This document shows positions 1-64,000 of a DNA stretch of 64,000 nt, one piece after another (position 1 is the first letter of the stretch; every line of letters begins with the position of its first letter). Both the position numbers and the translations under genes were made by a program. The notes under the pieces were generated by a model. The model did not search any database and was not told the DNA's origin. It saw only the letters and a list, made by a program, of their open reading frames with translations. Source of the DNA: Empedobacter tilapiae (GTDB lineage Bacteria > Bacteroidota > Bacteroidia > Flavobacteriales > Weeksellaceae). The stretch is taken from assembly GCF_004785645.1 (NCBI RefSeq), contig NZ_SRPE01000003.1, forward strand, positions 248,001 to 312,000. The letters are read 5' to 3'.

Positions 1-1
1 A

Positions 2-538
2 AATTCTACACTTTTCTCAAGGGATTTGATCAATATTGTGGAGAATAGTATTTGTTCTGCTCCTATTTTCGAAAATAATTATATCAAATATTTTTTTACT
101 TCTTTTGAAAATGAACTAGATATTAAATTAGCTCATAACCTTTTGGAGCGCATTATTATTAATGGACAAATGGAAACATTTGATATTCAGAGTCAGTTTA
201 TACAAGATGATTTTGACGTTGAACTTGCAACAAAGTTTAAAAAACTTCTGCAAGATAATGTGAACGAAGAAAAGCAAGTTTCTTTTTATATAGATAAATT
301 ATTTATAACAAAAAGAAGGCTAAATAAAGCAACGCAAATTGTTTTTGGAAAAACGGCAAAAGAAATGATTGTAGAAGAATTGATGAAAAATGCAAAGATT
401 TTATTAGTCAATTCTAAAATGTCAATAAAAGATATTGCTCTGGAACTGAACTTCCTTCAAGAGACCAATTTTACGGCGTTCTTCAAGAAAAATGCAGGTA
501 TTTCTCCTACTAAATTCAGACAAAGCGCTCCGAATTAA
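2..538 (+). CDS. AraC-family transcriptional regulator, C-terminal part (cut by window edge)
   Basis: The frame is open from the left edge, so only the C-terminal part of the gene is present; the TTG at 26 is probably internal. The last 90 or so residues form an AraC/XylS-type DNA-binding domain with two helix-turn-helix units. The second carries the family pattern SIKDIALELNF, then NFTAFFKKNAGISPTKFR at the C-terminus. The part before it is acidic and of unknown fold and may belong to a sensor or dimerisation domain. It ends 166 bp before the fimbrial pilin gene on the same strand, so it may regulate that operon; this is inferred from position only. Confidence 0.8.
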   Translation, partial: NSTLFSRDLINIVENSICSAPIFENNYIKYFFTSFENELDIKLAHNLLERIIINGQMETFDIQSQFIQDDFDVELATKFKKLLQDNVNEEKQVSFYIDKLFITKRRLNKATQIVFGKTAKEMIVEELMKNAKILLVNSKMSIKDIALELNFLQETNFTAFFKKNAGISPTKFRQSAPN

Positions 539-584
539 ATAGTTAGAAATGTCGTTTTTCATCATCTTTTGGTACTTTTTTATC

Positions 585-614
585 TTTTAAGACAGAAAAC
601 AACTTCTACATTTG
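585..614 (+). promoter_or_regulatory. Candidate promoter of the fimbrial operon
   Basis: TACATTTG at 607-614 matches the Bacteroidota -7 element TAnnTTTG. A weak -33 element (TTTT at 585-588) lies 18 bp upstream. The implied transcript start near 620 leaves a leader of about 85 nt before the pilin ATG at 705. The -33 match is poor, so activation by a regulator such as the upstream AraC protein would fit. Confidence 0.4.
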
Positions 615-704
615 CAACCGCATTTGAGAATAACCAATCTTAAATATAAAAACTACCAGATTATTTAACAAATATTTTTTAACAAACTTTTAATAAATTA
701 TAAG

Positions 705-1253
705 ATGATGAAAAAAGTACCATTTATTTTAACAATTTTCTGTGCATTAGTTTCTGGAATGGCTTTAGCTCAAAAAACAGCTCAAGCTACATTGAATGTA
801 AAATTATATCCAATTCAAACAATTGTTATTGGTGGTGACAATACAGTAAATTTAGAATATAAAACAAAAGAAGATTATTCTAATGGTGTAACAGCAAATA
901 TGAATGATCATTTAGTTGTTTATAGTACAGGTGGTTTTGCTGTAAAAGTAAAATCTGAGAACGAAAATTTAGTTTTCACAAAAGATGGAACTACTGATAA
1001 AATTGCTGCAAATACAATTAATTTACAAGCAACTTTAGGAACTGGAAATTTATTAAATTCTTCAACATTTAGTAATGTTGTTTTAGATAATTCTGATAAA
1101 AATTTGATTTCAAGTTCTGTAGGTGGTACAGATTTAAAATTCAATGTTGCATATAACGGAAAAGGAAACAACGATTATGTAAACAAATATTACAATGTTG
1201 AGAATCCTAATGTGTATACAACAACTGTAACGTACACAATAGAAGCACAATAA
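705..1253 (+). CDS. Putative major fimbrial subunit (pilin) of a chaperone-usher-like system
   Basis: A secreted protein of 182 residues with a signal peptide ending ALAQ at 20-23. The mature part is about 160 residues, rich in Thr, Asn and Val, without cysteine, and predicted to be all-beta. It ends in alternating beta-strand sequence (VYTTTVTYTIEAQ), as expected for a subunit whose edge strands are used in polymerisation. Residues 49 to the end align with the C-terminal half of the adhesin-like protein at 2099-3124; shared features include DY-x-NGV (57-62 here), a following L-x-V-x-S strand, and the terminal Y-T-I strand. It is first in the operon and is followed by an attenuator hairpin, as expected for the most abundant product. 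The fimbrial role is inferred from this paralogy and from the neighbours. Confidence 0.6.
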   Translation: MMKKVPFILTIFCALVSGMALAQKTAQATLNVKLYPIQTIVIGGDNTVNLEYKTKEDYSNGVTANMNDHLVVYSTGGFAVKVKSENENLVFTKDGTTDKIAANTINLQATLGTGNLLNSSTFSNVVLDNSDKNLISSSVGGTDLKFNVAYNGKGNNDYVNKYYNVENPNVYTTTVTYTIEAQ

Positions 1254-1264
1254 TATATAAAATA

Positions 1265-1299
1265 GGAAGTAATGTTGAAAAATATTACTTCTGTTTTTT
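1265..1299 (+). terminator. Attenuator-type hairpin between pilin and chaperone genes
   Basis: A 12-bp stem (1265-1276 pairs with 1281-1292, two G-U pairs) is closed by a GAAA tetraloop and followed by GTTTTTTC. This has the form of a Rho-independent terminator, yet it sits inside an operon 4 bp before the next start codon. It would probably let only part of transcription continue into the chaperone, adhesin and usher genes, giving pilin in excess. Confidence 0.7.
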
Positions 1300-1302
1300 C
1301 TT

Positions 1303-2109
1303 ATGAAAGTTCTTCGCTTTTTAATAATCGTTTCTTTTTTAGCATTAATTATTTCTACAAAGATTAGTGCACAATCAGGTATTTCTGTAAGTCCACCAAG
1401 GACTTATTTTACGTTAAATCCTGGAGAGTCTGAACGTAAAAAGATTTTGGTAACCAATGTTAGTGATGTAAATACATTAGAGTTAGCAGTATCTTTTAAA
1501 GATTGGAAGTATGATGAATTCGGAGCTAATGTTGTTTCGGAAGTGAATACCCTACCAACGAGTAATGCAAACTGGATCACAGTTTTACCAAATAATACAT
1601 TTACACTTTTACCAAAAGAATCGAAAGAAATAGAAGTTCTTATGCAAGTTCCAGAAAAGGTAAATGAAGAAAGTGTACATACTACGATGATGTACATTAC
1701 TCAAACTAATCCGATAGCTGGACAAAATAAAAGTGGAGAAAACATTAAGATTTCAATTCGTACAGGTGTCAAAATTTATCAACGACTAAATATTGTACGT
1801 GATATAAATGTTGAGTTTACAAATTTTGTCTACGATAAACATGAAAATCGTTTGGTACTAAATATTTCTAATGATGGAAATGTTTGGAGTGAAGGAACGA
1901 TTAGAAATGAAATTATTAATCAAGATAATGGAAAACAAATAAAATTGCAAGATGCAGTTTTTTATAGTTTACCGAATGATAAAAGAATTGTATATATACC
2001 ATTGCCAGATGATTTAGCAAAAGGCTCGTATATTGTTACCTCAACTTTAAGTTTTGAGAAAGATGATCAATTGAAAATAGCTGAATTGACTTTCTCAAAT
2101 GATAAATAA
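1303..2109 (+). CDS. PapD-like periplasmic fimbrial chaperone
   Basis: 268 residues with a signal peptide ending near ISAQ (21-24). The mature protein begins SGISVSPPRTYFTL, the first strand of PapD-type chaperones, with Arg33 in the place of the subunit-anchoring arginine. Two immunoglobulin-like domains follow. At the domain junction the segment ISIRTGVKIYQR (150-161) matches the family pattern around the second anchoring residue, here Lys157. Chaperones of this kind bind pilin subunits in the periplasm by donor-strand complementation and deliver them to the outer-membrane usher. It starts directly after the attenuator hairpin and overlaps the adhesin gene by 11 bp. The chaperone family is well supported; the client subunits are inferred to be the two neighbouring secreted proteins. 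Confidence 0.8.
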   Translation: MKVLRFLIIVSFLALIISTKISAQSGISVSPPRTYFTLNPGESERKKILVTNVSDVNTLELAVSFKDWKYDEFGANVVSEVNTLPTSNANWITVLPNNTFTLLPKESKEIEVLMQVPEKVNEESVHTTMMYITQTNPIAGQNKSGENIKISIRTGVKIYQRLNIVRDINVEFTNFVYDKHENRLVLNISNDGNVWSEGTIRNEIINQDNGKQIKLQDAVFYSLPNDKRIVYIPLPDDLAKGSYIVTSTLSFEKDDQLKIAELTFSNDK

Positions 2110-3124
2110 TAATTTATTTCAGAAAATTGTTTCAACAATTATGTTGCTACTAACAGTAGCTACTTCTGCTCAGTTAACATTAAATGCGCACAATAATGGT
2201 TGGGTACAAGTTAATGGAAGTAGCGGTGTTACTGTAACTAATGTTGTAGCTGTTGAAATGCATATGTCTGGTGCATTAAATTATAAAAATTGGTCATTAG
2301 TTGCGCGAGTTGTTTCACCTATTGTAAATTCTCAGAAAAAAGAATTTCCTGTAGAAAAACTTAAATTAAGGTTCAATAATTATACAACATCTCAATATTA
2401 TTCAGAGAACTATCCTACTCTAAATCAGTTAGGAGTTATCCAGAATAGCATCGCTATGAGTTTTTCTCCCAACTATTTTATTCGAAATTCTCCTATGGCA
2501 ATTACAACGCCAACAGGAAGATATGGAGGAATTGTGTTGAATTATGATATTGTGATAGATGCGGGAACTTATCTAAATCCTTTAAAATCTTGGAATAATT
2601 ATCCTATTCAATTAGAATTTTCGATATTGAATGAATTTGGAGCTGTAATAGGAAGAAGTCTTTTTTCTATTGAAATGCAAATTAGTCCAAACGGAAATTA
2701 CGAACCTGTTCCTACACTTTCTATAGCAGTGGACGGCTCTGCTGTAAATGGAGAATTAGTATTCAATACTATTCAAGATTATAGAAATGGAGTTAAAAAA
2801 GAATATCAAAATGGGTTAATTGTTTCTTCAGATACTGCTTACGATATTCAAGTTTCGTCACTTAATCAGTATTTGCAATCAAATGATTCGCAGAATTTGG
2901 AATTAAATTCGATTAATGTTCAGATAAAAGATACAGAAACAAATCGTTTGTCTAAAGAAATAAAACTTTCGAATTACAATCAATCATTAATAACAAATAG
3001 TTCTAAAACTACTTCAAAAAAATATAATATTATTTATTCTACAACTCCGTCGGATAATAAAATTTTGAATAGTAAGCCAGGAAATTATTCAACTTCGTTA
3101 CTGTACACCATTACACCTTTGTAA
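2099..3124 (+). CDS. Two-domain FimH-like tip adhesin (putative)
   Basis: 341 residues with a signal peptide ending near TSAQ (22-25). Residues from about 26 to 195 form a domain with no recognised relative, beta-rich with many aromatic and Asn residues. Residues from about 205 to 341 align with the pilin at 705-1253: ELVFNT-x2-DYRNGV here against NLEYKT-x2-DYSNGV there, then the L-x-V-x-S strand, a matching LITNSS/LISSSS-like block, and a terminal strand LLYTITPL against VTYTIEAQ. A unique N-terminal domain fused to a pilin domain is the layout of FimH-type tip adhesins. Binding to a ligand is inferred from this layout; the ligand is unknown. Its start codon lies inside the end of the chaperone gene, which suggests translational coupling. 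Confidence 0.6.
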   Translation: MINNNLFQKIVSTIMLLLTVATSAQLTLNAHNNGWVQVNGSSGVTVTNVVAVEMHMSGALNYKNWSLVARVVSPIVNSQKKEFPVEKLKLRFNNYTTSQYYSENYPTLNQLGVIQNSIAMSFSPNYFIRNSPMAITTPTGRYGGIVLNYDIVIDAGTYLNPLKSWNNYPIQLEFSILNEFGAVIGRSLFSIEMQISPNGNYEPVPTLSIAVDGSAVNGELVFNTIQDYRNGVKKEYQNGLIVSSDTAYDIQVSSLNQYLQSNDSQNLELNSINVQIKDTETNRLSKEIKLSNYNQSLITNSSKTTSKKYNIIYSTTPSDNKILNSKPGNYSTSLLYTITPL

Positions 3125-3130
3125 AACAAT

Positions 3131-5944
3131 ATGTACTTTTTAATCAATTATTTTCGAAGCGTATTTTTTATTCTGCTTATCATTGTTAGCGGACAAAATT
3201 TGCGTGCTCAAACTATAAATAATGGATTAAAATTTAGCACAATAAAAGAAATTAAATTAGAAGATGATAATAATTTTTCTGTTATTCTTCAATTAGAAAA
3301 TACAACGAATGATACTATTAATGCGCTCTTGGGACTTAAAATTCCTGCATCAGTAAGATCGTATTCGCAAGACAATCTTCAAATAAGAATCAATCCGAAA
3401 AAGAAAGCTTTTATTCCAATTCAATTTACAGTGAACAAATCGCAAATGGCTGGGAAATTGGATTTAGAATTTAGTATAATTGATTTTTTAAACAAAAAAG
3501 AAATCGGGAAATCGGTAACATCGGTTATTGTTTTGCAAAAGAGAAATATCAAAATTTTTCCGGTTCAGAGTAATATTTTTTATCGCCAAGAAGGAGATTC
3601 TATTCATTATGAGCTAAAAGTAATGAATATGGGAAATCAAGCTGAAGAAGTTTTATTAACAAATGTTCTTCCTGATTTTAGAGGTAATTTTACTTCAGAT
3701 AATAAACGAATTAATGTAGACGCTTTTCAAGAAAGAATTGTTCGGTTTTCTAAATATGTAGACCGTGATATGATGAAAATCGAAAGTTTTCAGGTAAATG
3801 TTTCGGGTTATACAAATACCAAAGATTTTGCAGGAAATGTCTTTTTTACAATTCAAAATGCCAGTTCTAATCGTGTGTACACAGATCCAGCGATGTTGAA
3901 TCAGAATTGGACAAATCTTTCTACAAATTATGTCCGATTAACTGCTCGTGATATCAATTCTACAAATGCGAATTATAATTTAATGGCACATCAAGAATTT
4001 TCGGTTGGGTTAAATGAATTTGCTTACAATATTAATGGAACTTCATGGCAAAACGATCAAGATATGGTTTTGACAGATTCTTGGGTGAAATATCAGCGGA
4101 AAGACAAAGGTATTTTAATAGGATCGATTAATAATAATGATTTTGATATTCCAATTAATGGACGAGGCTTAATGCTGTTTAATAATTATGATAAAAATTA
4201 CAATCGTATTGTGGTTGGAACAGTCGAAAAAAATTATAATTTATTAGATAATTTGAGTAATGATGTATTCAAAAATAGTCACACAACTTTTGCGAATGGA
4301 AGATTTTTAATAAAAGATAAAAATGAGTTAGAAACAACTACTTTATTCGATAGAAATTATTCGACAACTAATTTTGTTTTGACAAATGGTTACAAGTGGA
4401 TAACTCCGAATAAATGGAATTACTCTATGAAATTTGGGTATGGTTTATCAAAATTTAAAGAAACGAACAATGTCGAAAATTCGATGTCGGTTTCTGCAAA
4501 TATTTCTGGAACAATAGGAAAGTTCGATTTCTATAGTTCTAATTATTTTAGTTCTGGTTATTATCCTGGGACGCGACGTGGAGCATTGTATCTTAATCAG
4601 CGTTTTCAACGAACGTTTTCTAAATTTTCTCTGTGGTCTTCGTTAACAGTTACCAATAATAATCCGAAATCTATCGATCCATATTTGATTAATTACATGC
4701 AAGCAAATGAATCGAAAGCCTTACGTTTTGAAACAGGAATTTCGTTTAAATTAGCGAGTCATTTCAATCTTTCGATTTCTCCAAAATTCAACATAGAAAA
4801 ATCAAATATCTTGAATTATGAGACCTTTACGTATATACCAATGGATTTTAGATCGACTTATCTAAATGGAACGTTTACTTGGTTGTCTAATTCTCGTGTG
4901 CATCAGTTGGTGTTGAATGCTTTGGGAGGATTTTCAGAGTTAAATGATTTTCATAAAGTCGATCCAATTATTTATGGACAATTAACATGGAATGTGAAAA
5001 ACTTTCAGTTAAACTCGATTTATCAACGTGGGAGTATGATGATTGCAGAAGTTTATTCTACCAATAATCTAGATCATCAACTAGAACGTTTTACTACTTC
5101 AGCGAGTTTTCGTCAAAGTTTTTTTCAGAAAAAATTGAATACAGCAGTTTCTACTTATTATAATATTGACAAAAATTTTGGAAATACAATAACTTTTGGA
5201 GCTTCTATCGATTATCAACCATTTGATGATTTTATTGTTAATACACAAGCTAATTTTAGTCATTACGATTCAAAAACATTGTATAGTAAACAAACTTATT
5301 TGCAAGTTGGTGTACAATATAATTTACCAGCAAAACGTGCGGTAACTAATGTTAAAGACGGAACATTGAATTTGTTTGTGTTTTATGATTACAATGCAAA
5401 TGGTGTTTTTGATAAAGGCGATAAAGTGGCTGATAGTCGTAATGTGAAGATAAATGAAACGAATTTTATTACAGATTTAGAAGGGAATATCAAGTATAAA
5501 AAAGTGCCTTATGGAAATTATTTGGTTAAACTTCCTGGTCAAAAATGGTTTGCGCAAGATTATGCGATTAATATCAATGCGAAAACGACTTCTATTTCTA
5601 TTCCAATGCAACAAACTGGTGTTGTGAGAGGGAAAGTTGAATATGAACTGTCTTCAAAATTAGAATATCAAGTTTCGGCAAATTTATTTGGATTTACATT
5701 GATTTTTAATCACGAAAATGGACAGGTTTTTACAGTTAAAACGAATGATAGAGGTGAGTATACAGCTTTTTTACCTGTTGGAAATTATACATTTCATCTT
5801 GTAGAAAATAGTTTACCAGAACATGTTTATGCGAAAACATATTTGAATAAAGTGACGGTTGAAAAGGAACAAAATACAGAATATGAACCGCTTATTCTTA
5901 AAATTAAGGAACGAAAAGTTAACATTAAACGTTTTGGTAGTTAA
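3131..5944 (+). CDS. Outer-membrane usher-like protein with N-terminal Ig-like domains
   Basis: 937 residues with a signal peptide ending LRAQ (24-27). Residues from about 28 to 245 look like two immunoglobulin-like domains in tandem. Residues from about 250 to 740 consist of alternating aromatic/polar strands with short turns, as in a large outer-membrane beta-barrel. Within this part, SWVKYQRKDKGILIGSI followed by an INGRGLML stretch recalls the start of usher barrels. The C-terminus carries two small beta domains: GTLNLFVFYDYNANGVFDKG near 743 (an SdrD B-like/alternate-usher motif) and GVVRGKVEYEL near 835 (carboxypeptidase-regulatory-like). Classical ushers also end in two small periplasmic domains. 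Size, order and position after the chaperone support a secretion pore for the fimbrial subunits. The two Ig-like N-terminal domains differ from the classical usher N-domain. A barrel adhesin or assembly factor is the alternative. Confidence 0.6.
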   Translation: MYFLINYFRSVFFILLIIVSGQNLRAQTINNGLKFSTIKEIKLEDDNNFSVILQLENTTNDTINALLGLKIPASVRSYSQDNLQIRINPKKKAFIPIQFTVNKSQMAGKLDLEFSIIDFLNKKEIGKSVTSVIVLQKRNIKIFPVQSNIFYRQEGDSIHYELKVMNMGNQAEEVLLTNVLPDFRGNFTSDNKRINVDAFQERIVRFSKYVDRDMMKIESFQVNVSGYTNTKDFAGNVFFTIQNASSNRVYTDPAMLNQNWTNLSTNYVRLTARDINSTNANYNLMAHQEFSVGLNEFAYNINGTSWQNDQDMVLTDSWVKYQRKDKGILIGSINNNDFDIPINGRGLMLFNNYDKNYNRIVVGTVEKNYNLLDNLSNDVFKNSHTTFANGRFLIKDKNELETTTLFDRNYSTTNFVLTNGYKWITPNKWNYSMKFGYGLSKFKETNNVENSMSVSANISGTIGKFDFYSSNYFSSGYYPGTRRGALYLNQRFQRTFSKFSLWSSLTVTNNNPKSIDPYLINYMQANESKALRFETGISFKLASHFNLSISPKFNIEKSNILNYETFTYIPMDFRSTYLNGTFTWLSNSRVHQLVLNALGGFSELNDFHKVDPIIYGQLTWNVKNFQLNSIYQRGSMMIAEVYSTNNLDHQLERFTTSASFRQSFFQKKLNTAVSTYYNIDKNFGNTITFGASIDYQPFDDFIVNTQANFSHYDSKTLYSKQTYLQVGVQYNLPAKRAVTNVKDGTLNLFVFYDYNANGVFDKGDKVADSRNVKINETNFITDLEGNIKYKKVPYGNYLVKLPGQKWFAQDYAININAKTTSISIPMQQTGVVRGKVEYELSSKLEYQVSANLFGFTLIFNHENGQVFTVKTNDRGEYTAFLPVGNYTFHLVENSLPEHVYAKTYLNKVTVEKEQNTEYEPLILKIKERKVNIKRFGS

Positions 5945-5983
5945 TGGGTATTTTGATTTACTTTGTATCAAAATAAAATCTAA

Positions 5984-6721
5984 ATGCCACTAACTTTTTG
6001 CCATCCAGCAATTATTCTTCCGCTAAAAAAGCTAAAATCAAATTGGTTTTCGATGACAGGATTAATTATTGGTTCGATGTCGCCAGATTTAGAATATTTC
6101 TCTCGAATGGAGATTGTAGCAACGCACAGTCATTTGTTTTGGGGTGTTTTGTATTTCGATTTACCAATTGCTCTTATTTATTGTTTCGTTTTTCACATAT
6201 TTGTTCGAAACATTTTAATCAATCATTTACCAATTTTTTTAAAAGAACGATTTGCTCAATTTCTAAATTTTGATTGGATTTACTATTTTAAAAAACATTG
6301 GATAATTGTGATTCTTTCAATTATAATAGGAGCTTATTCGCATCTTTTTTGGGATGCTTTTACTCACGAATGGGGATATTTTTCGAAATTAATTCCAACT
6401 TTAGAGGAAACTTGGTTTCAAATTCCTTTCAATAATTTCGAAGTAAAAGGATATAAATTTCTACAACATTTTAGCACATTTTTAGGTGCGATTTTTATTG
6501 TTTTTTGGATTTATAAAATGCAAAAACAGCCCCTTCCTAAAACTAAATTTGATTACATTTTTTGGTTAAAAGTAGTTCTATTTACAACAATTATTTTCGC
6601 AATACGATTTGTTTTCTTTCCTATTGAAATTGGATTAGGTAACATCATTGTTGTTATTGGAATGAGTAATTTTTTGAGTTTGATTATTTTTGGGTTAAAG
6701 GAGAAACTGTTGATAAAATAA
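5984..6721 (+). CDS. DUF4184 family integral membrane protein
   Basis: 245 residues. The start MPLTFCHPAIILPL and the segment GLIIGSMSPDLEYF are the family hallmarks of DUF4184. Several hydrophobic helices follow, with conserved His/Asp-bearing stretches (HSHLFWGVL near 47; SHLFWDAFTHEWG near 120). The His and Asp residues could bind a metal, but no activity is known for the family. It lies 39 bp after the fimbrial operon. A 9-bp inverted repeat (5949-5957 with 5967-5975) sits in that gap without a U-run, so it could be a weak 3' end for the operon or a leader structure. Confidence 0.75.
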   Translation: MPLTFCHPAIILPLKKLKSNWFSMTGLIIGSMSPDLEYFSRMEIVATHSHLFWGVLYFDLPIALIYCFVFHIFVRNILINHLPIFLKERFAQFLNFDWIYYFKKHWIIVILSIIIGAYSHLFWDAFTHEWGYFSKLIPTLEETWFQIPFNNFEVKGYKFLQHFSTFLGAIFIVFWIYKMQKQPLPKTKFDYIFWLKVVLFTTIIFAIRFVFFPIEIGLGNIIVVIGMSNFLSLIIFGLKEKLLIK

Positions 6722-6754
6722 TAAAAGGTTATCAAATAACTGACAACCTTTTAT
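6721..6754. terminator. Bidirectional terminator between convergent genes
   Basis: A perfect 10-bp inverted repeat, ATAAAAGGTT at 6721-6730 and AACCTTTTAT at 6745-6754, lies between the convergent DUF4184 gene and mvaD. The A/T-rich outer parts supply a U-run in both directions. Confidence 0.75.
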
Positions 6755-6765
6755 TTTAGAAGTGA

Positions 6766-7833
6766 TTAAAAATTCACTTTATCTTTTATATAATTTCCGT
6801 TTTGACAGAATTTTTTTAATTCATTTTCGATGAAAACTTCAATAGCTTCCGCATCTTGCTCAGGGTAAAGCAAATGTACATTTGCACCAGCATCTAATGT
6901 AAAATATAAATGATTTCCAGTCTCACGACGGAATTCCCACAACTTTTCTAAAGCCGCAACTGTATTTGGTTTCATCAAAATAAATGCAGGATTCGACATC
7001 ATCATCATCGCGTGTAATGTCAACGCTTCATGTTCTACCAATTCTCCAAACGCTTTGATATCGCCAGATTTTAAAATTGGTAATAACGCTTTTAAGTTTT
7101 CATTTGCTTCCACAAAACGACGTTCAGCATAAGGATGTCCATTCATTAAATTGTGTCCAACAGTAGAAGAAACCGATTTTTGACCTTCGTGAATCAATAA
7201 AATAGTGTCGTGAAAAGTTTTGAAAACATCATGAATTTCGACATCTGGATATTTTGTTCCAAATAAATCTGAACTTCCTTCGATAAAATCATTTTCTCCC
7301 CATTCAACCAAACCTTTGTAAACCGAACGACAAGCACTTCCAGAACCTAAACGAGCCAAGAAAGAAGCTTTTTTTAAGGAATCTTCTTCAGATAAATTAG
7401 CTCCTAAAATATTCTCAATTTGAACTAAACACAAAGCCATTGCCGACATTCCAGAAGCTGAAGAAGCAATTCCAGAACTATGTGGAAAAGAATTATGTGT
7501 ATGAACTTCAAATTTGAATTGATTCAAAAATGGAATGTAAGCTGTAATTCTTTCGAAAAAAGTAATGATTTTTGGAGCAAAACTTTCTTTCAATTCACCT
7601 TCCAGGTAAACTTCAACTTCGAAAGTATCCGACGTTTTTGGCGAAAATTTTAATTCAGTTTCTGTATAACTATTTGTTAATGTGTAGCTGATAGAGCTAT
7701 TGGTTGGAATTTGATTTTTCTTTTTTCCCCAATATTTTACCAAGGCAATATTTGATGGACTTTTAGCAGAAACGCTTCCTGATTTTAATTCCGAAGCAGT
7801 TGTTGAAAGTGTTGAAATGAATTGTTGTTCCAT
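6766..7833 (-). CDS. mvaD: Diphosphomevalonate decarboxylase
   Basis: 355 residues of the GHMP kinase superfamily. It catalyses the ATP-dependent decarboxylation of mevalonate diphosphate to isopentenyl diphosphate, the last step of the mevalonate pathway. NIALVKYWGK (28-37) is the family signature, and PHSSGIASSASGMSA (near 119-133) is the phosphate-binding loop. The C-terminal DAGANVHLLYP matches the conserved region carrying the active-site aspartate. The start is fixed by the ATG followed by an ordinary N-terminus. It is the last gene of a co-directional group, 14 bp after an SDR gene and near CorA. Its presence shows that this organism makes isoprenoids through mevalonate, as known for Weeksellaceae and related Flavobacteriia. 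The other pathway genes are not in the window. Confidence 0.95.
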   Translation of the reverse strand: MEQQFISTLSTTASELKSGSVSAKSPSNIALVKYWGKKKNQIPTNSSISYTLTNSYTETELKFSPKTSDTFEVEVYLEGELKESFAPKIITFFERITAYIPFLNQFKFEVHTHNSFPHSSGIASSASGMSAMALCLVQIENILGANLSEEDSLKKASFLARLGSGSACRSVYKGLVEWGENDFIEGSSDLFGTKYPDVEIHDVFKTFHDTILLIHEGQKSVSSTVGHNLMNGHPYAERRFVEANENLKALLPILKSGDIKAFGELVEHEALTLHAMMMMSNPAFILMKPNTVAALEKLWEFRRETGNHLYFTLDAGANVHLLYPEQDAEAIEVFIENELKKFCQNGNYIKDKVNF

Positions 7834-7847
7834 AAAACAAAAGTAAA

Positions 7848-8849
7848 CTATTTTGTAGAATTCAGCTTTTGAAAGCGTTTATAATGATAATCAATTGCTT
7901 CTTTGATTGGAATAAATTCATATTGAAGCAAATTTTTAACTTTAGAATTGTCGTATTTGGTATGAGTTGTCAACGAATAATAATTCGCTTTTGTCATATA
8001 TTTTCCACCAAAAACTCGACTGAAAATAGATAGATTTTTAATGATTTTCAAGGTTGTATTCGAAACATTTTTGATTGAACGTTTACTATTCATCGAAACA
8101 AAATCAAATACTTCTCGGTAACTTCTATTTTCAGAAATCACCACAAATTTTTGATTGTAAACTTGTTGATTAATTAATTCTAAAAAAATCTTCACGACAT
8201 CGCGTACGTCTACAAATCCTGTTCCTCCCGAAGGAGCATAATCACTTTTTGATGAATTTTGTTGAAATAAACTTTCGCTCGCACGTTTTGTATCTAAAGT
8301 TCCAATGATTACACCAGGATTGATAATAATAACTTTAATGCCTTCTTGTGAAGCGCGCCAAACCTCCATTTCAGCTCTAAATTTTGAGATGGAATAAGAA
8401 GAATGTGTCAAGCTATTATTCCAGCCAGAACGCTCATCAATCATTTTCGTTGCTGGATTTAAATCATCCATCGAAGCAATAGAGCTGATAAAGAAAAATT
8501 CTTTCACGCCAGAATCGATTGCTTCATTAACCAAAGCTTCTGTTCCTAAAATATTAGTATTGAAAATTTCTTCTTCTTGACGTTCATCAAACGAGACAAA
8601 AGCCGCAGCGTGATAAATTGTTTCGATTCCGTCCAATAAACTCGGAAGTTCAGTTACATCCAACAAATCACCATCAATCCAATGAATAAACTGATAAAAT
8701 TGCGAAGCATTTTGGTCTATAAAGAAATTCTCGATGGTTTTTGTATTCGATTTTCTTCGTTTTAAAGCACGAATAGGTTGTTGCTTTTTTGCTAATTCTA
8801 CCAATAAATGTGCACCAACCAAACCTGTTCCTCCCGTTACGAAAATCAT
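7848..8849 (-). CDS. NAD(P)-dependent epimerase/dehydratase, extended SDR family
   Basis: 333 residues. MIFVTGGTGLVGAHL is the N-terminal dinucleotide-binding loop (GxxGxxG at 6-12). The SYSISKFRAE segment carries the catalytic Tyr and Lys of the YxxxK motif, and the Ser of FFFISSIAS is the matching catalytic Ser. The closest type is the dihydroflavonol-4-reductase-like group of uncharacterised bacterial SDRs. The substrate cannot be told from sequence. It lies 6 bp after corA and 14 bp before mvaD, so the three are probably co-transcribed. Confidence 0.85.
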   Translation of the reverse strand: MIFVTGGTGLVGAHLLVELAKKQQPIRALKRRKSNTKTIENFFIDQNASQFYQFIHWIDGDLLDVTELPSLLDGIETIYHAAAFVSFDERQEEEIFNTNILGTEALVNEAIDSGVKEFFFISSIASMDDLNPATKMIDERSGWNNSLTHSSYSISKFRAEMEVWRASQEGIKVIIINPGVIIGTLDTKRASESLFQQNSSKSDYAPSGGTGFVDVRDVVKIFLELINQQVYNQKFVVISENRSYREVFDFVSMNSKRSIKNVSNTTLKIIKNLSIFSRVFGGKYMTKANYYSLTTHTKYDNSKVKNLLQYEFIPIKEAIDYHYKRFQKLNSTK

Positions 8850-8855
8850 ACTGAA

Positions 8856-9758
8856 TTATAAATATCTTTTTTTCTTGAACCAAAAGTAAATAAAAATTAC
8901 CACTAATAACATGACAAGTAAACAAATTGGATATCCTAATTTGTGATTTAATTCGGGCATGAAATCGAAATTCATACCATAAATTCCTGCAATAAATGTC
9001 AAGGGAAGAAAAAAAGCAGAGAAGATAGTTAACGTTTGCATGATTTCGTTCGATTTTTGACCATTTATTGATAAATAAATAGTTAATAAACTTTGTGCAT
9101 CATCTACAATTTGTGAGTGTAGATGTAACATTTTTACATTCTCTTCTATCAAGTCTTGTGAAGAACTTGTTCGTTTATTATCTAATCGATATTCTTTAAG
9201 AGCTTCTAAAGTATAATCTAATATTTTTTTACAAGCAGTAGCTTCTCGTTTGATTTTATAAAGATTTTGCAGTTTTATTTTTCTAAAATCATCTGTAAAA
9301 ATCATTTGTTCTAGTTGATCTACACCTTCATCCATTCTATAAGCAGGTTGTTCGTAGGTTTTGATTGTCTCAGAAATTATTCGATACAAAATACTTTTAA
9401 TTGTAACTTTTGAAGAGTCAAGATTTGAAAGATGTTTTTTCTGAATAATATCAAACATATCAGTATCTTTTTGATGTACTGTTACAATAAAATCTGAACC
9501 AATATAAATACTGATTTTATGACTAAATTCTCGAATAATATTTTTCAACATACGATGTTCTTTGTCAAAAAAACGAATCAATAAAAATGAAACATTTTGA
9601 TCATCAGATTCATATTTTGGTAAATGTCCAGGTTCTAAACTATCTTCTATAGTTAGTCTTTGAAAAGAATATTTTGTGGCAATTTCATCTAGTTCATTTT
9701 TTGTAGGATTGTGGAGATTAATCCATTTGAATTTTTCATTTTCGAAAATAGTTTGCAT
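8856..9758 (-). CDS. corA: CorA-family magnesium/divalent cation transporter
   Basis: 300 residues. A long acidic and helical cytoplasmic part is followed by two C-terminal transmembrane helices. The first ends in the signature GIYGMNFDFMPEL, with GMN at 261-263, which forms the selectivity filter of the pentameric channel. The short C-terminal tail is basic (FKKKRYL). CorA proteins conduct Mg2+ and sometimes Co2+ or Ni2+ into the cytoplasm. It is the first gene of the corA-SDR-mvaD group. The family call is firm; the preferred ion is not visible. Confidence 0.92.
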   Translation of the reverse strand: MQTIFENEKFKWINLHNPTKNELDEIATKYSFQRLTIEDSLEPGHLPKYESDDQNVSFLLIRFFDKEHRMLKNIIREFSHKISIYIGSDFIVTVHQKDTDMFDIIQKKHLSNLDSSKVTIKSILYRIISETIKTYEQPAYRMDEGVDQLEQMIFTDDFRKIKLQNLYKIKREATACKKILDYTLEALKEYRLDNKRTSSSQDLIEENVKMLHLHSQIVDDAQSLLTIYLSINGQKSNEIMQTLTIFSAFFLPLTFIAGIYGMNFDFMPELNHKLGYPICLLVMLLVVIFIYFWFKKKRYL

Positions 9759-9841
9759 GTAATCGTTATATTCAAATTTTAAATAAATATATCAAATTAG
9801 TTTTTATTCTTAATCATCATTTATAATCTACCGAAAAATCA

Positions 9842-9849
9842 TAACTTTG
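9842..9849 (+). promoter_or_regulatory. -7 element of the tyrS promoter
   Basis: TAACTTTG matches TAnnTTTG and lies 40 bp before the tyrS ATG. The expected -33 region, around 9819-9822, has only a partial match. Confidence 0.5.
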
Positions 9850-9889
9850 TTGTTCGTAAAAAATTAGATAAAAAATATATTAAAATACT

Positions 9890-11185
9890 ATGAATCCATT
9901 AATTGAAGAATTGACTTGGAGAGGACTGGTTCACAATATTATGCCAGGAACAGAAGAACAACTAAATAAAGAAATGACTTCTGGTTATGTAGGTTTCGAT
10001 CCTACGGCAGATTCTCTTCATGTAGGAAGTTTAGTTCCTATATTCTTATTGGTTCATTTACAACGTCACGGACATCGTCCAATCGCTTTGGTTGGTGGAG
10101 CAACTGGTTTTATTGGTGATCCAACAGGTAAAGCAGCAGAAAGAAGTTTATTAGATGAAGAAACGTTGAATAAATATGTAGCTGGAATTAAAGCGCAATT
10201 GTCTCGCTTCTTAGATTTTGATACGAATAACGGTAATTCAGCTTTGTTGGTGAATAACTATGATTGGATGAAAGATTTTTCTTTCATTGATTTTGCACGT
10301 AATGTAGGAAAGCATATTACTGTAAATTACATGATGGCAAAAGATTCTGTAAAATCAAGACTTTCATCAGAGTCTAATGTTGGAATGTCTTTTACTGAAT
10401 TTACTTACCAATTAATTCAAGGTTACGATTATTTACATCTGTATAAAGAATTAGGTGTAAAATTGCAAATGGGAGGTTCTGATCAATGGGGAAATATTAC
10501 AACAGGTACAGAGTTAATTCGTCGTACTGTACAAGGTGAAGCTTTTGCTTTTACTTGTCCATTAACTACAAAAGCAGATGGAACTAAATTCGGGAAATCT
10601 GAAGGAGGAGAAAATATCTGGTTAGATAAAAATCGTACTTCTTCTTATAAATTTTATCAATTTTGGTTAAATCAGGCTGATGCTGATGCAGAACGTTATA
10701 TAAAAATTTATACTTTTTTAGAAAAAGAAGCAATTGATGATTTAATAGAGCGTCACCGTCAAGAGCCACACTTACGCGAATTACAACGTAAATTAGCAAC
10801 TGAAATTACTATTTTAGTTCATGGTGTTGATGAATTACGTAAAGCAGAAAAAGCGTCTCAAGTTTTATTTGGAAAATCAACTTCTGAAGATTTAAAAGAA
10901 TTAGATGGAGATACTTTCTTGTCGGTTTTTGAAGGTGTGCCTCAGGCTACAGTTTCTAAAGAAGAAATTGAAGTAGGATTGGATATTGTAGCTGCTTTAG
11001 CTGAAAAATCTGGTTTCTTGAAATCAAATTCAGAAGCACGACGTGAATTAAAAGCAAATTCTATTTCAGTAAACAAAGAAAAAATTGTTGAAGATTTTGT
11101 TTTAACAACAGAAAATTTAATCGCTGATAAATATATCTTATTACAAAAAGGTAAAAAGAACTATTTTATTTTAATAGTTGAATAA
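9890..11185 (+). CDS. tyrS: Tyrosyl-tRNA synthetase
   Basis: 431 residues, the usual length for bacterial TyrS. It charges tRNA-Tyr with tyrosine. The class I motifs are HVGS at 44-47 (HIGH) and KFGKS at 233-237 (KMSKS). [11 protein letters not shown] is the conserved tyrosine-binding and Rossmann region. The C-terminal 70 or so residues form an S4-like RNA-binding domain. It is a single-gene unit with its own promoter and a strong terminator. Confidence 0.97.
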
Positions 11186-11197
11186 GAAAATATAAAT

Positions 11198-11227
11198 AAA
11201 AAAGCCTCGCATTTGCGAGGCTTTTTT
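11198..11227. terminator. Bidirectional terminator of tyrS and trpA
   Basis: AAAGCCTCGC and GCGAGGCTTT form a GC-rich stem around an ATTT loop, flanked by A and T runs. It serves the convergent genes tyrS and trpA. The terminator at 28204-28227 has the same plan and the same ATTT loop. Confidence 0.9.
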
Positions 11228-11229
11228 TA

Positions 11230-11997
11230 TTATCTTAAAGATTGTATGTAGTCTTTTATTGTCTCTTGAAAATTCCCTTCGGATTTTTCTAATAAACGTA
11301 AGAAAGCACTTCCTATAATAGCTCCATTTGAAAATTCCCAAGCTTTTTCTACATCTTCTTTTGTTGAAATACCAAAACCTATTTGATGAGGCTTCGTTAA
11401 ACCTAAATTTTTGATGTTAGATAAAAAAACTTCGTTATAATTAGAAGTTGTAGCTCCTGTTGTTGCAGAACTTGAAACGATGTAAACAAAACCTGATGTA
11501 GCATCATTAATCTCTTTAATGCGTTTTTCTGTTGTTAAAGGTGTAATTAGAAAAGTAACTTTTTGATCGTATTTCTCAAATAATTCTTTGTGTTGCGCCA
11601 AGTAAATTTCGTACGGCATATCAGGTAAAATCAAGCCTGAAACTCCACTTTCTTGACAATTTTGTAAGAATTTCTCTAATCCAAATGTCATCACTTGGTT
11701 GTAATAACCCATCAAAACAATCGGCGAAGAAATTTCATTTTGAACCGATTTTAATTGCTTAAACAAAATATCTAACGTCATTCCATTTACTAACGCTTTT
11801 TCACTTGTAGCCTGTATAGTTGGCCCATCAGCTAAAGGATCAGAATATGGAATTCCAATTTCTATTATATCAACATTATTTCTATCTAATTCTTTTAAAA
11901 TAACAGGGGTATCCGATAAATTCGGATACCCAGCTGTTGTGTATATTGTAATGAGATTATTATTTTTTTGTGTAAACAATTGCTCTAACTTATTCAT
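11230..11997 (-). CDS. trpA: Tryptophan synthase alpha subunit
   Basis: 255 residues. The alpha subunit cleaves indole-3-glycerol phosphate to indole and glyceraldehyde-3-phosphate and passes indole to TrpB. The segment IEIGIPYSDPLADGP holds Glu46 and Asp57, corresponding to the catalytic Glu49 and Asp60 of the Salmonella enzyme. The phosphate-binding end is present as IGFGIS and then GAIIGSAFL. It stands without trpB or other trp genes in this window. Its start lies one base after the stop of a secreted nuclease gene, so the two are probably on one transcript, an unusual pairing. Confidence 0.95.
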   Translation of the reverse strand: MNKLEQLFTQKNNNLITIYTTAGYPNLSDTPVILKELDRNNVDIIEIGIPYSDPLADGPTIQATSEKALVNGMTLDILFKQLKSVQNEISSPIVLMGYYNQVMTFGLEKFLQNCQESGVSGLILPDMPYEIYLAQHKELFEKYDQKVTFLITPLTTEKRIKEINDATSGFVYIVSSSATTGATTSNYNEVFLSNIKNLGLTKPHQIGFGISTKEDVEKAWEFSNGAIIGSAFLRLLEKSEGNFQETIKDYIQSLR

Positions 11998-11998
11998 G

Positions 11999-13204
11999 TT
12001 ATTTTGCTTGTTTTAATAAGATTGTATAAACAGGAAAGTGATCCGAATATCCATTTGCACGATAAGTATCTCCGCTCCACATACGATTTGGGAAACCTTT
12101 GTAAGTTCCTTCTGTTGCTATTAAGTAATCTTTATTAAATACTTCTGTTTTGTAAATTTTGTAAGATGAATAATCTTTATTTTTTGTAACTAATGATGAA
12201 GTCGAAATAAATTGATCAAATAAATTCCAAGCATCACGATATGCTAATGTCCCAATTCCTTTTTTGTATAAAGGTAACATAGGATTGTAATATCCGTCTT
12301 CTGTAACTTTTGATATTTCTCCAGCAGGATTAAATGTATTTTTGATACTCGGAGAAATAGGATCATCATTGAAATCTCCCATTGCAATTACTTTAGCATT
12401 TGGATTTTTAGATTTTAAATCATCAAAAATTCCTTTCATTACTTTAGCAGCCTCTATACGCGCAGGCATAGATGCTTTTTCTCCTCCACTACGAGAAGGC
12501 CAGTGATTTACTAAGAATGTAATTTCTTCACCATCTAATAAACCTGTTACTTGTAAAATATCTCGAGTGTATCTACGTTTTCCCTCAGAGTCATAATTGA
12601 AAATAGGATGAGGTCTTGCATCAATTACTTTAAAGCGTGATTTCTGGTACAATAAACCGGTGTCCACTCCTCTTGCATCAAATGAATTGAAATGAACAAC
12701 ATCATAATCGTATTTTTTTAGAGCTGAACTATTAGCTATATCTTCTAAAATTTCTCTAGTTTCAATCTCACATAAACCAACAATAGCAGGAGCAGAACCA
12801 GTAACATCTGTACCTAATTCACTAATGACTTTTGAAATGTTATTGATTTTTTGAAAATATTTTTGAGTGTTCCATCTCTTATTTCCATTTGGAAGAAACT
12901 CTTCTTGAAGAATCAAAGGGCGAATTATTTTCTTTCCTTTTAAGTTTTCGTAGGTATAACTTTGCTTGAATTCTTCAGTTTCGTACTTTGAAATGTCAGA
13001 TTCCGCAATCTGAATGTGATAATTCTTATCATTATATGGTAAAGTCCCATTTATATATCCTACTGATTTTATGGTGTCAAAAATATTTTCGACATTATAA
13101 AAAGCAACAGTTGCACTTGAGTATTTAGTCTGAGCTTTAACACTTAACGTTAAGAATAAATTAAAAATTATTAATAAAGTTAAAGATTTATTAATTTTAA
13201 ACAT
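11999..13204 (-). CDS. Secreted endonuclease/exonuclease/phosphatase-family enzyme
   Basis: 401 residues with a signal peptide ending VKAQ near 22-25. All motifs of the EEP (DNase I/exonuclease III-like) fold are visible: FYNVENIFD, VGLCEIET with the metal-binding Glu, GLLYQKS, VNHWPSRSGG with a catalytic His, GDFNDDP with the Asp/Asn pair, and the final SDHFPV with the second His. Such enzymes cut phosphodiesters in DNA or RNA or in lipid head groups; the substrate is not fixed by the motifs. It is divergent from a TonB-dependent receptor and DUF5689 lipoprotein 92 bp away, which suggests a scavenging unit in which this enzyme degrades a phosphoester polymer outside the cytoplasm. Confidence 0.85.
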   Translation of the reverse strand: MFKINKSLTLLIIFNLFLTLSVKAQTKYSSATVAFYNVENIFDTIKSVGYINGTLPYNDKNYHIQIAESDISKYETEEFKQSYTYENLKGKKIIRPLILQEEFLPNGNKRWNTQKYFQKINNISKVISELGTDVTGSAPAIVGLCEIETREILEDIANSSALKKYDYDVVHFNSFDARGVDTGLLYQKSRFKVIDARPHPIFNYDSEGKRRYTRDILQVTGLLDGEEITFLVNHWPSRSGGEKASMPARIEAAKVMKGIFDDLKSKNPNAKVIAMGDFNDDPISPSIKNTFNPAGEISKVTEDGYYNPMLPLYKKGIGTLAYRDAWNLFDQFISTSSLVTKNKDYSSYKIYKTEVFNKDYLIATEGTYKGFPNRMWSGDTYRANGYSDHFPVYTILLKQAK

Positions 13205-13295
13205 ATGTTATTAATTATGAATTTACTAAATTTGTTGTCCTATTTTTTTCGATGGAGAAAATAAATAGCTAATTTATAAATAAAAATTCGTTTGA

Positions 13296-16103
13296 ATGAA
13301 CAAATTATTGTTAAGTCTTTCAGTCTTTGCTGCAACTGTTGCTATGGCGCAGGCGCAAACAAAGGTTACTGGGGTAGCAAAAAATGCTGCTACAGGTGAA
13401 GAGGTTTATAACCTCACTGTACGTTTGGACGGAGGAGCAGTAAGCGATGCTGCTATCACCGATCGTATAGGTTATTTTCAGTTTGTAGATATTCCGGATG
13501 GAACATACAAATTACAAGTTTATGGCGTAGGATATGATCCTTATGAAAAAGAAATCACTGTAGCAGGGCAAAAAGAGCTAGACTTAGGTGATATTAAATT
13601 AACATTTAATCCAAATACTGCAGAAGTTGGTATTATTACTTTAACTGACGATGAATTGTCAGATGACGAAAGTACTACAGCTTCAAATTCAGGACTTTTA
13701 CAATCTTCTCGCGATGTTTTTGCTCGCGTTTCTGCATACGAATTAGGTTCGTATTGGTTTAAACCAAGAGGTTTAGATAACAAGTATAATGACGTACATT
13801 TTAATGGAGTTCGTATGAACAAAATGGATAATGGGCGTGCGACCTTTAATAACTGGGGAGGTTTGAATGATGTTACTCGTCGCCCTGATGAGTTAACATA
13901 TGGAATAGAGCCTTCTAAATATGCTTTTGGAGATTTAGGTGGAGTCACAAATTTTGATACTCGCCCTTCTACAATGCGAAAAGGGGTAAGTTTAGCATAT
14001 TCTAATACTAATCGTTCGTATAGAAATCGTGTAATGGCAACTTACAATACAGGATTAATGGATAATGGTTGGGCATTTATGGTTTCTGGAAGTAGACGCT
14101 GGGCAGAGGAAGGTATCATAGAAGGTACTTTTTATGACGCTTATGCTTATTATTTAGGTATCGAGAAAAAGTTTAATGAAAAACATACTTTAAACTTTAC
14201 AAGTTTTGGTGCTCCAACACGTCGTTCTACAGGTTCTCCAAATACACAAGAAGTTGTGGATATGAAGGGAATTTATTACAATTCTTATTGGGGATGGCAA
14301 GATGGTGAAAAACGTAATGAACGTGTTAAGAAAACATTCGAGCCTATTAATATGTTAACTCACCATTGGAATATTAATAATAAGTCAAAATTAACAACAA
14401 CTGTTTCTTATCAATTTGGTAAAGAAAGTGGTTCTCGTTTAGATTGGTTTAATGCAAATAACCCTTCTCCAACATATTATCGTAATATGCCAAGCTACAA
14501 ACTGTATAAGGTAGATGGAAGTGCGCCAACTGAAGCAGATTTTGCGGCATCTAATGTATTATATAATCAATGGATGAATGGAGAAATTTCTCAATTAAAT
14601 TGGAATAATTTATATGATGCAAATAGAAAATCAAGTAAAGATGGACATGCAATTTATTGGTTAACTGCAGATGTTAACGAAGATAGAACAGCAACAGCTT
14701 ATACGAATTTTCAGACAGAATTAGCACCAAATATTGATTTAACATTAGCAGCATCTTACCAAAATACAAATTCTAAATTATATCGCGAAGTTCAAGATCT
14801 AATGGGAGCTGAGTTTGTGTGGAATAAAGATGATTTTAATACTGTTGTAGAAAATGGAGTTTCACGTTTTTATCGTTATAATATTTTAGATAATCGTGAC
14901 GAATCGGAACGAGATAAAATTAGAAAGGGAGAAAAACAAGAATATTATTACGAAATCAATCGTGATTATGCTGATTTATTTGCCCAAACTAAAATCAAGT
15001 CGAAATTTTTGGATGTTACAATTGGAATGAAAGCAGCAATGACGAAATTCTATCGTGATGGGAAGTTCCAAAATGAGATGTATAAAGATCATTCTTACGG
15101 AAAAAGTAAGACATACGATTTCTTAGATTTTGGAGTAAAATCGAATTTCTTAGTGAAATTAGACGGACGTAATTTTATTCAAGCAAATGTAATGTATCAG
15201 ACAGAAGCGCCAACATCGGATGAAATTTTTCCAAATGCTCGTTTGAATGATGTTACAATTAATGGAATTGAAAGTGCTAAAATTTTCTCAGGTGATTTAT
15301 CTTATATTTTAAGAGCACCTAGAATAAAAGCTAGAGCTACAGCATATTATACACGTACAAAAGATGAAATACAAAAAGCTTTCGGGTATATTGATGGAGG
15401 ATTAGATTCTCAAAAAAGATTTTTTGTATCTGAAGTTTTAAATGGAGTAGGTAAAGAATATTTAGGTACTGAACTGGCAGTTGAGGCTCAAGTTTTACCA
15501 GTTCTTACAGTTTCTGCTGTTGCTTCTATTGGACAATATGTTTACAAAGATAATCCAGATTATTATTTGTATTCTGATGAATTTGGTAAAGATGGAATTC
15601 CTTTCAAAAACTTTGGGACATCATATTTGAAAAATTATAAAGTATCTTCTGGACCTCAATCAGGGTTTTCATTGGGGGCAGAATATCGTGACCCTAAGTT
15701 TTGGTGGATAGGAGTTTCAGGAAATTTATTGACAAATAATTATGCAAGCCCTGCGGCTTATCGTAGAACAGCAAGCTTTTTATTAGATGATAATGGAGTT
15801 ACTGATCCAACATTAACAGATGAAGGTTTAATGCGTGTTTTAAAACAAGAAAAATTTAGTAACGAGTTTATGCTGAATATAAATATGGGAAAAACTTTTC
15901 GTATTGGTAAATACTCTGCAGGAATTTCAGGAACGATTAATAATGTTTTAAATAACAAAAACTATGTAACTGGAGGATTTGAACAAATGAGAATAGGTAA
16001 TTATGCTAATGCAAGTAATAAATATTATCAAACTATGTTCGGACCAAAAATGTTCTACGGAATGGGGACTACTTATTTCGCAAACATTTATTTCAGATTT
16101 TAA
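13296..16103 (+). CDS. TonB-dependent receptor with N-terminal carboxypeptidase-regulatory-like domain
   Basis: 935 residues with a signal peptide ending AMAQAQ near 16-21. Residues from about 22 to 105 form a CarboxypepD_reg-like beta-sandwich (KVTGVAKNAATGEEVYNLTV). A plug domain follows (YWFKPRGLDNKYNDVHFNG), then a long beta-barrel ending in an aromatic residue (YFANIYFRF), the usual C-terminal signal for outer-membrane barrel assembly. Receptors of this type import a ligand using TonB-ExbBD energy. It is not of the SusC subtype, because the SusC-specific plug signatures are missing. It is followed 25 bp later by a DUF5689 lipoprotein and is divergent from a secreted nuclease. TAAATTTG at 13227-13234 is a possible -7 element without a good -33. 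Confidence 0.88.
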   Translation: MNKLLLSLSVFAATVAMAQAQTKVTGVAKNAATGEEVYNLTVRLDGGAVSDAAITDRIGYFQFVDIPDGTYKLQVYGVGYDPYEKEITVAGQKELDLGDIKLTFNPNTAEVGIITLTDDELSDDESTTASNSGLLQSSRDVFARVSAYELGSYWFKPRGLDNKYNDVHFNGVRMNKMDNGRATFNNWGGLNDVTRRPDELTYGIEPSKYAFGDLGGVTNFDTRPSTMRKGVSLAYSNTNRSYRNRVMATYNTGLMDNGWAFMVSGSRRWAEEGIIEGTFYDAYAYYLGIEKKFNEKHTLNFTSFGAPTRRSTGSPNTQEVVDMKGIYYNSYWGWQDGEKRNERVKKTFEPINMLTHHWNINNKSKLTTTVSYQFGKESGSRLDWFNANNPSPTYYRNMPSYKLYKVDGSAPTEADFAASNVLYNQWMNGEISQLNWNNLYDANRKSSKDGHAIYWLTADVNEDRTATAYTNFQTELAPNIDLTLAASYQNTNSKLYREVQDLMGAEFVWNKDDFNTVVENGVSRFYRYNILDNRDESERDKIRKGEKQEYYYEINRDYADLFAQTKIKSKFLDVTIGMKAAMTKFYRDGKFQNEMYKDHSYGKSKTYDFLDFGVKSNFLVKLDGRNFIQANVMYQTEAPTSDEIFPNARLNDVTINGIESAKIFSGDLSYILRAPRIKARATAYYTRTKDEIQKAFGYIDGGLDSQKRFFVSEVLNGVGKEYLGTELAVEAQVLPVLTVSAVASIGQYVYKDNPDYYLYSDEFGKDGIPFKNFGTSYLKNYKVSSGPQSGFSLGAEYRDPKFWWIGVSGNLLTNNYASPAAYRRTASFLLDDNGVTDPTLTDEGLMRVLKQEKFSNEFMLNINMGKTFRIGKYSAGISGTINNVLNNKNYVTGGFEQMRIGNYANASNKYYQTMFGPKMFYGMGTTYFANIYFRF

Positions 16104-16128
16104 TTTTTAACAACGAATTATAAAAAAA

Positions 16129-17508
16129 ATGAATACAATATCAAAATTATCAATAGCGGGTATTTTAAGCTTAGGTTTATTTATTACGCAATCATGTGTA
16201 CAAGATGATGATTACTCTGTGCCGCCAACAGAATGTAGTTTGCCAAAAGCAAATATTAACCTTAAAGATTTAGTAACTAAAGTAACTTCTGGTGAGATTG
16301 CTTTAGATTCTAATGGAGCTGTTGCAGACGATTTAATAATGGAGGCTTATGTGATTTCGAATGATGAAACAGGAAACTTTTATAAAACTATTTCTTTACA
16401 AGATAATCCAAGTGAACCTACAGTGGGTATACAAATAGAGATAGATGATAGTAATTTATATACATCTTATCCATTAGGATCAAAAGTTCAAGTTAGATTA
16501 AAAGGATTAGTTGTAGCAAAAGATAGAGGAATAATGAAAATAGGTTCTGTAGATCCTACTTATGCTGTTGGTCGTATTCCAAGAACTTTATATAAAAAGT
16601 TTCTTATTAGAACATGTGACCCTAACAAAGAAATTGTTCCAAAAGTATACAATAGTTTATCAGATGCTTTGAAAGCAGAAAACTTAAATACATTAGTTAC
16701 AATTAATAATGTTCAATTTAAAGATCCTGAAGGGGATAAAACTTACGGAGTTTTAAATACTACTGTTAATAGAGTTTTAGTTGATAAATCAGGAAAAGAA
16801 GTAGATTTACGTAATTCAGGTTATGCAAAATGGTATAATGAGGCATTACCAACAAAAAGTGGTTCTATTACTGTTGTTGTAAGTATCTATAACTCTTCTT
16901 ACCAAGTTTATATTCGTGATACAAAAGATGTAAAGTTTGATCAAGATCGTTTTGAAGTTGGAGGTGGACAAAATCCAGGAGGAGATGGTACAGAGGCTAC
17001 TAACTTGTTATTTAAAGGATCTGATTTCAATGTTTGGGCAGACTTTTTAGCATCTATTAATACAACATTTGGATTAAAAGATTATGCTACAAATGGAGTT
17101 GGATTAGGAAGAGATAATTCAAATGCATTAAAGATTAAAGGTACACCTGCTGGAAATGATTATGTGTTTACTGCTTTGTTAACAGATGCACTTCCTGCAA
17201 ACCCTAAGAAAATTACTTTCTATGTAAAGGGAACTGCTGGAAAATCATTATCATTAAATGTAAATAAATCAACAACTGGATTTACACCATTTAATATAGG
17301 AGATCTATCAAATAAATCTGTTACAGTTTCGGCTGCTGCAAATAATCAATATAATGGAACTATTGATACAAAAGGAGAGTGGGTACTTGTTACTTTAAAT
17401 ATTGAAGGACTTGATATTCAAAAAACAATTAAAGGAGATTTGTTTTCTTTAAAAGTAGGTAAAGATGTTGCATATGATTTAAATATCGATAATATTAAGA
17501 TTGATTAA
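16129..17508 (+). CDS. DUF5689-domain surface lipoprotein
   Basis: 459 residues. The signal peptide ends in a lipobox at FITQSC, with the lipidated Cys23 followed by VQDDD, an acidic stretch typical of surface-exported Bacteroidota lipoproteins. Residues from about 40 to 270 match DUF5689, a domain built of OB-like folds found next to TonB-dependent receptors. After a Gly-rich linker (GGGQNPGGDG) residues from about 290 to 459 form a beta-jelly-roll-like domain, as seen in carbohydrate- or ligand-binding anchors. It probably captures ligand for the receptor encoded just upstream, in the way SusD serves SusC. The nuclease across the divergent promoter makes nucleic acid or a phosphoester polymer a reasonable guess for the ligand. 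Confidence 0.75.
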   Translation: MNTISKLSIAGILSLGLFITQSCVQDDDYSVPPTECSLPKANINLKDLVTKVTSGEIALDSNGAVADDLIMEAYVISNDETGNFYKTISLQDNPSEPTVGIQIEIDDSNLYTSYPLGSKVQVRLKGLVVAKDRGIMKIGSVDPTYAVGRIPRTLYKKFLIRTCDPNKEIVPKVYNSLSDALKAENLNTLVTINNVQFKDPEGDKTYGVLNTTVNRVLVDKSGKEVDLRNSGYAKWYNEALPTKSGSITVVVSIYNSSYQVYIRDTKDVKFDQDRFEVGGGQNPGGDGTEATNLLFKGSDFNVWADFLASINTTFGLKDYATNGVGLGRDNSNALKIKGTPAGNDYVFTALLTDALPANPKKITFYVKGTAGKSLSLNVNKSTTGFTPFNIGDLSNKSVTVSAAANNQYNGTIDTKGEWVLVTLNIEGLDIQKTIKGDLFSLKVGKDVAYDLNIDNIKID

Positions 17509-17520
17509 TCAAATCATTCT

Positions 17521-17568
17521 TTATAAAACAAAAAGGAGGCTAATTTTAGCCTCCTTTTTGTTTTATAA
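17521..17568. terminator. Strong terminator of the receptor/DUF5689 operon
   Basis: An unusually long, almost loopless inverted repeat of 23 bp: TTATAAAACAAAAAGGAGGC onward at 17521-17543, and its complement at 17546-17568. The centre is the GGAGGCTAA/TTAGCCTCC stem, and the flanks give a U-run. Confidence 0.9.
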
Positions 17569-17668
17569 AGAAAATTGTTAAGGAAGTGAAAAATTATTAT
17601 TGAATATTTTAATAATTTTTAGTATAAAAATACAATGAATTTTTAAATATAATTTATTGACGATTGTT

Positions 17669-18365
17669 GATAAAATTATAGGTTTATTATCGTAAGCAAT
17701 AAGTGGAGCAATTGGTTTGAATGGTGGTATAAAATCTCTATTATATATTGTTGATAGAGTATATATGACAGCTGCTGATGCTAATGCTATTAATTTGGAT
17801 GCTATTGAAGAAGTAAAAGTATTGAAAGATGTTTCTAAATTAGCATTTTTGAATCTCATGGAGCTAATGGTGTTATGGTCATGAAAACAAAATCCGCGAA
17901 AAGATAAGAGAAAACAGTTCCTTATTTATCTCGAATTGGAATTAATCAAATAGTTGATTCACTAGACATCAACTTAATGAATGCAGAGTAATTATTAAAC
18001 TATCATAATGGATTAACTTTTATTAATGACTTAGGGTTAAGGCAACTCATAAGCAAAAAAATGCTCATTTTTCTAAAAATAATCACAAATGGTCAGGTGA
18101 TTTGTATAAAAATAGTATCTCATTCTATTTCGATTAGTAAAAATGATGGTGAATCATCTAAATAAGTTTTCTGTAAATTATGATAAAAATGAAAATTCTG
18201 CTAAATACTTCGCAAATGCTAATGGGAGTTGTCTATTTATAGCAAACGTCGAAAAGCTGAAGATTACAAATATCCATTGCTACCTCCTTGCCAGTTTTAA
18301 ACTTAAATAAGAATATGGCTCAGAATCCTGGATATTAATTTGGAAGAAAAATAATTGTTAAGTAA
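17669..18365 (+). pseudogene. Degraded TonB-dependent receptor (plug region and C-terminal scraps)
   Basis: No intact gene lies here, but the + strand reads as a decayed TonB-receptor plug. One frame gives GLNGGIKSLLYIVDRVYMTA and then NAINLDAIEEVKVLKDVS near 17711-17840, the SusC-type pattern (PLYIVDGV, then IESIEVLKDAS). A frameshift near 17845 moves the reading into ESHGANGVMVMKTKSAKR, matching the next conserved block (GANGVIIVTTKSG). In that frame come a stop at about 17904, then KTVPYLSRIGINQIVDSLDI, then another stop at about 17988, and further broken stretches ending GRKIIVK with a stop at 18363-18365. A perfect terminator follows at once, which confirms that a real gene once ended here. 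It probably was a SusC-like gene or a short plug-only protein; the barrel is missing. Confidence 0.75.
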
Positions 18366-18401
18366 ATATAATGGCTATCTAAAAAGATAGCCATTATATT
18401 T
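18364..18401 (+). terminator. Terminator left behind by the decayed receptor gene
   Basis: A perfect 17-bp inverted repeat (18364-18380 with 18385-18401) with an AAAA loop, centred on ATGGCTATCT/AGATAGCCAT and ending in ATTATATTT. It is intact although the gene before it is not. Confidence 0.8.
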
Positions 18402-18445
18402 ATGGTTGAAACTCATGAAAGTTTAGTGTTTTTTAACATTTTTAG

Positions 18446-18512
18446 TTAAACTCAATAAATCTAAAAGGGTTAAAAATGCTATGTTGTGATATACTATACA
18501 TATTGAGTTTAA
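18446..18512. repeat. Inverted repeat upstream of susC
   Basis: TTAAACTCAAT at 18446-18456 and its perfect complement ATTGAGTTTAA at 18502-18512 are separated by 45 nt, inside the 266-bp gap between the pseudogene terminator and the SusC gene. The rest of that gap is AT-rich and without an ORF, and no good TAnnTTTG promoter element was found. The repeat could be an operator or a leader structure. Confidence 0.4.
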
Positions 18513-18667
18513 TCGTTTATTTAGGGTGGTTGATATGTCTATTGTTATTAATAATAATATTTAATAGGCTTTTATTGAATACTTGATAAAATAAAAAAAT
18601 ACTTAAGTTTTTGGAAATCTTAAAAAAAAGTTAGAGTTTTGTCTAAAATGTTATAAAATATAAAACT

Positions 18668-21600
18668 ATGAGGAGAAGATTAACATCTTTGGGCTTACTG
18701 GCTTTCCTAGGTTTAGGAACAATGGCTTTTGCTCAAGTTACGGGTGTAGTTAACGATGGTAACAATTTTCCAGAGTCTGACGTAGAGGTTACCGTAAAAG
18801 GTACAGATAAAGTTGCGTATACTGATGAAAACGGAAATTTTAACATTGATGCTAAAATAGGTGATACATTAGTAATTAATGGAAAAGAATTTAAAGTAAC
18901 TTCTAATAATTTAGGAGCTTTAAAATATACAGTTGATGAAAAAGTTGATTTAGGTGAAGTAATTGTTGTAGGTTTCGGACAGACTAAAAGTGTTCAAGAG
19001 GTAACGGGAGCAACAAGTACAATGAGTTCTAAATCAATTCAAGATGTTCCTGTGGCTTCAGTAGATAAAATGTTACAAGGGCGAGTATCTGGAGTACAGG
19101 CAGGTAGTGCTTCTGGTCAGCCAGGAGGTATGGCAAGTGTTCGCGTTCGAGGTATTTCTTCTATTAATGGGGTACAGTCTCCAATTTGGATTGTAGATGG
19201 TGTGCGTATAGCTAGTGGAGATTTAACAAGAAACAATACAACAGGTAATATTTTAGCTAATATGAATCCTGATGATATTGAATCAGTAACAGTTTTAAAG
19301 GATGCGGTGTCAACTGCTGTTTATGGTGCTGATGCTGGTGCTGGTGTAATTATCATTACTACAAAATCTGGAAGAAAAGGTGATGCAAAATTTAATTTCT
19401 CTTCTTCTATAGGATGGAATGATAGAGCTGTTAAAATGAATCGTCCATTTACAGGTGATGAGTATAAAACATATTTAAGAGATCAGGTTAATAATTACTT
19501 AGAAACTAGCTATACAAACGAAGATATTGCTAATGGAAAAGTGAATGCTACATTTGCTAGTATCTTTAAATCACCTTATTCAACAAACTGGCAAGATGAG
19601 ACGATGAAAAAGGGAATACAACAAAATGTTGATTTCAATGTTTCTGGAGCAAACGAGAGATTGTCATATTATGCATCTGCCAATTATTTTAACCAAGAAA
19701 GTGTTATTAAAAACTCTAGCTTCAAACGTTTAGCTTTTACAAATAAACTTTCTTATCAAGCAACAGACAAATTAAAATTATCTACTGATATTCAAATGTC
19801 TTATGGTAATATTAGAACTTTACCAAATGCAGGAGGTTTTGCTAATCCTATTTTAGCGGGATATTTCAATAGACCAACTGATCCTGTTAGAAATGAAGAT
19901 GGTTCTTATTATTGGACTTCTAATGGAAGAATGTCTAATGGACAGTTTAATCCTGCTGCTTTGTTAGATATGAACTATAGTAAAGCACAAACAGCTCGTG
20001 TATTTGCGAACTTTAAAGCAGAATATGATATTTGGAAAAATATTAAATATACATTAGTTTTTGCACCTGAATTTGTTAATGTTGAGGAAGATAAGTATTA
20101 TAACCCTAAACATGGAGATGGATTAAACTTAGGAGGTTATCAATCATCAGGAACAAATAGATTTTTTAATTTTAATGTTCAAAATATTGTAAGTTGGAAT
20201 CAAAAATTTGATTTACATAATGTAGGGGTGTCTTTGATACAAGAAGCATATAAATCAGATCAAAGATATTTGTCATCAACAGGAATTACTGTAGGTAGCC
20301 CTGTTTTAGAGACATTGACAAACTTTGTTGTTCCTTACGGATATGAAGGAGGTAAGGTAATTTCTTCTCGTTGGGGATATGCTGCAACAGCACACTATGA
20401 TTATGATAGATTAGTATTAGTTGACGCGTCTTATCGTCGAGATATCCTTTCTCAATTCATGCCAGGTCAAAAAGAAGGAGACTTCTGGTCTGTAGGTCTT
20501 GGATTTGATGTTGCCCGTTTAGGGGGATTAAGAGGAAATGGAACTATTTCAATGATGAAATTGAGAGCTTCTTATGGTAAATTAGGTAATCAAGTAAGTG
20601 CTAATCCTTATGCCACATATGCTTATTCAACAAATTATAATGATTACGCAGCAGCAACTTTCAATAGAGTATATAACCCTAATTTATCTTGGGAAACAGT
20701 TAATCCTTTAAATGTAGGAATTGATTTTGGTTTCTTAAATGATCGTATTAGATTTTCAGCAGAGTATTTCAATAAGAAAACAAAAGACTTGATTTATGAT
20801 TTACCATTATCGGCTTCTCAAGGACTATATAATGTGACAAATGGAAATGCAGTTTATACTGATAATATTGGTGAATTAGTAAATAAAGGTTTTGAATTTA
20901 CTGTAAATGCAGACATCTTAAAAGGAGATCGTAATCAATTCAATTGGAATGTAGGATTTAATCTATCAACTTTAGATAATGAAATTACGAAATTATATGG
21001 AGGAGAAGTTAAAGGAGGTACTACAATCTTAAAAGAAGGAGAAGGAGTAAGAACATTTTATTTAAGAAAATGGGCTGGTGTAGATCCAACAAATGGAGAT
21101 CCATTATGGTATATTAATGGTAAAGATGGTGCTACAACTAATAATTATGCTACAGCACAACAAGCTGTTCAAGGATCATTTATTAGTGATGTATATGGAG
21201 GTATGAATACATCATTAGCTTATGCTGGGTTCTCATTAGATCTTCAATTTACTTTCGGATTTGGAGGGAAAATCTATGATAACTGGGCTGCATATAACTA
21301 CAGTGATGGACAATACTCAATCAACTATCCTGGATATGGAGATGTAATGGGGGATTACTGGACGCCAGAAAATACCAATGCATCGAATCCAAAACCAGTT
21401 TATAATGGAAATAAAAGATCGAATAGTGCTTCTACACGTTTCTTATATGACTCAGATTACATTCGTTTGAGTAACGCAAGATTAGCATATACATTCGATA
21501 GTAAAATGTTAAAAGGAAGTGGATTAAATTCAGTTCAAATGTATGTAATGGCAAATAATGCTTGGACACATAGATTTGACAAAGATTTAAAATTTGATCC

Positions 21601-21682
21601 TGAAACAAATGTAGCAGGATACACAGACTTTAATTTACCAGTATTAAAGGCATTCTTATTAGGAGTAAATGTTAGTTTCTAA
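18668..21682 (+). CDS. SusC/RagA-family TonB-linked outer-membrane protein
   Basis: 1004 residues with a signal peptide ending AFAQ near 20-23. Residues from about 24 to 90 form the carboxypeptidase-regulatory-like domain. The segment LGEVIVVGFGQTKS is the SusC N-terminal signature. The plug follows with GRVSGVQ, SVRVRGISSINGVQSPIWIVDGV and IESVTVLKDAVSTAVYG, then a barrel ending LLGVNVSF. SusC proteins are TonB-powered importers of oligosaccharides or peptides, and SusD lipoproteins form a lid on them. It overlaps the first possible SusD start; the true SusD start lies 10 bp after its stop codon. There is no glycoside hydrolase or peptidase in the unit, so the ligand cannot be named. Confidence 0.93.
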   Translation: MRRRLTSLGLLAFLGLGTMAFAQVTGVVNDGNNFPESDVEVTVKGTDKVAYTDENGNFNIDAKIGDTLVINGKEFKVTSNNLGALKYTVDEKVDLGEVIVVGFGQTKSVQEVTGATSTMSSKSIQDVPVASVDKMLQGRVSGVQAGSASGQPGGMASVRVRGISSINGVQSPIWIVDGVRIASGDLTRNNTTGNILANMNPDDIESVTVLKDAVSTAVYGADAGAGVIIITTKSGRKGDAKFNFSSSIGWNDRAVKMNRPFTGDEYKTYLRDQVNNYLETSYTNEDIANGKVNATFASIFKSPYSTNWQDETMKKGIQQNVDFNVSGANERLSYYASANYFNQESVIKNSSFKRLAFTNKLSYQATDKLKLSTDIQMSYGNIRTLPNAGGFANPILAGYFNRPTDPVRNEDGSYYWTSNGRMSNGQFNPAALLDMNYSKAQTARVFANFKAEYDIWKNIKYTLVFAPEFVNVEEDKYYNPKHGDGLNLGGYQSSGTNRFFNFNVQNIVSWNQKFDLHNVGVSLIQEAYKSDQRYLSSTGITVGSPVLETLTNFVVPYGYEGGKVISSRWGYAATAHYDYDRLVLVDASYRRDILSQFMPGQKEGDFWSVGLGFDVARLGGLRGNGTISMMKLRASYGKLGNQVSANPYATYAYSTNYNDYAAATFNRVYNPNLSWETVNPLNVGIDFGFLNDRIRFSAEYFNKKTKDLIYDLPLSASQGLYNVTNGNAVYTDNIGELVNKGFEFTVNADILKGDRNQFNWNVGFNLSTLDNEITKLYGGEVKGGTTILKEGEGVRTFYLRKWAGVDPTNGDPLWYINGKDGATTNNYATAQQAVQGSFISDVYGGMNTSLAYAGFSLDLQFTFGFGGKIYDNWAAYNYSDGQYSINYPGYGDVMGDYWTPENTNASNPKPVYNGNKRSNSASTRFLYDSDYIRLSNARLAYTFDSKMLKGSGLNSVQMYVMANNAWTHRFDKDLKFDPETNVAGYTDFNLPVLKAFLLGVNVSF

Positions 21683-21692
21683 AAAAATTAAA

Positions 21693-23126
21693 ATGAAAAA
21701 AAGATTATTTACCATAGCAATACTTACGGCAAGTGTTTTATCATTGAATATGTCATGTAGTGATGATTTCGTTGAAAGAGAATTTCACCAAGAAGTAGAG
21801 CAAAAACCATTAACATCGTTTAATGAACTTCAATCATTTGTGCGTGGAGCATATGTACAAATGAGGTCAGCAAAATATTATGGATGTGATTTCTTAGCTT
21901 ATGGAGAAATTCGTTCAGATGAAATGAGTAGTAATAAGTTATCAGGATATTATACAACAGTACAAGATTATACAATGTTGTCAACAGATGCTTATGCGAA
22001 AGATACTTGGGGTGTAATTTATAAAATGATTGCAACGACGAATATTGCAATTAATACAGATGTAGCTAAATTCCAAGGAAGTGAAACTGAACATAATCAG
22101 TCGTATTTCATTCAAGGTCAAGCTCATGCATTAAGAGCGTTAGGATTTTTTGATATTTTAAGATTATATGGTCAAAAATATACAAATGCACCAGATCAAT
22201 TAGGAGCTGTTCTTCCTTTACAATATGACCCGAAAGCAAAGATGCCTCGTGCAACAATTGCTGAAACGGAAGCTCAAATTGAAAAAGATTTTGATAAAGC
22301 GATCGAAATTATGACAAAATATGCTTCTGTTAAGAGTATAACTTTAAAAGGTAAAACAGATTTAAATATTGAGGCAGTTAAAGCTTTAATGTCTCGTTAT
22401 TATTTATACAAAGGAGATTATGCTAAAGTAAGAAAATTAGTTGATGAAATTGTAGCAGAAAAAACATATTCTATTGCTCCTCAAGGTTTATTGGTTGATA
22501 CATTTCAATACACAATGAACGGTGCTGCTCTTAATTCAATTTTTGAATTAGCAGTAGGTACAACAGGTTCATTAGGTACAACTTCTTATCGCCATAAATT
22601 GAATCCTGGAGGTTATGGAAATCTAGCTGTAAAAGAAACTTCTTATACTTCTTATGCTGCAAATGATGTTCGTAAAGCTTTGGTGACACTTAATAATGGT
22701 CAATACTTTGTAACAGGAAAATATACAAATAATGTTGGAGCAGATAACATTAAGATGATTCGTTATGAAGAGGTTATCTTAGATGGTGTTGAAGCTGAAT
22801 TAAATGGTGGTAATCCTGCTAAAGCATTAGAATATTATAAATTACTTTTAGCCCAAAGATTGAAGCCAATTACTAATAGTGATGGAACAGTTAATACTGT
22901 TGAAGATCAATTAAAATTGATTACTTCAGTTTCAGTTGGAGATCTTAAGAAAGAAAGATCAAAAGAATTATTAGGAGAAGGTTTAAGACAATGGGATTTA
23001 CTACGTTGGGGTGATACATCTTATGCAAATGGTAAAGACAAAAATCTATTAGCTTTCCCAATTCCTAGAATTGAGACAGATTTAGGAGGAAGTTTGATTA
23101 AATCAAACCCTGGATATGATAACTAA
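21693..23126 (+). CDS. SusD/RagB-family nutrient-binding outer-membrane lipoprotein
   Basis: The start is placed at the ATG at 21693 rather than the in-frame ATG at 21669, because MKKRLFTIAILTASVLSLNMSC is then a clean lipoprotein signal peptide with a Cys at residue 22. The protein is about 477 residues. It shows the SusD helical (TPR-like) architecture: FNELQSFVRGAYVQMR at the start, a central AHALRALGFFDILRLYG helix typical of the family, and the C-terminal ERSKELLGEGLRQWDLLRWGD hallmark. The last stretch LLAFPIPRIE is also typical. It forms the lid of the SusC transporter encoded just upstream and binds the imported ligand at the cell surface. Confidence 0.93.
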   Translation: MKKRLFTIAILTASVLSLNMSCSDDFVEREFHQEVEQKPLTSFNELQSFVRGAYVQMRSAKYYGCDFLAYGEIRSDEMSSNKLSGYYTTVQDYTMLSTDAYAKDTWGVIYKMIATTNIAINTDVAKFQGSETEHNQSYFIQGQAHALRALGFFDILRLYGQKYTNAPDQLGAVLPLQYDPKAKMPRATIAETEAQIEKDFDKAIEIMTKYASVKSITLKGKTDLNIEAVKALMSRYYLYKGDYAKVRKLVDEIVAEKTYSIAPQGLLVDTFQYTMNGAALNSIFELAVGTTGSLGTTSYRHKLNPGGYGNLAVKETSYTSYAANDVRKALVTLNNGQYFVTGKYTNNVGADNIKMIRYEEVILDGVEAELNGGNPAKALEYYKLLLAQRLKPITNSDGTVNTVEDQLKLITSVSVGDLKKERSKELLGEGLRQWDLLRWGDTSYANGKDKNLLAFPIPRIETDLGGSLIKSNPGYDN

Positions 23127-23147
23127 TTAAAGGTTATTCTATAAAAC

Positions 23148-23177
23148 AAAAACCTCGAAGCTTGCTTCGAGGTTTTT
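23148..23177. terminator. Bidirectional terminator of susD and yheT
   Basis: AAAAACCTCGAAG at 23148-23160 pairs perfectly with CTTCGAGGTTTTT at 23165-23177 around a CTTG loop. It lies between the convergent SusD and YheT genes, with U-runs in both directions. Confidence 0.9.
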
Positions 23178-23195
23178 TTTATGTTAATTTTTTAA

Positions 23196-24155
23196 TTAAT
23201 ATTTTTTTATAAACTCCCAAGCTCTTACTTCTGCCCAAGAATGTATATTATTCTTTAAAGGAAATCCACAATGACCACCAAATTTCGGTATTTCAAATGA
23301 ACAGAATTTATGTTCCTTGAAACGTTCTATAGGATAGCAATCATTACCTAAAAAAGGATCATTTGCAGCATTGACAATCAGACATGGTGTTTTAATGTTA
23401 TCCAAAACCGTCAATGGAGAAGCTTTATAATAATAATCTTCTTTGGAAGAATAACCATGCAAAGCAGCTGTAAAATATTCGTCGACTTCATCAAAAGTCT
23501 TTATTTTATCAATCATTTCTTCATTCAATCTTCCAGGAAATTGTTTTGCTTTTACTTTAAATTTAGGAATAAGTGTTCGTTTAAAATTCTTAAAATAAAT
23601 TGTATTCGGAAATATCTTTAATGTATCAGCACAAGATTTCAGAGAAATAGGTGCAGAAAATACAACACCACATTTTATACGATTGTTAATTTCATAATTA
23701 CCAAGATAATTTAAAACTAAAGCGCCTCCCATAGAATAGCCAATTAAGTAAATTTGGTTATAATTTTCCTGAATAGCTTTTTCTACAACTCTGTGTACAT
23801 CGTCAATAGAACCATGATGATATAAACGGCAAGTCGTATTCATTTCTCCACCACAAGTTCTATGATTCCAAGCTAAAATATTAAACCCTTTTTCAAAAAA
23901 ATAATCCGAACACGAATTAAGATAAGTTCGTTTCGAATCACCTTCTAAACCATGAAAGAGAATAATTAATTTATCTTTATTATTTTGTATTCGCCAATCT
24001 AAATTCAAGAAATCACTATCATCGGTTTCTATTTTTTCTCTTGTGTAATTTGGAATAGGATATTTCTTAAATTTCGCTGGAATAATAGTAGAAAGATGTG
24101 CGTTTCGATTAATGAAATTAGGTTTCGGATAGTTAGAATTTTCTATGTAAGGCAT
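23196..24155 (-). CDS. YheT-family alpha/beta hydrolase
   Basis: 319 residues. LIILFHGLEGDSKRTY gives the oxyanion region and GYSMGG (139-144) the nucleophile elbow, with Ser141 catalytic. NAANDPFLG carries the acid and FGGHCGFP the histidine, completing the triad. The family (COG0429) comprises cytoplasmic esterases of unknown substrate. It lies 2 bp after the DUF721 gene in a recF-dciA-yheT unit and appears to be a passenger there. Confidence 0.85.
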   Translation of the reverse strand: MPYIENSNYPKPNFINRNAHLSTIIPAKFKKYPIPNYTREKIETDDSDFLNLDWRIQNNKDKLIILFHGLEGDSKRTYLNSCSDYFFEKGFNILAWNHRTCGGEMNTTCRLYHHGSIDDVHRVVEKAIQENYNQIYLIGYSMGGALVLNYLGNYEINNRIKCGVVFSAPISLKSCADTLKIFPNTIYFKNFKRTLIPKFKVKAKQFPGRLNEEMIDKIKTFDEVDEYFTAALHGYSSKEDYYYKASPLTVLDNIKTPCLIVNAANDPFLGNDCYPIERFKEHKFCSFEIPKFGGHCGFPLKNNIHSWAEVRAWEFIKKY

Positions 24156-24157
24156 TT

Positions 24158-24460
24158 TTAATAAATTTTGACATCAATTAAAAACTCTTTTCTTATTTCT
24201 TCGTTGATATTTGCAAGAATTTTCGATTTTCCCATCAATAATTCTTGTCGCATTGCAGGAGAATTAATTTTAACATACAAAACACGCTGTCTCACTTCAA
24301 CACGGTCTGTATATTTCTCGAAAAACTTTCCCATCACTGTTTGCCAAGCCTCTTCTGCTTTTACTTCCCAAATCAATTCTTCTTTTCCACTTTGTTTAAT
24401 GAAATGCTCCAAAGCTTGTCCAAGCGTTTGCTGATTACTTCTTTTTTCGTACTTTTTCAT
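24158..24460 (-). CDS. DUF721 (DciA-like) protein
   Basis: 100 residues. The N-terminus is basic (MKKYEKRSNQQTLGQALEHF). The core motif W-x-x-VMGKFFEKYTDRVEVR, followed by a VLYVKINSPAMRQELLMGKS strand-helix, matches DUF721. DciA proteins of this family load or activate the replicative helicase DnaB in bacteria lacking DnaC. The start codon overlaps the recF stop by 4 bp (ATGA), so translation is coupled. The role in this organism is inferred from the family and from its position after recF. Confidence 0.8.
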   Translation of the reverse strand: MKKYEKRSNQQTLGQALEHFIKQSGKEELIWEVKAEEAWQTVMGKFFEKYTDRVEVRQRVLYVKINSPAMRQELLMGKSKILANINEEIRKEFLIDVKIY

Positions 24461-25536
24461 AAACGGAAAACTTTACTTTCAGAATTTATTTGTTTGATGA
24501 TTTGCTCTGTTCTTTCTGGATGAGTATCGGTGATAAAAATTTGACCAAATCGTTCTTCGTTTACTAATTTAATCAATTGTGTCACACGATGTTCGTCCAA
24601 TTTATCAAAAATATCGTCCAATAATAATAAAGGAGTTATGTTTAATGAATTTTTAATAACTTCTAATTGTGCTAATTTCAATGCGATTAAATATGATTTT
24701 TGTTGACCTTGAGAACCAAATTTTTTGATTGGATAATTGGTAATCGTAAACAATAAATCATCTTTATGAATTCCAGCAGTCGAATATTGAGCTGAACGAT
24801 CTTTGTATAAAGCATCTTTTAGAACCTTTTCAAAAGGTGTATCATTAAGTTGTGAAATATATTCGATATTTACTTTTTCTCGTCCTTCGGAAATTTCGTT
24901 GTAATATTTTAAGAAAGCATCCAAAAATGTTTGAATAAATTCTTTTCTTACTTCATGTATTTTTTTTCCTAAATGAATTAATTCTTCATCGTATATTTCA
25001 AGAGATGAATTGTCAAACGTATTATTTGCAACAAAATATTTTAAAAGTGCATTTCGTTGAGTTAAAACTTTGTTGTAACGCATCAAATCTGCCAAATATT
25101 GCTTGTTTGATTGTGAAATAATATTGTCCAAAAATTTACGTCGAACTTCACTTCCTTCTTTGATTAAATCGCTATCATAAGGCGAAATCATCACCAAAGG
25201 ATATTGACCAATATGATCTGAAATACGGTCATACGATTTCGAATTTCGTTTCAATTGTTTGGGTTGACCAGAACGAACCAAGCAAAAAATAACATCGTCT
25301 GCTTCATTTCGATCAAAAGTACCTTCTAAGGTAAAAAAATCACAATCGAACTGAATATTCATCGCATCCGAATGATTTAAATACGATTTACTTAAAGCTA
25401 AATAATGAATAGCATCTAACACATTGGTTTTTCCCTTACCATTTTGTCCTACAAATGCATTTATTTTTGATGAAAATTCGAAATTATTTTCATCAAAATT
25501 TTTGAATTGTCGCGCTTTAAGTTCTTTTAAATACAT
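24457..25536 (-). CDS. recF: DNA replication and repair protein RecF
   Basis: 359 residues, the typical length. This SMC-like ATPase loads RecA at single-strand gaps with RecO and RecR. The Walker A motif is GQNGKGKT at 30-37. GSQGQQKSYLIALKLAQ is the ABC-type signature region, and LLLLDDIFDKLDEHR is Walker B with the D-loop. It is first in a unit with dciA and yheT. The gene is not next to dnaA, dnaN or gyrB here, as is usual in Bacteroidota. Confidence 0.95.
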   Translation of the reverse strand: MYLKELKARQFKNFDENNFEFSSKINAFVGQNGKGKTNVLDAIHYLALSKSYLNHSDAMNIQFDCDFFTLEGTFDRNEADDVIFCLVRSGQPKQLKRNSKSYDRISDHIGQYPLVMISPYDSDLIKEGSEVRRKFLDNIISQSNKQYLADLMRYNKVLTQRNALLKYFVANNTFDNSSLEIYDEELIHLGKKIHEVRKEFIQTFLDAFLKYYNEISEGREKVNIEYISQLNDTPFEKVLKDALYKDRSAQYSTAGIHKDDLLFTITNYPIKKFGSQGQQKSYLIALKLAQLEVIKNSLNITPLLLLDDIFDKLDEHRVTQLIKLVNEERFGQIFITDTHPERTEQIIKQINSESKVFRL

Positions 25537-25541
25537 GAAAG

Positions 25542-25573
25542 CAAAATTACGATATTAATTAGGATTAATACAA
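25542..25573 (-). promoter_or_regulatory. Candidate recF promoter
   Basis: On the minus strand TAATTTTG (25542-25549) matches TAnnTTTG, and TTG lies 21 bp upstream (complement of 25571-25573). The transcript would start almost at the ATG, so the leader is very short. Confidence 0.4.
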
Positions 25574-25583
25574 TCTTTAAGTG

Positions 25584-25758
25584 TTGAGTATTGAGTTACG
25601 CGAACTTCAAACTTAGAGCTTTGAATTTCATATTTCGTTAATCGTAAACCATTAACCTCGTGAGATTACGCAGAGTTGTTTTATCCTTTCCCGAGTTTCA
25701 AACTTTGAGCTTCGCACTTCATTAACCGATTAGCATAAAGCTTATAACTTAAAACCAT
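25584..25758. repeat. Degenerate heptad (7-nt periodic) repeat between recF and hisS
   Basis: Read in steps of seven from 25584, the sequence gives TTGAGTA, TTGAGTT, ACGCGAA, CTTCAAA, CTTAGAG, CTTTGAA, TTTCATA, TTTCGTT and so on for about 25 units. A second group of similar units lies at 25696-25723 (TTTCAAA, CTTTGAG, CTTCGCA, CTTCATT). The same phase is kept throughout. It fills most of the 292-bp gap between recF and hisS; no ORF is seen. Similar heptad blocks flank hisA at 60 to 61 kb. Confidence 0.6.
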
Positions 25759-25828
25759 GATTTCTAAACAAAATGTCGAGTTAAAATTAAAATGATGTAT
25801 TTTTGTATTTTAAAAGAATATTTAGAAA

Positions 25829-27202
25829 ATGGCAATTCAAAAACCATCGATTCCAAAAGGAACAAGAGATTTTTCTCCTTTAGAAGTGAATCGTCGTCAA
25901 TATATTATCAATACGATTAAAAAACAATTCGTGTTATTCGGATTTTCTCCAATCGAAACTCCATCATTTGAAAACTTATCTACATTAACGGGTAAATATG
26001 GAGAAGAAGGAGATCGTTTAATTTTCAAGATTTTGAATTCTGGAGATTATTTAGCAAAAGTTGATGAGCAATTGTTAACAGATAAAAATAGTCAAAAAGT
26101 AATTTCGCAAATTTCTGAAAAAGCATTGCGTTACGATTTAACTGTGCCTTTCGCACGTTATGTTGTACAACATCAAAATGAGATTACGTTTCCATTCAAA
26201 CGTTTCCAAATTCAACCGGTTTGGCGTGCAGATCGTCCTCAAAAAGGACGTTTTCGTGAATTTTTTCAATGTGATGCTGATGTTGTAGGTTCGGATTCGT
26301 TGTTGCAAGAAGTTGATTTTGTACAATTATATGATTCAGTTTTTACAGAATTAAAAACGCCAGTTGAGATTCATATCAACAACCGTAAAATTTTATCAGG
26401 TTTAGCTGAAGTTGCAGATATTTCGGCTCAATTGATTGATTTTACTGTAGCTTTAGATAAGTTGGATAAAATTGGTGAAGAAGCTGTAAAAGAAGAAATG
26501 CGTGGAAAAGGAATTTCTAATTCTGCGATTGAAATTTTATCACCATTATTCTCAATGAATGGAGATTATAAAACTCAATTTGCTCAATTAAAAGAAATTT
26601 TAAAATCTTCAGAAACTGGATTAAAAGGAATTGAAGAATTAGAATTTGTTTTCGAGAATACAACAAATATTGGTTTACAATCTGCTGAATTGGTCTTGAA
26701 TTTAACTTTAGCGAGAGGTTTAGATTATTATACAGGAGCTATTTTCGAAGTAAAAGCAAAAATCGGAGAATTCTCTTCATCTATCGGTGGAGGAGGTCGC
26801 TACGATGACTTGACAGGGATTTTTGGATTGAAAGATATTTCTGGAGTTGGAATCTCTTTCGGATTAGATCGTACGTATTTAGTCTTAGAAGAAAATAATT
26901 TATTTCCTGCTTTAGAAGATTCGACAAATATTCAAGCGTTGTTCATTAATTTCGGAACGAAAGAAGCTGCTGAGGCAATGAAATTGGTGAAACAATTGCG
27001 CCAAAGCGGAATCAATACAGAGGTTTATCCTGATGATGCAAAAATGAAAAAGCAAATGGGATATGCTGATAAAAAAGGAATTAAGAAAGTAATTCTTTTG
27101 GGTGAGAAAGAAATTGCAGAGCAAAAAGCGACAGTAAAAGATATGATTTCAGGAGAACAAACTGAAGTTGCTTTTGCTGATTTAGCTAATGCATTGTCTT
27201 AA
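25829..27202 (+). CDS. hisS: Histidyl-tRNA synthetase
   Basis: 457 residues. This class II synthetase charges tRNA-His. [13 protein letters not shown] is the typical start, [20 protein letters not shown] is motif 2, and [15 protein letters not shown] is motif 3. [13 protein letters not shown] is the HisRS-specific histidine-binding block, and GGGGRYDDL follows. The C-terminal 90 residues form the anticodon-binding domain ([20 protein letters not shown]). TATTTTTG at 25798-25805 is a possible -7 element. Confidence 0.97.
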
Positions 27203-27260
27203 TATTACTTAATTCAAATCTATTCAATATATTTGCAAACTATTTAATTAAGAATATAAA

Positions 27261-28181
27261 ATGAGTTTATTAACAGTTGGTACAGTTGCCTTTGATAAAT
27301 TAGAATCTCCTTTCGGGAAAACAGATAAAATCTTAGGTGGTGCCGCTACATATATCGGTATGGCGTCTTCTTTATTAGGCGTTGATACTGCAATTGTTTC
27401 AGTTGTTGGTGGAGATTTTCCTCAAGAGTACATTGACTTATTAATTTCGAAAGGAATTAATTTAGATGGAATGGAAATCGTGAAAGAAGGAAAAACTTTC
27501 TTTTGGGAAGGAAAATATCACAATGATTTAAATACACGAGATACATTAGCAACAGAATTGAATGTTTTAGAGACTTTTAATCCAGTTGTTCCTCATGATC
27601 GTAAATCTCCAAACGTTTTAATGTTAGGAAACTTACATCCATTAGTACAAAAAGGAGTGTTGACTCAGTTAGATCAACGTCCAGGTTTAGTTGTTTTAGA
27701 TACGATGAATTTTTGGATGGATTGTGCTTGGAATGAGTTAATGGATGTAATCAAAGATGTTGATGTAATTTCTATTAATGATGAAGAAGCACGTCAAATG
27801 TCAGGAGAGTATAGTTTAGTTAAGGCGGCTAAAAAAATTATGACATTAGGACCAAAAACTGCTATCATTAAAAAAGGTGAACACGGAGCATTATTATTCC
27901 AAGAAGAGCAAGTTTTCTTTGCACCAGCTTTACCATTAGAAGATGTATTTGATCCAACAGGAGCTGGAGATACATTTGCAGGAGGTTTCTCTGGTTATTT
28001 AGCAAAAACAAATGATTTCTCTTTTGATAACATGAAACGTGCAATTGTTTACGGTTCTGCATTAGCATCAGTAACATGTGAAAAGTTTGGAACAGAATCT
28101 TTACAAAATTTAGATCGTGAGGGATTAATTAATCGTTTGAGAAAATTCCATGAATTAATGGATTTCTCAATTAATTTGTAA
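27261..28181 (+). CDS. PfkB/ribokinase-family carbohydrate or nucleoside kinase
   Basis: 306 residues. GGAATYIGMASSLLG is the N-terminal substrate-binding region and DVFDPTGAGDTFAGGF is the family signature with the catalytic Asp and the anion hole. ISINDEEARQMSG is the conserved N-x-x-E region. The family phosphorylates sugars, nucleosides or related alcohols; the substrate is not readable here. TATATTTG at 27228-27235 is a likely -7 element, so it has its own promoter after hisS. A strong terminator follows the stop. Confidence 0.9.
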   Translation: MSLLTVGTVAFDKLESPFGKTDKILGGAATYIGMASSLLGVDTAIVSVVGGDFPQEYIDLLISKGINLDGMEIVKEGKTFFWEGKYHNDLNTRDTLATELNVLETFNPVVPHDRKSPNVLMLGNLHPLVQKGVLTQLDQRPGLVVLDTMNFWMDCAWNELMDVIKDVDVISINDEEARQMSGEYSLVKAAKKIMTLGPKTAIIKKGEHGALLFQEEQVFFAPALPLEDVFDPTGAGDTFAGGFSGYLAKTNDFSFDNMKRAIVYGSALASVTCEKFGTESLQNLDREGLINRLRKFHELMDFSINL

Positions 28182-28203
28182 GAGATCATTAATCGAAATA
28201 TTT

Positions 28204-28227
28204 AAAGCCTTGCATTTGCAAGGCTTT
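28204..28227 (+). terminator. Terminator after the PfkB kinase gene
   Basis: AAAGCCTTGC at 28204-28213 and GCAAGGCTTT at 28218-28227 form a perfect 10-bp stem around an ATTT loop, followed by a U-run. Confidence 0.9.
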
Positions 28228-28258
28228 TTTGTTTTATATTAGATTGCAAATTATTTAT

Positions 28259-28492
28259 ATGCAGATTATTCTTGAAATGTTAGGTTGGCTTATTTTTAAT
28301 TTTATAGGTCCTTTAGTTCTACATTTTTTAGGATTAAATATGAGATTTGCTATTTTGAAGATTTTTAAACCTTCATTAATTTATCATGAATTTTTAGATT
28401 CAGAATCTGGATCAAATGATTTTTATAATTTAATAATGGGAATATCAACGCTTTGTGGTTTAATTTTTGGTATATTTTATCTATTTAATTGA
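28259..28492 (+). CDS. Small hypothetical membrane protein
   Basis: About 77 residues when read from the ATG at 28259. A longer reading from a TTG at 28229 starts inside the terminator tail and is less likely. Two hydrophobic helices are visible, LEMLGWLIFNFIGPLVLHFLG near the start and LIMGISTLCGLIFGIFYLF at the end, separated by a short polar loop with ESGSND. No family was recognised. It ends one base before the start of the next membrane protein, so the two are probably translated together. Confidence 0.5.
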   Translation: MQIILEMLGWLIFNFIGPLVLHFLGLNMRFAILKIFKPSLIYHEFLDSESGSNDFYNLIMGISTLCGLIFGIFYLFN

Positions 28493-28493
28493 T

Positions 28494-28937
28494 ATGAAAA
28501 ACAGAATTATACATCTTCTTGTCTTAGCATTTTCTTCTTTGCTTTCTGGAATAATGATTTCGAAAATGTCATTAATCGGAAAAATAGGAATTACCATCAT
28601 TTACAATGAATACACTATTCTGAAATCGTGGTGGAAAACGGCGTTATTATTATTCGTAATACAAGCTATAGTTTTTATAGTATTATCGATTTGGAACGAG
28701 AAAACAACTAAACGATTAAAACGATTATTATTACCTATGATATTCCTTTTTATGGGAATTGTTGGGTTAATTTATACCTATTATGATTTTACTGAAACAT
28801 CGCACCGTTTATTGAAAAAGACTTTTCATTTTGGTTTTTATATTTTTTGGTTGACATGGTTTGGGAATTGTATTTTCTTTATGTCAAAAAAATCTCAAAA
28901 AATAGAAGATATTCCACAAGAAACAGAAGTGTATTAA
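28494..28937 (+). CDS. Hypothetical membrane protein with four helices
   Basis: 147 residues from the ATG at 28494, chosen over an in-frame ATG at 28467 that lies inside the previous gene. Four hydrophobic segments are seen: LLVLAFSSLLSGIMI, TALLLFVIQAIVFIVLSIW, LLLPMIFLFMGIVGLIYTYY and FGFYIFWLTWFGNCIFFM. Short basic loops separate them and the C-terminus is acidic. No family was recognised. It forms a two-gene unit with the preceding small membrane protein. Confidence 0.55.
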   Translation: MKNRIIHLLVLAFSSLLSGIMISKMSLIGKIGITIIYNEYTILKSWWKTALLLFVIQAIVFIVLSIWNEKTTKRLKRLLLPMIFLFMGIVGLIYTYYDFTETSHRLLKKTFHFGFYIFWLTWFGNCIFFMSKKSQKIEDIPQETEVY

Positions 28938-28940
28938 AAT

Positions 28941-28975
28941 AAGAAAAGCTCATCAAATATTGATGAGCTTTTCTT
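28941..28975. terminator. Bidirectional terminator before the tRNA gene
   Basis: AAGAAAAGCTCATCAA at 28941-28956 pairs with its perfect complement at 28960-28975. It ends the membrane-protein pair on the + strand and lies directly downstream of tRNA-Arg on the minus strand. Confidence 0.85.
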
Positions 28976-28978
28976 TTG

Positions 28979-29052
28979 TGACCGAGACAGGATTCAAACC
29001 TGTAACCTCTTGAGCCGTAATCAAGTGCGCTATTCAGTTGCGCCACTCGGCC
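28979..29052 (-). tRNA. tRNA-Arg (anticodon ACG)
   Basis: 74 nt. The acceptor stem GGCCGAG/CTCGGTC (one G-U pair), a D-arm and the anticodon stem CTTGA/TCAAG enclosing TTACGGC are all visible; the anticodon is ACG, which reads CGU and, after deamination to inosine, CGC and CGA. The T-arm has the usual GGTTTGAATCC-like core. The discriminator base is A and the 3' CCA is not encoded, so it must be added by a nucleotidyltransferase. Confidence 0.92.
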
Positions 29053-29089
29053 ATTCCTAATAAAGAACTACTGTTCTTATTTTGGATTG

Positions 29090-29120
29090 CAAATATAAAG
29101 ACTATTTTTTATTTTACAAA
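29090..29120 (-). promoter_or_regulatory. Consensus promoter of tRNA-Arg
   Basis: On the minus strand TTTG (complement of 29117-29120), a 19-bp spacer and TATATTTG (complement of 29090-29097) match the Bacteroidota vegetative promoter TTTG-N19-TAnnTTTG exactly. It lies about 40 bp upstream of the mature tRNA 5' end. Confidence 0.75.
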
Positions 29121-29126
29121 CATAAT

Positions 29127-29822
29127 TTATAAATAATTTTTCACTTCATCTAAATGCTTGATTGTTGGAACATCATCCATAGAAAGATTTTCATCCAACT
29201 GATCAAAGAAAATAGCTGACATTCCAAATGCTTTTGCACCAACAGCATCAGCAATCCAATCATCGCCAATATAAATAGATTCATCTTTTTTTGCATCTGA
29301 TTTTTCCATTGCTAAAGCGAAAATACGAGGATCTGGTTTCAAAATTTTTATTTCGTCTGCATAAGTGACAGTTTCAAAATAACCTTTCAAATCAGATGTT
29401 TCAATTTTACGTTTTGATACTTCTATAAATCCATTCGTTATAATATGCAATTTGTACTTAGGTTTCAAATAATTTAATAACTCCATTGCACCATCTACCA
29501 CTTCATTATAATTGGTAATAGTTTCCATGTATTCCTCTTCAAAAATCTTTGCTAAAGCATCATTATCGATCCCAAGATTATCAAAAGCTTCTTTGAAGCG
29601 ACGAGCACGTAATTCTTCTTTTGTAATTTTTTTGTCACGAATCAAAGCCCAAAGTCCTTCGTTACTATCGTGATAAAATGGGTGAAATTCCTCGAATGTA
29701 AAACCATATCTATTTTCTACATCATATTTTTTGTAAAGCTCATCCAGCGCGAATTTTGCATTTTTTCTGAAATCCCAAAGTGTGTTATCGAGATCGAAAA
29801 AAACGTGTTTTATTGTGTTCAT
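29127..29822 (-). CDS. YjjG-family noncanonical pyrimidine nucleotidase (HAD hydrolase)
   Basis: 231 residues from the ATG at 29822. The longer reading from 29873 adds a tail with no family match and reaches the divergent flippase gene. HVFFDLDNTLWDF is HAD motif I with both catalytic aspartates. LHIITNGF is motif II with the Thr. The Lys before PDPRIFALA is motif III, and YIGDDWIADAVGA is motif IV. The match in length and motifs is to the YjjG group, which dephosphorylates nucleoside monophosphates including damaged pyrimidines. Confidence 0.85.
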   Translation of the reverse strand: MNTIKHVFFDLDNTLWDFRKNAKFALDELYKKYDVENRYGFTFEEFHPFYHDSNEGLWALIRDKKITKEELRARRFKEAFDNLGIDNDALAKIFEEEYMETITNYNEVVDGAMELLNYLKPKYKLHIITNGFIEVSKRKIETSDLKGYFETVTYADEIKILKPDPRIFALAMEKSDAKKDESIYIGDDWIADAVGAKAFGMSAIFFDQLDENLSMDDVPTIKHLDEVKNYL

Positions 29823-29873
29823 AAATGCAAAGCTAAGGAATTTATGTAGATTTGCTGATGAAGAAAATCTCAA

Positions 29874-31124
29874 TTGAAAACGAAGTTAGAAAAATTTAAA
29901 ACGAAGAATGCAAAAGGTGTTTTGTCTTTATTGGCGGGTAACACTGTTGCGCAAGTTATCATGCTAGTTGGTGGGCTTATTTTGGCTCGAATTTATGGTC
30001 CAGAAGCATCGGGAACTTACAATGCTTTTTTGAGTTTTGTGGCGATTCTTTCAATTTTAGCAACATTTCGGTTAGAAAATATTTTTGTGATTTCGAAATC
30101 ATCAATAGCTATTCGGAATTTATTTACAACGCTATTGTTAATAAGTAGCATTGTTACAATTTTGTTCTTTTTAGGATATGCTATTTTAGAAAAAATATTT
30201 ACGTTTAAAACATCTATATTAGTTGTTTTCTTAAGTTGTATCGCAGGGTTATTTACAGCTTGGAACAATGTGCAAAATACGCTGTTTACGAAGTATAAAT
30301 TATTCAAAAGTATTTCAACAGGGTTTGTGATTAATGCGTTGTTTTCGGTCTTTTTTCAATTTGCTTTTTATTGGATGGGCTACAAAGAAACAGGATTGAT
30401 TTATGGGACAATTTTCGGAACAGTTTTATCTTGTGCCTACTATTTTTCTATAACAAAAGGACGATTTACTTCAATTGATTTTGGATTAGCAAAAAAAACA
30501 ATTCTCAAGAATAAAGAAATTATTAAATATACTTTACCATCTGAATCTTTAAATGCAATTGCTAATAATTTGCTACCAATTATGATTGCGATTTATTTTA
30601 TGAAAGAAGATGTTGCTTTCGTTGGGAATTCGGCTAAAGTTTTGGTTGTTCCTTTGACGTTGCTTTCTAATTCAATGTCGAAAGTTTTTTTTCAGAAATC
30701 TGCTGGAATGATTGATCATCGCGCTCATCAACTGTATGATTTATCTAAGAAAGTCGTACTTTATAATGTAGCTGCAATTGCTGTTTTTTTACTGTTAATG
30801 AATTGTATTGGGATTTTTATTCTTGAATGGATTCTTGGACCAGAATGGAGAGGTTTACACGTGATGACATGGATACTTTCTTTTTGGATTTTATGCCGTT
30901 CAGCAATGAATCCTATTCAACAAATTGTCGTTGTTATAAAGAAAAATCATTATGCGTTATATTTCAATATTTATTTAGTTTTTATTACTTGTATTACTTG
31001 TGTAATAGGAGGATTAAATAAAAATATACTTTTGACGTTATCACTATATTCTTTCTTTGCTGGAATTGGCTATTTAGTTCAACTTTATTTTGTGATGAAA
31101 GAGTTGAAACGTTATAAAAAGTAG
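29874..31124 (+). CDS. Polysaccharide flippase (Wzx/MOP superfamily), first copy
   Basis: 416 residues with about 12 hydrophobic helices. The start GVLSLLAGNTVAQVIMLVGGLILARIYGPEASGTYN is the typical first-helix motif of lipid-linked oligosaccharide flippases. The start appears to be a TTG at 29874, because no in-frame ATG precedes the conserved N-terminus. It is likely to move undecaprenyl-linked glycan units across the inner membrane. It is the first gene of the polysaccharide locus and lies 5 bp before the asparagine-synthase-like gene. Confidence 0.82.
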   Translation: MKTKLEKFKTKNAKGVLSLLAGNTVAQVIMLVGGLILARIYGPEASGTYNAFLSFVAILSILATFRLENIFVISKSSIAIRNLFTTLLLISSIVTILFFLGYAILEKIFTFKTSILVVFLSCIAGLFTAWNNVQNTLFTKYKLFKSISTGFVINALFSVFFQFAFYWMGYKETGLIYGTIFGTVLSCAYYFSITKGRFTSIDFGLAKKTILKNKEIIKYTLPSESLNAIANNLLPIMIAIYFMKEDVAFVGNSAKVLVVPLTLLSNSMSKVFFQKSAGMIDHRAHQLYDLSKKVVLYNVAAIAVFLLLMNCIGIFILEWILGPEWRGLHVMTWILSFWILCRSAMNPIQQIVVVIKKNHYALYFNIYLVFITCITCVIGGLNKNILLTLSLYSFFAGIGYLVQLYFVMKELKRYKK

Positions 31125-31129
31125 GATCA

Positions 31130-32989
31130 ATGTGTGGAATTTCCGGTATATTTTCTAAAGATAAATTAAGTGATTCATCGATTTTAAATTCGTTGGGATC
31201 GATTAAACATCGTGGGACTAATAATACGATTCATTCATGTTTTTTTGAACAAGACCTACATTTTTATTCAAGTAAATTATCCGATAAAAGAACTCAATTT
31301 GACTTAAAAAATTCAGAAGGATTTTTAGTAAATAATTGGATAGGTTTTAATAGACTTTCTATTCTAGACTTATCTAATAATGGTATGCAACCATTTTATG
31401 AAAACGATGCAAAAATAGCATTAACGATGAATGGTGAAATTTATAATTTTCGTGAACTTCGAAAAGAGTTTCTATTAGATAAAGATTTTAGCTCTGATTC
31501 TGATACAGAAGTCGTTTTTCAATTGTATCTGAAATTAGGAGATGATTTTGTTCATCATCTTAGAGGTATGTTTACGATTGTAATTATAGATTATAAAAAT
31601 AATGAAGCCAAAATTTGGCGAGATCGATTTGGTATAAAACCCTTTTACTATTATTTAGATGATAAATACTTTATCTTTTCTTCAGAAACTACTGGAATTT
31701 TTGCGACAGATTTAGTTGAAAGAAGTATTGATTTTAAACATTTAGCTTATTCATTTTATTTGAATTCGAGTTTTTCACCTCATACGATTTACAATAATAT
31801 TTACTCTTTAGAAGCTGCAACAAAACTTGAGGTTGATCTGACTACATTAAAAGCAAAAAAAGAAATTTATTGGCAATTAGAATATCAACCAAATAATAAA
31901 TCAATTTCGAAAGAAGAATTTTTAGATGATGTTTGTAAACTTGTAAATTTAGCTTCTGTTGCTGATGTTAAACAAGCTGTGATGTTAAGTGGAGGTTTGG
32001 ATTCTGGTTTATTAGCTTATCAATTTGGGAAAAATAAAATAGATATTGAAGCCTTAACCATTTATAATACTGATGTAGAAGAACAAAATGAGCTAGAATT
32101 TGCTAAAAGCAATGCAGAAAATGCAAAATTAGATTTGTTATCTTTTAAAATAGAGAATGAAGTAACTCTACAAACAATAAAAGAATATTGTCTAGCAGAA
32201 GAAGAACCAAATTCTTCACCAGAACCAGCGTATTTTTTATCAAAAAAAGCATTCGAGAATAAATATACTATTCTGCACAATGCATTAGGGTTAGATGAAT
32301 TATTTTATGGATATGGTTATTATCATCAAGCAAAAAAAATGCAGATAATAAGACCTTTTTTACTAAAACCTTTTAAATATTTATTAAAAGGATCAAAACG
32401 ACATAAATATGAGGAAATTACAAGATTTGGAATAGAAGCTGCACCTTTTATTATGAGAAGTTTTTCTTCTTGGGTAGCTATTCAAAAGTTATTTTCGAAA
32501 TATGGAAGTGAAAACTGGGAGCATCCAATATCTATTTTAATGAATAAAGTAAGAGAAACAAATTCTAATTTTGAGAAAATGCCTTTACTGAAAAAGATTT
32601 CTTACTTAGATTTTTATTATTATATCAGTTCTCATCACTCCTTACGATCAGATGTTCCTGCAATGAAGAATGAGATTGAAATGCGTTTTCCTTATTTGGA
32701 TCATCTATTTGTACAGAAATATTTTAATATTTCAGATTTACATCAAGGTTTAACAAAAGAAAATAATAAACCATTTCTAAGAAAAAATGTTACAAATATT
32801 CTACCAAAAGATGTACTTTCTATGAAAAAGAAAGGTTTTTCTATGCCAACATCAAAATGGTTGGAAAGTGTTAATTTAGAGAAAGATTTTCCTGAATTGA
32901 CGGCTGTTTTTGGAGAGAATTATAAAAATTGGATGAATCATCCATCAAAAAAATGGTTTTTAATTTCGACAAGTTTATTACTGAAATGA
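31130..32989 (+). CDS. Asparagine-synthase-like glutamine amidotransferase of a polysaccharide locus
   Basis: 619 residues. The N-terminal class II glutamine amidotransferase domain has the catalytic Cys2 (MCGISGIF), the HRGTNN motif and the NGEIYNFREL block. The synthetase domain has the PP-loop SGGLDS at 287-292. Known bacterial AsnB proteins make asparagine from aspartate, but paralogues inside glycan loci are thought to amidate sugar acids or related precursors. Its position between a flippase and a glycosyltransferase favours the second role; housekeeping asparagine synthesis cannot be excluded. Its stop overlaps the start of the glycosyltransferase (ATGA). Confidence 0.85.
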   Translation: MCGISGIFSKDKLSDSSILNSLGSIKHRGTNNTIHSCFFEQDLHFYSSKLSDKRTQFDLKNSEGFLVNNWIGFNRLSILDLSNNGMQPFYENDAKIALTMNGEIYNFRELRKEFLLDKDFSSDSDTEVVFQLYLKLGDDFVHHLRGMFTIVIIDYKNNEAKIWRDRFGIKPFYYYLDDKYFIFSSETTGIFATDLVERSIDFKHLAYSFYLNSSFSPHTIYNNIYSLEAATKLEVDLTTLKAKKEIYWQLEYQPNNKSISKEEFLDDVCKLVNLASVADVKQAVMLSGGLDSGLLAYQFGKNKIDIEALTIYNTDVEEQNELEFAKSNAENAKLDLLSFKIENEVTLQTIKEYCLAEEEPNSSPEPAYFLSKKAFENKYTILHNALGLDELFYGYGYYHQAKKMQIIRPFLLKPFKYLLKGSKRHKYEEITRFGIEAAPFIMRSFSSWVAIQKLFSKYGSENWEHPISILMNKVRETNSNFEKMPLLKKISYLDFYYYISSHHSLRSDVPAMKNEIEMRFPYLDHLFVQKYFNISDLHQGLTKENNKPFLRKNVTNILPKDVLSMKKKGFSMPTSKWLESVNLEKDFPELTAVFGENYKNWMNHPSKKWFLISTSLLLK

Positions 32990-34194
32990 AACAAACATAC
33001 ACAATCGTTTTTTTAGCAGATTTACATACTTTATATGATGACAGAGTATATTGGAAACAAGCTATGTCATTAGTTAAAAAAGGGTATAATGTTCATTACA
33101 TTACTATTGGAGATGTTAATGGAAAAGGAATTACAGAAGAGGGAATTCATTATCTTCAACTGAAGCGTAAAAAGTATTTGCCTACTGTATTGTTGAATTA
33201 TTTGTTTAAAAAGTTTCCGTTTGTAAAAACAGAATATGACGAAGCTTTAGAATATTGTCAATCCATAAAAGCAAATCTATATCATATTCATGATGCTAGA
33301 ATAAATCGAATTTTAGATGATTTAAAAAAAATAGGAAATAATCCTAAATTTATCTACGATGGCAGAGAACCTCTGGATAAAAATATGAAAGATTACCGTT
33401 TTAAAGATTCAAAAATACCTAAAATATTAACGAATACTTATGCAGATTATATTCAAAATTGGGAATATAAAAAGGTAAAAGATTATGATTACATTTTTAC
33501 AGTAGACGATGGATTATATAATCGTTTCAATGAGAATGTTGCTGATGTTCCGATAAAAATAATGTATAATTTTACAAATCTTAAAGATCAACGTAAGCAT
33601 TTGGTTTATGAAGATAAAATATATGATACTGCTTATGTTGGAGGATTATCAGAAGTGAGAGGAGCTTTAGTTGCTTTAAGAGCTACAAAATATATCGTTG
33701 AGAAATTACCAGATTATAAATTACTTTTTCTCGGTCAAGTATATGATAAAAAATTAGAATTAGAAATAAAACAATTTATTCAACAAAATAGTTTAGAAAA
33801 AAATGTGATTTTAAAAGGTTTTGTTCCTCATCAAGAAGTTTCAGATTATTTTAATCAAATTAAAATTGGTTTAAATCCTCTCCTTTTTGCTAAAGCTCAT
33901 GAAGAGATTATTCAGATTAAATTATTTGAATATATGAATTTCGGAATTCCAATTATCACAAGCAATTTTGGTTATATGAAAAAATATGTGCTCGAAAATA
34001 ATGTAGGAATTGCTATTGAGCCAAATGATGAAAAATTATTAGCAAATACAATTTTAGATCTATTGAGTGATAGAAAAAACTTTGATGAGTTTGCGATGAA
34101 TGGAATAAAAGCTGTTGACGAAAAATACAATTGGGATATTATGGAAAAAATGTTATTAGAAACGTACCAGTCTTTGTTAAATGAGAAAGAGTAG
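32986..34194 (+). CDS. Glycosyltransferase, GT4/GT-B type
   Basis: 402 residues from the ATG at 32986, which overlaps the previous stop codon; a longer reading from 32929 lies inside that gene. The N-terminal half begins with TYTIVFLADLHTLYDDRVYW, the acceptor-side fold of GT-B enzymes. The C-terminal half carries a Rossmann-like region with YVGGLSEVRGALVALRA, then LFLGQVYDKKLE and the donor-binding FEYMNFGIPIITSNFG. A retaining glycosyltransferase that extends the glycan repeat unit is the likely role; donor and acceptor are unknown. Confidence 0.85.
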   Translation: MKQTYTIVFLADLHTLYDDRVYWKQAMSLVKKGYNVHYITIGDVNGKGITEEGIHYLQLKRKKYLPTVLLNYLFKKFPFVKTEYDEALEYCQSIKANLYHIHDARINRILDDLKKIGNNPKFIYDGREPLDKNMKDYRFKDSKIPKILTNTYADYIQNWEYKKVKDYDYIFTVDDGLYNRFNENVADVPIKIMYNFTNLKDQRKHLVYEDKIYDTAYVGGLSEVRGALVALRATKYIVEKLPDYKLLFLGQVYDKKLELEIKQFIQQNSLEKNVILKGFVPHQEVSDYFNQIKIGLNPLLFAKAHEEIIQIKLFEYMNFGIPIITSNFGYMKKYVLENNVGIAIEPNDEKLLANTILDLLSDRKNFDEFAMNGIKAVDEKYNWDIMEKMLLETYQSLLNEKE

Positions 34195-34260
34195 TTAGTT
34201 ACTTAGGCTGTATTATAATAATCATTATTTATATTTCCCATTAACTGTTTACAATAAAAC

Positions 34261-35703
34261 ATGAAAAATTCTAAAAATATTTTTCTTAAGGATATGTTTT
34301 GGTATTTATTAGGAACGATAATACCAATGGGAATTAATGTTATAAAAACACCAGTTTTTACACGGCATTATACAACAGAAGATTATGGTTATTTAGGGTT
34401 GGTGATGGGAATATTTATATATATATCTACTGTTTCTTATTCATGGTTATCAAGTTGTATTTGGAGATTTTATAATTCATTTGAACGAAAGAAAATTTTA
34501 AATAAATTCTATTCAAATCTTCTTTTTTTATATTTGATATCCAGTGTTGTGATGTTTTTTTGTTCCTTAATATTTATAGCGTTTTATCATACCCCTTTTT
34601 TAGTTTATAAATTAATAATTCTTTGTTTTTTTCATTTTGTATTGAAAGAATTATTAGGGTTGTTTTATGTTATTTTGAGGATAAAAGGCTATGCTAAATT
34701 CAATAATATTTTGTTAATAACGCAAGCTATGTTAAGTTTTATAGTTTTATTATTCTCCGCATTTGTTTTAGATTTTGATATTACCTCATTGATTAGTAGT
34801 TCTATTACTATAGATTTGATTTTTGTTATTGGAGTTGTAATTTATCTGATTTATCATAAAAAAATAGAAGTATTGAAACTTGATTTAGTTAGAATTCGAT
34901 ATTTGAAAATATTTCTAAATTTTGGTTCGTTTATTCTTATCTCAAGTATGATAACTTTATTATTGGTTTCAAGCGATAGATATATTTTGGCAATGTATGA
35001 TAATATGAAGAATGTTGGGATTTACACGAAAGTTTATGATATTGCTCAAATCTCTATTACAGCATTTGTATTTGTGTTTTTTAGTGTTATTAATCCTAAA
35101 ATGAATAAAGAATTATCTCATAACATTGACGAAGCAGACAATTTACTTGTAAAATATTTATTTGGCTATATTTTTACATTATTACCAGTTACATTCTTGA
35201 TTTCCATTTTTTCTAAAGAAATAGCAGAAATCCTTTTAGGAGAAGAGTTTAGGAGCGGTTATGTCATAATGCCATATGTTTTTTTTAGTGCCTTTATTTA
35301 TGGAATAATCACGATTAATCAAAACAAATTAAAATTCAGAAATAAATTAAAAACTGTATTACAAATTTTAATTATTTGTTTAGTTATAAATGTTATTCTG
35401 AACTTTCTTATTGTACCGACTTATGGTTACATCGGAGCTGCAATTACAACATTAATCAGTTATATTCTCATGCTTTTTTTGTTCTTTTATAAAGAATCGT
35501 GTGGTTTTTTTAAACAAAAGAATTATGTTAAAACTATTGGCCAACAGATAATAGTGTTAATTCTGATGTTTGGAACCGACCAAGTTTTCAGAAAAATATT
35601 AGATTTCAATATATGGATTGCACTTTTAGAAGGAATTATTTTTACTGTATTAGTTGGTTTAATCTTTCGTAAGAAATATCAATCTTTAGATTTACCTATT
35701 TAA
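34261..35703 (+). CDS. Polysaccharide flippase (Wzx/MOP superfamily), second copy
   Basis: 480 residues with 12 to 14 hydrophobic helices. The opening DMFWYLLGTIIPMGINVIK and TRHYTTEDYGYLGLVMG is characteristic of the oligosaccharide-flippase family. The C-terminal half contains INPKMNKELS and a late GYIGAAITTLISYI helix, also typical. It differs clearly from the flippase at 29874, so the two are not a recent duplication. Its stop overlaps the end of the decayed metalloprotease on the other strand by 4 bp. Confidence 0.8.
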   Translation: MKNSKNIFLKDMFWYLLGTIIPMGINVIKTPVFTRHYTTEDYGYLGLVMGIFIYISTVSYSWLSSCIWRFYNSFERKKILNKFYSNLLFLYLISSVVMFFCSLIFIAFYHTPFLVYKLIILCFFHFVLKELLGLFYVILRIKGYAKFNNILLITQAMLSFIVLLFSAFVLDFDITSLISSSITIDLIFVIGVVIYLIYHKKIEVLKLDLVRIRYLKIFLNFGSFILISSMITLLLVSSDRYILAMYDNMKNVGIYTKVYDIAQISITAFVFVFFSVINPKMNKELSHNIDEADNLLVKYLFGYIFTLLPVTFLISIFSKEIAEILLGEEFRSGYVIMPYVFFSAFIYGIITINQNKLKFRNKLKTVLQILIICLVINVILNFLIVPTYGYIGAAITTLISYILMLFLFFYKESCGFFKQKNYVKTIGQQIIVLILMFGTDQVFRKILDFNIWIALLEGIIFTVLVGLIFRKKYQSLDLPI

Positions 35704-36912
35704 ATTTTAAGTATTGAACTTGAGGTTTTATTTAAATAATTATTAAATTCTTTTCCATTTGGATAAACTAGTTTTCCGTTATTTTCAAAAATTATTTTTG
35801 AATTTTTACCAAAGATAATTGATGCTTGTGGGGCAATAATTATAGGTGTTGAAATGGTTAAAACGATATTATTATCAATTTTTAAATTTGAATAAAAACG
35901 TTGTGTCTTTTCCCATTTTGTATTTTCGTTTATTAAAAAAGTATTCCTAAAAAAGAATCTTCTGTTGCAAATTGAATTAAATTAGTCTCTCTAAGGTTTT
36001 TATGAGCCTTTAAAATTTCTGTTGGTTGGAGATAATTTCTAGGATCCAACCCTGCTTGCGACATGATTGTATATTTACATGAGTTAGTGTTATGAAATTC
36101 ATTGCTGTGATTCAAACTAAGACTGTGCCCAATTTCATGAGCTAGCCCACGAGAATCTCCTATGTCCCAAGACATTGTTTCATCAGTAGTAGTATTATAC
36201 TTTTTAGGATGAAAATAACGATGAGCTAAGTATTTTAAATATCGGTTTGGGATATGATACTAATACTTTCAGATAAAGATTTGTTAGGAGATTCTGCAGC
36301 TGCAACTTCATTTAAATCAAAATCCTTACTTTTTACTTTATACAGACGATCATAGTTGTCAGCATCCATTGTTAGGTATACGTTTATCCCTTTTGAAATA
36401 GAGATGTTCTGAGAAATTTTATCATCTAAATAAGTTAAATACCAACCTCTATATGGTGTTATTCCACTATATTTTTTTTTCTGTAAATCTGCTCCGCTAT
36501 TTTTATAATTCCAAGCGTAACTATCTTTAATCTCTATATAATTAAATTTGAAACGAATTTTGGCATCCGGATAGAAGTCAGTACCTATATAACATCCTGT
36601 TAAACTCTCAGGTTTTACAAAATGACTCCAGATATTATTATTCGCATTCATAAAGTTTTCTAACGCTTCTTTCTCTTCAGAATTTTCTAAATCATAATTT
36701 CCTGTACCGTCATCTCGTTTCAGAATAATTACATTTACTTGTAAAGTGATTGGTTGTAAATCATCTGTGATAACAAAATTTTTTATTGTAGATTGGTTAG
36801 TAGAATTTAACGTATTTGAAGTTGTTGATTGATTAGGAAAAATTAAACCACCTTGTTGATTACTGCACGAAAAAAAAGAAAAACAAAAAATAATATAAAA
36901 TAACATTCTCAT
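35700..36912 (-). pseudogene. Frameshifted zinc metalloprotease lipoprotein, paralogue of the gene at 39183-40727
   Basis: Three reading frames in succession match one protein. The first (36235-36912) starts with a lipoprotein signal (CFSFFSCSNQQ) and resembles the N-terminal half of the metalloprotease at 39183-40727, for example VNVIILKRDDGTGNY against VNAIVLYRDDGSGNF. A frameshift near 36240-36265 leads to RYLKYLAHRYF and then to HEIGHSLSLNH (zinc-binding HExxHxxxxxH) and YTIMSQAG (Met-turn). A second frameshift near 35935-35945, in an A/T homopolymer, leads to a beta-rich C-terminal part ending at 35700. No type IX sorting domain follows. Two independent frameshifts make decay more likely than a sequencing error, but the second site is error-prone. 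Confidence 0.8.
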
Positions 36913-36936
36913 AAACAGAGTATTTGATTAGTTAAG

Positions 36937-38211
36937 TTACAACTTTTTTATTTCTTCTATTGTCATTGTCTTTGATTTTAAATCAATTAATTGTTGCGCT
37001 GACTCTTTCATCCAATCAATATCTTCATTTGTTTCTTCATTATTTAGAATAACTTCTATAATTCCTTTATTGTTATTCATCCAAGGAAGTAAATAGTAAT
37101 TAAGACCACCTTTATATGCTTTTTGCTGATGAAACTCTTTTCCTTTTGCTGTTTTTGAAACAAGTTGTTTTGTTGAATAATAATAAAGAGGTACTAAAAG
37201 AATAAGAACTGAAATGAAAGGGTTGTACTTTGGAAATTTTGTAATAAAATTATTTAAACCAATACTTAAAATAATCAAGTAGACTATATTAAAGTTTAAG
37301 AAAAATACATAGTTATCACTAACAGCATAAATAGTAGAGAAACAAAAAACAGGTAGTCCGAATATAACTAAATAAAGTAACGTCTTGTCTTTGATAAAAC
37401 TTTTAATCGGAATAAATAATAATGCAAAATTCAGAAACCAAAAATTATATATAATATAACCAATTGCTTTAAGAAGGTCTTTAAAATAGTTTGTAAGACC
37501 TTTCTTAAAAGAATCGGAAACCCAACTACTTTGAGAAGATGATAATACATTTTTTAGAGGTAAATTATTTGCAAGAGGATAAATGTATAAAAGTCCTAAA
37601 AAAATTAAAGGAATTATGAAATAAAGGAAATATCCTAGCTGATTGACATTTTTTCTGTATGCTAAATAACATAAATAAAAGTACGAGGGTAATAACAAAA
37701 TTCCTTGAACATGACAAAAAAAACTAAATCCAAGTATTGTGCCTACTAATAACAACGTTTTAGATTTTTTATTTTCAATAAATTTTAGAGAGAATAAACA
37801 ATATAAACTTATCCAAATTAAGCTAAAAGTATAAACTTCAATATTTTCGGTGTTTTTCCAAAAAGTAAAACTAAATCCAAATGCAACTGTACCTAATAAT
37901 GTAATCCAATTTTTTTTGACAGTTCTTTGTAGAATTAAGAAAAGAATATTCAGAACAATTATTGCCGAAATTATATTTACCCAACGACCAACTTCTATCG
38001 AGTCGATAAAAGGAAAAATTCTATAAATAAGAACCGTAAAGTTTTGATACAAAAAATGTGTAACAGAATAAGTTTCTAAACTAAATTGGTTCATTTCTAT
38101 ATCCATAACTTTTCCTGCAGAATCCCCAAATGTAATTTTAGAAAAGCTTCCTAAACGGTAAATAATTAAAAAAAATAGGGTAATAAGTAAATGGTAGAAT
38201 TGTTTTTTCAT
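36937..38211 (-). CDS. Polytopic membrane protein, GT-C/DUF2723-like
   Basis: 424 residues with 9 to 10 hydrophobic helices. ITFGDSAGKVMDIE near 28 lies where DUF2723 and related GT-C glycosyltransferases have a catalytic Asp in the first periplasmic loop. FSFTFWKNTENIEVYTFSLIWI matches the second conserved region (W-x-x-x-x-x-EVY). A short polar C-terminal domain follows. These proteins transfer lipid-linked sugars in the periplasm or are of unknown function. It is transcribed with the FemAB-like gene upstream (48-bp gap) and belongs to the polysaccharide locus. Confidence 0.65.
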   Translation of the reverse strand: MKKQFYHLLITLFFLIIYRLGSFSKITFGDSAGKVMDIEMNQFSLETYSVTHFLYQNFTVLIYRIFPFIDSIEVGRWVNIISAIIVLNILFLILQRTVKKNWITLLGTVAFGFSFTFWKNTENIEVYTFSLIWISLYCLFSLKFIENKKSKTLLLVGTILGFSFFCHVQGILLLPSYFYLCYLAYRKNVNQLGYFLYFIIPLIFLGLLYIYPLANNLPLKNVLSSSQSSWVSDSFKKGLTNYFKDLLKAIGYIIYNFWFLNFALLFIPIKSFIKDKTLLYLVIFGLPVFCFSTIYAVSDNYVFFLNFNIVYLIILSIGLNNFITKFPKYNPFISVLILLVPLYYYSTKQLVSKTAKGKEFHQQKAYKGGLNYYLLPWMNNNKGIIEVILNNEETNEDIDWMKESAQQLIDLKSKTMTIEEIKKL

Positions 38212-38258
38212 ATAATTTGTTTAAGAGAAATAAATTGTTGAAAATAAGATTTCGTATA

Positions 38259-39110
38259 TTAAATATTTAAATTAGAATAGAACGTGTAATTTCTTATTGT
38301 AGCTCCAAATCCATTATAAAACTTACTAATAGAAGGTATTGAAGATCCTTCAAAATCGAAAATGATTTTTTTACTTTTTAACTCTTTAAGCATTTCATTA
38401 ATAATTCCTGTAGGAACTTTTTTATCTTTACCAGTTTGTGAAGTGGCTGAATCAAGATAAAATACACGATTTTTAGATTTCATAAAACAAACAAACCCAA
38501 AAACTTCTTCGTCTTCTACAAATTGGATGTCTAAAAATTTGTAATGATTTAATACTGTGAGTAATTTTTTATAATAAGGAATATTAACAAAATGATTTCT
38601 ATGTTGTATTTTAAAGTTTAGTAGAGGCTCGATTTTATCGTTTTTTTTGATTACTAATTGTTGTTTTGTAAAGTAATTTACATTACGTTGAACCATTTTA
38701 CTATAATTTTCAAAATGAAATTGATCTAACTCTATTATTTGATTAACTCGTTTTTTCCCCTTCGGCTCAAACATTTCTGTATTTTCCTCATTAAAAGAAT
38801 AAGCTCTTACTAAATTTCGGTGTAGTTTATTTTCAAAAAGTTGAAAAGTTTCTTTCGAAAAATTGTCTTGATGAAAAACACCTAATTGTTGACAGTAAAT
38901 AGGTTGTACAATAAATTTAAACCCAAATTTCTTTACAAATGGTAAAGGCATTATTGCTTCATAATCGTTCAAAACATAGCAATCCCAATTGTTTTCAACC
39001 AAAGCATCTAAATACCAATATTCAGCATATATTCGGTAATTCACCGATTTGTTTAAACACTCGGTGTATTTGTTTATATCTATTTTTTTTCTAGGAATTC
39101 TTTTAATCAT
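38259..39110 (-). CDS. FemAB/GNAT-like acyl- or aminoacyltransferase
   Basis: 283 residues. The N-terminal part YAEYWYLDALVENNWDCYVL, followed by AIMPLPFVKKFGFKFIVQP, is the start of the FemAB-like family. The C-terminal half has a GNAT-type fold: VFGFVCFMKSKNRVFYLDSA and then FDFEGSSIPSISKFYNGFG. Members add amino acids or acyl groups to glycans or peptidoglycan precursors. Its place between glycan genes suggests it decorates the surface polysaccharide; the donor is unknown. Confidence 0.7.
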   Translation of the reverse strand: MIKRIPRKKIDINKYTECLNKSVNYRIYAEYWYLDALVENNWDCYVLNDYEAIMPLPFVKKFGFKFIVQPIYCQQLGVFHQDNFSKETFQLFENKLHRNLVRAYSFNEENTEMFEPKGKKRVNQIIELDQFHFENYSKMVQRNVNYFTKQQLVIKKNDKIEPLLNFKIQHRNHFVNIPYYKKLLTVLNHYKFLDIQFVEDEEVFGFVCFMKSKNRVFYLDSATSQTGKDKKVPTGIINEMLKELKSKKIIFDFEGSSIPSISKFYNGFGATIRNYTFYSNLNI

Positions 39111-39144
39111 TATGTTAACAACGAAATAAAATTAAATATCATAT

Positions 39145-39180
39145 AAAATAAAGTCTTCTATTTTTAGAAGACTTTATTTT
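39145..39180. terminator. Terminator after the metalloprotease gene
   Basis: AAAATAAAGTCTTCTA at 39145-39160 and its perfect complement at 39165-39180 form a 16-bp stem around TTTT. It lies 2 bp after the minus-strand stop of the metalloprotease. Confidence 0.85.
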
Positions 39181-39182
39181 GA

Positions 39183-40727
39183 TTACTTAATAATTAATTG
39201 TTTACTTATTTTTTCTGTTCCTTTTTCTATGATGACGATATAATTACCTTTTGGGATAGAAGTCAAATTGAAAGAAGTTTTTTGTAATGTAACATTTTTT
39301 GATTCAATTTTTTGATTCATATAATTGTATATACTAATCCTTGCTCCTTCAAAATTTTGATCATTGATTTCTATATGGATATTTCCGTCAGAAGGATTAG
39401 GATAAATTTTTATTTGATCTATTAAATTGCTTTCTTTTCCTTGTTCAATTAAAGAGAAACACGGTGTTAAGTTTGTAGGATTTGCAATGATTTTAAAATA
39501 GGTGTTTGCATGTAAAGCATTTGAATTGGTATTAGAAGTCACAGTGAAATTTCCTTGAGGAGATTTATATAGCCCACCCCAATTTTTGTTATCTGCTGAT
39601 AAAATAACTCCTCCATCTAATGTTAAAGTTCCTCCATTTCGTATATATATTACAGATTGAGGAGGCATAATTAAATCTCCTTTTAGCGTTAAATTAGCTC
39701 CACTTTCTATAATTAAATCTGAATAAATACGTCGTTTTCCATTCCAGGTTTGATCTTGTGTAATTTTAAGCCCAGCGTTGTAATAAGAGTCTTCTGTTAC
39801 AAATTGGATTAAATTAGTTTTGGTTAGATTATCATGTACTGTACGAATTTGAGTGGGTGTCAAAAAGTTTTTAGGGGAACTACCTTCAGGGTTCATAATG
39901 TTATTAGTGCAACTAGAAAGATGACCTAAATTGAAATTATGTCCTAATTCATGTGCTACGCCTCCTCTTGCATCATTAATGTGCCAGTTTCTTGTTTCTT
40001 CCCATGAAGTATTGTATTGTTCAGCAAGTTTATACTTATGGTAAAAATATTTCAAAAAACGTAGAGGAACATGTGTTCTTGAACTTTTATTAAAATCTGT
40101 AAATGAAGGAGATTCTCCTCCTGCGATTGTAGTTGAAAAAGGCCAATAGTTACCTTTTGTTTTTACCACACTATCATGTGCCAATGCATCTGAAGTAAAA
40201 TAGCTGTTAATTGCCTTAGGGTAATTAGGACTGTTGTGTATGACATCATCTAGAGGATTTAAGTACCAATTTGAGGAAGGAGTGAAACTTCCTAATATAT
40301 AAGGATTTTTAGTTAAATCTGTTCCTCCATTTCTCATATTCCAATAATACGTATTAGCTATAGGAATAACATTATTTGTTATACGAATTTTCATGTCACT
40401 AAAAAATTCTGCACCATTGTATCCACAATTATCATAATTTGCAGGTTTTACAAGATTTGAATAAACGTAATTGGTATAATCCAAATATTCCATAAAAACT
40501 TTAGATTGTTCAATACTTTCTTGGTCAGAACCTAAAAGTTTAAAGTTACCTGAACCATCATCTCTGTATAAAACAATTGCATTTACGCGAACTGTAATAG
40601 GTTTTAATAAATTAATATTAGCATTGTTAATATTATCATTGTAACAATGTTTTACTGTATGTTCTGTAATTTGAGCATTCGAGATACTTGTAAAACCGAT
40701 AAAAGAGAGTAAAAAAAGATTATTCAT
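39183..40727 (-). CDS. Secreted zinc metalloprotease with type IX secretion sorting domain
   Basis: 514 residues with a signal peptide ending SNAQ near 15-18. The zinc site is HELGHNFNLGH, with the Met-turn in NNIMNPEG, as in metzincin-type proteases. A beta-rich region from about 315 to 425 follows. The C-terminus, from about 435, is a Por-type T9SS sorting domain: YPNPSDGN, RISIYNYMNQKI, and GNYIVIIEKG ending KQLIIK. The protein is therefore expected to cross the outer membrane by the type IX system and be released or anchored at the surface. The substrate is unknown. A broken paralogue lacking the sorting domain and carrying a lipoprotein signal lies 2.3 kb away. Confidence 0.85.
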   Translation of the reverse strand: MNNLFLLSFIGFTSISNAQITEHTVKHCYNDNINNANINLLKPITVRVNAIVLYRDDGSGNFKLLGSDQESIEQSKVFMEYLDYTNYVYSNLVKPANYDNCGYNGAEFFSDMKIRITNNVIPIANTYYWNMRNGGTDLTKNPYILGSFTPSSNWYLNPLDDVIHNSPNYPKAINSYFTSDALAHDSVVKTKGNYWPFSTTIAGGESPSFTDFNKSSRTHVPLRFLKYFYHKYKLAEQYNTSWEETRNWHINDARGGVAHELGHNFNLGHLSSCTNNIMNPEGSSPKNFLTPTQIRTVHDNLTKTNLIQFVTEDSYYNAGLKITQDQTWNGKRRIYSDLIIESGANLTLKGDLIMPPQSVIYIRNGGTLTLDGGVILSADNKNWGGLYKSPQGNFTVTSNTNSNALHANTYFKIIANPTNLTPCFSLIEQGKESNLIDQIKIYPNPSDGNIHIEINDQNFEGARISIYNYMNQKIESKNVTLQKTSFNLTSIPKGNYIVIIEKGTEKISKQLIIK

Positions 40728-40751
40728 AATACATGTTTTGTGTTAATGTAT

Positions 40752-40781
40752 TAAATATAAGCGTTTTATTTGATATGTCAA
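40752..40781 (-). promoter_or_regulatory. Promoter of the T9SS metalloprotease
   Basis: On the minus strand TTG (complement of 40779-40781), a 19-bp spacer and TATATTTA (complement of 40752-40759) closely match the Bacteroidota promoter, with one base off in the -7 element. It lies 25 bp before the start codon and after the deacetylase gene. Confidence 0.5.
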
Positions 40782-40790
40782 TAACTGTTT

Positions 40791-42017
40791 TTAGAAAATA
40801 CTTTCATATACTTTTCGCCATTCAGACCAATCTTCGTTCAAGTTTGATTGATGGAACAATGTTATAAACGTCCCGTTTACATCTTTAATTGTTTGTTTCA
40901 ATCGTTTTATTTCATCTATAGCCTGTTGTGGAGAAAGATTTAAATAATTTTTCATTGTGACATCCATTGCAACAAAAGGATATATTGTTAACAATGTTTG
41001 TTGATTAGTTGATAAATCGAACCATTTGAAAGGAGTAGAAGTTCCAGCTCTAAAACCCAACTGATGTTGAAATCCCATGGTGTAATCTTCCGAAATTTCG
41101 TTTATTAACAATTGTTGATAAGTATTTGGAAAATTTAATTTGATAAAATGTTGGCGAGATTTTTTTATTGGTTGATTGATAATTTTTTCCAATCGATTTA
41201 TCTCAGTTTTTAATTTTTTTTTCTCAATATTAGCTAGATAAGAAGGGTGAATTCCAATTTTTGCCCAAGTCGAAATGTTGTTAATTAAATCTTTTTGAGC
41301 ATTATTTTTCCAATGATGATTTTTATCGAAAGTAGAATAATCACCTAATAACCAAAAGAAAATTGTTTCGATTTGATGTTTTTCAGCTAAATCTTTCAAA
41401 TAATCAAATGTGTCATAAGGATCTTTTACTTGATGATCTAAAACCTTGATTTGATTTAGTGTTTCTTTAAAGTCACCTTTTACAAGTTTCTTTAAAATAG
41501 AACCATATTTTATTTTTGGATAATGATGAAGGTATTTCCAAGCATAATCAACATCATGAGTATTTATTTGTTTGAAAATTCTTTGTTTAAAATAAATTTC
41601 AGGAAATTTAGTTTTTATTTTCTGTTGAATTTTAATACAAATTTCATCTACAATTGGTTTCGAATAATCTAAATCCGAACCTAAAAAGCGATTATGTTCA
41701 TCAAATAAATAGTTAGGAGAATTGTACTCTTCATAACGAGAAAGCCAATAAAAACATTTTCCTATTTCGTTTAATGTATAATAATTTATATTTTTATTAA
41801 TGTCAATTTCTAACAAAATTTCATCAACATTGAAATTGATTTCATCTTCTAAAAATTGATTCGAAAAGTTGATTTTTGGTAAAATTGATTGTAAAAACTC
41901 ATCAAAATCTGTAGTCATTTTATAACTAATTCCAGAAAACTCAATCAAAATGAAATCGAAAATATAAGTGATTCGATTTGTTATTTTTTCTGTAAATATA
42001 ATGACTTGTGACTCCAA
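40791..42017 (-). CDS. Polysaccharide deacetylase-family protein with N-terminal DUF7033-like domain
   Basis: 408 residues. The first 140 or so residues match the N-terminal domain found on Bacteroidota polysaccharide deacetylases (FYWLSRYEEYNSP near 88). The NodB-like part carries THDVDYAWK with the metal-binding Asp, GIHPSY with the second metal ligand, and a late GFRAGTSTPFKWFDL block. Such enzymes remove acetyl groups from N-acetylated glycans or related substrates. It is separated from the rest of the polysaccharide locus only by the metalloprotease gene. Activity is inferred from motifs. Confidence 0.8.
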   Translation of the reverse strand: MESQVIIFTEKITNRITYIFDFILIEFSGISYKMTTDFDEFLQSILPKINFSNQFLEDEINFNVDEILLEIDINKNINYYTLNEIGKCFYWLSRYEEYNSPNYLFDEHNRFLGSDLDYSKPIVDEICIKIQQKIKTKFPEIYFKQRIFKQINTHDVDYAWKYLHHYPKIKYGSILKKLVKGDFKETLNQIKVLDHQVKDPYDTFDYLKDLAEKHQIETIFFWLLGDYSTFDKNHHWKNNAQKDLINNISTWAKIGIHPSYLANIEKKKLKTEINRLEKIINQPIKKSRQHFIKLNFPNTYQQLLINEISEDYTMGFQHQLGFRAGTSTPFKWFDLSTNQQTLLTIYPFVAMDVTMKNYLNLSPQQAIDEIKRLKQTIKDVNGTFITLFHQSNLNEDWSEWRKVYESIF

Positions 42018-42045
42018 AATTAATCTGCAATAAAGCTTAAAGATA

Positions 42046-42753
42046 TTAAATTAGACCTTTATCAGCAAAAGAATAAAAATCTTTTTGAGAAACGATAATA
42101 TGATCCAAAACTTGAATATCAAGTAATAGAGCAGCTTCTTTTATTTTTTGTGTAATTGATTTGTCAGATAGACTAGGAGTTAAATTTCCAGATGGATGAT
42201 TGTGAGAAAGTATCATTGCTGTAGCCATTAACTCTAAAGCTCTTTTAAAAATAATACGAAGATCTACAGCTGTTTGCGTAATTCCTCCACGAGAAATTTG
42301 TTCAGTTTTAATAATTCGATTTCCTTGATTAAGAAACATTACCCAAAATTCTTCATTTGGTAAATCTCCAATTTGTTGTTGAAGTACTGTTGCTGCATCT
42401 TTACTTGAAGTGATTTTATCACGTTCTAAAACTTCTTGTGAATTTCGCCTTCTACCAATTTCCATTGCTGTAATAATTGAAATTGCTTTTGCTTCACCAA
42501 TTCCCTTAAACTTGCATAAATCTTCGATCGTATATTTTGCTAATTCATTCCAATTATTATTAACCGAATTTAAGATTCGTTTAGCTAATTCTACAGCAGA
42601 TTCATCTCTATTTCCGCTTCCCATAATAATCGCTAATAGCTCAGCATCGGATAAAGAAGATCGTCCTTTTAAAGCTAATTTTTCGCGAGGTCGATCATCT
42701 TCATTCCAATTTTTTATTGTGCTTTTACTCTCTAAGTAATCCATCATCTTCAC
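42046..42753 (-). CDS. radC: RadC/YicR-family JAMM-domain protein
   Basis: 235 residues. LSHNHPSGNLTPSLSD carries the HxH-x-D metal site of the JAMM/MPN fold. The N-terminal part has a UPF0758 domain with REKLALKGRSSLSDAELLAIIMGSG and a helix-hairpin-helix FKGIGEAKAISI. RadC proteins are common in DNA-processing contexts but their activity is unsettled. Its first codons overlap the upstream lipoprotein gene by up to 29 bp; Met residues at 3 and 4 offer shorter starts. Confidence 0.92.
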   Translation of the reverse strand: MKMMDYLESKSTIKNWNEDDRPREKLALKGRSSLSDAELLAIIMGSGNRDESAVELAKRILNSVNNNWNELAKYTIEDLCKFKGIGEAKAISIITAMEIGRRRNSQEVLERDKITSSKDAATVLQQQIGDLPNEEFWVMFLNQGNRIIKTEQISRGGITQTAVDLRIIFKRALELMATAMILSHNHPSGNLTPSLSDKSITQKIKEAALLLDIQVLDHIIVSQKDFYSFADKGLI

Positions 42754-43189
42754 TATTAATTTTTATATAACTATAATAAAAACCATCATTAAATTCTTCG
42801 CTGATTCCAAGTTTATTTTCTTGTAAGTGATAACTTTGTCCCATTGACATATTTCCATTTGTATAAATCATAGGAACTTGTTCTGAATTATGAATGCTTT
42901 TTCCTTTTCCTAAAATATAAGTTGTTCGAGATGTCTCTTTTCCGTTAATTATTGTTATTATTTCGGTTGGAGTAAATTCTAAAACAATGGCTTGTCCCAT
43001 TGGAGGATCCTGTTCTTTTCCTATAATTCCGCCTGAAAGTTTCACCAATTTCCATCGTCCAATTAGAGTTGATTCTTGAGTTTTTTCTGTTGAATCTGTT
43101 TTTTTATTATTTGTTGTTCTTTTTATAGATTGACAGCTTGATAAAGTAATTAAAGCAGTAAATATTATGTAAGTGATTTTACGTTTCAT
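42725..43189 (-). CDS. Small hypothetical lipoprotein
   Basis: About 154 residues from the ATG at 43189, chosen because MKRKITYIIFTALITLSSC is then a clean lipoprotein signal with Cys19; an in-frame start at 43264 would lie in the glnS terminator region. A Lys/Thr-rich linker follows, then a compact domain beginning LIGRWKLVKLSGG, with LEFTPTEIITIINGKE. The W-K-L start is typical of lipocalin-like and META-like small domains, but no family is certain. It overlaps radC. Confidence 0.6.
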   Translation of the reverse strand: MKRKITYIIFTALITLSSCQSIKRTTNNKKTDSTEKTQESTLIGRWKLVKLSGGIIGKEQDPPMGQAIVLEFTPTEIITIINGKETSRTTYILGKGKSIHNSEQVPMIYTNGNMSMGQSYHLQENKLGISEEFNDGFYYSYIKINSEDDGLLRE

Positions 43190-43219
43190 GTTTAAAATTT
43201 GAATTAAATATAATAAAAA

Positions 43220-43245
43220 AAGCTCGAACAAATTTGTTCGAGCTT
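43220..43245 (-). terminator. glnS terminator
   Basis: A perfect palindrome, AAGCTCGAACAAA at 43220-43232 with TTTGTTCGAGCTT at 43233-43245, followed on the minus strand by TTTTTTATT. It lies 22 bp after the glnS stop. Confidence 0.85.
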
Positions 43246-43266
43246 GATATTTAAAGAAATACAATT

Positions 43267-44949
43267 CTATTTATTCACTTTTGCCCAAGTATCTTTTAAT
43301 GTAACTGTTCTATTGAAAATTAATTTTTCTTTAGAAGAATCACGATCTAAAGCAAAATATCCAATACGTTGAAATTGAAATTTATCTTCTACTTTAGCTT
43401 CTTTTAAAGCGGGTTCTGCAAACCCTTGTTTTATAGTTAAAGAATTAGGATTGACGAATTGTAAAAAGTCAACATCTTTCTCTGCATCAGGAGATTCAAC
43501 TGTAAATAAACGATCGTATTCGCGCACTTCGATTGGAATATTTTCTGTTGCAGAAACCCAATGTAATGTACCTTTTACTTTACGTTTAGAAGCTTCAGTT
43601 CCGCTTCCAGACTTCGTTTCAGGATCGTAAGTTGCATAAATTGTGGTGATATTTCCTTCAGCATCTTTCTCTACTCTTTCAGCTTTAATGAAATATGCTC
43701 CTTTTAAACGAACTTCGTTTCCTAAAGATAAACGGAAGAATTTTTTAGGCGCTTCTTCCATAAAATCTTCACGTTCGATATAAATCTCACGTGTAAAAGG
43801 AACGATACGAGTTCCAGCTGTTTCGTCTTCTGGATTATTCTCAATTTCTAATTCCTCCACTTGTCCTTCTGGATAATTTTCGATCACAACTTTTACTGGA
43901 TCAATGACAGCAAAAACACGAGGAGCAATTTTGTTTAAATGATCACGAACAGAAAACTCTAATAATGAAATGTCTAATACATTATCGCGTTTTGCAACAC
44001 CAGCAGTATTCCAAAAATTCTTGATAGATTCTGGCGTATAACCACGACGACGTAAACCTGAAATTGTAGGCATGCGCGGGTCGTCCCAGCCTGTTACAAC
44101 TCCTTCTTGAACCAATTTCATCAACTTACGTTTACTTGTAATCATATACGAAACATTACCACGAGCAAATTCGCGTTGTTTTGGTTTTTGAGGTTGATTT
44201 GGTAACTCAACATTATTCGCATACCATTCATATAAATCACGGTGATTTTTGAATTCTAATGAACATAATGAGTGAGAAATTCCTTCGATATAATCAGATT
44301 CTCCATGCGTCCAATCGTACATTGGGTACATTTTCCATGTATCGTCAGTGCGGTGATGAGGACGTTTCAAAATACGATACATAACAGGGTCGCGCATGTT
44401 CATATTAGGAGAAGTCATGTCTATTTTTGCACGTAAAACATGTGTACCTTCTTCAAATTCTCCTGCTTTCATTCGTTCGAAAAGTTCTAAATTTTCTTCA
44501 ACAGAACGATTTCTGAAAGGAGATTCGATCCCAGGTTCAAAAGGTGTTTTACGTTGTTCATTAATCACTTCTGAAGATTGGTCGTCGATGTACGCTTTTC
44601 CTTCTTTAATTAATTGAACAGCCCAATCGTAAAGCTGCTGGAAATAATCAGAAGCATAGCGTTCTTCTGCCCACTCGAAACCTAACCATTTCACATCTTC
44701 GCGGATAGAATCTACGAATTCTTGCTCTTCTTTGTCAGGATTAGTGTCATCAAAACGTAAGTTTACAGGCGCATTGTAACGCTGTCCTAAACCGAAGTTT
44801 AAGCAGATTGCTTTTGCATGCCCGATATGCAAATAACCATTTGGTTCTGGTGGGAAACGAAAACGTAAATTTTCTTTTGGCATCCCGTTGGCTAAATCAT
44901 CTTCAATGATTTGCTCAATAAAATTCAATGATTTTTTTTCTTCTTCCAT
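43267..44949 (-). CDS. glnS: Glutaminyl-tRNA synthetase
   Basis: 560 residues, the length of bacterial GlnS. PPEPNGYLHIGHAKAI holds the HIGH motif at 41-44. MITSKRKLMKLV is the KMSKS-type loop. The C-terminal half is the two-barrel anticodon-binding region (REIYIEREDFMEEAPKKFFRL). GlnS in Bacteroidota is thought to have come by ancient transfer; the rest of the lineage uses it instead of the amidotransferase route. It has its own promoter and terminator. Confidence 0.97.
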   Translation of the reverse strand: MEEEKKSLNFIEQIIEDDLANGMPKENLRFRFPPEPNGYLHIGHAKAICLNFGLGQRYNAPVNLRFDDTNPDKEEQEFVDSIREDVKWLGFEWAEERYASDYFQQLYDWAVQLIKEGKAYIDDQSSEVINEQRKTPFEPGIESPFRNRSVEENLELFERMKAGEFEEGTHVLRAKIDMTSPNMNMRDPVMYRILKRPHHRTDDTWKMYPMYDWTHGESDYIEGISHSLCSLEFKNHRDLYEWYANNVELPNQPQKPKQREFARGNVSYMITSKRKLMKLVQEGVVTGWDDPRMPTISGLRRRGYTPESIKNFWNTAGVAKRDNVLDISLLEFSVRDHLNKIAPRVFAVIDPVKVVIENYPEGQVEELEIENNPEDETAGTRIVPFTREIYIEREDFMEEAPKKFFRLSLGNEVRLKGAYFIKAERVEKDAEGNITTIYATYDPETKSGSGTEASKRKVKGTLHWVSATENIPIEVREYDRLFTVESPDAEKDVDFLQFVNPNSLTIKQGFAEPALKEAKVEDKFQFQRIGYFALDRDSSKEKLIFNRTVTLKDTWAKVNK

Positions 44950-44971
44950 TTTTTAATTACGATTGAGTTTG

Positions 44972-44979
44972 CAAAGGTA
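44972..44979 (-). promoter_or_regulatory. -7 element of glnS
   Basis: On the minus strand TACCTTTG matches TAnnTTTG, 22 bp before the glnS ATG. No good -33 element was found at the expected distance. Confidence 0.5.
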
Positions 44980-45016
44980 CGAAATTGACAATAAAAATAG
45001 ATGGATTGTTTTTTGA

Positions 45017-45601
45017 TTAATCAAGTCTTTTTGCTTTAAATTTTTCTGCAAGTATATAAGGCTGCCTAAAACTATAATTGTCTGGAGCGATTAAATCATT
45101 TCCAAAAAATAAAAGTTTTAGATTAGATTTAGTAGGTATGCTTATTTCCTCTATTTTGTATGTCAAATTCTCTGATTCACAAAACGATCTAAATTTATCA
45201 ACGAGTGATTTCGGAAAGGTAATGTATCGTTTGTTTAAGTTATTTAGATCCATCCATAAACCAGTTTCTTTTTTGAGAAAATTATGAATTTTACCCAATA
45301 AAATTGGATCTTCATCAGGAATTATATCTAATTTGATTCTAATTTCCTCTTCAGTATTGTGTTTAATTAGAAAATGATCTGAGTATTCTTTAATCCGAAA
45401 AAAGGGAGTTAAAGAACAATGAGTAAAGTTTTTATAATCAATGACGTTTTCTGCTTTTATTTCCCATAAATGATCGTAATCATCATACCGAACATGAATA
45501 ATAAGCTTCATTTTAGCATTAAAAGCATCAAATTCTAATGACATCAAATGAATGTGTCCATGGAATGGAGTAGAATTAGTAAAGTAAATAAGTTCTTCCA
45601 T
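45017..45601 (-). CDS. Hypothetical protein downstream of rimM
   Basis: 194 residues, soluble, without signal peptide or membrane helix. The N-terminus has many aromatic and His residues (LIYFTNSTPFHGHIHLMSLEF), the middle alternates beta strands (WEIKAENVIDYKNF), and the C-terminus is basic. No family was recognised. It lies 34 bp after rimM on the same strand and may be co-transcribed with rpsP and rimM. Confidence 0.5.
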   Translation of the reverse strand: MEELIYFTNSTPFHGHIHLMSLEFDAFNAKMKLIIHVRYDDYDHLWEIKAENVIDYKNFTHCSLTPFFRIKEYSDHFLIKHNTEEEIRIKLDIIPDEDPILLGKIHNFLKKETGLWMDLNNLNKRYITFPKSLVDKFRSFCESENLTYKIEEISIPTKSNLKLLFFGNDLIAPDNYSFRQPYILAEKFKAKRLD

Positions 45602-45635
45602 TTATTGTAAAGATTAATAAATGAAAGATAATATT

Positions 45636-46160
45636 TTACCCTAAATAAATTTCTAATAATCCGTCAGGAATTTGGATAAGCATTGCTTTTTCTTCGCGAT
45701 TAACTTCAAGAATCCATTCGTCAATCATCGGAATTAAGATTTCTTTTCCATTTGCTTCAACCTCGAAATAAGCTTGTGCTGCAGAATCATTAACAGATTT
45801 TATTGTTCCAACTTCTGTATTTGTTTGGTCATAAATAGTGAAACCAACAATTTCGTGGTAATAAAAATCTGTTCCAGAAAGTTCTGGTAAAGATTTTAGA
45901 GGTAAATAAAGTTCTCGATTAATTAATTTGTCGACATCTTCGTCTTCAACATCTTCAAACTTTACTAATAATTTTGTGCCTTGATAAGGCTGAGAAGTTT
46001 CAAAAAAAAATGGAACCAGTGTACCATCTTTCTCGATGAACACTGCTTCCAAAGTATCGTATAATTCTGGTTCGTCTGTATCCAAGTGAATGATTAAATT
46101 ACCTTTGAAACCATGTCTCTTAGTAACTTTACCTAAATAGTAGCAATCATTTTTTGTCAT
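45636..46160 (-). CDS. rimM: 16S rRNA processing protein RimM
   Basis: 174 residues, the usual length. YYLGKVTKRHGFKGNLIIHLDTD is the N-terminal RimM barrel start, and a PRC-like barrel follows from about 95 (YYHEIVGFTIYD). The last part, EILIPMIDEWILEV, is the typical RimM C-terminal strand. RimM helps assemble the 3' head domain of the 30S subunit near S19. It follows rpsP directly, a classic pairing. Confidence 0.95.
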   Translation of the reverse strand: MTKNDCYYLGKVTKRHGFKGNLIIHLDTDEPELYDTLEAVFIEKDGTLVPFFFETSQPYQGTKLLVKFEDVEDEDVDKLINRELYLPLKSLPELSGTDFYYHEIVGFTIYDQTNTEVGTIKSVNDSAAQAYFEVEANGKEILIPMIDEWILEVNREEKAMLIQIPDGLLEIYLG

Positions 46161-46184
46161 TTGGAACGTCTCTGAACTTAAAAA

Positions 46185-46712
46185 TTATTCTTCTGTAGCA
46201 ACTTCTTCAGTTGTACCTTCTGCTTCTTCAGCAGGAGTTTCTTCAACTTGTGCAGCAGCTTCTGCTTCTTGAGCAGCTTTTACACGAGCTTCATTAACAG
46301 CTTTTTCAGCTTCTAATGCAGCAGCTTTAGAAGCAGCAGCACCTGAAGTTAAACCGTCTTTTTTAGCTTGAACTTTTGCACCTTTAGCTTCTAACCAAGC
46401 TTCAAAACGTTTTTCAGCTTCTTCTTGAGAAAATGCTCCTTTAGCAACACCACCTAATAAGTGTTTTTTCATGTAAGCACCTTTGTAAGATAATAAAGCT
46501 TTAGCAGTATTAGATGGCTCAGCACCAGTTTGTAACCACTCTACAGCAGAATCAACATTTAATTCAATTGTAGCTGGGTTAGTAATTGGGTTGTAAGTAC
46601 CTAATTTTTCGATGAAACGACCATCACGTTTTGCTCTTGAGTCAGCAACTACGATGTGAAAGAATGGTTTTCCTTTACGACCATGTCTTTGTAATCTAAT
46701 TCTTGTAGCCAT
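46185..46712 (-). CDS. rpsP: 30S ribosomal protein S16 with Ala/Glu-rich C-terminal extension
   Basis: 175 residues. The first 80 or so (MATRIRLQRHGRKGKPFFHI, then DGRFIEKLGTYNP and SVEWL-like DSAVEWLQTGAEP) are a normal S16. The remaining 90 form a low-complexity tail rich in Ala, Glu and Lys. Such tails are common in Bacteroidota S16. It is the first gene of the rpsP-rimM unit and has its own promoter. Confidence 0.95.
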   Translation of the reverse strand: MATRIRLQRHGRKGKPFFHIVVADSRAKRDGRFIEKLGTYNPITNPATIELNVDSAVEWLQTGAEPSNTAKALLSYKGAYMKKHLLGGVAKGAFSQEEAEKRFEAWLEAKGAKVQAKKDGLTSGAAASKAAALEAEKAVNEARVKAAQEAEAAAQVEETPAEEAEGTTEEVATEE

Positions 46713-46762
46713 AGTATAACTAATTATTTTGGGAACTCGTCCCGTTTTACAAATTTGAGGTG

Positions 46763-46770
46763 CAAATATA
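46763..46770 (-). promoter_or_regulatory. -7 element of the rpsP promoter
   Basis: On the minus strand TATATTTG matches TAnnTTTG and is followed by CACC. It lies 50 bp before rpsP; the -33 is weak. Confidence 0.5.
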
Positions 46771-46881
46771 CAATATTTTTAATAAATAATTATTTTAAAA
46801 GAGATTATTAAGATATTTCTAAAAAATCAAATTTTTTGACAAGAGATTCTGATGTATTTTTAGAGCAAAAATATAATTAAA

Positions 46882-47481
46882 ATGAACAAACAAGAAATAC
46901 TTATTCAGACACAAGCTTATATCAAAAAAACTTTTTTAGATGAAGGAACAGGACACGATTATTTCCACATTGAACGTGTTGTGACAAATGCGAAGAAGAT
47001 TTTAGAGACTGAAAATGCTGACTCTTTTTTGGTCGAATTAGCTGCTTGGACACATGATATTGGTGATTATAAATTACATGAAGGGGTTGATAAATCAGAA
47101 GAATTGATAAGAGCGTTTTTAGAATCTATAAATGTTGAAGAAGAATCAATCCAAAAGGTATTAGAAATTGTTTCGCAAGTTTCATTTAGTAAAGGAAATA
47201 AGCCGACAACAATTGAGGCTGAAATTGTACAAGACGCTGATCGTTTGGATGCGATTGGAGCTGTAGGAATTGCACGTTGTTTTGCTTATGGAGGTAGTGT
47301 AGGAAGTATTCTGTATAATCCGTATGATAATTCAAAGGATGCATCGAGTGTACAACACTTTTATGATAAATTGTTTAAATTAAAAGATTTAATGAATACA
47401 AAAACAGCAAAAAAAATTGCTTTAAGTCGTCACGAATATATGGAAAAGTTTATAGAAGAATTCTATCACGAAGTTAAATAA
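46882..47481 (+). CDS. HD-domain phosphohydrolase
   Basis: 199 residues. TGHDYFHIERVVTNAKKI and AAWTHDIGDYK give the H...HD metal site of the HD superfamily, and IVQDADRLDAIGAVGI adds the downstream Asp. The family (COG1418) contains phosphohydrolases for nucleotides and related esters; the substrate is not visible. TATTTTTA at 46855-46862 with T-rich DNA 19 bp upstream may be its promoter. The next gene lies 12 bp after the stop. Confidence 0.85.
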   Translation: MNKQEILIQTQAYIKKTFLDEGTGHDYFHIERVVTNAKKILETENADSFLVELAAWTHDIGDYKLHEGVDKSEELIRAFLESINVEEESIQKVLEIVSQVSFSKGNKPTTIEAEIVQDADRLDAIGAVGIARCFAYGGSVGSILYNPYDNSKDASSVQHFYDKLFKLKDLMNTKTAKKIALSRHEYMEKFIEEFYHEVK

Positions 47482-47493
47482 ATTGAGATTAAA

Positions 47494-48327
47494 ATGAATA
47501 ATATTTTTAAAACTTTACTATTTATCCTTGTATCACATGTTGTTTATGGACAAGAAACTTTTCAGTTTCAAATTCAATTTCAACCAAAATCGTCTTACAA
47601 AACTAATCTTGAGATGAATCTTAATATGAAGATGCATGTAAGTGGTTCTGAGAAAAATGTTGGTATCAATGATTTGGATAGTAAAATGTTAATGAATTTC
47701 GAAATGTTGACAAAAACTGATATCGTTAATAAAGAAGGCAAATTACCTTTTGAAATTTCTTATACTGATCTTGATACTAAGATGTTTATGAATGGACAGG
47801 AGATTCCAAATGTAACTGAAAAATCTAAAGAATTAATTTTAGGAATTAAACTGAAAGGTTTTGAAACAGAAAAAGGTCGTGAATATTCTTATGAAGGAGA
47901 TTCTGAAAAGATGAAAGAAACTTATGAAAATATGATGAGCTCGATGTCAATGTTAACTTTTTATCCAAAAGAAGTGTTTAAAGTTGGTGATTCAAAAGAA
48001 GTTCATATTCCTTTTAAAATGCCATTACAACAAGGAATGCAAATGGAAATGAATCTTAAGGCTGAGTATACTTTGACAAAGTTAGATAATGATAACGCAT
48101 ATTTTGATATAAAAATGTATTCTGAAGGAGATATTAAGCCTTCAAATCAATTCAATATTCACATAGATCAATATCAATTAAGAGGAAAATTAATTATGAA
48201 TAGAAAAGATCAAAATATTAATCATTCTGAATTATCTGGACCAATGAACATGACATTGGAAATGAATAATATGAAAGTGAAAATGAATTCAGAAAATAAT
48301 TATAAAACTCATTCAATAAAATTGTAG
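47494..48327 (+). CDS. Secreted Met-rich hypothetical protein (DUF6263-like)
   Basis: 277 residues with a signal peptide ending VVYGQ near 16-20. The mature protein is beta-rich, with many Met residues (for example EMNLNMKMHV and MNMTLEMNNMKVKM). The pattern of a YKTNLEMNLNMKM strand followed by EYSYEGDSEKM and a VGDSKEVHIPF turn resembles the Bacteroidota DUF6263 group. It may be periplasmic or surface located. Function is unknown. Confidence 0.6.
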   Translation: MNNIFKTLLFILVSHVVYGQETFQFQIQFQPKSSYKTNLEMNLNMKMHVSGSEKNVGINDLDSKMLMNFEMLTKTDIVNKEGKLPFEISYTDLDTKMFMNGQEIPNVTEKSKELILGIKLKGFETEKGREYSYEGDSEKMKETYENMMSSMSMLTFYPKEVFKVGDSKEVHIPFKMPLQQGMQMEMNLKAEYTLTKLDNDNAYFDIKMYSEGDIKPSNQFNIHIDQYQLRGKLIMNRKDQNINHSELSGPMNMTLEMNNMKVKMNSENNYKTHSIKL

Positions 48328-48378
48328 AAAGCTGTAACTTATTTTCAATTATAACGTCTACATTATTAAATCTTAATT

Positions 48379-49998
48379 ATGAATAAATTTTTTACACTTT
48401 TAAGTATTACTTTTTTAAGTTCATGTGTCTCTGTACAAAAGTATAATGCGCATATTGATGAGAAAATAGATACAGATAAATTAAGAAAAGATGTAGATTT
48501 TACAAAAGAAAAATTATTGCGAAAACATGTTGATATTGATTTGTACTATTCTAAAGAGACGATTGCAAATAGATTAGATAGTTTTAAAAATACAATTCAA
48601 CAACCGATGAAACCAAATGATTTTTCGAGAGAGCTATCTAAAGTTGTTTCAAGTTTCGGTCATGGACATACTGTTGTAACATCATTTTCAAGAAAGATAA
48701 CTAAAGAAACGAAGAAGAAATATAAAGACTCAAAAGGACCAATGAATTTGCTTGAGTTTAAATCCTTAGATAATCACTTGTACTTAAATAAAAATAATTC
48801 GAAGGATTCAACATTAGTTTTACAAGCAGAAATTTTATCAATTAATGGAATCAAGTTTCAGGATTATTACAATTTATATAATAATTATAGAAAAGGAGAT
48901 GGTTATATAACAACACTTAGTAAGTATATGTATGGAAATTCTTACTTAAGATTTGTTTCAAATGAAATAGGTGTTCAGGATTCTATATTTATTTCGTTTC
49001 AGAAAAATGATTCTGTTTTTACTAAAATAGTAAAGAGAGAATATAAAGAAAAGAAAGACAAATCTTTTAAGAAAAACTCTTTAGATACAATTCAAAAAAA
49101 ATCAAATGAAGAACAAAAATTCGCAAAATTATCTAAAGAACAAAAATTAAAACGAAAACAATTATTAGATCATAAGAAGAAAGTAAAAAAATATTTTGCC
49201 TACTCAAGCTTTTCAAAAGAATATCAACGTGAAATTAGTTTTCCAGACAAAAACGATTCAACAACAGTTGTGTTAAAGATTAAAACATTTTCTTTAGGAA
49301 ATAGTAAAAAAGCTTATCCATTTATCTTTGATTCAATAAACAAACTGAATGTTAAAAACCTAATTTTAGATGTTCGTAACAATGGCGGAGGTTATGTAAG
49401 AGACGCAAACTATTTATATTCATTTTTAACGACACGAAACCAGCGACAAGCTGTAATGACAGATAAAATGAGAGTTAATTCAAAATTTGGTTTAATGAAA
49501 AATTATTTTCAAAGTTTTGGGGTAATTGGTAATACTTTAGGATTACCATTAGCTATTTACAAATATTCGGAATCTATTATTAAAACCAAGAAAGAAAAAG
49601 ATGGATATTATTATAAAGTAACAGGTAAGAAGGATTTTCTACTTCAACCTGAAAGATATAAAGGTAATTTATATGTTTTAACAAATGGAATGTCATATTC
49701 AGCAACTTCTATTTTATCTGCTGCATTACAAAATGAAGGAAAAGCAATATTTGTAGGGGAAGAAACGGGAGGAGATTATAACGGAACTGTTGCAGGAAGT
49801 TTTAATGACTTTAAATTGAAAAATTCCAAACTAAAAATATATTATGGAATGATTGATTTTAAACCGAATACTTCAAGAGATTTGAAAGGAAGAGGAATTA
49901 TTCCAAATGTTCCAATCGAAATAACTTTTGATGATGTTGTAAAAAGAAAAGATACTCAACTTGATTGGATTTTGAGCGATATAAAAAATAAACATTAA
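48379..49998 (+). CDS. S41-family peptidase lipoprotein, first tandem copy
   Basis: 539 residues. A lipoprotein signal ends FLSSC (Cys16) before VSVQKYNAHI. Residues from about 80 to 110 hold FGHGHTVV, the His region of the S41 core. The core proper is NLILDVRNNGGGYVRDANYLY (substrate-binding region), then LYVLTNGMSYSATS with the likely nucleophile Ser in NGMSYSATS, and IFVGEETGGDYNGTVAG. The GG-rich EETGG form rather than a TxGK Lys points to the tricorn-like subtype. A Lys-rich insertion lies near 215-275. It is a membrane-anchored peptidase of unknown substrate; its paralogue follows 6 bp later. Confidence 0.8.
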   Translation: MNKFFTLLSITFLSSCVSVQKYNAHIDEKIDTDKLRKDVDFTKEKLLRKHVDIDLYYSKETIANRLDSFKNTIQQPMKPNDFSRELSKVVSSFGHGHTVVTSFSRKITKETKKKYKDSKGPMNLLEFKSLDNHLYLNKNNSKDSTLVLQAEILSINGIKFQDYYNLYNNYRKGDGYITTLSKYMYGNSYLRFVSNEIGVQDSIFISFQKNDSVFTKIVKREYKEKKDKSFKKNSLDTIQKKSNEEQKFAKLSKEQKLKRKQLLDHKKKVKKYFAYSSFSKEYQREISFPDKNDSTTVVLKIKTFSLGNSKKAYPFIFDSINKLNVKNLILDVRNNGGGYVRDANYLYSFLTTRNQRQAVMTDKMRVNSKFGLMKNYFQSFGVIGNTLGLPLAIYKYSESIIKTKKEKDGYYYKVTGKKDFLLQPERYKGNLYVLTNGMSYSATSILSAALQNEGKAIFVGEETGGDYNGTVAGSFNDFKLKNSKLKIYYGMIDFKPNTSRDLKGRGIIPNVPIEITFDDVVKRKDTQLDWILSDIKNKH

Positions 49999-50004
49999 TA
50001 CTAA

Positions 50005-51585
50005 ATGAAACTAAAATCTACATTGATTTATTTGTCTCTTTTGTTTATGTGCAGTTGTACTTCTGTAGAGAAATATAATGCACATATTGAAAAAGAAATT
50101 CCTGCAAATAAATTAAAAAAAGATGTAGATTTTGTTTACAAAAAACTCAAAAGATATCATCCAAAGTTAGATTTATACATTTCTCAAGATTCTATTGATT
50201 TTAAGTTTGATAGCTTAAAAAAAACAATAAAAAAACCATTGAAACCAAATAATTTTTTTGTAAAAATTTTTCCGATTTTCAAAAGCTTACAGCATGGACA
50301 TACTTATGTTTACCCGCTTTATAAACGATTAGATAAAAAACAGACAAAGGAATATAAAGAGTCTAAATCAGCATTTAATGATTATAGTTTTTTTTGGAAA
50401 AATGATTCTGTCTTTTTAGTTAATGATATAAGTAAGATAAATCCAATTAATTCAGGATCAGCTTTACTTTATATAGATAGTGTTTCAACTAAATATTTAC
50501 ATGACAAATATAAAAAGAGTATTTATGGAGATGGAAAAAATACTACTTTTTCGGACAATGTATTTAACAGGACTTTTCTTAATTATTTTACATTAGAAAA
50601 TGGAATTAAAGATTCTATTGAACTTACTTTTTTAATGGGAAATACTCCAATTCGAAAAAAAACATTTCGTACTTATCCAAAACCCAAAAATGAAAAAGTA
50701 ACTGAAACACCAAAAATTACAAAACAAGAGAAAGAAATAGAACGAAAAGTTATGATAAAACAAAAGAAATATGGTTATTCTAAAAGTTCTAAAACTTATT
50801 CCAAAGATTTGTCTTTTCCTACGAATGACAGTACAGTTGCAGTGTTAAAAGTAACAGATTTTAGAAAAGGTAAAATACGTGAGCTATATAAAGAAGTTTT
50901 TACGGATGTAAAAAATCATAAAGTACAAAACTTAGTTTTAGATCTTCGAAATAATGGAGGAGGTTATATAAAAGATGCACATTATTTATATGCTTATTTG
51001 GTTGATGAGTCAAAGCCTTTTTTGGGTGAAAAAATTGTTGCGAATAAAACAGCTTTCGGAAAATCGTTGTATAATCTTTTCCCTATTTATTCTTATCCGT
51101 TGCTTTGGTTGGGATCTGGTTATTCTTATTTTTCTACAACCAAAAATATAGATAATGAGTATGAACTAAATATGCCTTTTTCTTTTGTTAAAGTAGATAA
51201 TGATCTGGTTTATAAACATAATTTGTATGTCATTATCAATGGAGGTTCCTATTCGGCATCGTCTCTAATTTCTGCAAATCTTCAAGCAAAAAAACGTGCT
51301 TATTTTGTAGGGGAAGAAACAGGCGGAGATTTTAATGGAACGGTTGCTGGTTTGATGCCAAAGTTTACTTTACCTCATTCTAAGTTGAAAATGTCAGTTG
51401 GAACAGTTTACCTTTCTCCTATTGAAAAATGTGATGAAATAGGGCATGGAGTTTATCCAGATAAAGAAATAAAACCAACTTTAGAGAATAAAATAAAACG
51501 ATTTGATGTTGAGTTGAATTGGATCTTGAATGATATAAAGAATGGAAACAAATCACTTAATCAACGATTTTTATTTGTTGAATAA
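50005..51585 (+). CDS. S41-family peptidase lipoprotein, second tandem copy
   Basis: 526 residues. The signal ends LFMCSC with lipidated Cys near 16-18, then TSVEKYNAHIEKE, closely like the first copy. LQHGHTYV replaces FGHGHTVV, and NLVLDLRNNGGGYIKDAHYLY, INGGSYSASS and YFVGEETGGDFNGTVAG match the core of the first copy. A shorter Lys-rich insertion lies near 225-255. The two genes arose by tandem duplication followed by clear divergence outside the core. Its end overlaps a terminator arm shared with the convergent methyltransferase gene. Confidence 0.8.
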   Translation: MKLKSTLIYLSLLFMCSCTSVEKYNAHIEKEIPANKLKKDVDFVYKKLKRYHPKLDLYISQDSIDFKFDSLKKTIKKPLKPNNFFVKIFPIFKSLQHGHTYVYPLYKRLDKKQTKEYKESKSAFNDYSFFWKNDSVFLVNDISKINPINSGSALLYIDSVSTKYLHDKYKKSIYGDGKNTTFSDNVFNRTFLNYFTLENGIKDSIELTFLMGNTPIRKKTFRTYPKPKNEKVTETPKITKQEKEIERKVMIKQKKYGYSKSSKTYSKDLSFPTNDSTVAVLKVTDFRKGKIRELYKEVFTDVKNHKVQNLVLDLRNNGGGYIKDAHYLYAYLVDESKPFLGEKIVANKTAFGKSLYNLFPIYSYPLLWLGSGYSYFSTTKNIDNEYELNMPFSFVKVDNDLVYKHNLYVIINGGSYSASSLISANLQAKKRAYFVGEETGGDFNGTVAGLMPKFTLPHSKLKMSVGTVYLSPIEKCDEIGHGVYPDKEIKPTLENKIKRFDVELNWILNDIKNGNKSLNQRFLFVE

Positions 51586-51599
51586 TGTTTCCATTCTTT
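51537..51599. terminator. Terminator overlapping the end of the second S41 gene
   Basis: AAAGAATGGAAACA at 51537-51550, inside the coding sequence, pairs perfectly with TGTTTCCATTCTTT at 51586-51599 over a 35-nt loop. The position between convergent genes and the U-run support a bidirectional terminator; the loop is long. Confidence 0.5.
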
Positions 51600-52211
51600 T
51601 TATTTATGTTTAAAACTACAGAAAATAAAATTTTGTATTGTATCAAACGGCGTTTTATGATCAACTGTAAAACATTCTATTTTATCAAAATTAGCTTTAA
51701 AAATTGAAATTAAAGAAGTTTCATCATTTTGTTTAATCTCCAAACCACTACATTTTAATGGTCCGTTTTTCGAAAAAGTTCCAATAACCATTCTTCCTTT
51801 TACAGCTTTCGTAACCAAATCTTGGTATTTTTTGATATCATTTTCTTCTGTTAAAAAGTGAAAAACAGCTCTATCGTGCCAAATATCATATTGTTCTGTA
51901 GGTTCAAATTCGGTGATGTCAGCTACAATCCAAGTTACTTTCTCTGTTTTATTTCTCAAACGCTTTTTTGCTCTTTCTAACGCATTTGCAGAAATATCCA
52001 AAACTGAAATATTTTCGTATCCTTCTTGCAATAAGAAATCAACCAATTTACTATCTCCACCTCCAATATCGATAATTTTAGCTGTTTTATCAGTTCCAAA
52101 AGAATGAATAAAATTTAAAGAAGTTTCAGGCTTTTCTTGTGTCCAACTCACTTCTTCTGGAGTTTTCACGTTGTATATATGTTCCCAATGAGATTTTTTT
52201 TCGTTGTTCAT
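51600..52211 (-). CDS. Class I SAM-dependent methyltransferase
   Basis: 203 residues from the ATG at 52211; a longer frame to 52265 adds a stretch with no family match. AKIIDIGGGDSKLVDFLL is the SAM-binding motif I, followed by ISVLDISANALERAKKRL (motif II). DIWHDRAVFHFL is the conserved post-I block. The N-terminus HWEHIYNVKTPEEVSW is typical of small methyltransferases related to tellurite- and thiol-methylating groups. The substrate is not known. Confidence 0.8.
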   Translation of the reverse strand: MNNEKKSHWEHIYNVKTPEEVSWTQEKPETSLNFIHSFGTDKTAKIIDIGGGDSKLVDFLLQEGYENISVLDISANALERAKKRLRNKTEKVTWIVADITEFEPTEQYDIWHDRAVFHFLTEENDIKKYQDLVTKAVKGRMVIGTFSKNGPLKCSGLEIKQNDETSLISIFKANFDKIECFTVDHKTPFDTIQNFIFCSFKHK

Positions 52212-52386
52212 TGCTTTTGTATTTTCATGCAATTTCGAACTTTTATTTAAAATGAAGTGTAACAAAAATTACAAAATAGAATCTAATTTCTGAAAATAAA
52301 GATAGTTTCGTTTTTTTAAAAAAACAGCTTCTATTTAACGTAGCTTGTTTTTATAATTCTGAACTTAAACTAGTTTCTCGGAACTT

Positions 52387-53127
52387 TTATTTTTTAATTT
52401 TTCCTATTCTGATAAGAATAGGAAAATGTATTGCTTTTGTAGTATCATTTCCCCAAACTTTTTCAATTTCTGTTTGTAACTGTTCAATAGGGTTATAATT
52501 GTTTTGTTTTATAAAATGTTTTACAGCAGACCAAGTGTTTAGATAACCGATTAAATGATCAAGACTCCATTGTTGAATGTTTTCGAACTTAGGGGATTCA
52601 ATTTCGTCAAATGGGAAAGGAATTGTTTTATAATCCTCGTCAATATATTTTCTTTCTTTGTCCCAGTATTTGCCAAGTATATTGATATAGAAATTCGAGA
52701 TTAAATGATCAATTTCTTTAGAAATTCTTAATCTTCCATAACCGATAACAGCTAGTAAAGCATCTTTTTTAGCAGTTCTTATAACTTCTGCATAAAATTG
52801 ATCAAAATTAAACCAATGAATAGCTTGTGCTACAACAATTAAATTAAAGAAATTTTCGTTGAAATTCGTTTTTTCAGCTGCTTGTACAGAATATAATATA
52901 TTATCTGTTTTTTGAGCATTATCTATTTGGGATTGACTAATATCTGTAGCATAAATATTGTTATATGTTTTTGAAAGTATAGATGCAATTTGTCCATTTC
53001 CTGTACCACAATCCCAAGCGTTATCCTTATTTGAAACAATGATGTTTAAATAATCAAATAATTCTTTTGGATAACTTGGTCTATATTTTGCATATTTATC
53101 CGATTGTGTTGAAAAATTATCTTTCAT
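52387..53127 (-). CDS. Class I SAM-dependent methyltransferase (Methyltransf_11 type)
   Basis: 246 residues from the ATG at 53127; a longer frame to 53154 adds only nine residues. NAWDCGTGNGQIASIL is motif I, then IYATDISQSQI (motif II). LIVVAQAIHWFNFDQFYAEV is the post-I block with the AIHWF pattern, found in the methyltransferase group of which yeast Crg1 is a member. It is separated from the next methyltransferase by 175 bp without ORF and shares no operon structure with it. Confidence 0.8.
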   Translation of the reverse strand: MKDNFSTQSDKYAKYRPSYPKELFDYLNIIVSNKDNAWDCGTGNGQIASILSKTYNNIYATDISQSQIDNAQKTDNILYSVQAAEKTNFNENFFNLIVVAQAIHWFNFDQFYAEVIRTAKKDALLAVIGYGRLRISKEIDHLISNFYINILGKYWDKERKYIDEDYKTIPFPFDEIESPKFENIQQWSLDHLIGYLNTWSAVKHFIKQNNYNPIEQLQTEIEKVWGNDTTKAIHFPILIRIGKIKK

Positions 53128-53457
53128 AGATGAGTTTTGTATATAAAAATACAAAAAGTATATACAATTAAATTATACTTTTTTTCTTAATTATTAGAAA
53201 TGATAAATGAATTGAAGAACAAACATAAATAGGTGAAGTTTATAACATCTCAGTATTTTTTCATTCATTTAGCTACATAATTACATTATAAAACTCTATC
53301 TATAGATATAAAAAAACTATTTATTGTACACAAAAAAACTTTAAAAGTTAAAGATGTCAAATTTGAATTAATTACGTTTATTTAATTACCTCAATCCCAA
53401 AAGTAACAAGAACGTTTATGATTAGAACCAGATATTCAAATCAGCTATTTTTAAGCT
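53128..53457. other. Intergenic region without a gene
   Basis: AT-rich, without a supported ORF. A short hairpin (CTTTAA, CTT, TTAAAG on the minus strand, near 53337-53352) followed by seven T residues could be a weak terminator for apbE, about 105 bp after its stop. Nothing else was recognised. Confidence 0.5.
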
Positions 53458-54462
53458 TTATTTCTCTAAATTTCGTTTAATCTTTTTATAGTTTTTTGAA
53501 CGAATAATTTTTCCTTTGTCTGTAATCAAAAGAGCTGCGTAATCTTTTTGTTGATTGATTAAATTCAATCCTTTTTTCTTTCCTAAAACCATAATAGAAG
53601 TGCTAAAACCATTACACATTTCAGCATTTTCGCCGATTACTGTAACACCTGTTAAACCTGTTGCAGGAATCCCAGTTTTGGGATTAATAATGTGTGAATA
53701 GCGAACACCATCAATCAAAATAAATTTTTCGTAATCACCAGAAGTTGTAACAGCAGCATTTTTCATTGAGAGAATATCCAACATTTTATGTCGATTAAAA
53801 GGATTTGTAATTCCAATTTTCCAAGCTTCTCCATTTGGTTGATTTCCCCAAGTTGTCATATCACCAGAAGCATCAATTATACCAGCATTAATTCCTAAAC
53901 TTTGCATAAAAGTTCGTGCTTTTTGTGCTGCATAACCTTTTCCAGTTGACCCAAAACCGATTTTCATTCCAACTTTTTTTAAGAATATTGTTGAATTTTC
54001 TTCATCCAAAATAATGTTTTGATAACCGATTTTTTCGATTGCTTTTGAAATTTCTTCCTGAGTTGGAATCTTTTCCATTGAACCATCAAATTTCCATATT
54101 TTGTCCATTGCCGCAAAGCTAATGTCAAAAGCACCATCGGTTATTTGCGAAAAATAAATTGCACGCTTTGTTAAGTCAAAAACTTCTTGATCAACTTTTA
54201 TGGGTTTTATTCCAGCATTTTGATTGACAAGAGAAACTTGTGAAGTAGGTTTCCAATCAGAAATCAAATTCTCGATTCTAATCATTTCATCAATTGCTTT
54301 ATTGATGTTTTTTTCAACGGAAATAGAATCGGTGTCAACCAACGTAATTTTGAATTTACTTCCCATCAAAATTGTATCTCTAACTCCAACCGTTTGAGCA
54401 TTCATCGGAGTTAGAACATACAATAGTATAAAAGTGAATATATTTTTTAGAATGAATTGCAT
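53458..54462 (-). CDS. apbE: FAD:protein FMN transferase
   Basis: 334 residues with a signal peptide ending PMNAQ near 19-23. The ApbE family covalently attaches FMN, taken from FAD, to Ser or Thr of exported proteins. Visible motifs are GSTGKGYAAQKA, GIIDASGDM, VTTSGDYEKF and HIINPKTGIPATGLTGVTV with AEMCNGFSTSIMVLG near the end. It acts in the periplasm. It is the last gene of the redox operon and is the likely source of the flavin on the DUF2271 protein. A 174-bp gap with a structured repeat separates it from the reductase gene. Confidence 0.9.
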   Translation of the reverse strand: MQFILKNIFTFILLYVLTPMNAQTVGVRDTILMGSKFKITLVDTDSISVEKNINKAIDEMIRIENLISDWKPTSQVSLVNQNAGIKPIKVDQEVFDLTKRAIYFSQITDGAFDISFAAMDKIWKFDGSMEKIPTQEEISKAIEKIGYQNIILDEENSTIFLKKVGMKIGFGSTGKGYAAQKARTFMQSLGINAGIIDASGDMTTWGNQPNGEAWKIGITNPFNRHKMLDILSMKNAAVTTSGDYEKFILIDGVRYSHIINPKTGIPATGLTGVTVIGENAEMCNGFSTSIMVLGKKKGLNLINQQKDYAALLITDKGKIIRSKNYKKIKRNLEK

Positions 54463-54505
54463 GATGTTTTATTCATTTGTTATTGTGAGTAAATTTTCAT
54501 CAAAG

Positions 54506-54622
54506 TTCTCGATACAATTTTTTTATTCTATAGAAACGAAAATCACTCGAACTGACGAAAATAATGTAATCCGCCATTTCGAGTGTTTGAAAATTTATTG
54601 AAATTTTCAAATGTATCGAGAA
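54506..54622. repeat. 117-bp cloverleaf-like inverted-repeat element
   Basis: Outer arms TTCTCGATACA (54506-54516) and TGTATCGAGAA (54612-54622) are perfect complements, as are inner arms CACTCGAA (54544-54551) and TTCGAGTG (54578-54585). The 27- and 26-nt spacers between outer and inner arms can each fold on their own: the right one is TTTGAAAATTT, ATTG, AAATTTTCAAA, and the left contains TTCTATAGAA. The element could therefore fold as a closed stem with three side hairpins. It lies between the reductase and apbE genes. From memory, similar TCTCGATAC/CACTCGAA intergenic repeats occur widely in Flavobacteriia. Confidence 0.65.
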
Positions 54623-54636
54623 ATTAGACGAAATTT

Positions 54637-56826
54637 CTAATAACAGTCCGTCAAAAATTGTCCGTTTGTTTTAAATTCTTCGAATGATTTCTTCAAATGT
54701 TGTTGACAAATTTGTTCCAAAACTTTCTCTACATCATGTTGCATTATTAGAGCGCCACAAATCATAAGAATTCCACCATTTTGTAACGTTTCAGCAAAGA
54801 ATTTAGCATCACGATTGACTAAATCCATCACATATTGTTTATTTTCTTCACGAGAAAATGCAATGTGAAATTGGCTCAAATGATTCGTAGAAATTTGTTT
54901 AGCAGCAAATTCTTGATAAGATTTTGTTGTTTCATTATCGTGTCTGAAACCGCAATACAAATGTGTTTCAACCTTCTTTGAATTTTCATCAATCATACCA
55001 AGGAAAGGCGCAATACCTGTTCCATTTGCAATCATCACAACTTTCGAAGCTTTAGGAAATCTAAAGGCTTTATTTTTTACAATTCTAGCTTTGATCGTAG
55101 AGTTTTCAACTAAATTATATAAGTATTGAGAACCTAATCCTAACTCATGTAATTTTACAATTAGTTGCAATTTATTATCAACTTTTCCAACCGAATATAA
55201 ACGTTCTTTGTGATCGCTTTCAGGATAAATTGCTAATAAATCTCCAGATTTGAATTTCTCATTTACATCTAAAATAACTTTAAATGTTGCATCTTCTTCT
55301 GTCACTTTTGTGGTAGAAATTACCTTAACATTTTTCAGTTTTGGCGCTTTTCCAACATACATCGCAGGTGTTGTCGCTAAAGGAATATCAGTTGTTTCTT
55401 TGTAAGCAATTACCCAATTTGTGAATTCTTCTGGCGATTTATCGTTTACCGTTTTTAAATCTAATAATCGAGTTGCCCATTTTTGGTCATTTAATAATTT
55501 GTCAACTTTAATCGCAAATCCACAATAATCTGAGTATGCTCTTGATCCGAATCCTACAACCGAAAATTCGATGGATTGATTTTGTGGAAATTGTGTGATT
55601 AATTGTTCAAATTTCTTTGCATTTGCAGGTGCATCACCAATTCCATAAGTGGAAGTAAAAATGATGAGTTGTTTCGCTTTTGGATAAATTTCATATTGAT
55701 TCATCTGAGCGATAAATGATTTTTTTCCATTTGCTAAAAATTGCTCTTGAATTTTCGAAGCAAATCCAACAGTTGCTCCATTTTCTGATCCAACTAAAAG
55801 AATAATTTCAGCTTCGCTTGCGTTGAATTTATTTTTACCAATTTTCGTTTTAGTGCGCTTGTAGGTAATCACAAATCCTGACCAAATAAAAAATAAAATA
55901 TTAAGTGAAGCAATTCCTAAAATCGTTGCCCAAATCACATTGGTGCGACCTGTATGTAAATCGATATTGAATTTTTCTACAATTGCAGAATAAGGATTTA
56001 GCGATTCTGAAATAATTGCTCCATTTACTTGATTAACCGAAACCGATTTTTTTCTTAAATGAACGATAAATGGTTCAGCTTCATCATCTGGAATAAAAGG
56101 AAATTCAATCTTTTCTACACTACTTAATTTCGTGTTTTTGAAAAAATCAATGTCTTTTAAATTTTTTGGTTGTAAATTTTCTTTAGCTTGATGCTCAATT
56201 TCTTTTGGTTGACCAACTAAAGGTTTCAATCGCGCTAAGAAAATTAAAGTTCCTGTTAATGCAATGATTAAAACAGGAATTAATAACCAACGTCCAGTTA
56301 CAACATGAAAATATTGTGAAAAGGAGTCTTTGTTGACTTTGGTGAAGAAGTTTAAAATTCCTTGTTGACGCTTTACAATTAGAATTAATCCACTTATTGA
56401 AATCAACATCAATAAAAAAGATACGATACCAACAATTGCTCGTCCTGTTTCTTTTAGAAATAATGAACGGTGCAAGGCTGTGATCCAATTGATGAAATCA
56501 CTTTTTGGAACAATCTCACCAATCTTTTTTCCTGTTGTAGGATCAATGTAAGATTTGATCGAATTTCCATCTTCGTCCATTGCATCAATCGTCACAAAAT
56601 CATTGTGATCAACTTTAACTTCAATTATTTCAAAATAATGCTCGCGCAAAGTTGGTAAAACTTGCGCGAGTGTTATGTTATCGAAATTTTCTACTTTGTA
56701 TGCAGGCGATTTTTCGTTTATTGCATCAACAGCCAAAATTACTCCTGTGATAGATAGAATAACTAAAAATGCTGAAGATAAAATTGCAAGACTCAAATGC
56801 GCATATCTCCAAATAGATAATGTCAT
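54637..56826 (-). CDS. PepSY membrane protein fused to flavodoxin and NAD(P)H-flavin reductase domains
   Basis: 729 residues in three parts. Residues 1 to about 330 are a PepSY-type membrane unit with four helices (near 9-33, 125-150, 180-200 and 300-328) and the family His positions: HLSLAIL, LHRSLFLKETGRA, FHVVTGRW and LHTGRTNVIW, probable heme ligands. Residues from about 340 to 480 are a flavodoxin domain (LLVGSENGATVGFASK, then FTSTYGIGDAPANAKKF). Residues from about 500 to 729 are a CysJ-like FAD/NAD(P)H domain (ERLYSVGKV, then IANGTGIAPFLGMI, and a C-terminal Tyr). It should carry electrons from NAD(P)H through FAD and FMN to the periplasmic side. Such fusions are often linked to ferric or siderophore reduction. 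Confidence 0.85.
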   Translation of the reverse strand: MTLSIWRYAHLSLAILSSAFLVILSITGVILAVDAINEKSPAYKVENFDNITLAQVLPTLREHYFEIIEVKVDHNDFVTIDAMDEDGNSIKSYIDPTTGKKIGEIVPKSDFINWITALHRSLFLKETGRAIVGIVSFLLMLISISGLILIVKRQQGILNFFTKVNKDSFSQYFHVVTGRWLLIPVLIIALTGTLIFLARLKPLVGQPKEIEHQAKENLQPKNLKDIDFFKNTKLSSVEKIEFPFIPDDEAEPFIVHLRKKSVSVNQVNGAIISESLNPYSAIVEKFNIDLHTGRTNVIWATILGIASLNILFFIWSGFVITYKRTKTKIGKNKFNASEAEIILLVGSENGATVGFASKIQEQFLANGKKSFIAQMNQYEIYPKAKQLIIFTSTYGIGDAPANAKKFEQLITQFPQNQSIEFSVVGFGSRAYSDYCGFAIKVDKLLNDQKWATRLLDLKTVNDKSPEEFTNWVIAYKETTDIPLATTPAMYVGKAPKLKNVKVISTTKVTEEDATFKVILDVNEKFKSGDLLAIYPESDHKERLYSVGKVDNKLQLIVKLHELGLGSQYLYNLVENSTIKARIVKNKAFRFPKASKVVMIANGTGIAPFLGMIDENSKKVETHLYCGFRHDNETTKSYQEFAAKQISTNHLSQFHIAFSREENKQYVMDLVNRDAKFFAETLQNGGILMICGALIMQHDVEKVLEQICQQHLKKSFEEFKTNGQFLTDCY

Positions 56827-56828
56827 TT

Positions 56829-57329
56829 TTATTGAACTTTTATAAAACGTACGGCTTTAATATAAACTGAACCTTTGATACCAGCTTTGTTGTCTAAATC
56901 CGAAGAATTTAATGCAACTTCAGCGTCTTTTGCGACATATTTTTGAGTTTCAACAGCAGATTCAAAACGTAATTTGTATCCTTTATTCAATTTTGCAGTA
57001 TCAAACTCGATGACACGTGTCGCTCTCGCTCCACCAGCAACTGAAGCTCCTGTAATTCCGTTTAATTTTTCTTTTTTCTTACTATTAAATTTGTGCCATT
57101 CTTTTAGTGTATTATACCACTCATTGTCTGGTCCTAAAACAGCTAATGTTTTTTCGTATTGTCCTTTTGGATTGATTAATGAAATCACTACATAGGCTTC
57201 TTTTCCTGTGTAATTATTCATCTGAATCATTGTTTTGTATTTTGTTGTTTGAGCAAAAGTGGCAGTTGCCATTAAGATTACAACTAATCCAACTAATTTT
57301 TTGATTAAGTTAAATTTCATCTCCTTCAT
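56829..57329 (-). CDS. DUF2271 periplasmic protein with flavinylation-like TGAS motif
   Basis: 166 residues with a signal peptide ending TFAQ near 24-27. The mature part has the DUF2271 pattern, with YVVISLINPKGQYEKTLAVLG and W-x-x-x-LKEWHKF. The segment NGITGASVAGG places TGAS at 93-96, resembling the (S/T)GA(S/T) site to which ApbE attaches FMN in NqrC-like and FMN-binding proteins; Ser96 would be the acceptor. DUF2271 has been proposed as a flavinylated family from gene-neighbourhood surveys. The start codon overlaps the stop of the ankyrin gene (TAATG), and the reductase gene begins 2 bp after its stop. This makes it the likely electron acceptor of the PepSY reductase; attachment of FMN has not been shown here. 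Confidence 0.75.
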   Translation of the reverse strand: MKEMKFNLIKKLVGLVVILMATATFAQTTKYKTMIQMNNYTGKEAYVVISLINPKGQYEKTLAVLGPDNEWYNTLKEWHKFNSKKKEKLNGITGASVAGGARATRVIEFDTAKLNKGYKLRFESAVETQKYVAKDAEVALNSSDLDNKAGIKGSVYIKAVRFIKVQ

Positions 57330-58792
57330 TATTTTAAAAAGTCAATAGACACATTATTTTTCTTTAAGAATTCGTTTTCTCCAGCCAAATCATAAGCTGT
57401 TTCATCAAATTCTGTTTTAATATCTTTTTTCGCTCCAGCAGCAACCAAAGTTTTCAAGATTGCATCATCTTTCGCAATCAAAGCTGCTTTGTGTAATGCT
57501 GTATTTCCATCTTCATCTTGTGCATTAATATTCACACCTAATTCAATCGCTTTTTTCACCAAATTTACATTTCCTTTATCAACAGCGATATGTAACAAAG
57601 TTGCACCTTTACTTTGAATGGCTTTAAAATCAACTTTAGCATTTGTTAATAAAACTTGTTTTTCAGTGAATGATTCATCATTTGGTTTGAAAGAATTGAA
57701 CCAATAATAAGCCAAATTATTTCCATCTTTATCTACAATATCAGCTTTAGCGCCTTTTTCTAATAATAAAGAAACGATTTGAGATGTTCCAGAAGCAACA
57801 GCTTTAGTTAAAGCTGACTCACCATTTTTATTAACCACATTTACATTGTTTGCTTTTGATAAAAATGTATTGATTAATTCTACATTTTTTCCTCCAGCAG
57901 CAACCATTAATGCAGTGTTTCCTTCTTTATCTGCAATTTTAGCATCAACACCTTTTGATAAGATGAAGTTGATTGTATCTGAGTTTCCTCTGCGAGATAA
58001 AGCGTGTAACAATGTTTGTCCGTCTGGATTTAACGCTTTCGGATTTAATTTATATTTTGTAATTAATTCTTGGAAAACTTCTACGCCATTTTCTTTTGTT
58101 CTCGAACCTTGAGTTGCAAAAAATAAAGCTTGATCTGTAGGTTTTACACCTTTAGCAATTAGTTTATCTATGATTGATAAGTTTCCTAATTTAGCTGCAT
58201 AATCTGCTACAGTACGTCCATTAGCGTCTTTATCACTTAATGATAAACCTTTTGAAATAAAATATTCTGTAACTTTTAAATCATTATCGTTCGCAATCGC
58301 TTGCATGATTAAGTTTGAACCATCTTCTCCTTTCACTTTTGGATTAGCACCAGCTTTAATCAACGCATCATAAACCGCGATATTCTGATTTCCAGCACTT
58401 GCTGCATATGTAATAACATCATAACCGTGACTATCTTTATAGTGGACATCAGAGCCTTTTGCTAATAAATAATTTACCAATTCTAAATTCCCTGCAGCTG
58501 CAGCCCATTGAAGATAAATTCTTGAATGATGTGTTTTTTTATCAACAGAATTTCCTTCTTGTTCAATTAAAAATTTAGTCACATTAAAATCTGCTTTGTT
58601 GTTAATCGCTATTACAACAGGATCAAAGAAACCACCATTTTGAAAAGAAGGGCTATTTCCTTTCGAAATTTCAGTTTTTACAGTTTCTATTGTTGGATTA
58701 CTTTTCCAAAAACCAGCGTCCATCAACGTATTCGTTTGAGCTTGAATAAATGAAGCAACAAGGATAGCAGCAGAAATGAATAATTTTTTCAT
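57329..58792 (-). CDS. Secreted ankyrin-repeat protein
   Basis: 487 residues with a signal peptide ending FIQAQ near 15-19. The rest is a solenoid of about eleven ankyrin repeats of some 33 residues, with typical units such as [20 protein letters not shown], and [20 protein letters not shown], and [14 protein letters not shown]. Because of the signal peptide the protein should be periplasmic, where ankyrin proteins are uncommon. It is the first gene of the redox operon and may scaffold or protect its partners. No catalytic domain is present. Confidence 0.85.
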
Positions 58793-58842
58793 ATGAATAG
58801 AATATATTGTAATGATTATTTAGACTAATTTTAATTGGATTT

Positions 58843-58900
58843 CAAAAGTATTATTTTTATTTATATTAATTCTAATTAAATCCGTTAATTTTAGTTAATT
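58843..58900 (-). promoter_or_regulatory. Candidate promoter and operator of the redox operon
   Basis: On the minus strand TACTTTTG (complement of 58843-58850) is a perfect TAnnTTTG -7 element 51 bp before the ankyrin start. Upstream of it lie two related AT-rich dyads, TTAATTCTAATTAA at 58866-58879 and TTAATTTTAGTTAATT at 58885-58900, starting 19 bp apart. They could be sites for a dimeric repressor such as Fur, which would fit an iron-related operon, but the match to a known box is only loose. Confidence 0.4.
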
Positions 58901-58972
58901 CTGCTAAACATCAGTTTTTTGAAAACAAAAAGCGGTTACTTATGAGCAGCAACTGTTTTCTTTATTTAGTTT

Positions 58973-59584
58973 TTATTCTGGTCGTCTTGGACCATTTTTT
59001 CTTGATTTCAAAACGTTTTCCACATCTTCTAATTTGAAACCTTTTGCTTTCAACAAAATTAAATAGTGATACATTAAATCAGCCGCTTCATTAATAAATA
59101 GATCATCGTTGTTGTCTTTGGCCTCAATCACCAATTCAACTGCTTCTTCGCCCACTTTTTGCGCAACTTTATTGATTCCTCTTTTGAATAACCTATTGGT
59201 ATATGAATCTGTATCGTTGTCGCAATCAATTCTATCGTTAATGGTTTGTTCTAATTCATATACAAATCCGTGGTTGGTTTCTTCTTTAAAACAAGTAGTA
59301 GAACCTGTATGACAAGTCGGTCCAAAAGGTTTTGCTTTGATTAAAACTGTATCGTTGTCGCAATCAACCGCGATAGATTTTACTTCTAAGAAGTTTCCTG
59401 ATTCTTCACCTTTTGTCCATAATCTATTTTTTGAACGAGAGTAAAAGGTCACTTTTCCAATTTCTTGGGTTTTGTTAAAAGCTTCTTCATTCATATAGCC
59501 TAACATCAAAACTTTGTTGTTAAGATAATTTTGAATAATAACTGGAACTAATCCGTCATTACTTTTATTGAAATCGATGTTCAT
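58973..59584 (-). CDS. hisIE: Bifunctional phosphoribosyl-AMP cyclohydrolase/phosphoribosyl-ATP diphosphatase
   Basis: 203 residues. The N-terminal HisI domain shows [29 protein letters not shown] and [11 protein letters not shown] with the metal-binding Asp and Cys residues. The C-terminal HisE domain runs from about 105 ([20 protein letters not shown]). It carries out steps 2 and 3 of histidine synthesis. The start overlaps the hisF stop by 4 bp. It is the last gene of hisA-hisF-hisIE. Confidence 0.95.
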
Positions 59585-60333
59585 CGTATCGGAATATTTT
59601 GTTCTTTTAAATAATTTTTAAGCGTCGGAATAGGAATTTCACCAAAGTGAAAAATACTTGCAGCTAATCCGCCACTTGCTTTGGTTTGGGTAAAAACTTC
59701 TGTAAAATGTTCCATTGTACCGGCTCCACCTGAAGCAATAACGGGAAGATTTACAGCTTCAGCAACCGCTTTTGTGATATCAATTTTGAAACCAGCTTTT
59801 GTTCCATCGCCATCCATTGATGTTAATAAAATTTCGCCAGCACCCAATTCTTCTACTTTTTTGACCCAATCTAAAGTTTTCCATGCGGTTTCAATTTTTC
59901 CCCCGCTTACGAAAACTTTTTGTGTTCCATTTACATTACGTGTATCTACCGCAACGACTATACATTGCGAACCAAATCGAGCAGCTAAATCAGCAATTAA
60001 TTGAGGATTTTTAATCGCTGAGGAATTAACGGAAACTTTATCAGCTCCAGCTTTGATTACCGCCGATGCATCTTCTACAGAATTAATTCCACCACCAACT
60101 GTAAACGGGATATTAATCGCCGAAGCAATTTTTTCTACCATTTCAGCTAAGGTTTTACGTTTTTCTAAAGTCGCTGTGATATCCAAAAAGACTAATTCAT
60201 CAGCGCCTTCTTCTACATATTTCTTCGCTAATTCCACTGGATCTCCAGCATCACGTAAACCTACAAAATTAACACCTTTTACCGTTCGTCCATCTTTGAT
60301 GTCGAGACACGGAATGATTCTTTTTTTAAACAT
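59581..60333 (-). CDS. hisF: Imidazole glycerol phosphate synthase cyclase subunit
   Basis: 250 residues, the usual TIM-barrel length. [15 protein letters not shown] carries the catalytic Asp near 11, VAVDTRN the second Asp near 130, and [12 protein letters not shown] a phosphate-binding loop. With HisH it closes the imidazole ring. It lies 79 bp downstream of hisA across a heptad-repeat spacer, and overlaps hisIE. Confidence 0.96.
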
Positions 60334-60337
60334 AATT

Positions 60338-60420
60338 TAGACTTAAGACTTAAGACTAAAGATTTAAGATGTTTAGGAAATTTCCCTAGACCTTACTTCT
60401 TATATCTTACGTCTAATAAA
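60338..60420. repeat. Inverted heptad repeat between hisF and hisA
   Basis: Units of seven, such as TTAGACT, TAAGACT, TAAGACT, AAAGATT, TAAGATG, run rightward from about 60339. The right half, read on the opposite strand, gives TTAGACG, TAAGATA, TAAGAAG, TAAGGTC. The two halves form an imperfect palindrome with arms of about 40 bp around AATTTCC, and would make a long hairpin in the his transcript. It overlaps the hisA stop by a few bases. Confidence 0.65.
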
Positions 60421-61126
60421 ATATTTTTAAATCCTTCAAATCAATTCTCCCTTCATAAATCGCTTTTCCAAGAATTGCTCCTTCGCAGCCTAATTCTTTT
60501 ACTTTGATTAGATCATCGATTGAAGAAACGCCGCCAGAAGCAATTAATTTGACATCCGAAGCCGCTAGAATTTCTGCGTACAATTCGTTTGAAGTTCCTT
60601 GTAACATCCCATCTTTCGCAATGTCTGTACAAATCACATAATCAATTCCTTTGGTTTTATATTCTTGAATAAAATCTATCACATCTAATTCTGAAGTTTC
60701 TAACCAACCATGTGTCGCAATTTTTCGATCTTTAGCATCTGCGCCTAAAATGATTTTATTGCTTCCATACTGTGAAATCCATTCTTGAAATAATGTTGGG
60801 TTTTGAACTGCAATACTTCCACCTGTAATTTGGTTTGCACCACATTCAAAAGCAATTCTAATATCATTATCAGCCTTAATTCCACCTCCAAAGTCAACTT
60901 TTAAATTGGTTTTAGAAGCAATTAATTCTAACGTTTTATAATTAATGATTTGCTTTGATTTAGCTCCATCTAAATCCACCAAGTGCAAATATTCGATGCC
61001 GTAATCCTCGAATTCTTTTGCTACTTCCAACGGATTTTCGTTGTATATTTTTTTTGTATCGTAATCGCCTTGCGATAATCGAACGCATTTTCCGTCGATT
61101 ATGTCTATAGCTGGGATTATTCTCAT
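60413..61126 (-). CDS. hisA: Phosphoribosylformimino-5-aminoimidazole carboxamide ribotide isomerase
   Basis: 237 residues. [19 protein letters not shown] carries the catalytic Asp8, ILGADAKD the second near 130, and [12 protein letters not shown] the C-terminal phosphate loop. It performs the fourth step of histidine synthesis. It is the first of three his genes; hisH and the earlier genes are not next to it, as the neighbour upstream is a tricorn-like protease. It is flanked on both sides by heptad repeats. Confidence 0.95.
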
Positions 61127-61134
61127 TATTCTTT

Positions 61135-61200
61135 AGTTTTAAGGTGTAAGACATAAGATCTAAGGTGTAACTTCTTACGCCTTACAACTTAAGTCTTAAA
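61135..61200. repeat. Inverted heptad repeat between hisA and the tricorn-like gene
   Basis: Read in sevens from 61137: GTTTTAA, GGTGTAA, GACATAA, GATCTAA, GGTGTAA, and then CTTCTTA, CGCCTTA, CAACTTA, AGTCTTA. The first half ends each unit in TAA and the second half in TTA, so the unit flips strand in the middle and the whole can fold as a hairpin. It occupies nearly all of the 75-bp gap. Confidence 0.7.
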
Positions 61201-61201
61201 T

Positions 61202-64000
61202 TTATTTTAATTCTTTCATGATCTCTTGAATTGCACGTTCCAATTGTGGGTCTTTATTTTCCAGTCGATCTAAGAACGTATTTTTAATATAAATGTCAGG
61301 TTTAACACCAGTTTTTTCTAAATTTTGTCCATCCAAAGTATAAGTTCCCCAACTTGGTAAACGATAAAACGAACCATCAACTAATCCTTTTCCAGAAGTA
61401 AAAATGATCCAGCGATACGTTTCTTGACCGATGATTTTTCCTAATTTTAAGGCTTTGAATCCTGCGGCTGTCATTTCTGCATCGCTTAATGAGTATTCGT
61501 TAATTAATAAAACGATTGGTTTTCCTGAAGGTGCAAAGTTCGGTTGAATAGTTAATTGTCCTTCACGATATTTCCATTTCAAATAAGGTCTTTGCGATAA
61601 AAAGTTCAAGACTTTATCATGCACATTTCCACCTGTATTGAAACGTAAATCTAAAATGACACCATCTTTTCTATTTTCTTGCTCGACCATGTCTAATAAA
61701 AACACATCTAATTCAGAAGTAGACATATTTTTCATGTACGAATAAGCGATTCTATCGTTGCTTAATTTTTTTACACGCTGACGATTTTCATAAATCCATT
61801 CATCATATAAAAGCGATTTCAATTCGTTATTTGAAATTGGATGAATCTTCGTCGAAATTGTTTTTCCTTTTCGGTCAAATTCAAGAGTTAATTCTTCTAA
61901 TTTTTTAGGTGTTGTAAAATAAGTTTCACGATTTTGGTTTTGATCGATTTTTTGTCCATTTACACTTACTAAAATATCACCTTCTTGAACATCAACATTT
62001 TTAAGGAAAGCAGGAGATTTTCGTAAGATTTTTTCAACTGTAAAAGGTTGATCTTTTTTGAAAATAATTCCTGTTTCGTTTGTGAAATAATTCAATCTTC
62101 GACTTTCTTCTTTTCCGAAAGATGAAAAACCTAAATGCGAAGAATTCAATTCTCCTAGCATATCATTTAACAAAATTCTCAAATCATTTCGATTGTTTAC
62201 GTAAGGTAAAAAGTTTGCGTATTGTTCTTTTTTCGCTTTCCAATCAATTCCATGAAAATTTTCATCATAGAAATTTTCTTCTACTCCAGCCCAAGCTTCT
62301 TCGTACATTTGATTGAATTCTGAAGCCAAGTTTTTATTGAAATTATATTTAATACTAACTTTTTCAGGATTTGTAGAACTAATGCCAAATTTGTAAACAG
62401 AGTTATCGATTAAAGCATAAAGATTTTTCTCATTTTTTACGATAAAATCAGCGCCTTTGTTGAATATTTTATCTGTTTTATCTTCTTCAAAATCAGTGGT
62501 TGTTTTTCTGTATAACTGAAATTTGCCATTTTCTTGATTGGTGTTATAGAATAAAAATTGCTTTTTATCATCCGCGAAAACAAAAGGATTTGTCTGATAT
62601 CCAAAACGGTCTGTTATCAATTCAATTCGTTCCAAGAACCCTTCTGGATTAATAGTTAATGCTTTAAAATCGTTCTTTTCTTCTTTTTTCTCTTTCTTCT
62701 CAACCTTTTTTTCTTCGACAAATAAATTATCAAATTTCTCTGATTTATAAGCTTGGTCAAACCAATCTAAAGAAGCGCGATAAATACTTGACTCTTGCAT
62801 TCCCAAAGGATAGGATGGGTTTTTTCTATCGCTTGAAAAATAGATGTATTTTCCGTTTGGAGACCAAGTAGGATCGGCTTCGGAAACACCAGTATTCGTT
62901 AAATTAACCGTTGTGTTTTTCTTGATGTTGTGAATAAAAATATCTAACTCGAAATTGCGTTTTGCAGAAAATAAAACATATTCATCATTTGGTGAAAAAG
63001 AAGGTTTCGAATTTTGGAAAGCCCAAATTTCATCTCTAACAATTGTTGATGATTTAAGTGATTTCAAATCTAATAATCTTACTTCGTCGCGTCCGCTTAA
63101 ATAAACAGCTTGTGATAAATCATTGTTGAATGTAATGTCTCGATTATTTCTTAAATCAGAAGTTAATTGTTCAACTTTTCCTTTTCCGTCAGCCGAAATT
63201 TTGAACCAATTTTGGTAACCTTTATAGGTTTGGTTGAAGATTAAGTTTTTATTGTCTTTTAACCATTTTACTTCTAAAACACGTTCTTTTCCATCAGAAA
63301 TTTGATTGACAAATTTTCCTTCATTATCCGAAACAAAAATAATTCCTCTGCTTACAAAAGCCATTTTCTTTCCGTCAGGGGAAATATCAAAATAGTCAAT
63401 ATTATTTTCAACTTCAAAATTTTGTTCTTTTTCTAAAGATTTATTCGAATTGACATTAATTATAAGTGGTTTCGATGTTTTTGCTTTTACATCATAAACA
63501 AATAATTGATAATCTTTTTCGAAAACAACTTTTGAACCATCAGCTGAAACAAAAGGTTTTTTAATCGAAGTTTCAAATTTTGTTAATGCTTCTTTTTTAC
63601 CATTTGCTAACTGATATAAGTTGTATTCGCCATTATTTTCGTCCGAAATAAAATAAATAATTCCGTTTTTATCAACTGTTGGATTAAAATCTTTTCCGTT
63701 GTAATCGGTATATTGTTTATAACTTTTTGTGGTTGGATTATATCCTAATAAATCTGGATTATTTTCTCCTTTGTATCTTTTACGTGTAACTTGATTTGCA
63801 CTTTCAGACGAGTTGGTGAAAATATATTCACCTTGAGGAGTTTCTACTAAACCATTTGTTGTGTTGAAATAATTTGTAAAAAGCGCTTCTGGTGTTTTTC
63901 CATCTAAATTAATTTTAAAACTTCCAAATCCATTATTTTGGTTTGATGTAAAATAGATCGATTTACTATCCCAGCTCCAACTTTCGACTTCGTCTTTGGC
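61202..64000 (-). CDS. Tricorn-like S41 protease with beta-propeller and PDZ domain (cut by window edge)
   Basis: The frame is open to the right edge, so the N-terminus is missing; the Met at 63364 is internal because FDISPDGKK precedes it in frame. About 930 residues are visible. The N-terminal half consists of WD40-like propeller blades (DISPDGKKMAFVSRG, ADPTWSPNGKYIYFSSDRKN, IYFISDENNGEYNLYQL). A PDZ domain (EGDILVSVNGQKI) lies before the S41 core, with LNSSHLGFS (His), VILDLRFNTGGNVHD, and the nucleophile region NEYSLSDAEMTA. The last 25 residues follow IIGQET. Tricorn-type proteases degrade peptides; the exact substrate is unknown. Confidence 0.9.
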   Translation of the reverse strand, partial: AKDEVESWSWDSKSIYFTSNQNNGFGSFKINLDGKTPEALFTNYFNTTNGLVETPQGEYIFTNSSESANQVTRKRYKGENNPDLLGYNPTTKSYKQYTDYNGKDFNPTVDKNGIIYFISDENNGEYNLYQLANGKKEALTKFETSIKKPFVSADGSKVVFEKDYQLFVYDVKAKTSKPLIINVNSNKSLEKEQNFEVENNIDYFDISPDGKKMAFVSRGIIFVSDNEGKFVNQISDGKERVLEVKWLKDNKNLIFNQTYKGYQNWFKISADGKGKVEQLTSDLRNNRDITFNNDLSQAVYLSGRDEVRLLDLKSLKSSTIVRDEIWAFQNSKPSFSPNDEYVLFSAKRNFELDIFIHNIKKNTTVNLTNTGVSEADPTWSPNGKYIYFSSDRKNPSYPLGMQESSIYRASLDWFDQAYKSEKFDNLFVEEKKVEKKEKKEEKNDFKALTINPEGFLERIELITDRFGYQTNPFVFADDKKQFLFYNTNQENGKFQLYRKTTTDFEEDKTDKIFNKGADFIVKNEKNLYALIDNSVYKFGISSTNPEKVSIKYNFNKNLASEFNQMYEEAWAGVEENFYDENFHGIDWKAKKEQYANFLPYVNNRNDLRILLNDMLGELNSSHLGFSSFGKEESRRLNYFTNETGIIFKKDQPFTVEKILRKSPAFLKNVDVQEGDILVSVNGQKIDQNQNRETYFTTPKKLEELTLEFDRKGKTISTKIHPISNNELKSLLYDEWIYENRQRVKKLSNDRIAYSYMKNMSTSELDVFLLDMVEQENRKDGVILDLRFNTGGNVHDKVLNFLSQRPYLKWKYREGQLTIQPNFAPSGKPIVLLINEYSLSDAEMTAAGFKALKLGKIIGQETYRWIIFTSGKGLVDGSFYRLPSWGTYTLDGQNLEKTGVKPDIYIKNTFLDRLENKDPQLERAIQEIMKELK

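Follow-up and report, generated by a model that had tools for sequence, protein, structure and literature searches.

A probable pilus operon of the chaperone-usher type in Empedobacter tilapiae, from a branch found in Bacteroidota, with a barrel protein that lacks a plug insertion

We describe here a four-gene operon of Empedobacter tilapiae that probably encodes a chaperone-usher-type pilus of a Bacteroidota branch. The gene order that a first-pass annotation had proposed (pilin, chaperone, two-domain adhesin, outer-membrane barrel protein) is real in that the open reading frames were confirmed and the same order, with one or more pilin genes at its head and all genes on one strand, recurs in 77 of 80 named loci. 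The locus is beyond chance because the order is kept in this way and because the barrel protein is present in 63 of the 197 family genomes that were sampled (this one counted), spread over 10 of 33 genera. The chaperone-usher-like logic ascribed to the locus is supported, as are the PapD-type fold of the chaperone and the reading of the 341-residue product as a two-domain protein that ends in a pilin domain.

The window, that is, the whole stretch of 64,000 nucleotides that was analysed, belongs to a host genome of 3.7 Mb. Its features are as follows, with coordinates counted from the first letter of the window.

1..538 (ORF 26-538), + strand: gene for a 287-aa AraC-family regulator (HTH_18, E 1.6e-15), C-terminal part; its start lies upstream of the window
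705-1253, + strand: ORF of a pilin-like major subunit, 182 aa
786..806, + strand: putative pilin donor strand, residues 28-34, from the pattern in 29 aligned pilins
1265..1301, + strand: terminator-like hairpin with 12-bp stem, 4-base loop and T tract, between the pilin and chaperone genes
1303-2109, + strand: chaperone-like ORF, 268 aa
1399..1401, + strand: codon of Arg33, aligned by hhalign with Arg44 of the FimC precursor
1741..1779, + strand: chaperone G1 donor strand, residues 147-159 including K157, from the hhalign alignment to FimC
2099-3124, + strand: two-domain tip-adhesin-like ORF, 341 aa, with an 11-base overlap with the chaperone gene
2711..3121, + strand: C-terminal pilin domain of the 341-aa protein, residues 205-341, from hhalign to pilins
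3131-5944, + strand: usher-like outer-membrane barrel protein ORF, 937 aa
3218..3865, + strand: N-terminal pair of Ig-like domains, residues about 30-135 and 136-245, standing where ushers have their N-terminal domain (Pfam, model)
3920..5335, + strand: beta-barrel, residues 264-735, with no plug insertion (AF2 model)
5357..5920, + strand: two C-terminal beta domains, SdrD_B-like and then SpaA/CarboxypepD_reg-like (Pfam, model)

The four reading frames are separated by 49, -11 and 6 bases, and by eye each of the proteins has an N-terminal signal peptide and, after it, an A/Q cut site. Pfam finds weak Ig-type domains in the window chaperone and SpaA, CarboxypepD_reg, SdrD_B and FixG_C domains in the 937-residue protein, the pilin and the 341-residue protein have no matches in the same scan, and NCBIfam holds nothing relevant for any of the four. 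The upstream AraC-family gene is complete at 287 residues in its own genome (locus L224), and in type A relatives an AraC-type helix-turn-helix is encoded by the upstream gene in all seven loci tested; the regulator would control the cassette. The hairpin proper occupies 1265-1292, with the T tract running to 1301, and similar terminator-like hairpins occur in 56 of 104 distinct pilin-chaperone gaps against 7.9 expected from dinucleotide shuffles. The hairpin likely lowers downstream expression relative to the pilin, and its position behind the pilin gene would let the pilin outnumber the other products. Sigma-70-type promoters are no more frequent than in shuffled sequence. By eye only, a TANNTTTG-like element was noticed at 607-614.

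Scanning the species genomes of GTDB for the chaperone yielded 103 relatives, of which 80 were kept, and these come from Empedobacter, Algoriella, Chishuiella, Elizabethkingia, Kaistella, Cloacibacterium, Chryseobacterium, Flavobacterium, Myroides, Paenimyroides, Arenibacter, Mesonia, Pedobacter, Parapedobacter, Sphingobacterium, Niabella, Dysgonomonas, Parabacteroides, Leadbetterella and others; the gene set is thus found in many Bacteroidota. The 77 loci include two in which the barrel frame is split (L100, L127) and two in which it is cut by a contig end (L125, L136); the other three (L111, L117, L161) end at contig boundaries. Empedobacter falsenii is the closest named relative at the locus, with 90% identity in the chaperone and 91% in the barrel. 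Within the genus, the barrel is lacking from six of 14 sampled genomes, and in five of these the 157- and 247-residue neighbours are identified by sequence, directly adjoining DUF4184 or mvaD, the sixth having different neighbours. The AraC gene and the four operon genes are missing together from those five genomes, and for this reason the regulator is counted in the cassette, which consists of AraC plus four genes. The family also contains a paralogous type B, in which pilins, chaperone and barrel are followed, where the contig allows, by an adhesin of 475-482 residues; it forms one clade (7 rows, support 100/98) in a tree of 47 chosen barrels of 880-1000 residues. That tree is at odds with taxonomy in placing Chryseobacterium apart from Elizabethkingia and Empedobacter and together with Dysgonomonas, Niabella and Flavobacteriaceae, a pattern that fits either transfer or old paralogy. 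Across the phylum, the barrel profile matches in 110 of 395 genomes, mostly over short stretches in the C-terminal domains, and 12 genomes, own included, have matches that span some 290 model positions or more. Plasmids yielded no relatives.

The AF2 model of the chaperone (pLDDT 92.7) has two Ig-like domains in a PapD-like arrangement, and both Foldseek and VIA match it to WxLIP, FimC, Caf1M and CsuC. The two hallmarks of the family previously read from the sequence, PPRTYF with R33 and IRTGVKIYQR with K157, are present, and hhalign aligns them with the basic pair of FimC (Arg44 and Lys148 of the precursor). R33 is invariant in the 33 aligned relatives (alignment A2, 33 of 36 chaperones), whereas K157 is kept in 23 of the 33 and is His in the other ten, all of them of the paralogous type B. 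The presence of PPR in 80 of 80 chaperones is partly circular, the genome-scan patterns having included PPR; the GxK motif was outside those patterns. In the G1 strand, I148, I150, I152 and V156 alternate, and the four positions are hydrophobic in all 17 type A chaperones of alignment A5. Compared with the chaperones of E. coli K-12, hhalign returns 94% with signal peptides and 55% when these are removed, which is above its 30 shuffles; nulls for the trimmed comparisons were column-shuffled (30) and reversed profiles. Searches of solved structures by single sequence and by profile gave nothing beyond noise for the chaperone.

The designation of the protein as a PapD-type chaperone stands for the fold, through the AF2 model and the FimC match, and not for an exclusive likeness to PapD: the WxL-interacting protein is at least as near to the chaperone. 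Ranked by Z, WxLIP comes first among the solved structures, and the rmsd is 3.1 over 183 residues for FimC and 6.3 over 229 for WxLIP. The Foldseek TM-scores are low and there are general Ig matches too, which lowers confidence slightly. DUF916 (WxLIP_PGBD) is matched at E up to 1 by 18 of 33 chaperone relatives (best 1.4e-7), the window protein not being among them. This likeness brings in the alternative that the locus is a diderm counterpart of the WxL clusters, in which a two-Ig protein stabilises and anchors surface proteins, small and large, with a domain in common, the barrel merely exports, and no polymer is formed. We regard this as unlikely. The window pilin contains no tryptophan and hence no WxL motif, the chaperone model ends at its last strand (257-266 of 268) without a C-terminal membrane helix, and the rmsd is the lower one to FimC. 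Moreover, many loci hold several pilin copies with a conserved N-terminal donor-like strand, and a large barrel gene follows in the same 77 loci, the others being cut by the contig or also holding a barrel.

For the pilin, the signal peptide is cut by eye at A22/Q23 and there is no lipobox. Large hydrophobic residues occupy positions 30, 32 and 34 in 97, 100 and 100% of 29 aligned pilins (alignment A3, from 72 found), with mostly polar residues between them. This alternation at the mature N-terminus is a donor-strand pattern. Against described families there is no match for the window pilin and only noise for the 29 members (best E 0.015), comparison with K-12 pilins by hhalign is at noise, and among solved structures neither the single sequence nor the profile found anything beyond it. 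Chains of TLP-2 and TLP-1 head the profile matches (16 chains per entry) and were rejected as relatives at E 0.28 and 0.6, which are not significant; no paper on the TLP-1/TLP-2 structure entry was found in the open-access literature by entry code. Fimbriae with adhesive tips are made in this phylum by the type V (FimA/Mfa1) pathway of Bacteroidales, whose pilins are lipoproteins with protease-dependent assembly. The operon almost certainly does not belong there. A lipobox pattern within the first 32 residues is found in none of 129 pilin ORFs of the 80 loci, ORF starts being assigned mechanically (and in one of 79 adhesin, one of 80 chaperone and one of 81 barrel ORFs), which bears out the earlier statement that the locus is not of the Mfa/Fim lipoprotein type; no FimA/Mfa family match is found in the window or in the 29 pilins; and to our knowledge neither a PapD-like chaperone nor a large barrel, both present in this locus, has a place in that pathway.

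The 341-residue protein, which had been called a two-domain adhesin, does end in a pilin-homologous domain: residues 36-182 of the pilin align to its residues 205-341 (hhalign 99.4%, E 4.4e-21; alignment A4, 23 type A-like of 36 adhesins). Because the match begins at pilin residue 36, this domain is without the free donor extension, as for a tip subunit. The protein, in which another domain and not a free donor strand precedes the pilin domain, would be the tip adhesin.

The 937-residue protein is the component for which the earlier reading holds least well. FimD is the best match of its AF2 model (pLDDT 84.5, pTM 0.57) in both Foldseek and VIA, and the VIA alignments to FimD reach 923 on chain 833. 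The barrel has 26 strand segments by DSSP in the model, next to the 24 strands of described usher barrels, and in 33 relatives (alignment A1, 33 of 37 barrels) it is 461-478 residues long, the largest insertion relative to the window being 11 residues. However, it is not a standard usher. It has no match to Pfam Usher PF00577, the model has no plug insertion, and direct profile comparison detects no likeness of the barrels to K-12 proteins. Ig-like domains replace the N-terminal chaperone-binding domain of ushers, for which hhalign to the K-12 usher domain is at noise; FixG_C is found in these domains in 18 of 33 relatives and NPCBM_assoc in seven of 33. The absence of the plug counts against an usher, and the presence of the two C-terminal domains (about 743-837 and 838-925 in the model) counts for one, although the latter have no sequence match to the C-terminal domains of K-12 ushers. 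A NOMO2 match of the barrel profile among solved structures (E 5.5e-7) was discarded, as it runs through promiscuous C-terminal domains only. The N-terminal Ig pair resembles the chaperone of the same system, with a trimmed hhalign score of 30.7 against 19.6 for the best of 30 shuffles; hhalign falls from 93% untrimmed to 23% trimmed, still above the 30 shuffles, and domain N2 taken against the chaperone (18.0, shuffles 18.1) does not clear the null. On sequence, plug and N-terminal domain the barrel is outside the described usher family, in a system that would work in a chaperone-usher-like manner.

A barrel without a plug and without the usher N-terminal domain would also be expected if the subunits polymerise without usher catalysis, as TasA-like or spontaneous donor-strand fibres, and the barrel is a passive export pore, and the TLP matches of the pilin profile point the same way, though not significantly. 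We consider this very improbable, given that the PapD-like chaperone is a dedicated one, has both basic residues of the cleft and is strictly linked to a barrel that carries two C-terminal domains.

A link to recognisable ushers comes from loci that we call type C (L198-L207), in which genes of pilin size are accompanied by those for a chaperone and a large usher-like protein; the chaperone and usher profiles each flagged five of these ten loci, and the others were assigned by position, size and alignment. Pfam Usher at E up to 1e-3 is found in four of 395 Bacteroidota genomes, none above the cut-off, and all of the matches lie in open frames of 1010-1505 residues in other classes of the phylum; type C comprises these loci and similar ones. 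The type C usher profile matches K-12 ushers (94.8%, E 4.8e-8) over FimD precursor 142-420, which we take to be the first part of the barrel plus the plug, and the trimmed barrel comparison scores 58.1 against 26.5 for the best shuffle. Type C and window-type proteins are homologous in the chaperones (68.7 against 18.6 by hhalign and shuffle), the pilins (33.9 against 21.0) and the usher C-terminal domains (112.5 against 19.5), whereas the barrels do not match (22.0, reversed 23.8). Against K-12, type C chaperones (22.4, best shuffle 21.9) and pilins (15.6 against 14.3) have no clear match, and the chaperones lack the cleft Arg. Type C further differs from the window type in the profile match of its barrel and plug region to K-12 ushers, in usually having several pilin-sized genes before the chaperone, and in its usher-like proteins of 949-1505 residues, three of which were scanned and end in SPOR, in OmpA and in a weak TPR match respectively. 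The homology ties the window chaperone and pilin to a system with a recognisable usher; the window barrel is either strongly diverged or replaced.

In the chaperone-usher-type pathway that we favor, Sec would export all four proteins, and the chaperone would bind each pilin and lend it the G1 strand. The basic pair of the PapD cleft, Arg8 and Lys112, holds the pilin C-terminus, and R33 and K157 probably grip it likewise. The 937-residue barrel would accept chaperone-subunit complexes, the N-terminal strand of the next pilin (residues about 28-34) would there replace the chaperone strand, and the fibre would pass through. With no plug in the usher, the N-terminal pair of Ig-like domains may serve as the gate. 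More tentatively, and with rather more doubt than conviction, we suggest a phylum-specific chaperone-usher lineage in which a plug-less usher is gated through its chaperone-like N-terminal Ig pair and which, with a chaperone structurally between PapD and WxLIP, links WxL complexes to proteobacterial pili within a single ancient machinery of strand complementation. If the pilus reading is true, an adhesion organelle has been missed by standard profiles in about a third of sampled family genomes, with Elizabethkingia, Chryseobacterium and Empedobacter among the named relatives, and an usher lacking a plug would allow the plug's role to be tested directly.

Chaperone-usher systems are known mainly from Proteobacteria, and Bacteroidota fimbriae have been discussed mainly as the FimA/Mfa type. 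For Bacteroidetes/Bacteroidota, Chryseobacterium, Elizabethkingia, Flavobacterium, Riemerella and Empedobacter, no chaperone-usher system was found described in the titles and abstract openings of the open-access literature, in keeping with the suggestion of a separate or little-described branch. A table of PMC4827864 places the usher family in Proteobacteria, Spirochaetae, Cyanobacteria and Deinococcus/Thermus and does not include Bacteroidetes, and archaic chaperone-usher systems are attributed to a wide range of phyla in a passage of PMC9452303. Type V fimbriae share with the present system the phylum and the adhesive nature of the fimbriae, and differ in the lipobox that window-type pilins lack. 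The Gram-positive WxL/WxLIP (DUF916-DUF3324) clusters, as outlined in PMC10599100, are similar in having a two-Ig-domain partner beside proteins, both small and large, that have a domain in common; unlike them, the window locus has a pilin without WxL, a chaperone without a C-terminal membrane helix, and an outer-membrane barrel. From the chaperone-usher systems (fim of E. coli K-12, pap, and the archaic Csu) it departs in an usher with Ig-like domains for the N-terminal domain and no plug insertion, in a barrel and a pilin undetectable by sequence from K-12 proteins, and in a pilin without the cysteine pair that is common to nine K-12 pilins. However, it shares with them a two-Ig-domain chaperone with an Arg/Lys pair and an alternating G1 strand, small pilins with an N-terminal donor-like strand, a two-domain protein ending in a pilin domain, and a large barrel with two C-terminal domains for which FimD is the best match, all encoded in a single operon.

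Two further genes encode usher-like proteins, each adjoined by a chaperone gene, pilin-sized genes and a gene for a protein of 992 or 1021 aa, and these loci may represent an intermediate type.

L216:2610-6326, usher-like protein of 1239 aa that carries CarboxypepD_reg domains and, at its N-terminus, a NEW3/Ig domain
L217:6966-10799, usher-like protein of 1278 aa

In both of the paralogous (type B) loci tested, a gene for a hybrid sensor kinase comes after the pilus genes. Its product has HisKA, HATPase and response regulator domains, with PAS domains present in one of the two. It is possible that these downstream kinases regulate the pili.

L054:10200-12944, hybrid sensor kinase
L061:9505-11589, hybrid sensor kinase

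The barrel gene is interrupted in some genomes: an Empedobacter sedimenti genome (L007/L100) has a single internal TAA in it, and in a Parabacteroides genome (L127) it is divided into two ORFs.

Elsewhere in the window, the stretch containing a polysaccharide cluster is low in G+C (24-29%).

13296-16103, protein with an N-terminal CarboxypepD_reg domain, near the receptor pair
16129-17508, DUF5689 protein, likewise near that pair
18668-23126, TonB-dependent receptor and SusD-like pair
29874-35703, polysaccharide cluster with two flippase-like proteins, an asparagine synthase-like protein and a glycosyltransferase

The loci from other Bacteroidota classes (type C, L198-L207) consist of up to four pilin-sized genes, a chaperone gene and a gene for an usher-like protein of 949-1505 aa. 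One type C pilin matches DUF4402 weakly, and two of the three type C ushers scanned match Pfam Usher, below the family cut-off (E = 2e-4 and 3e-4).
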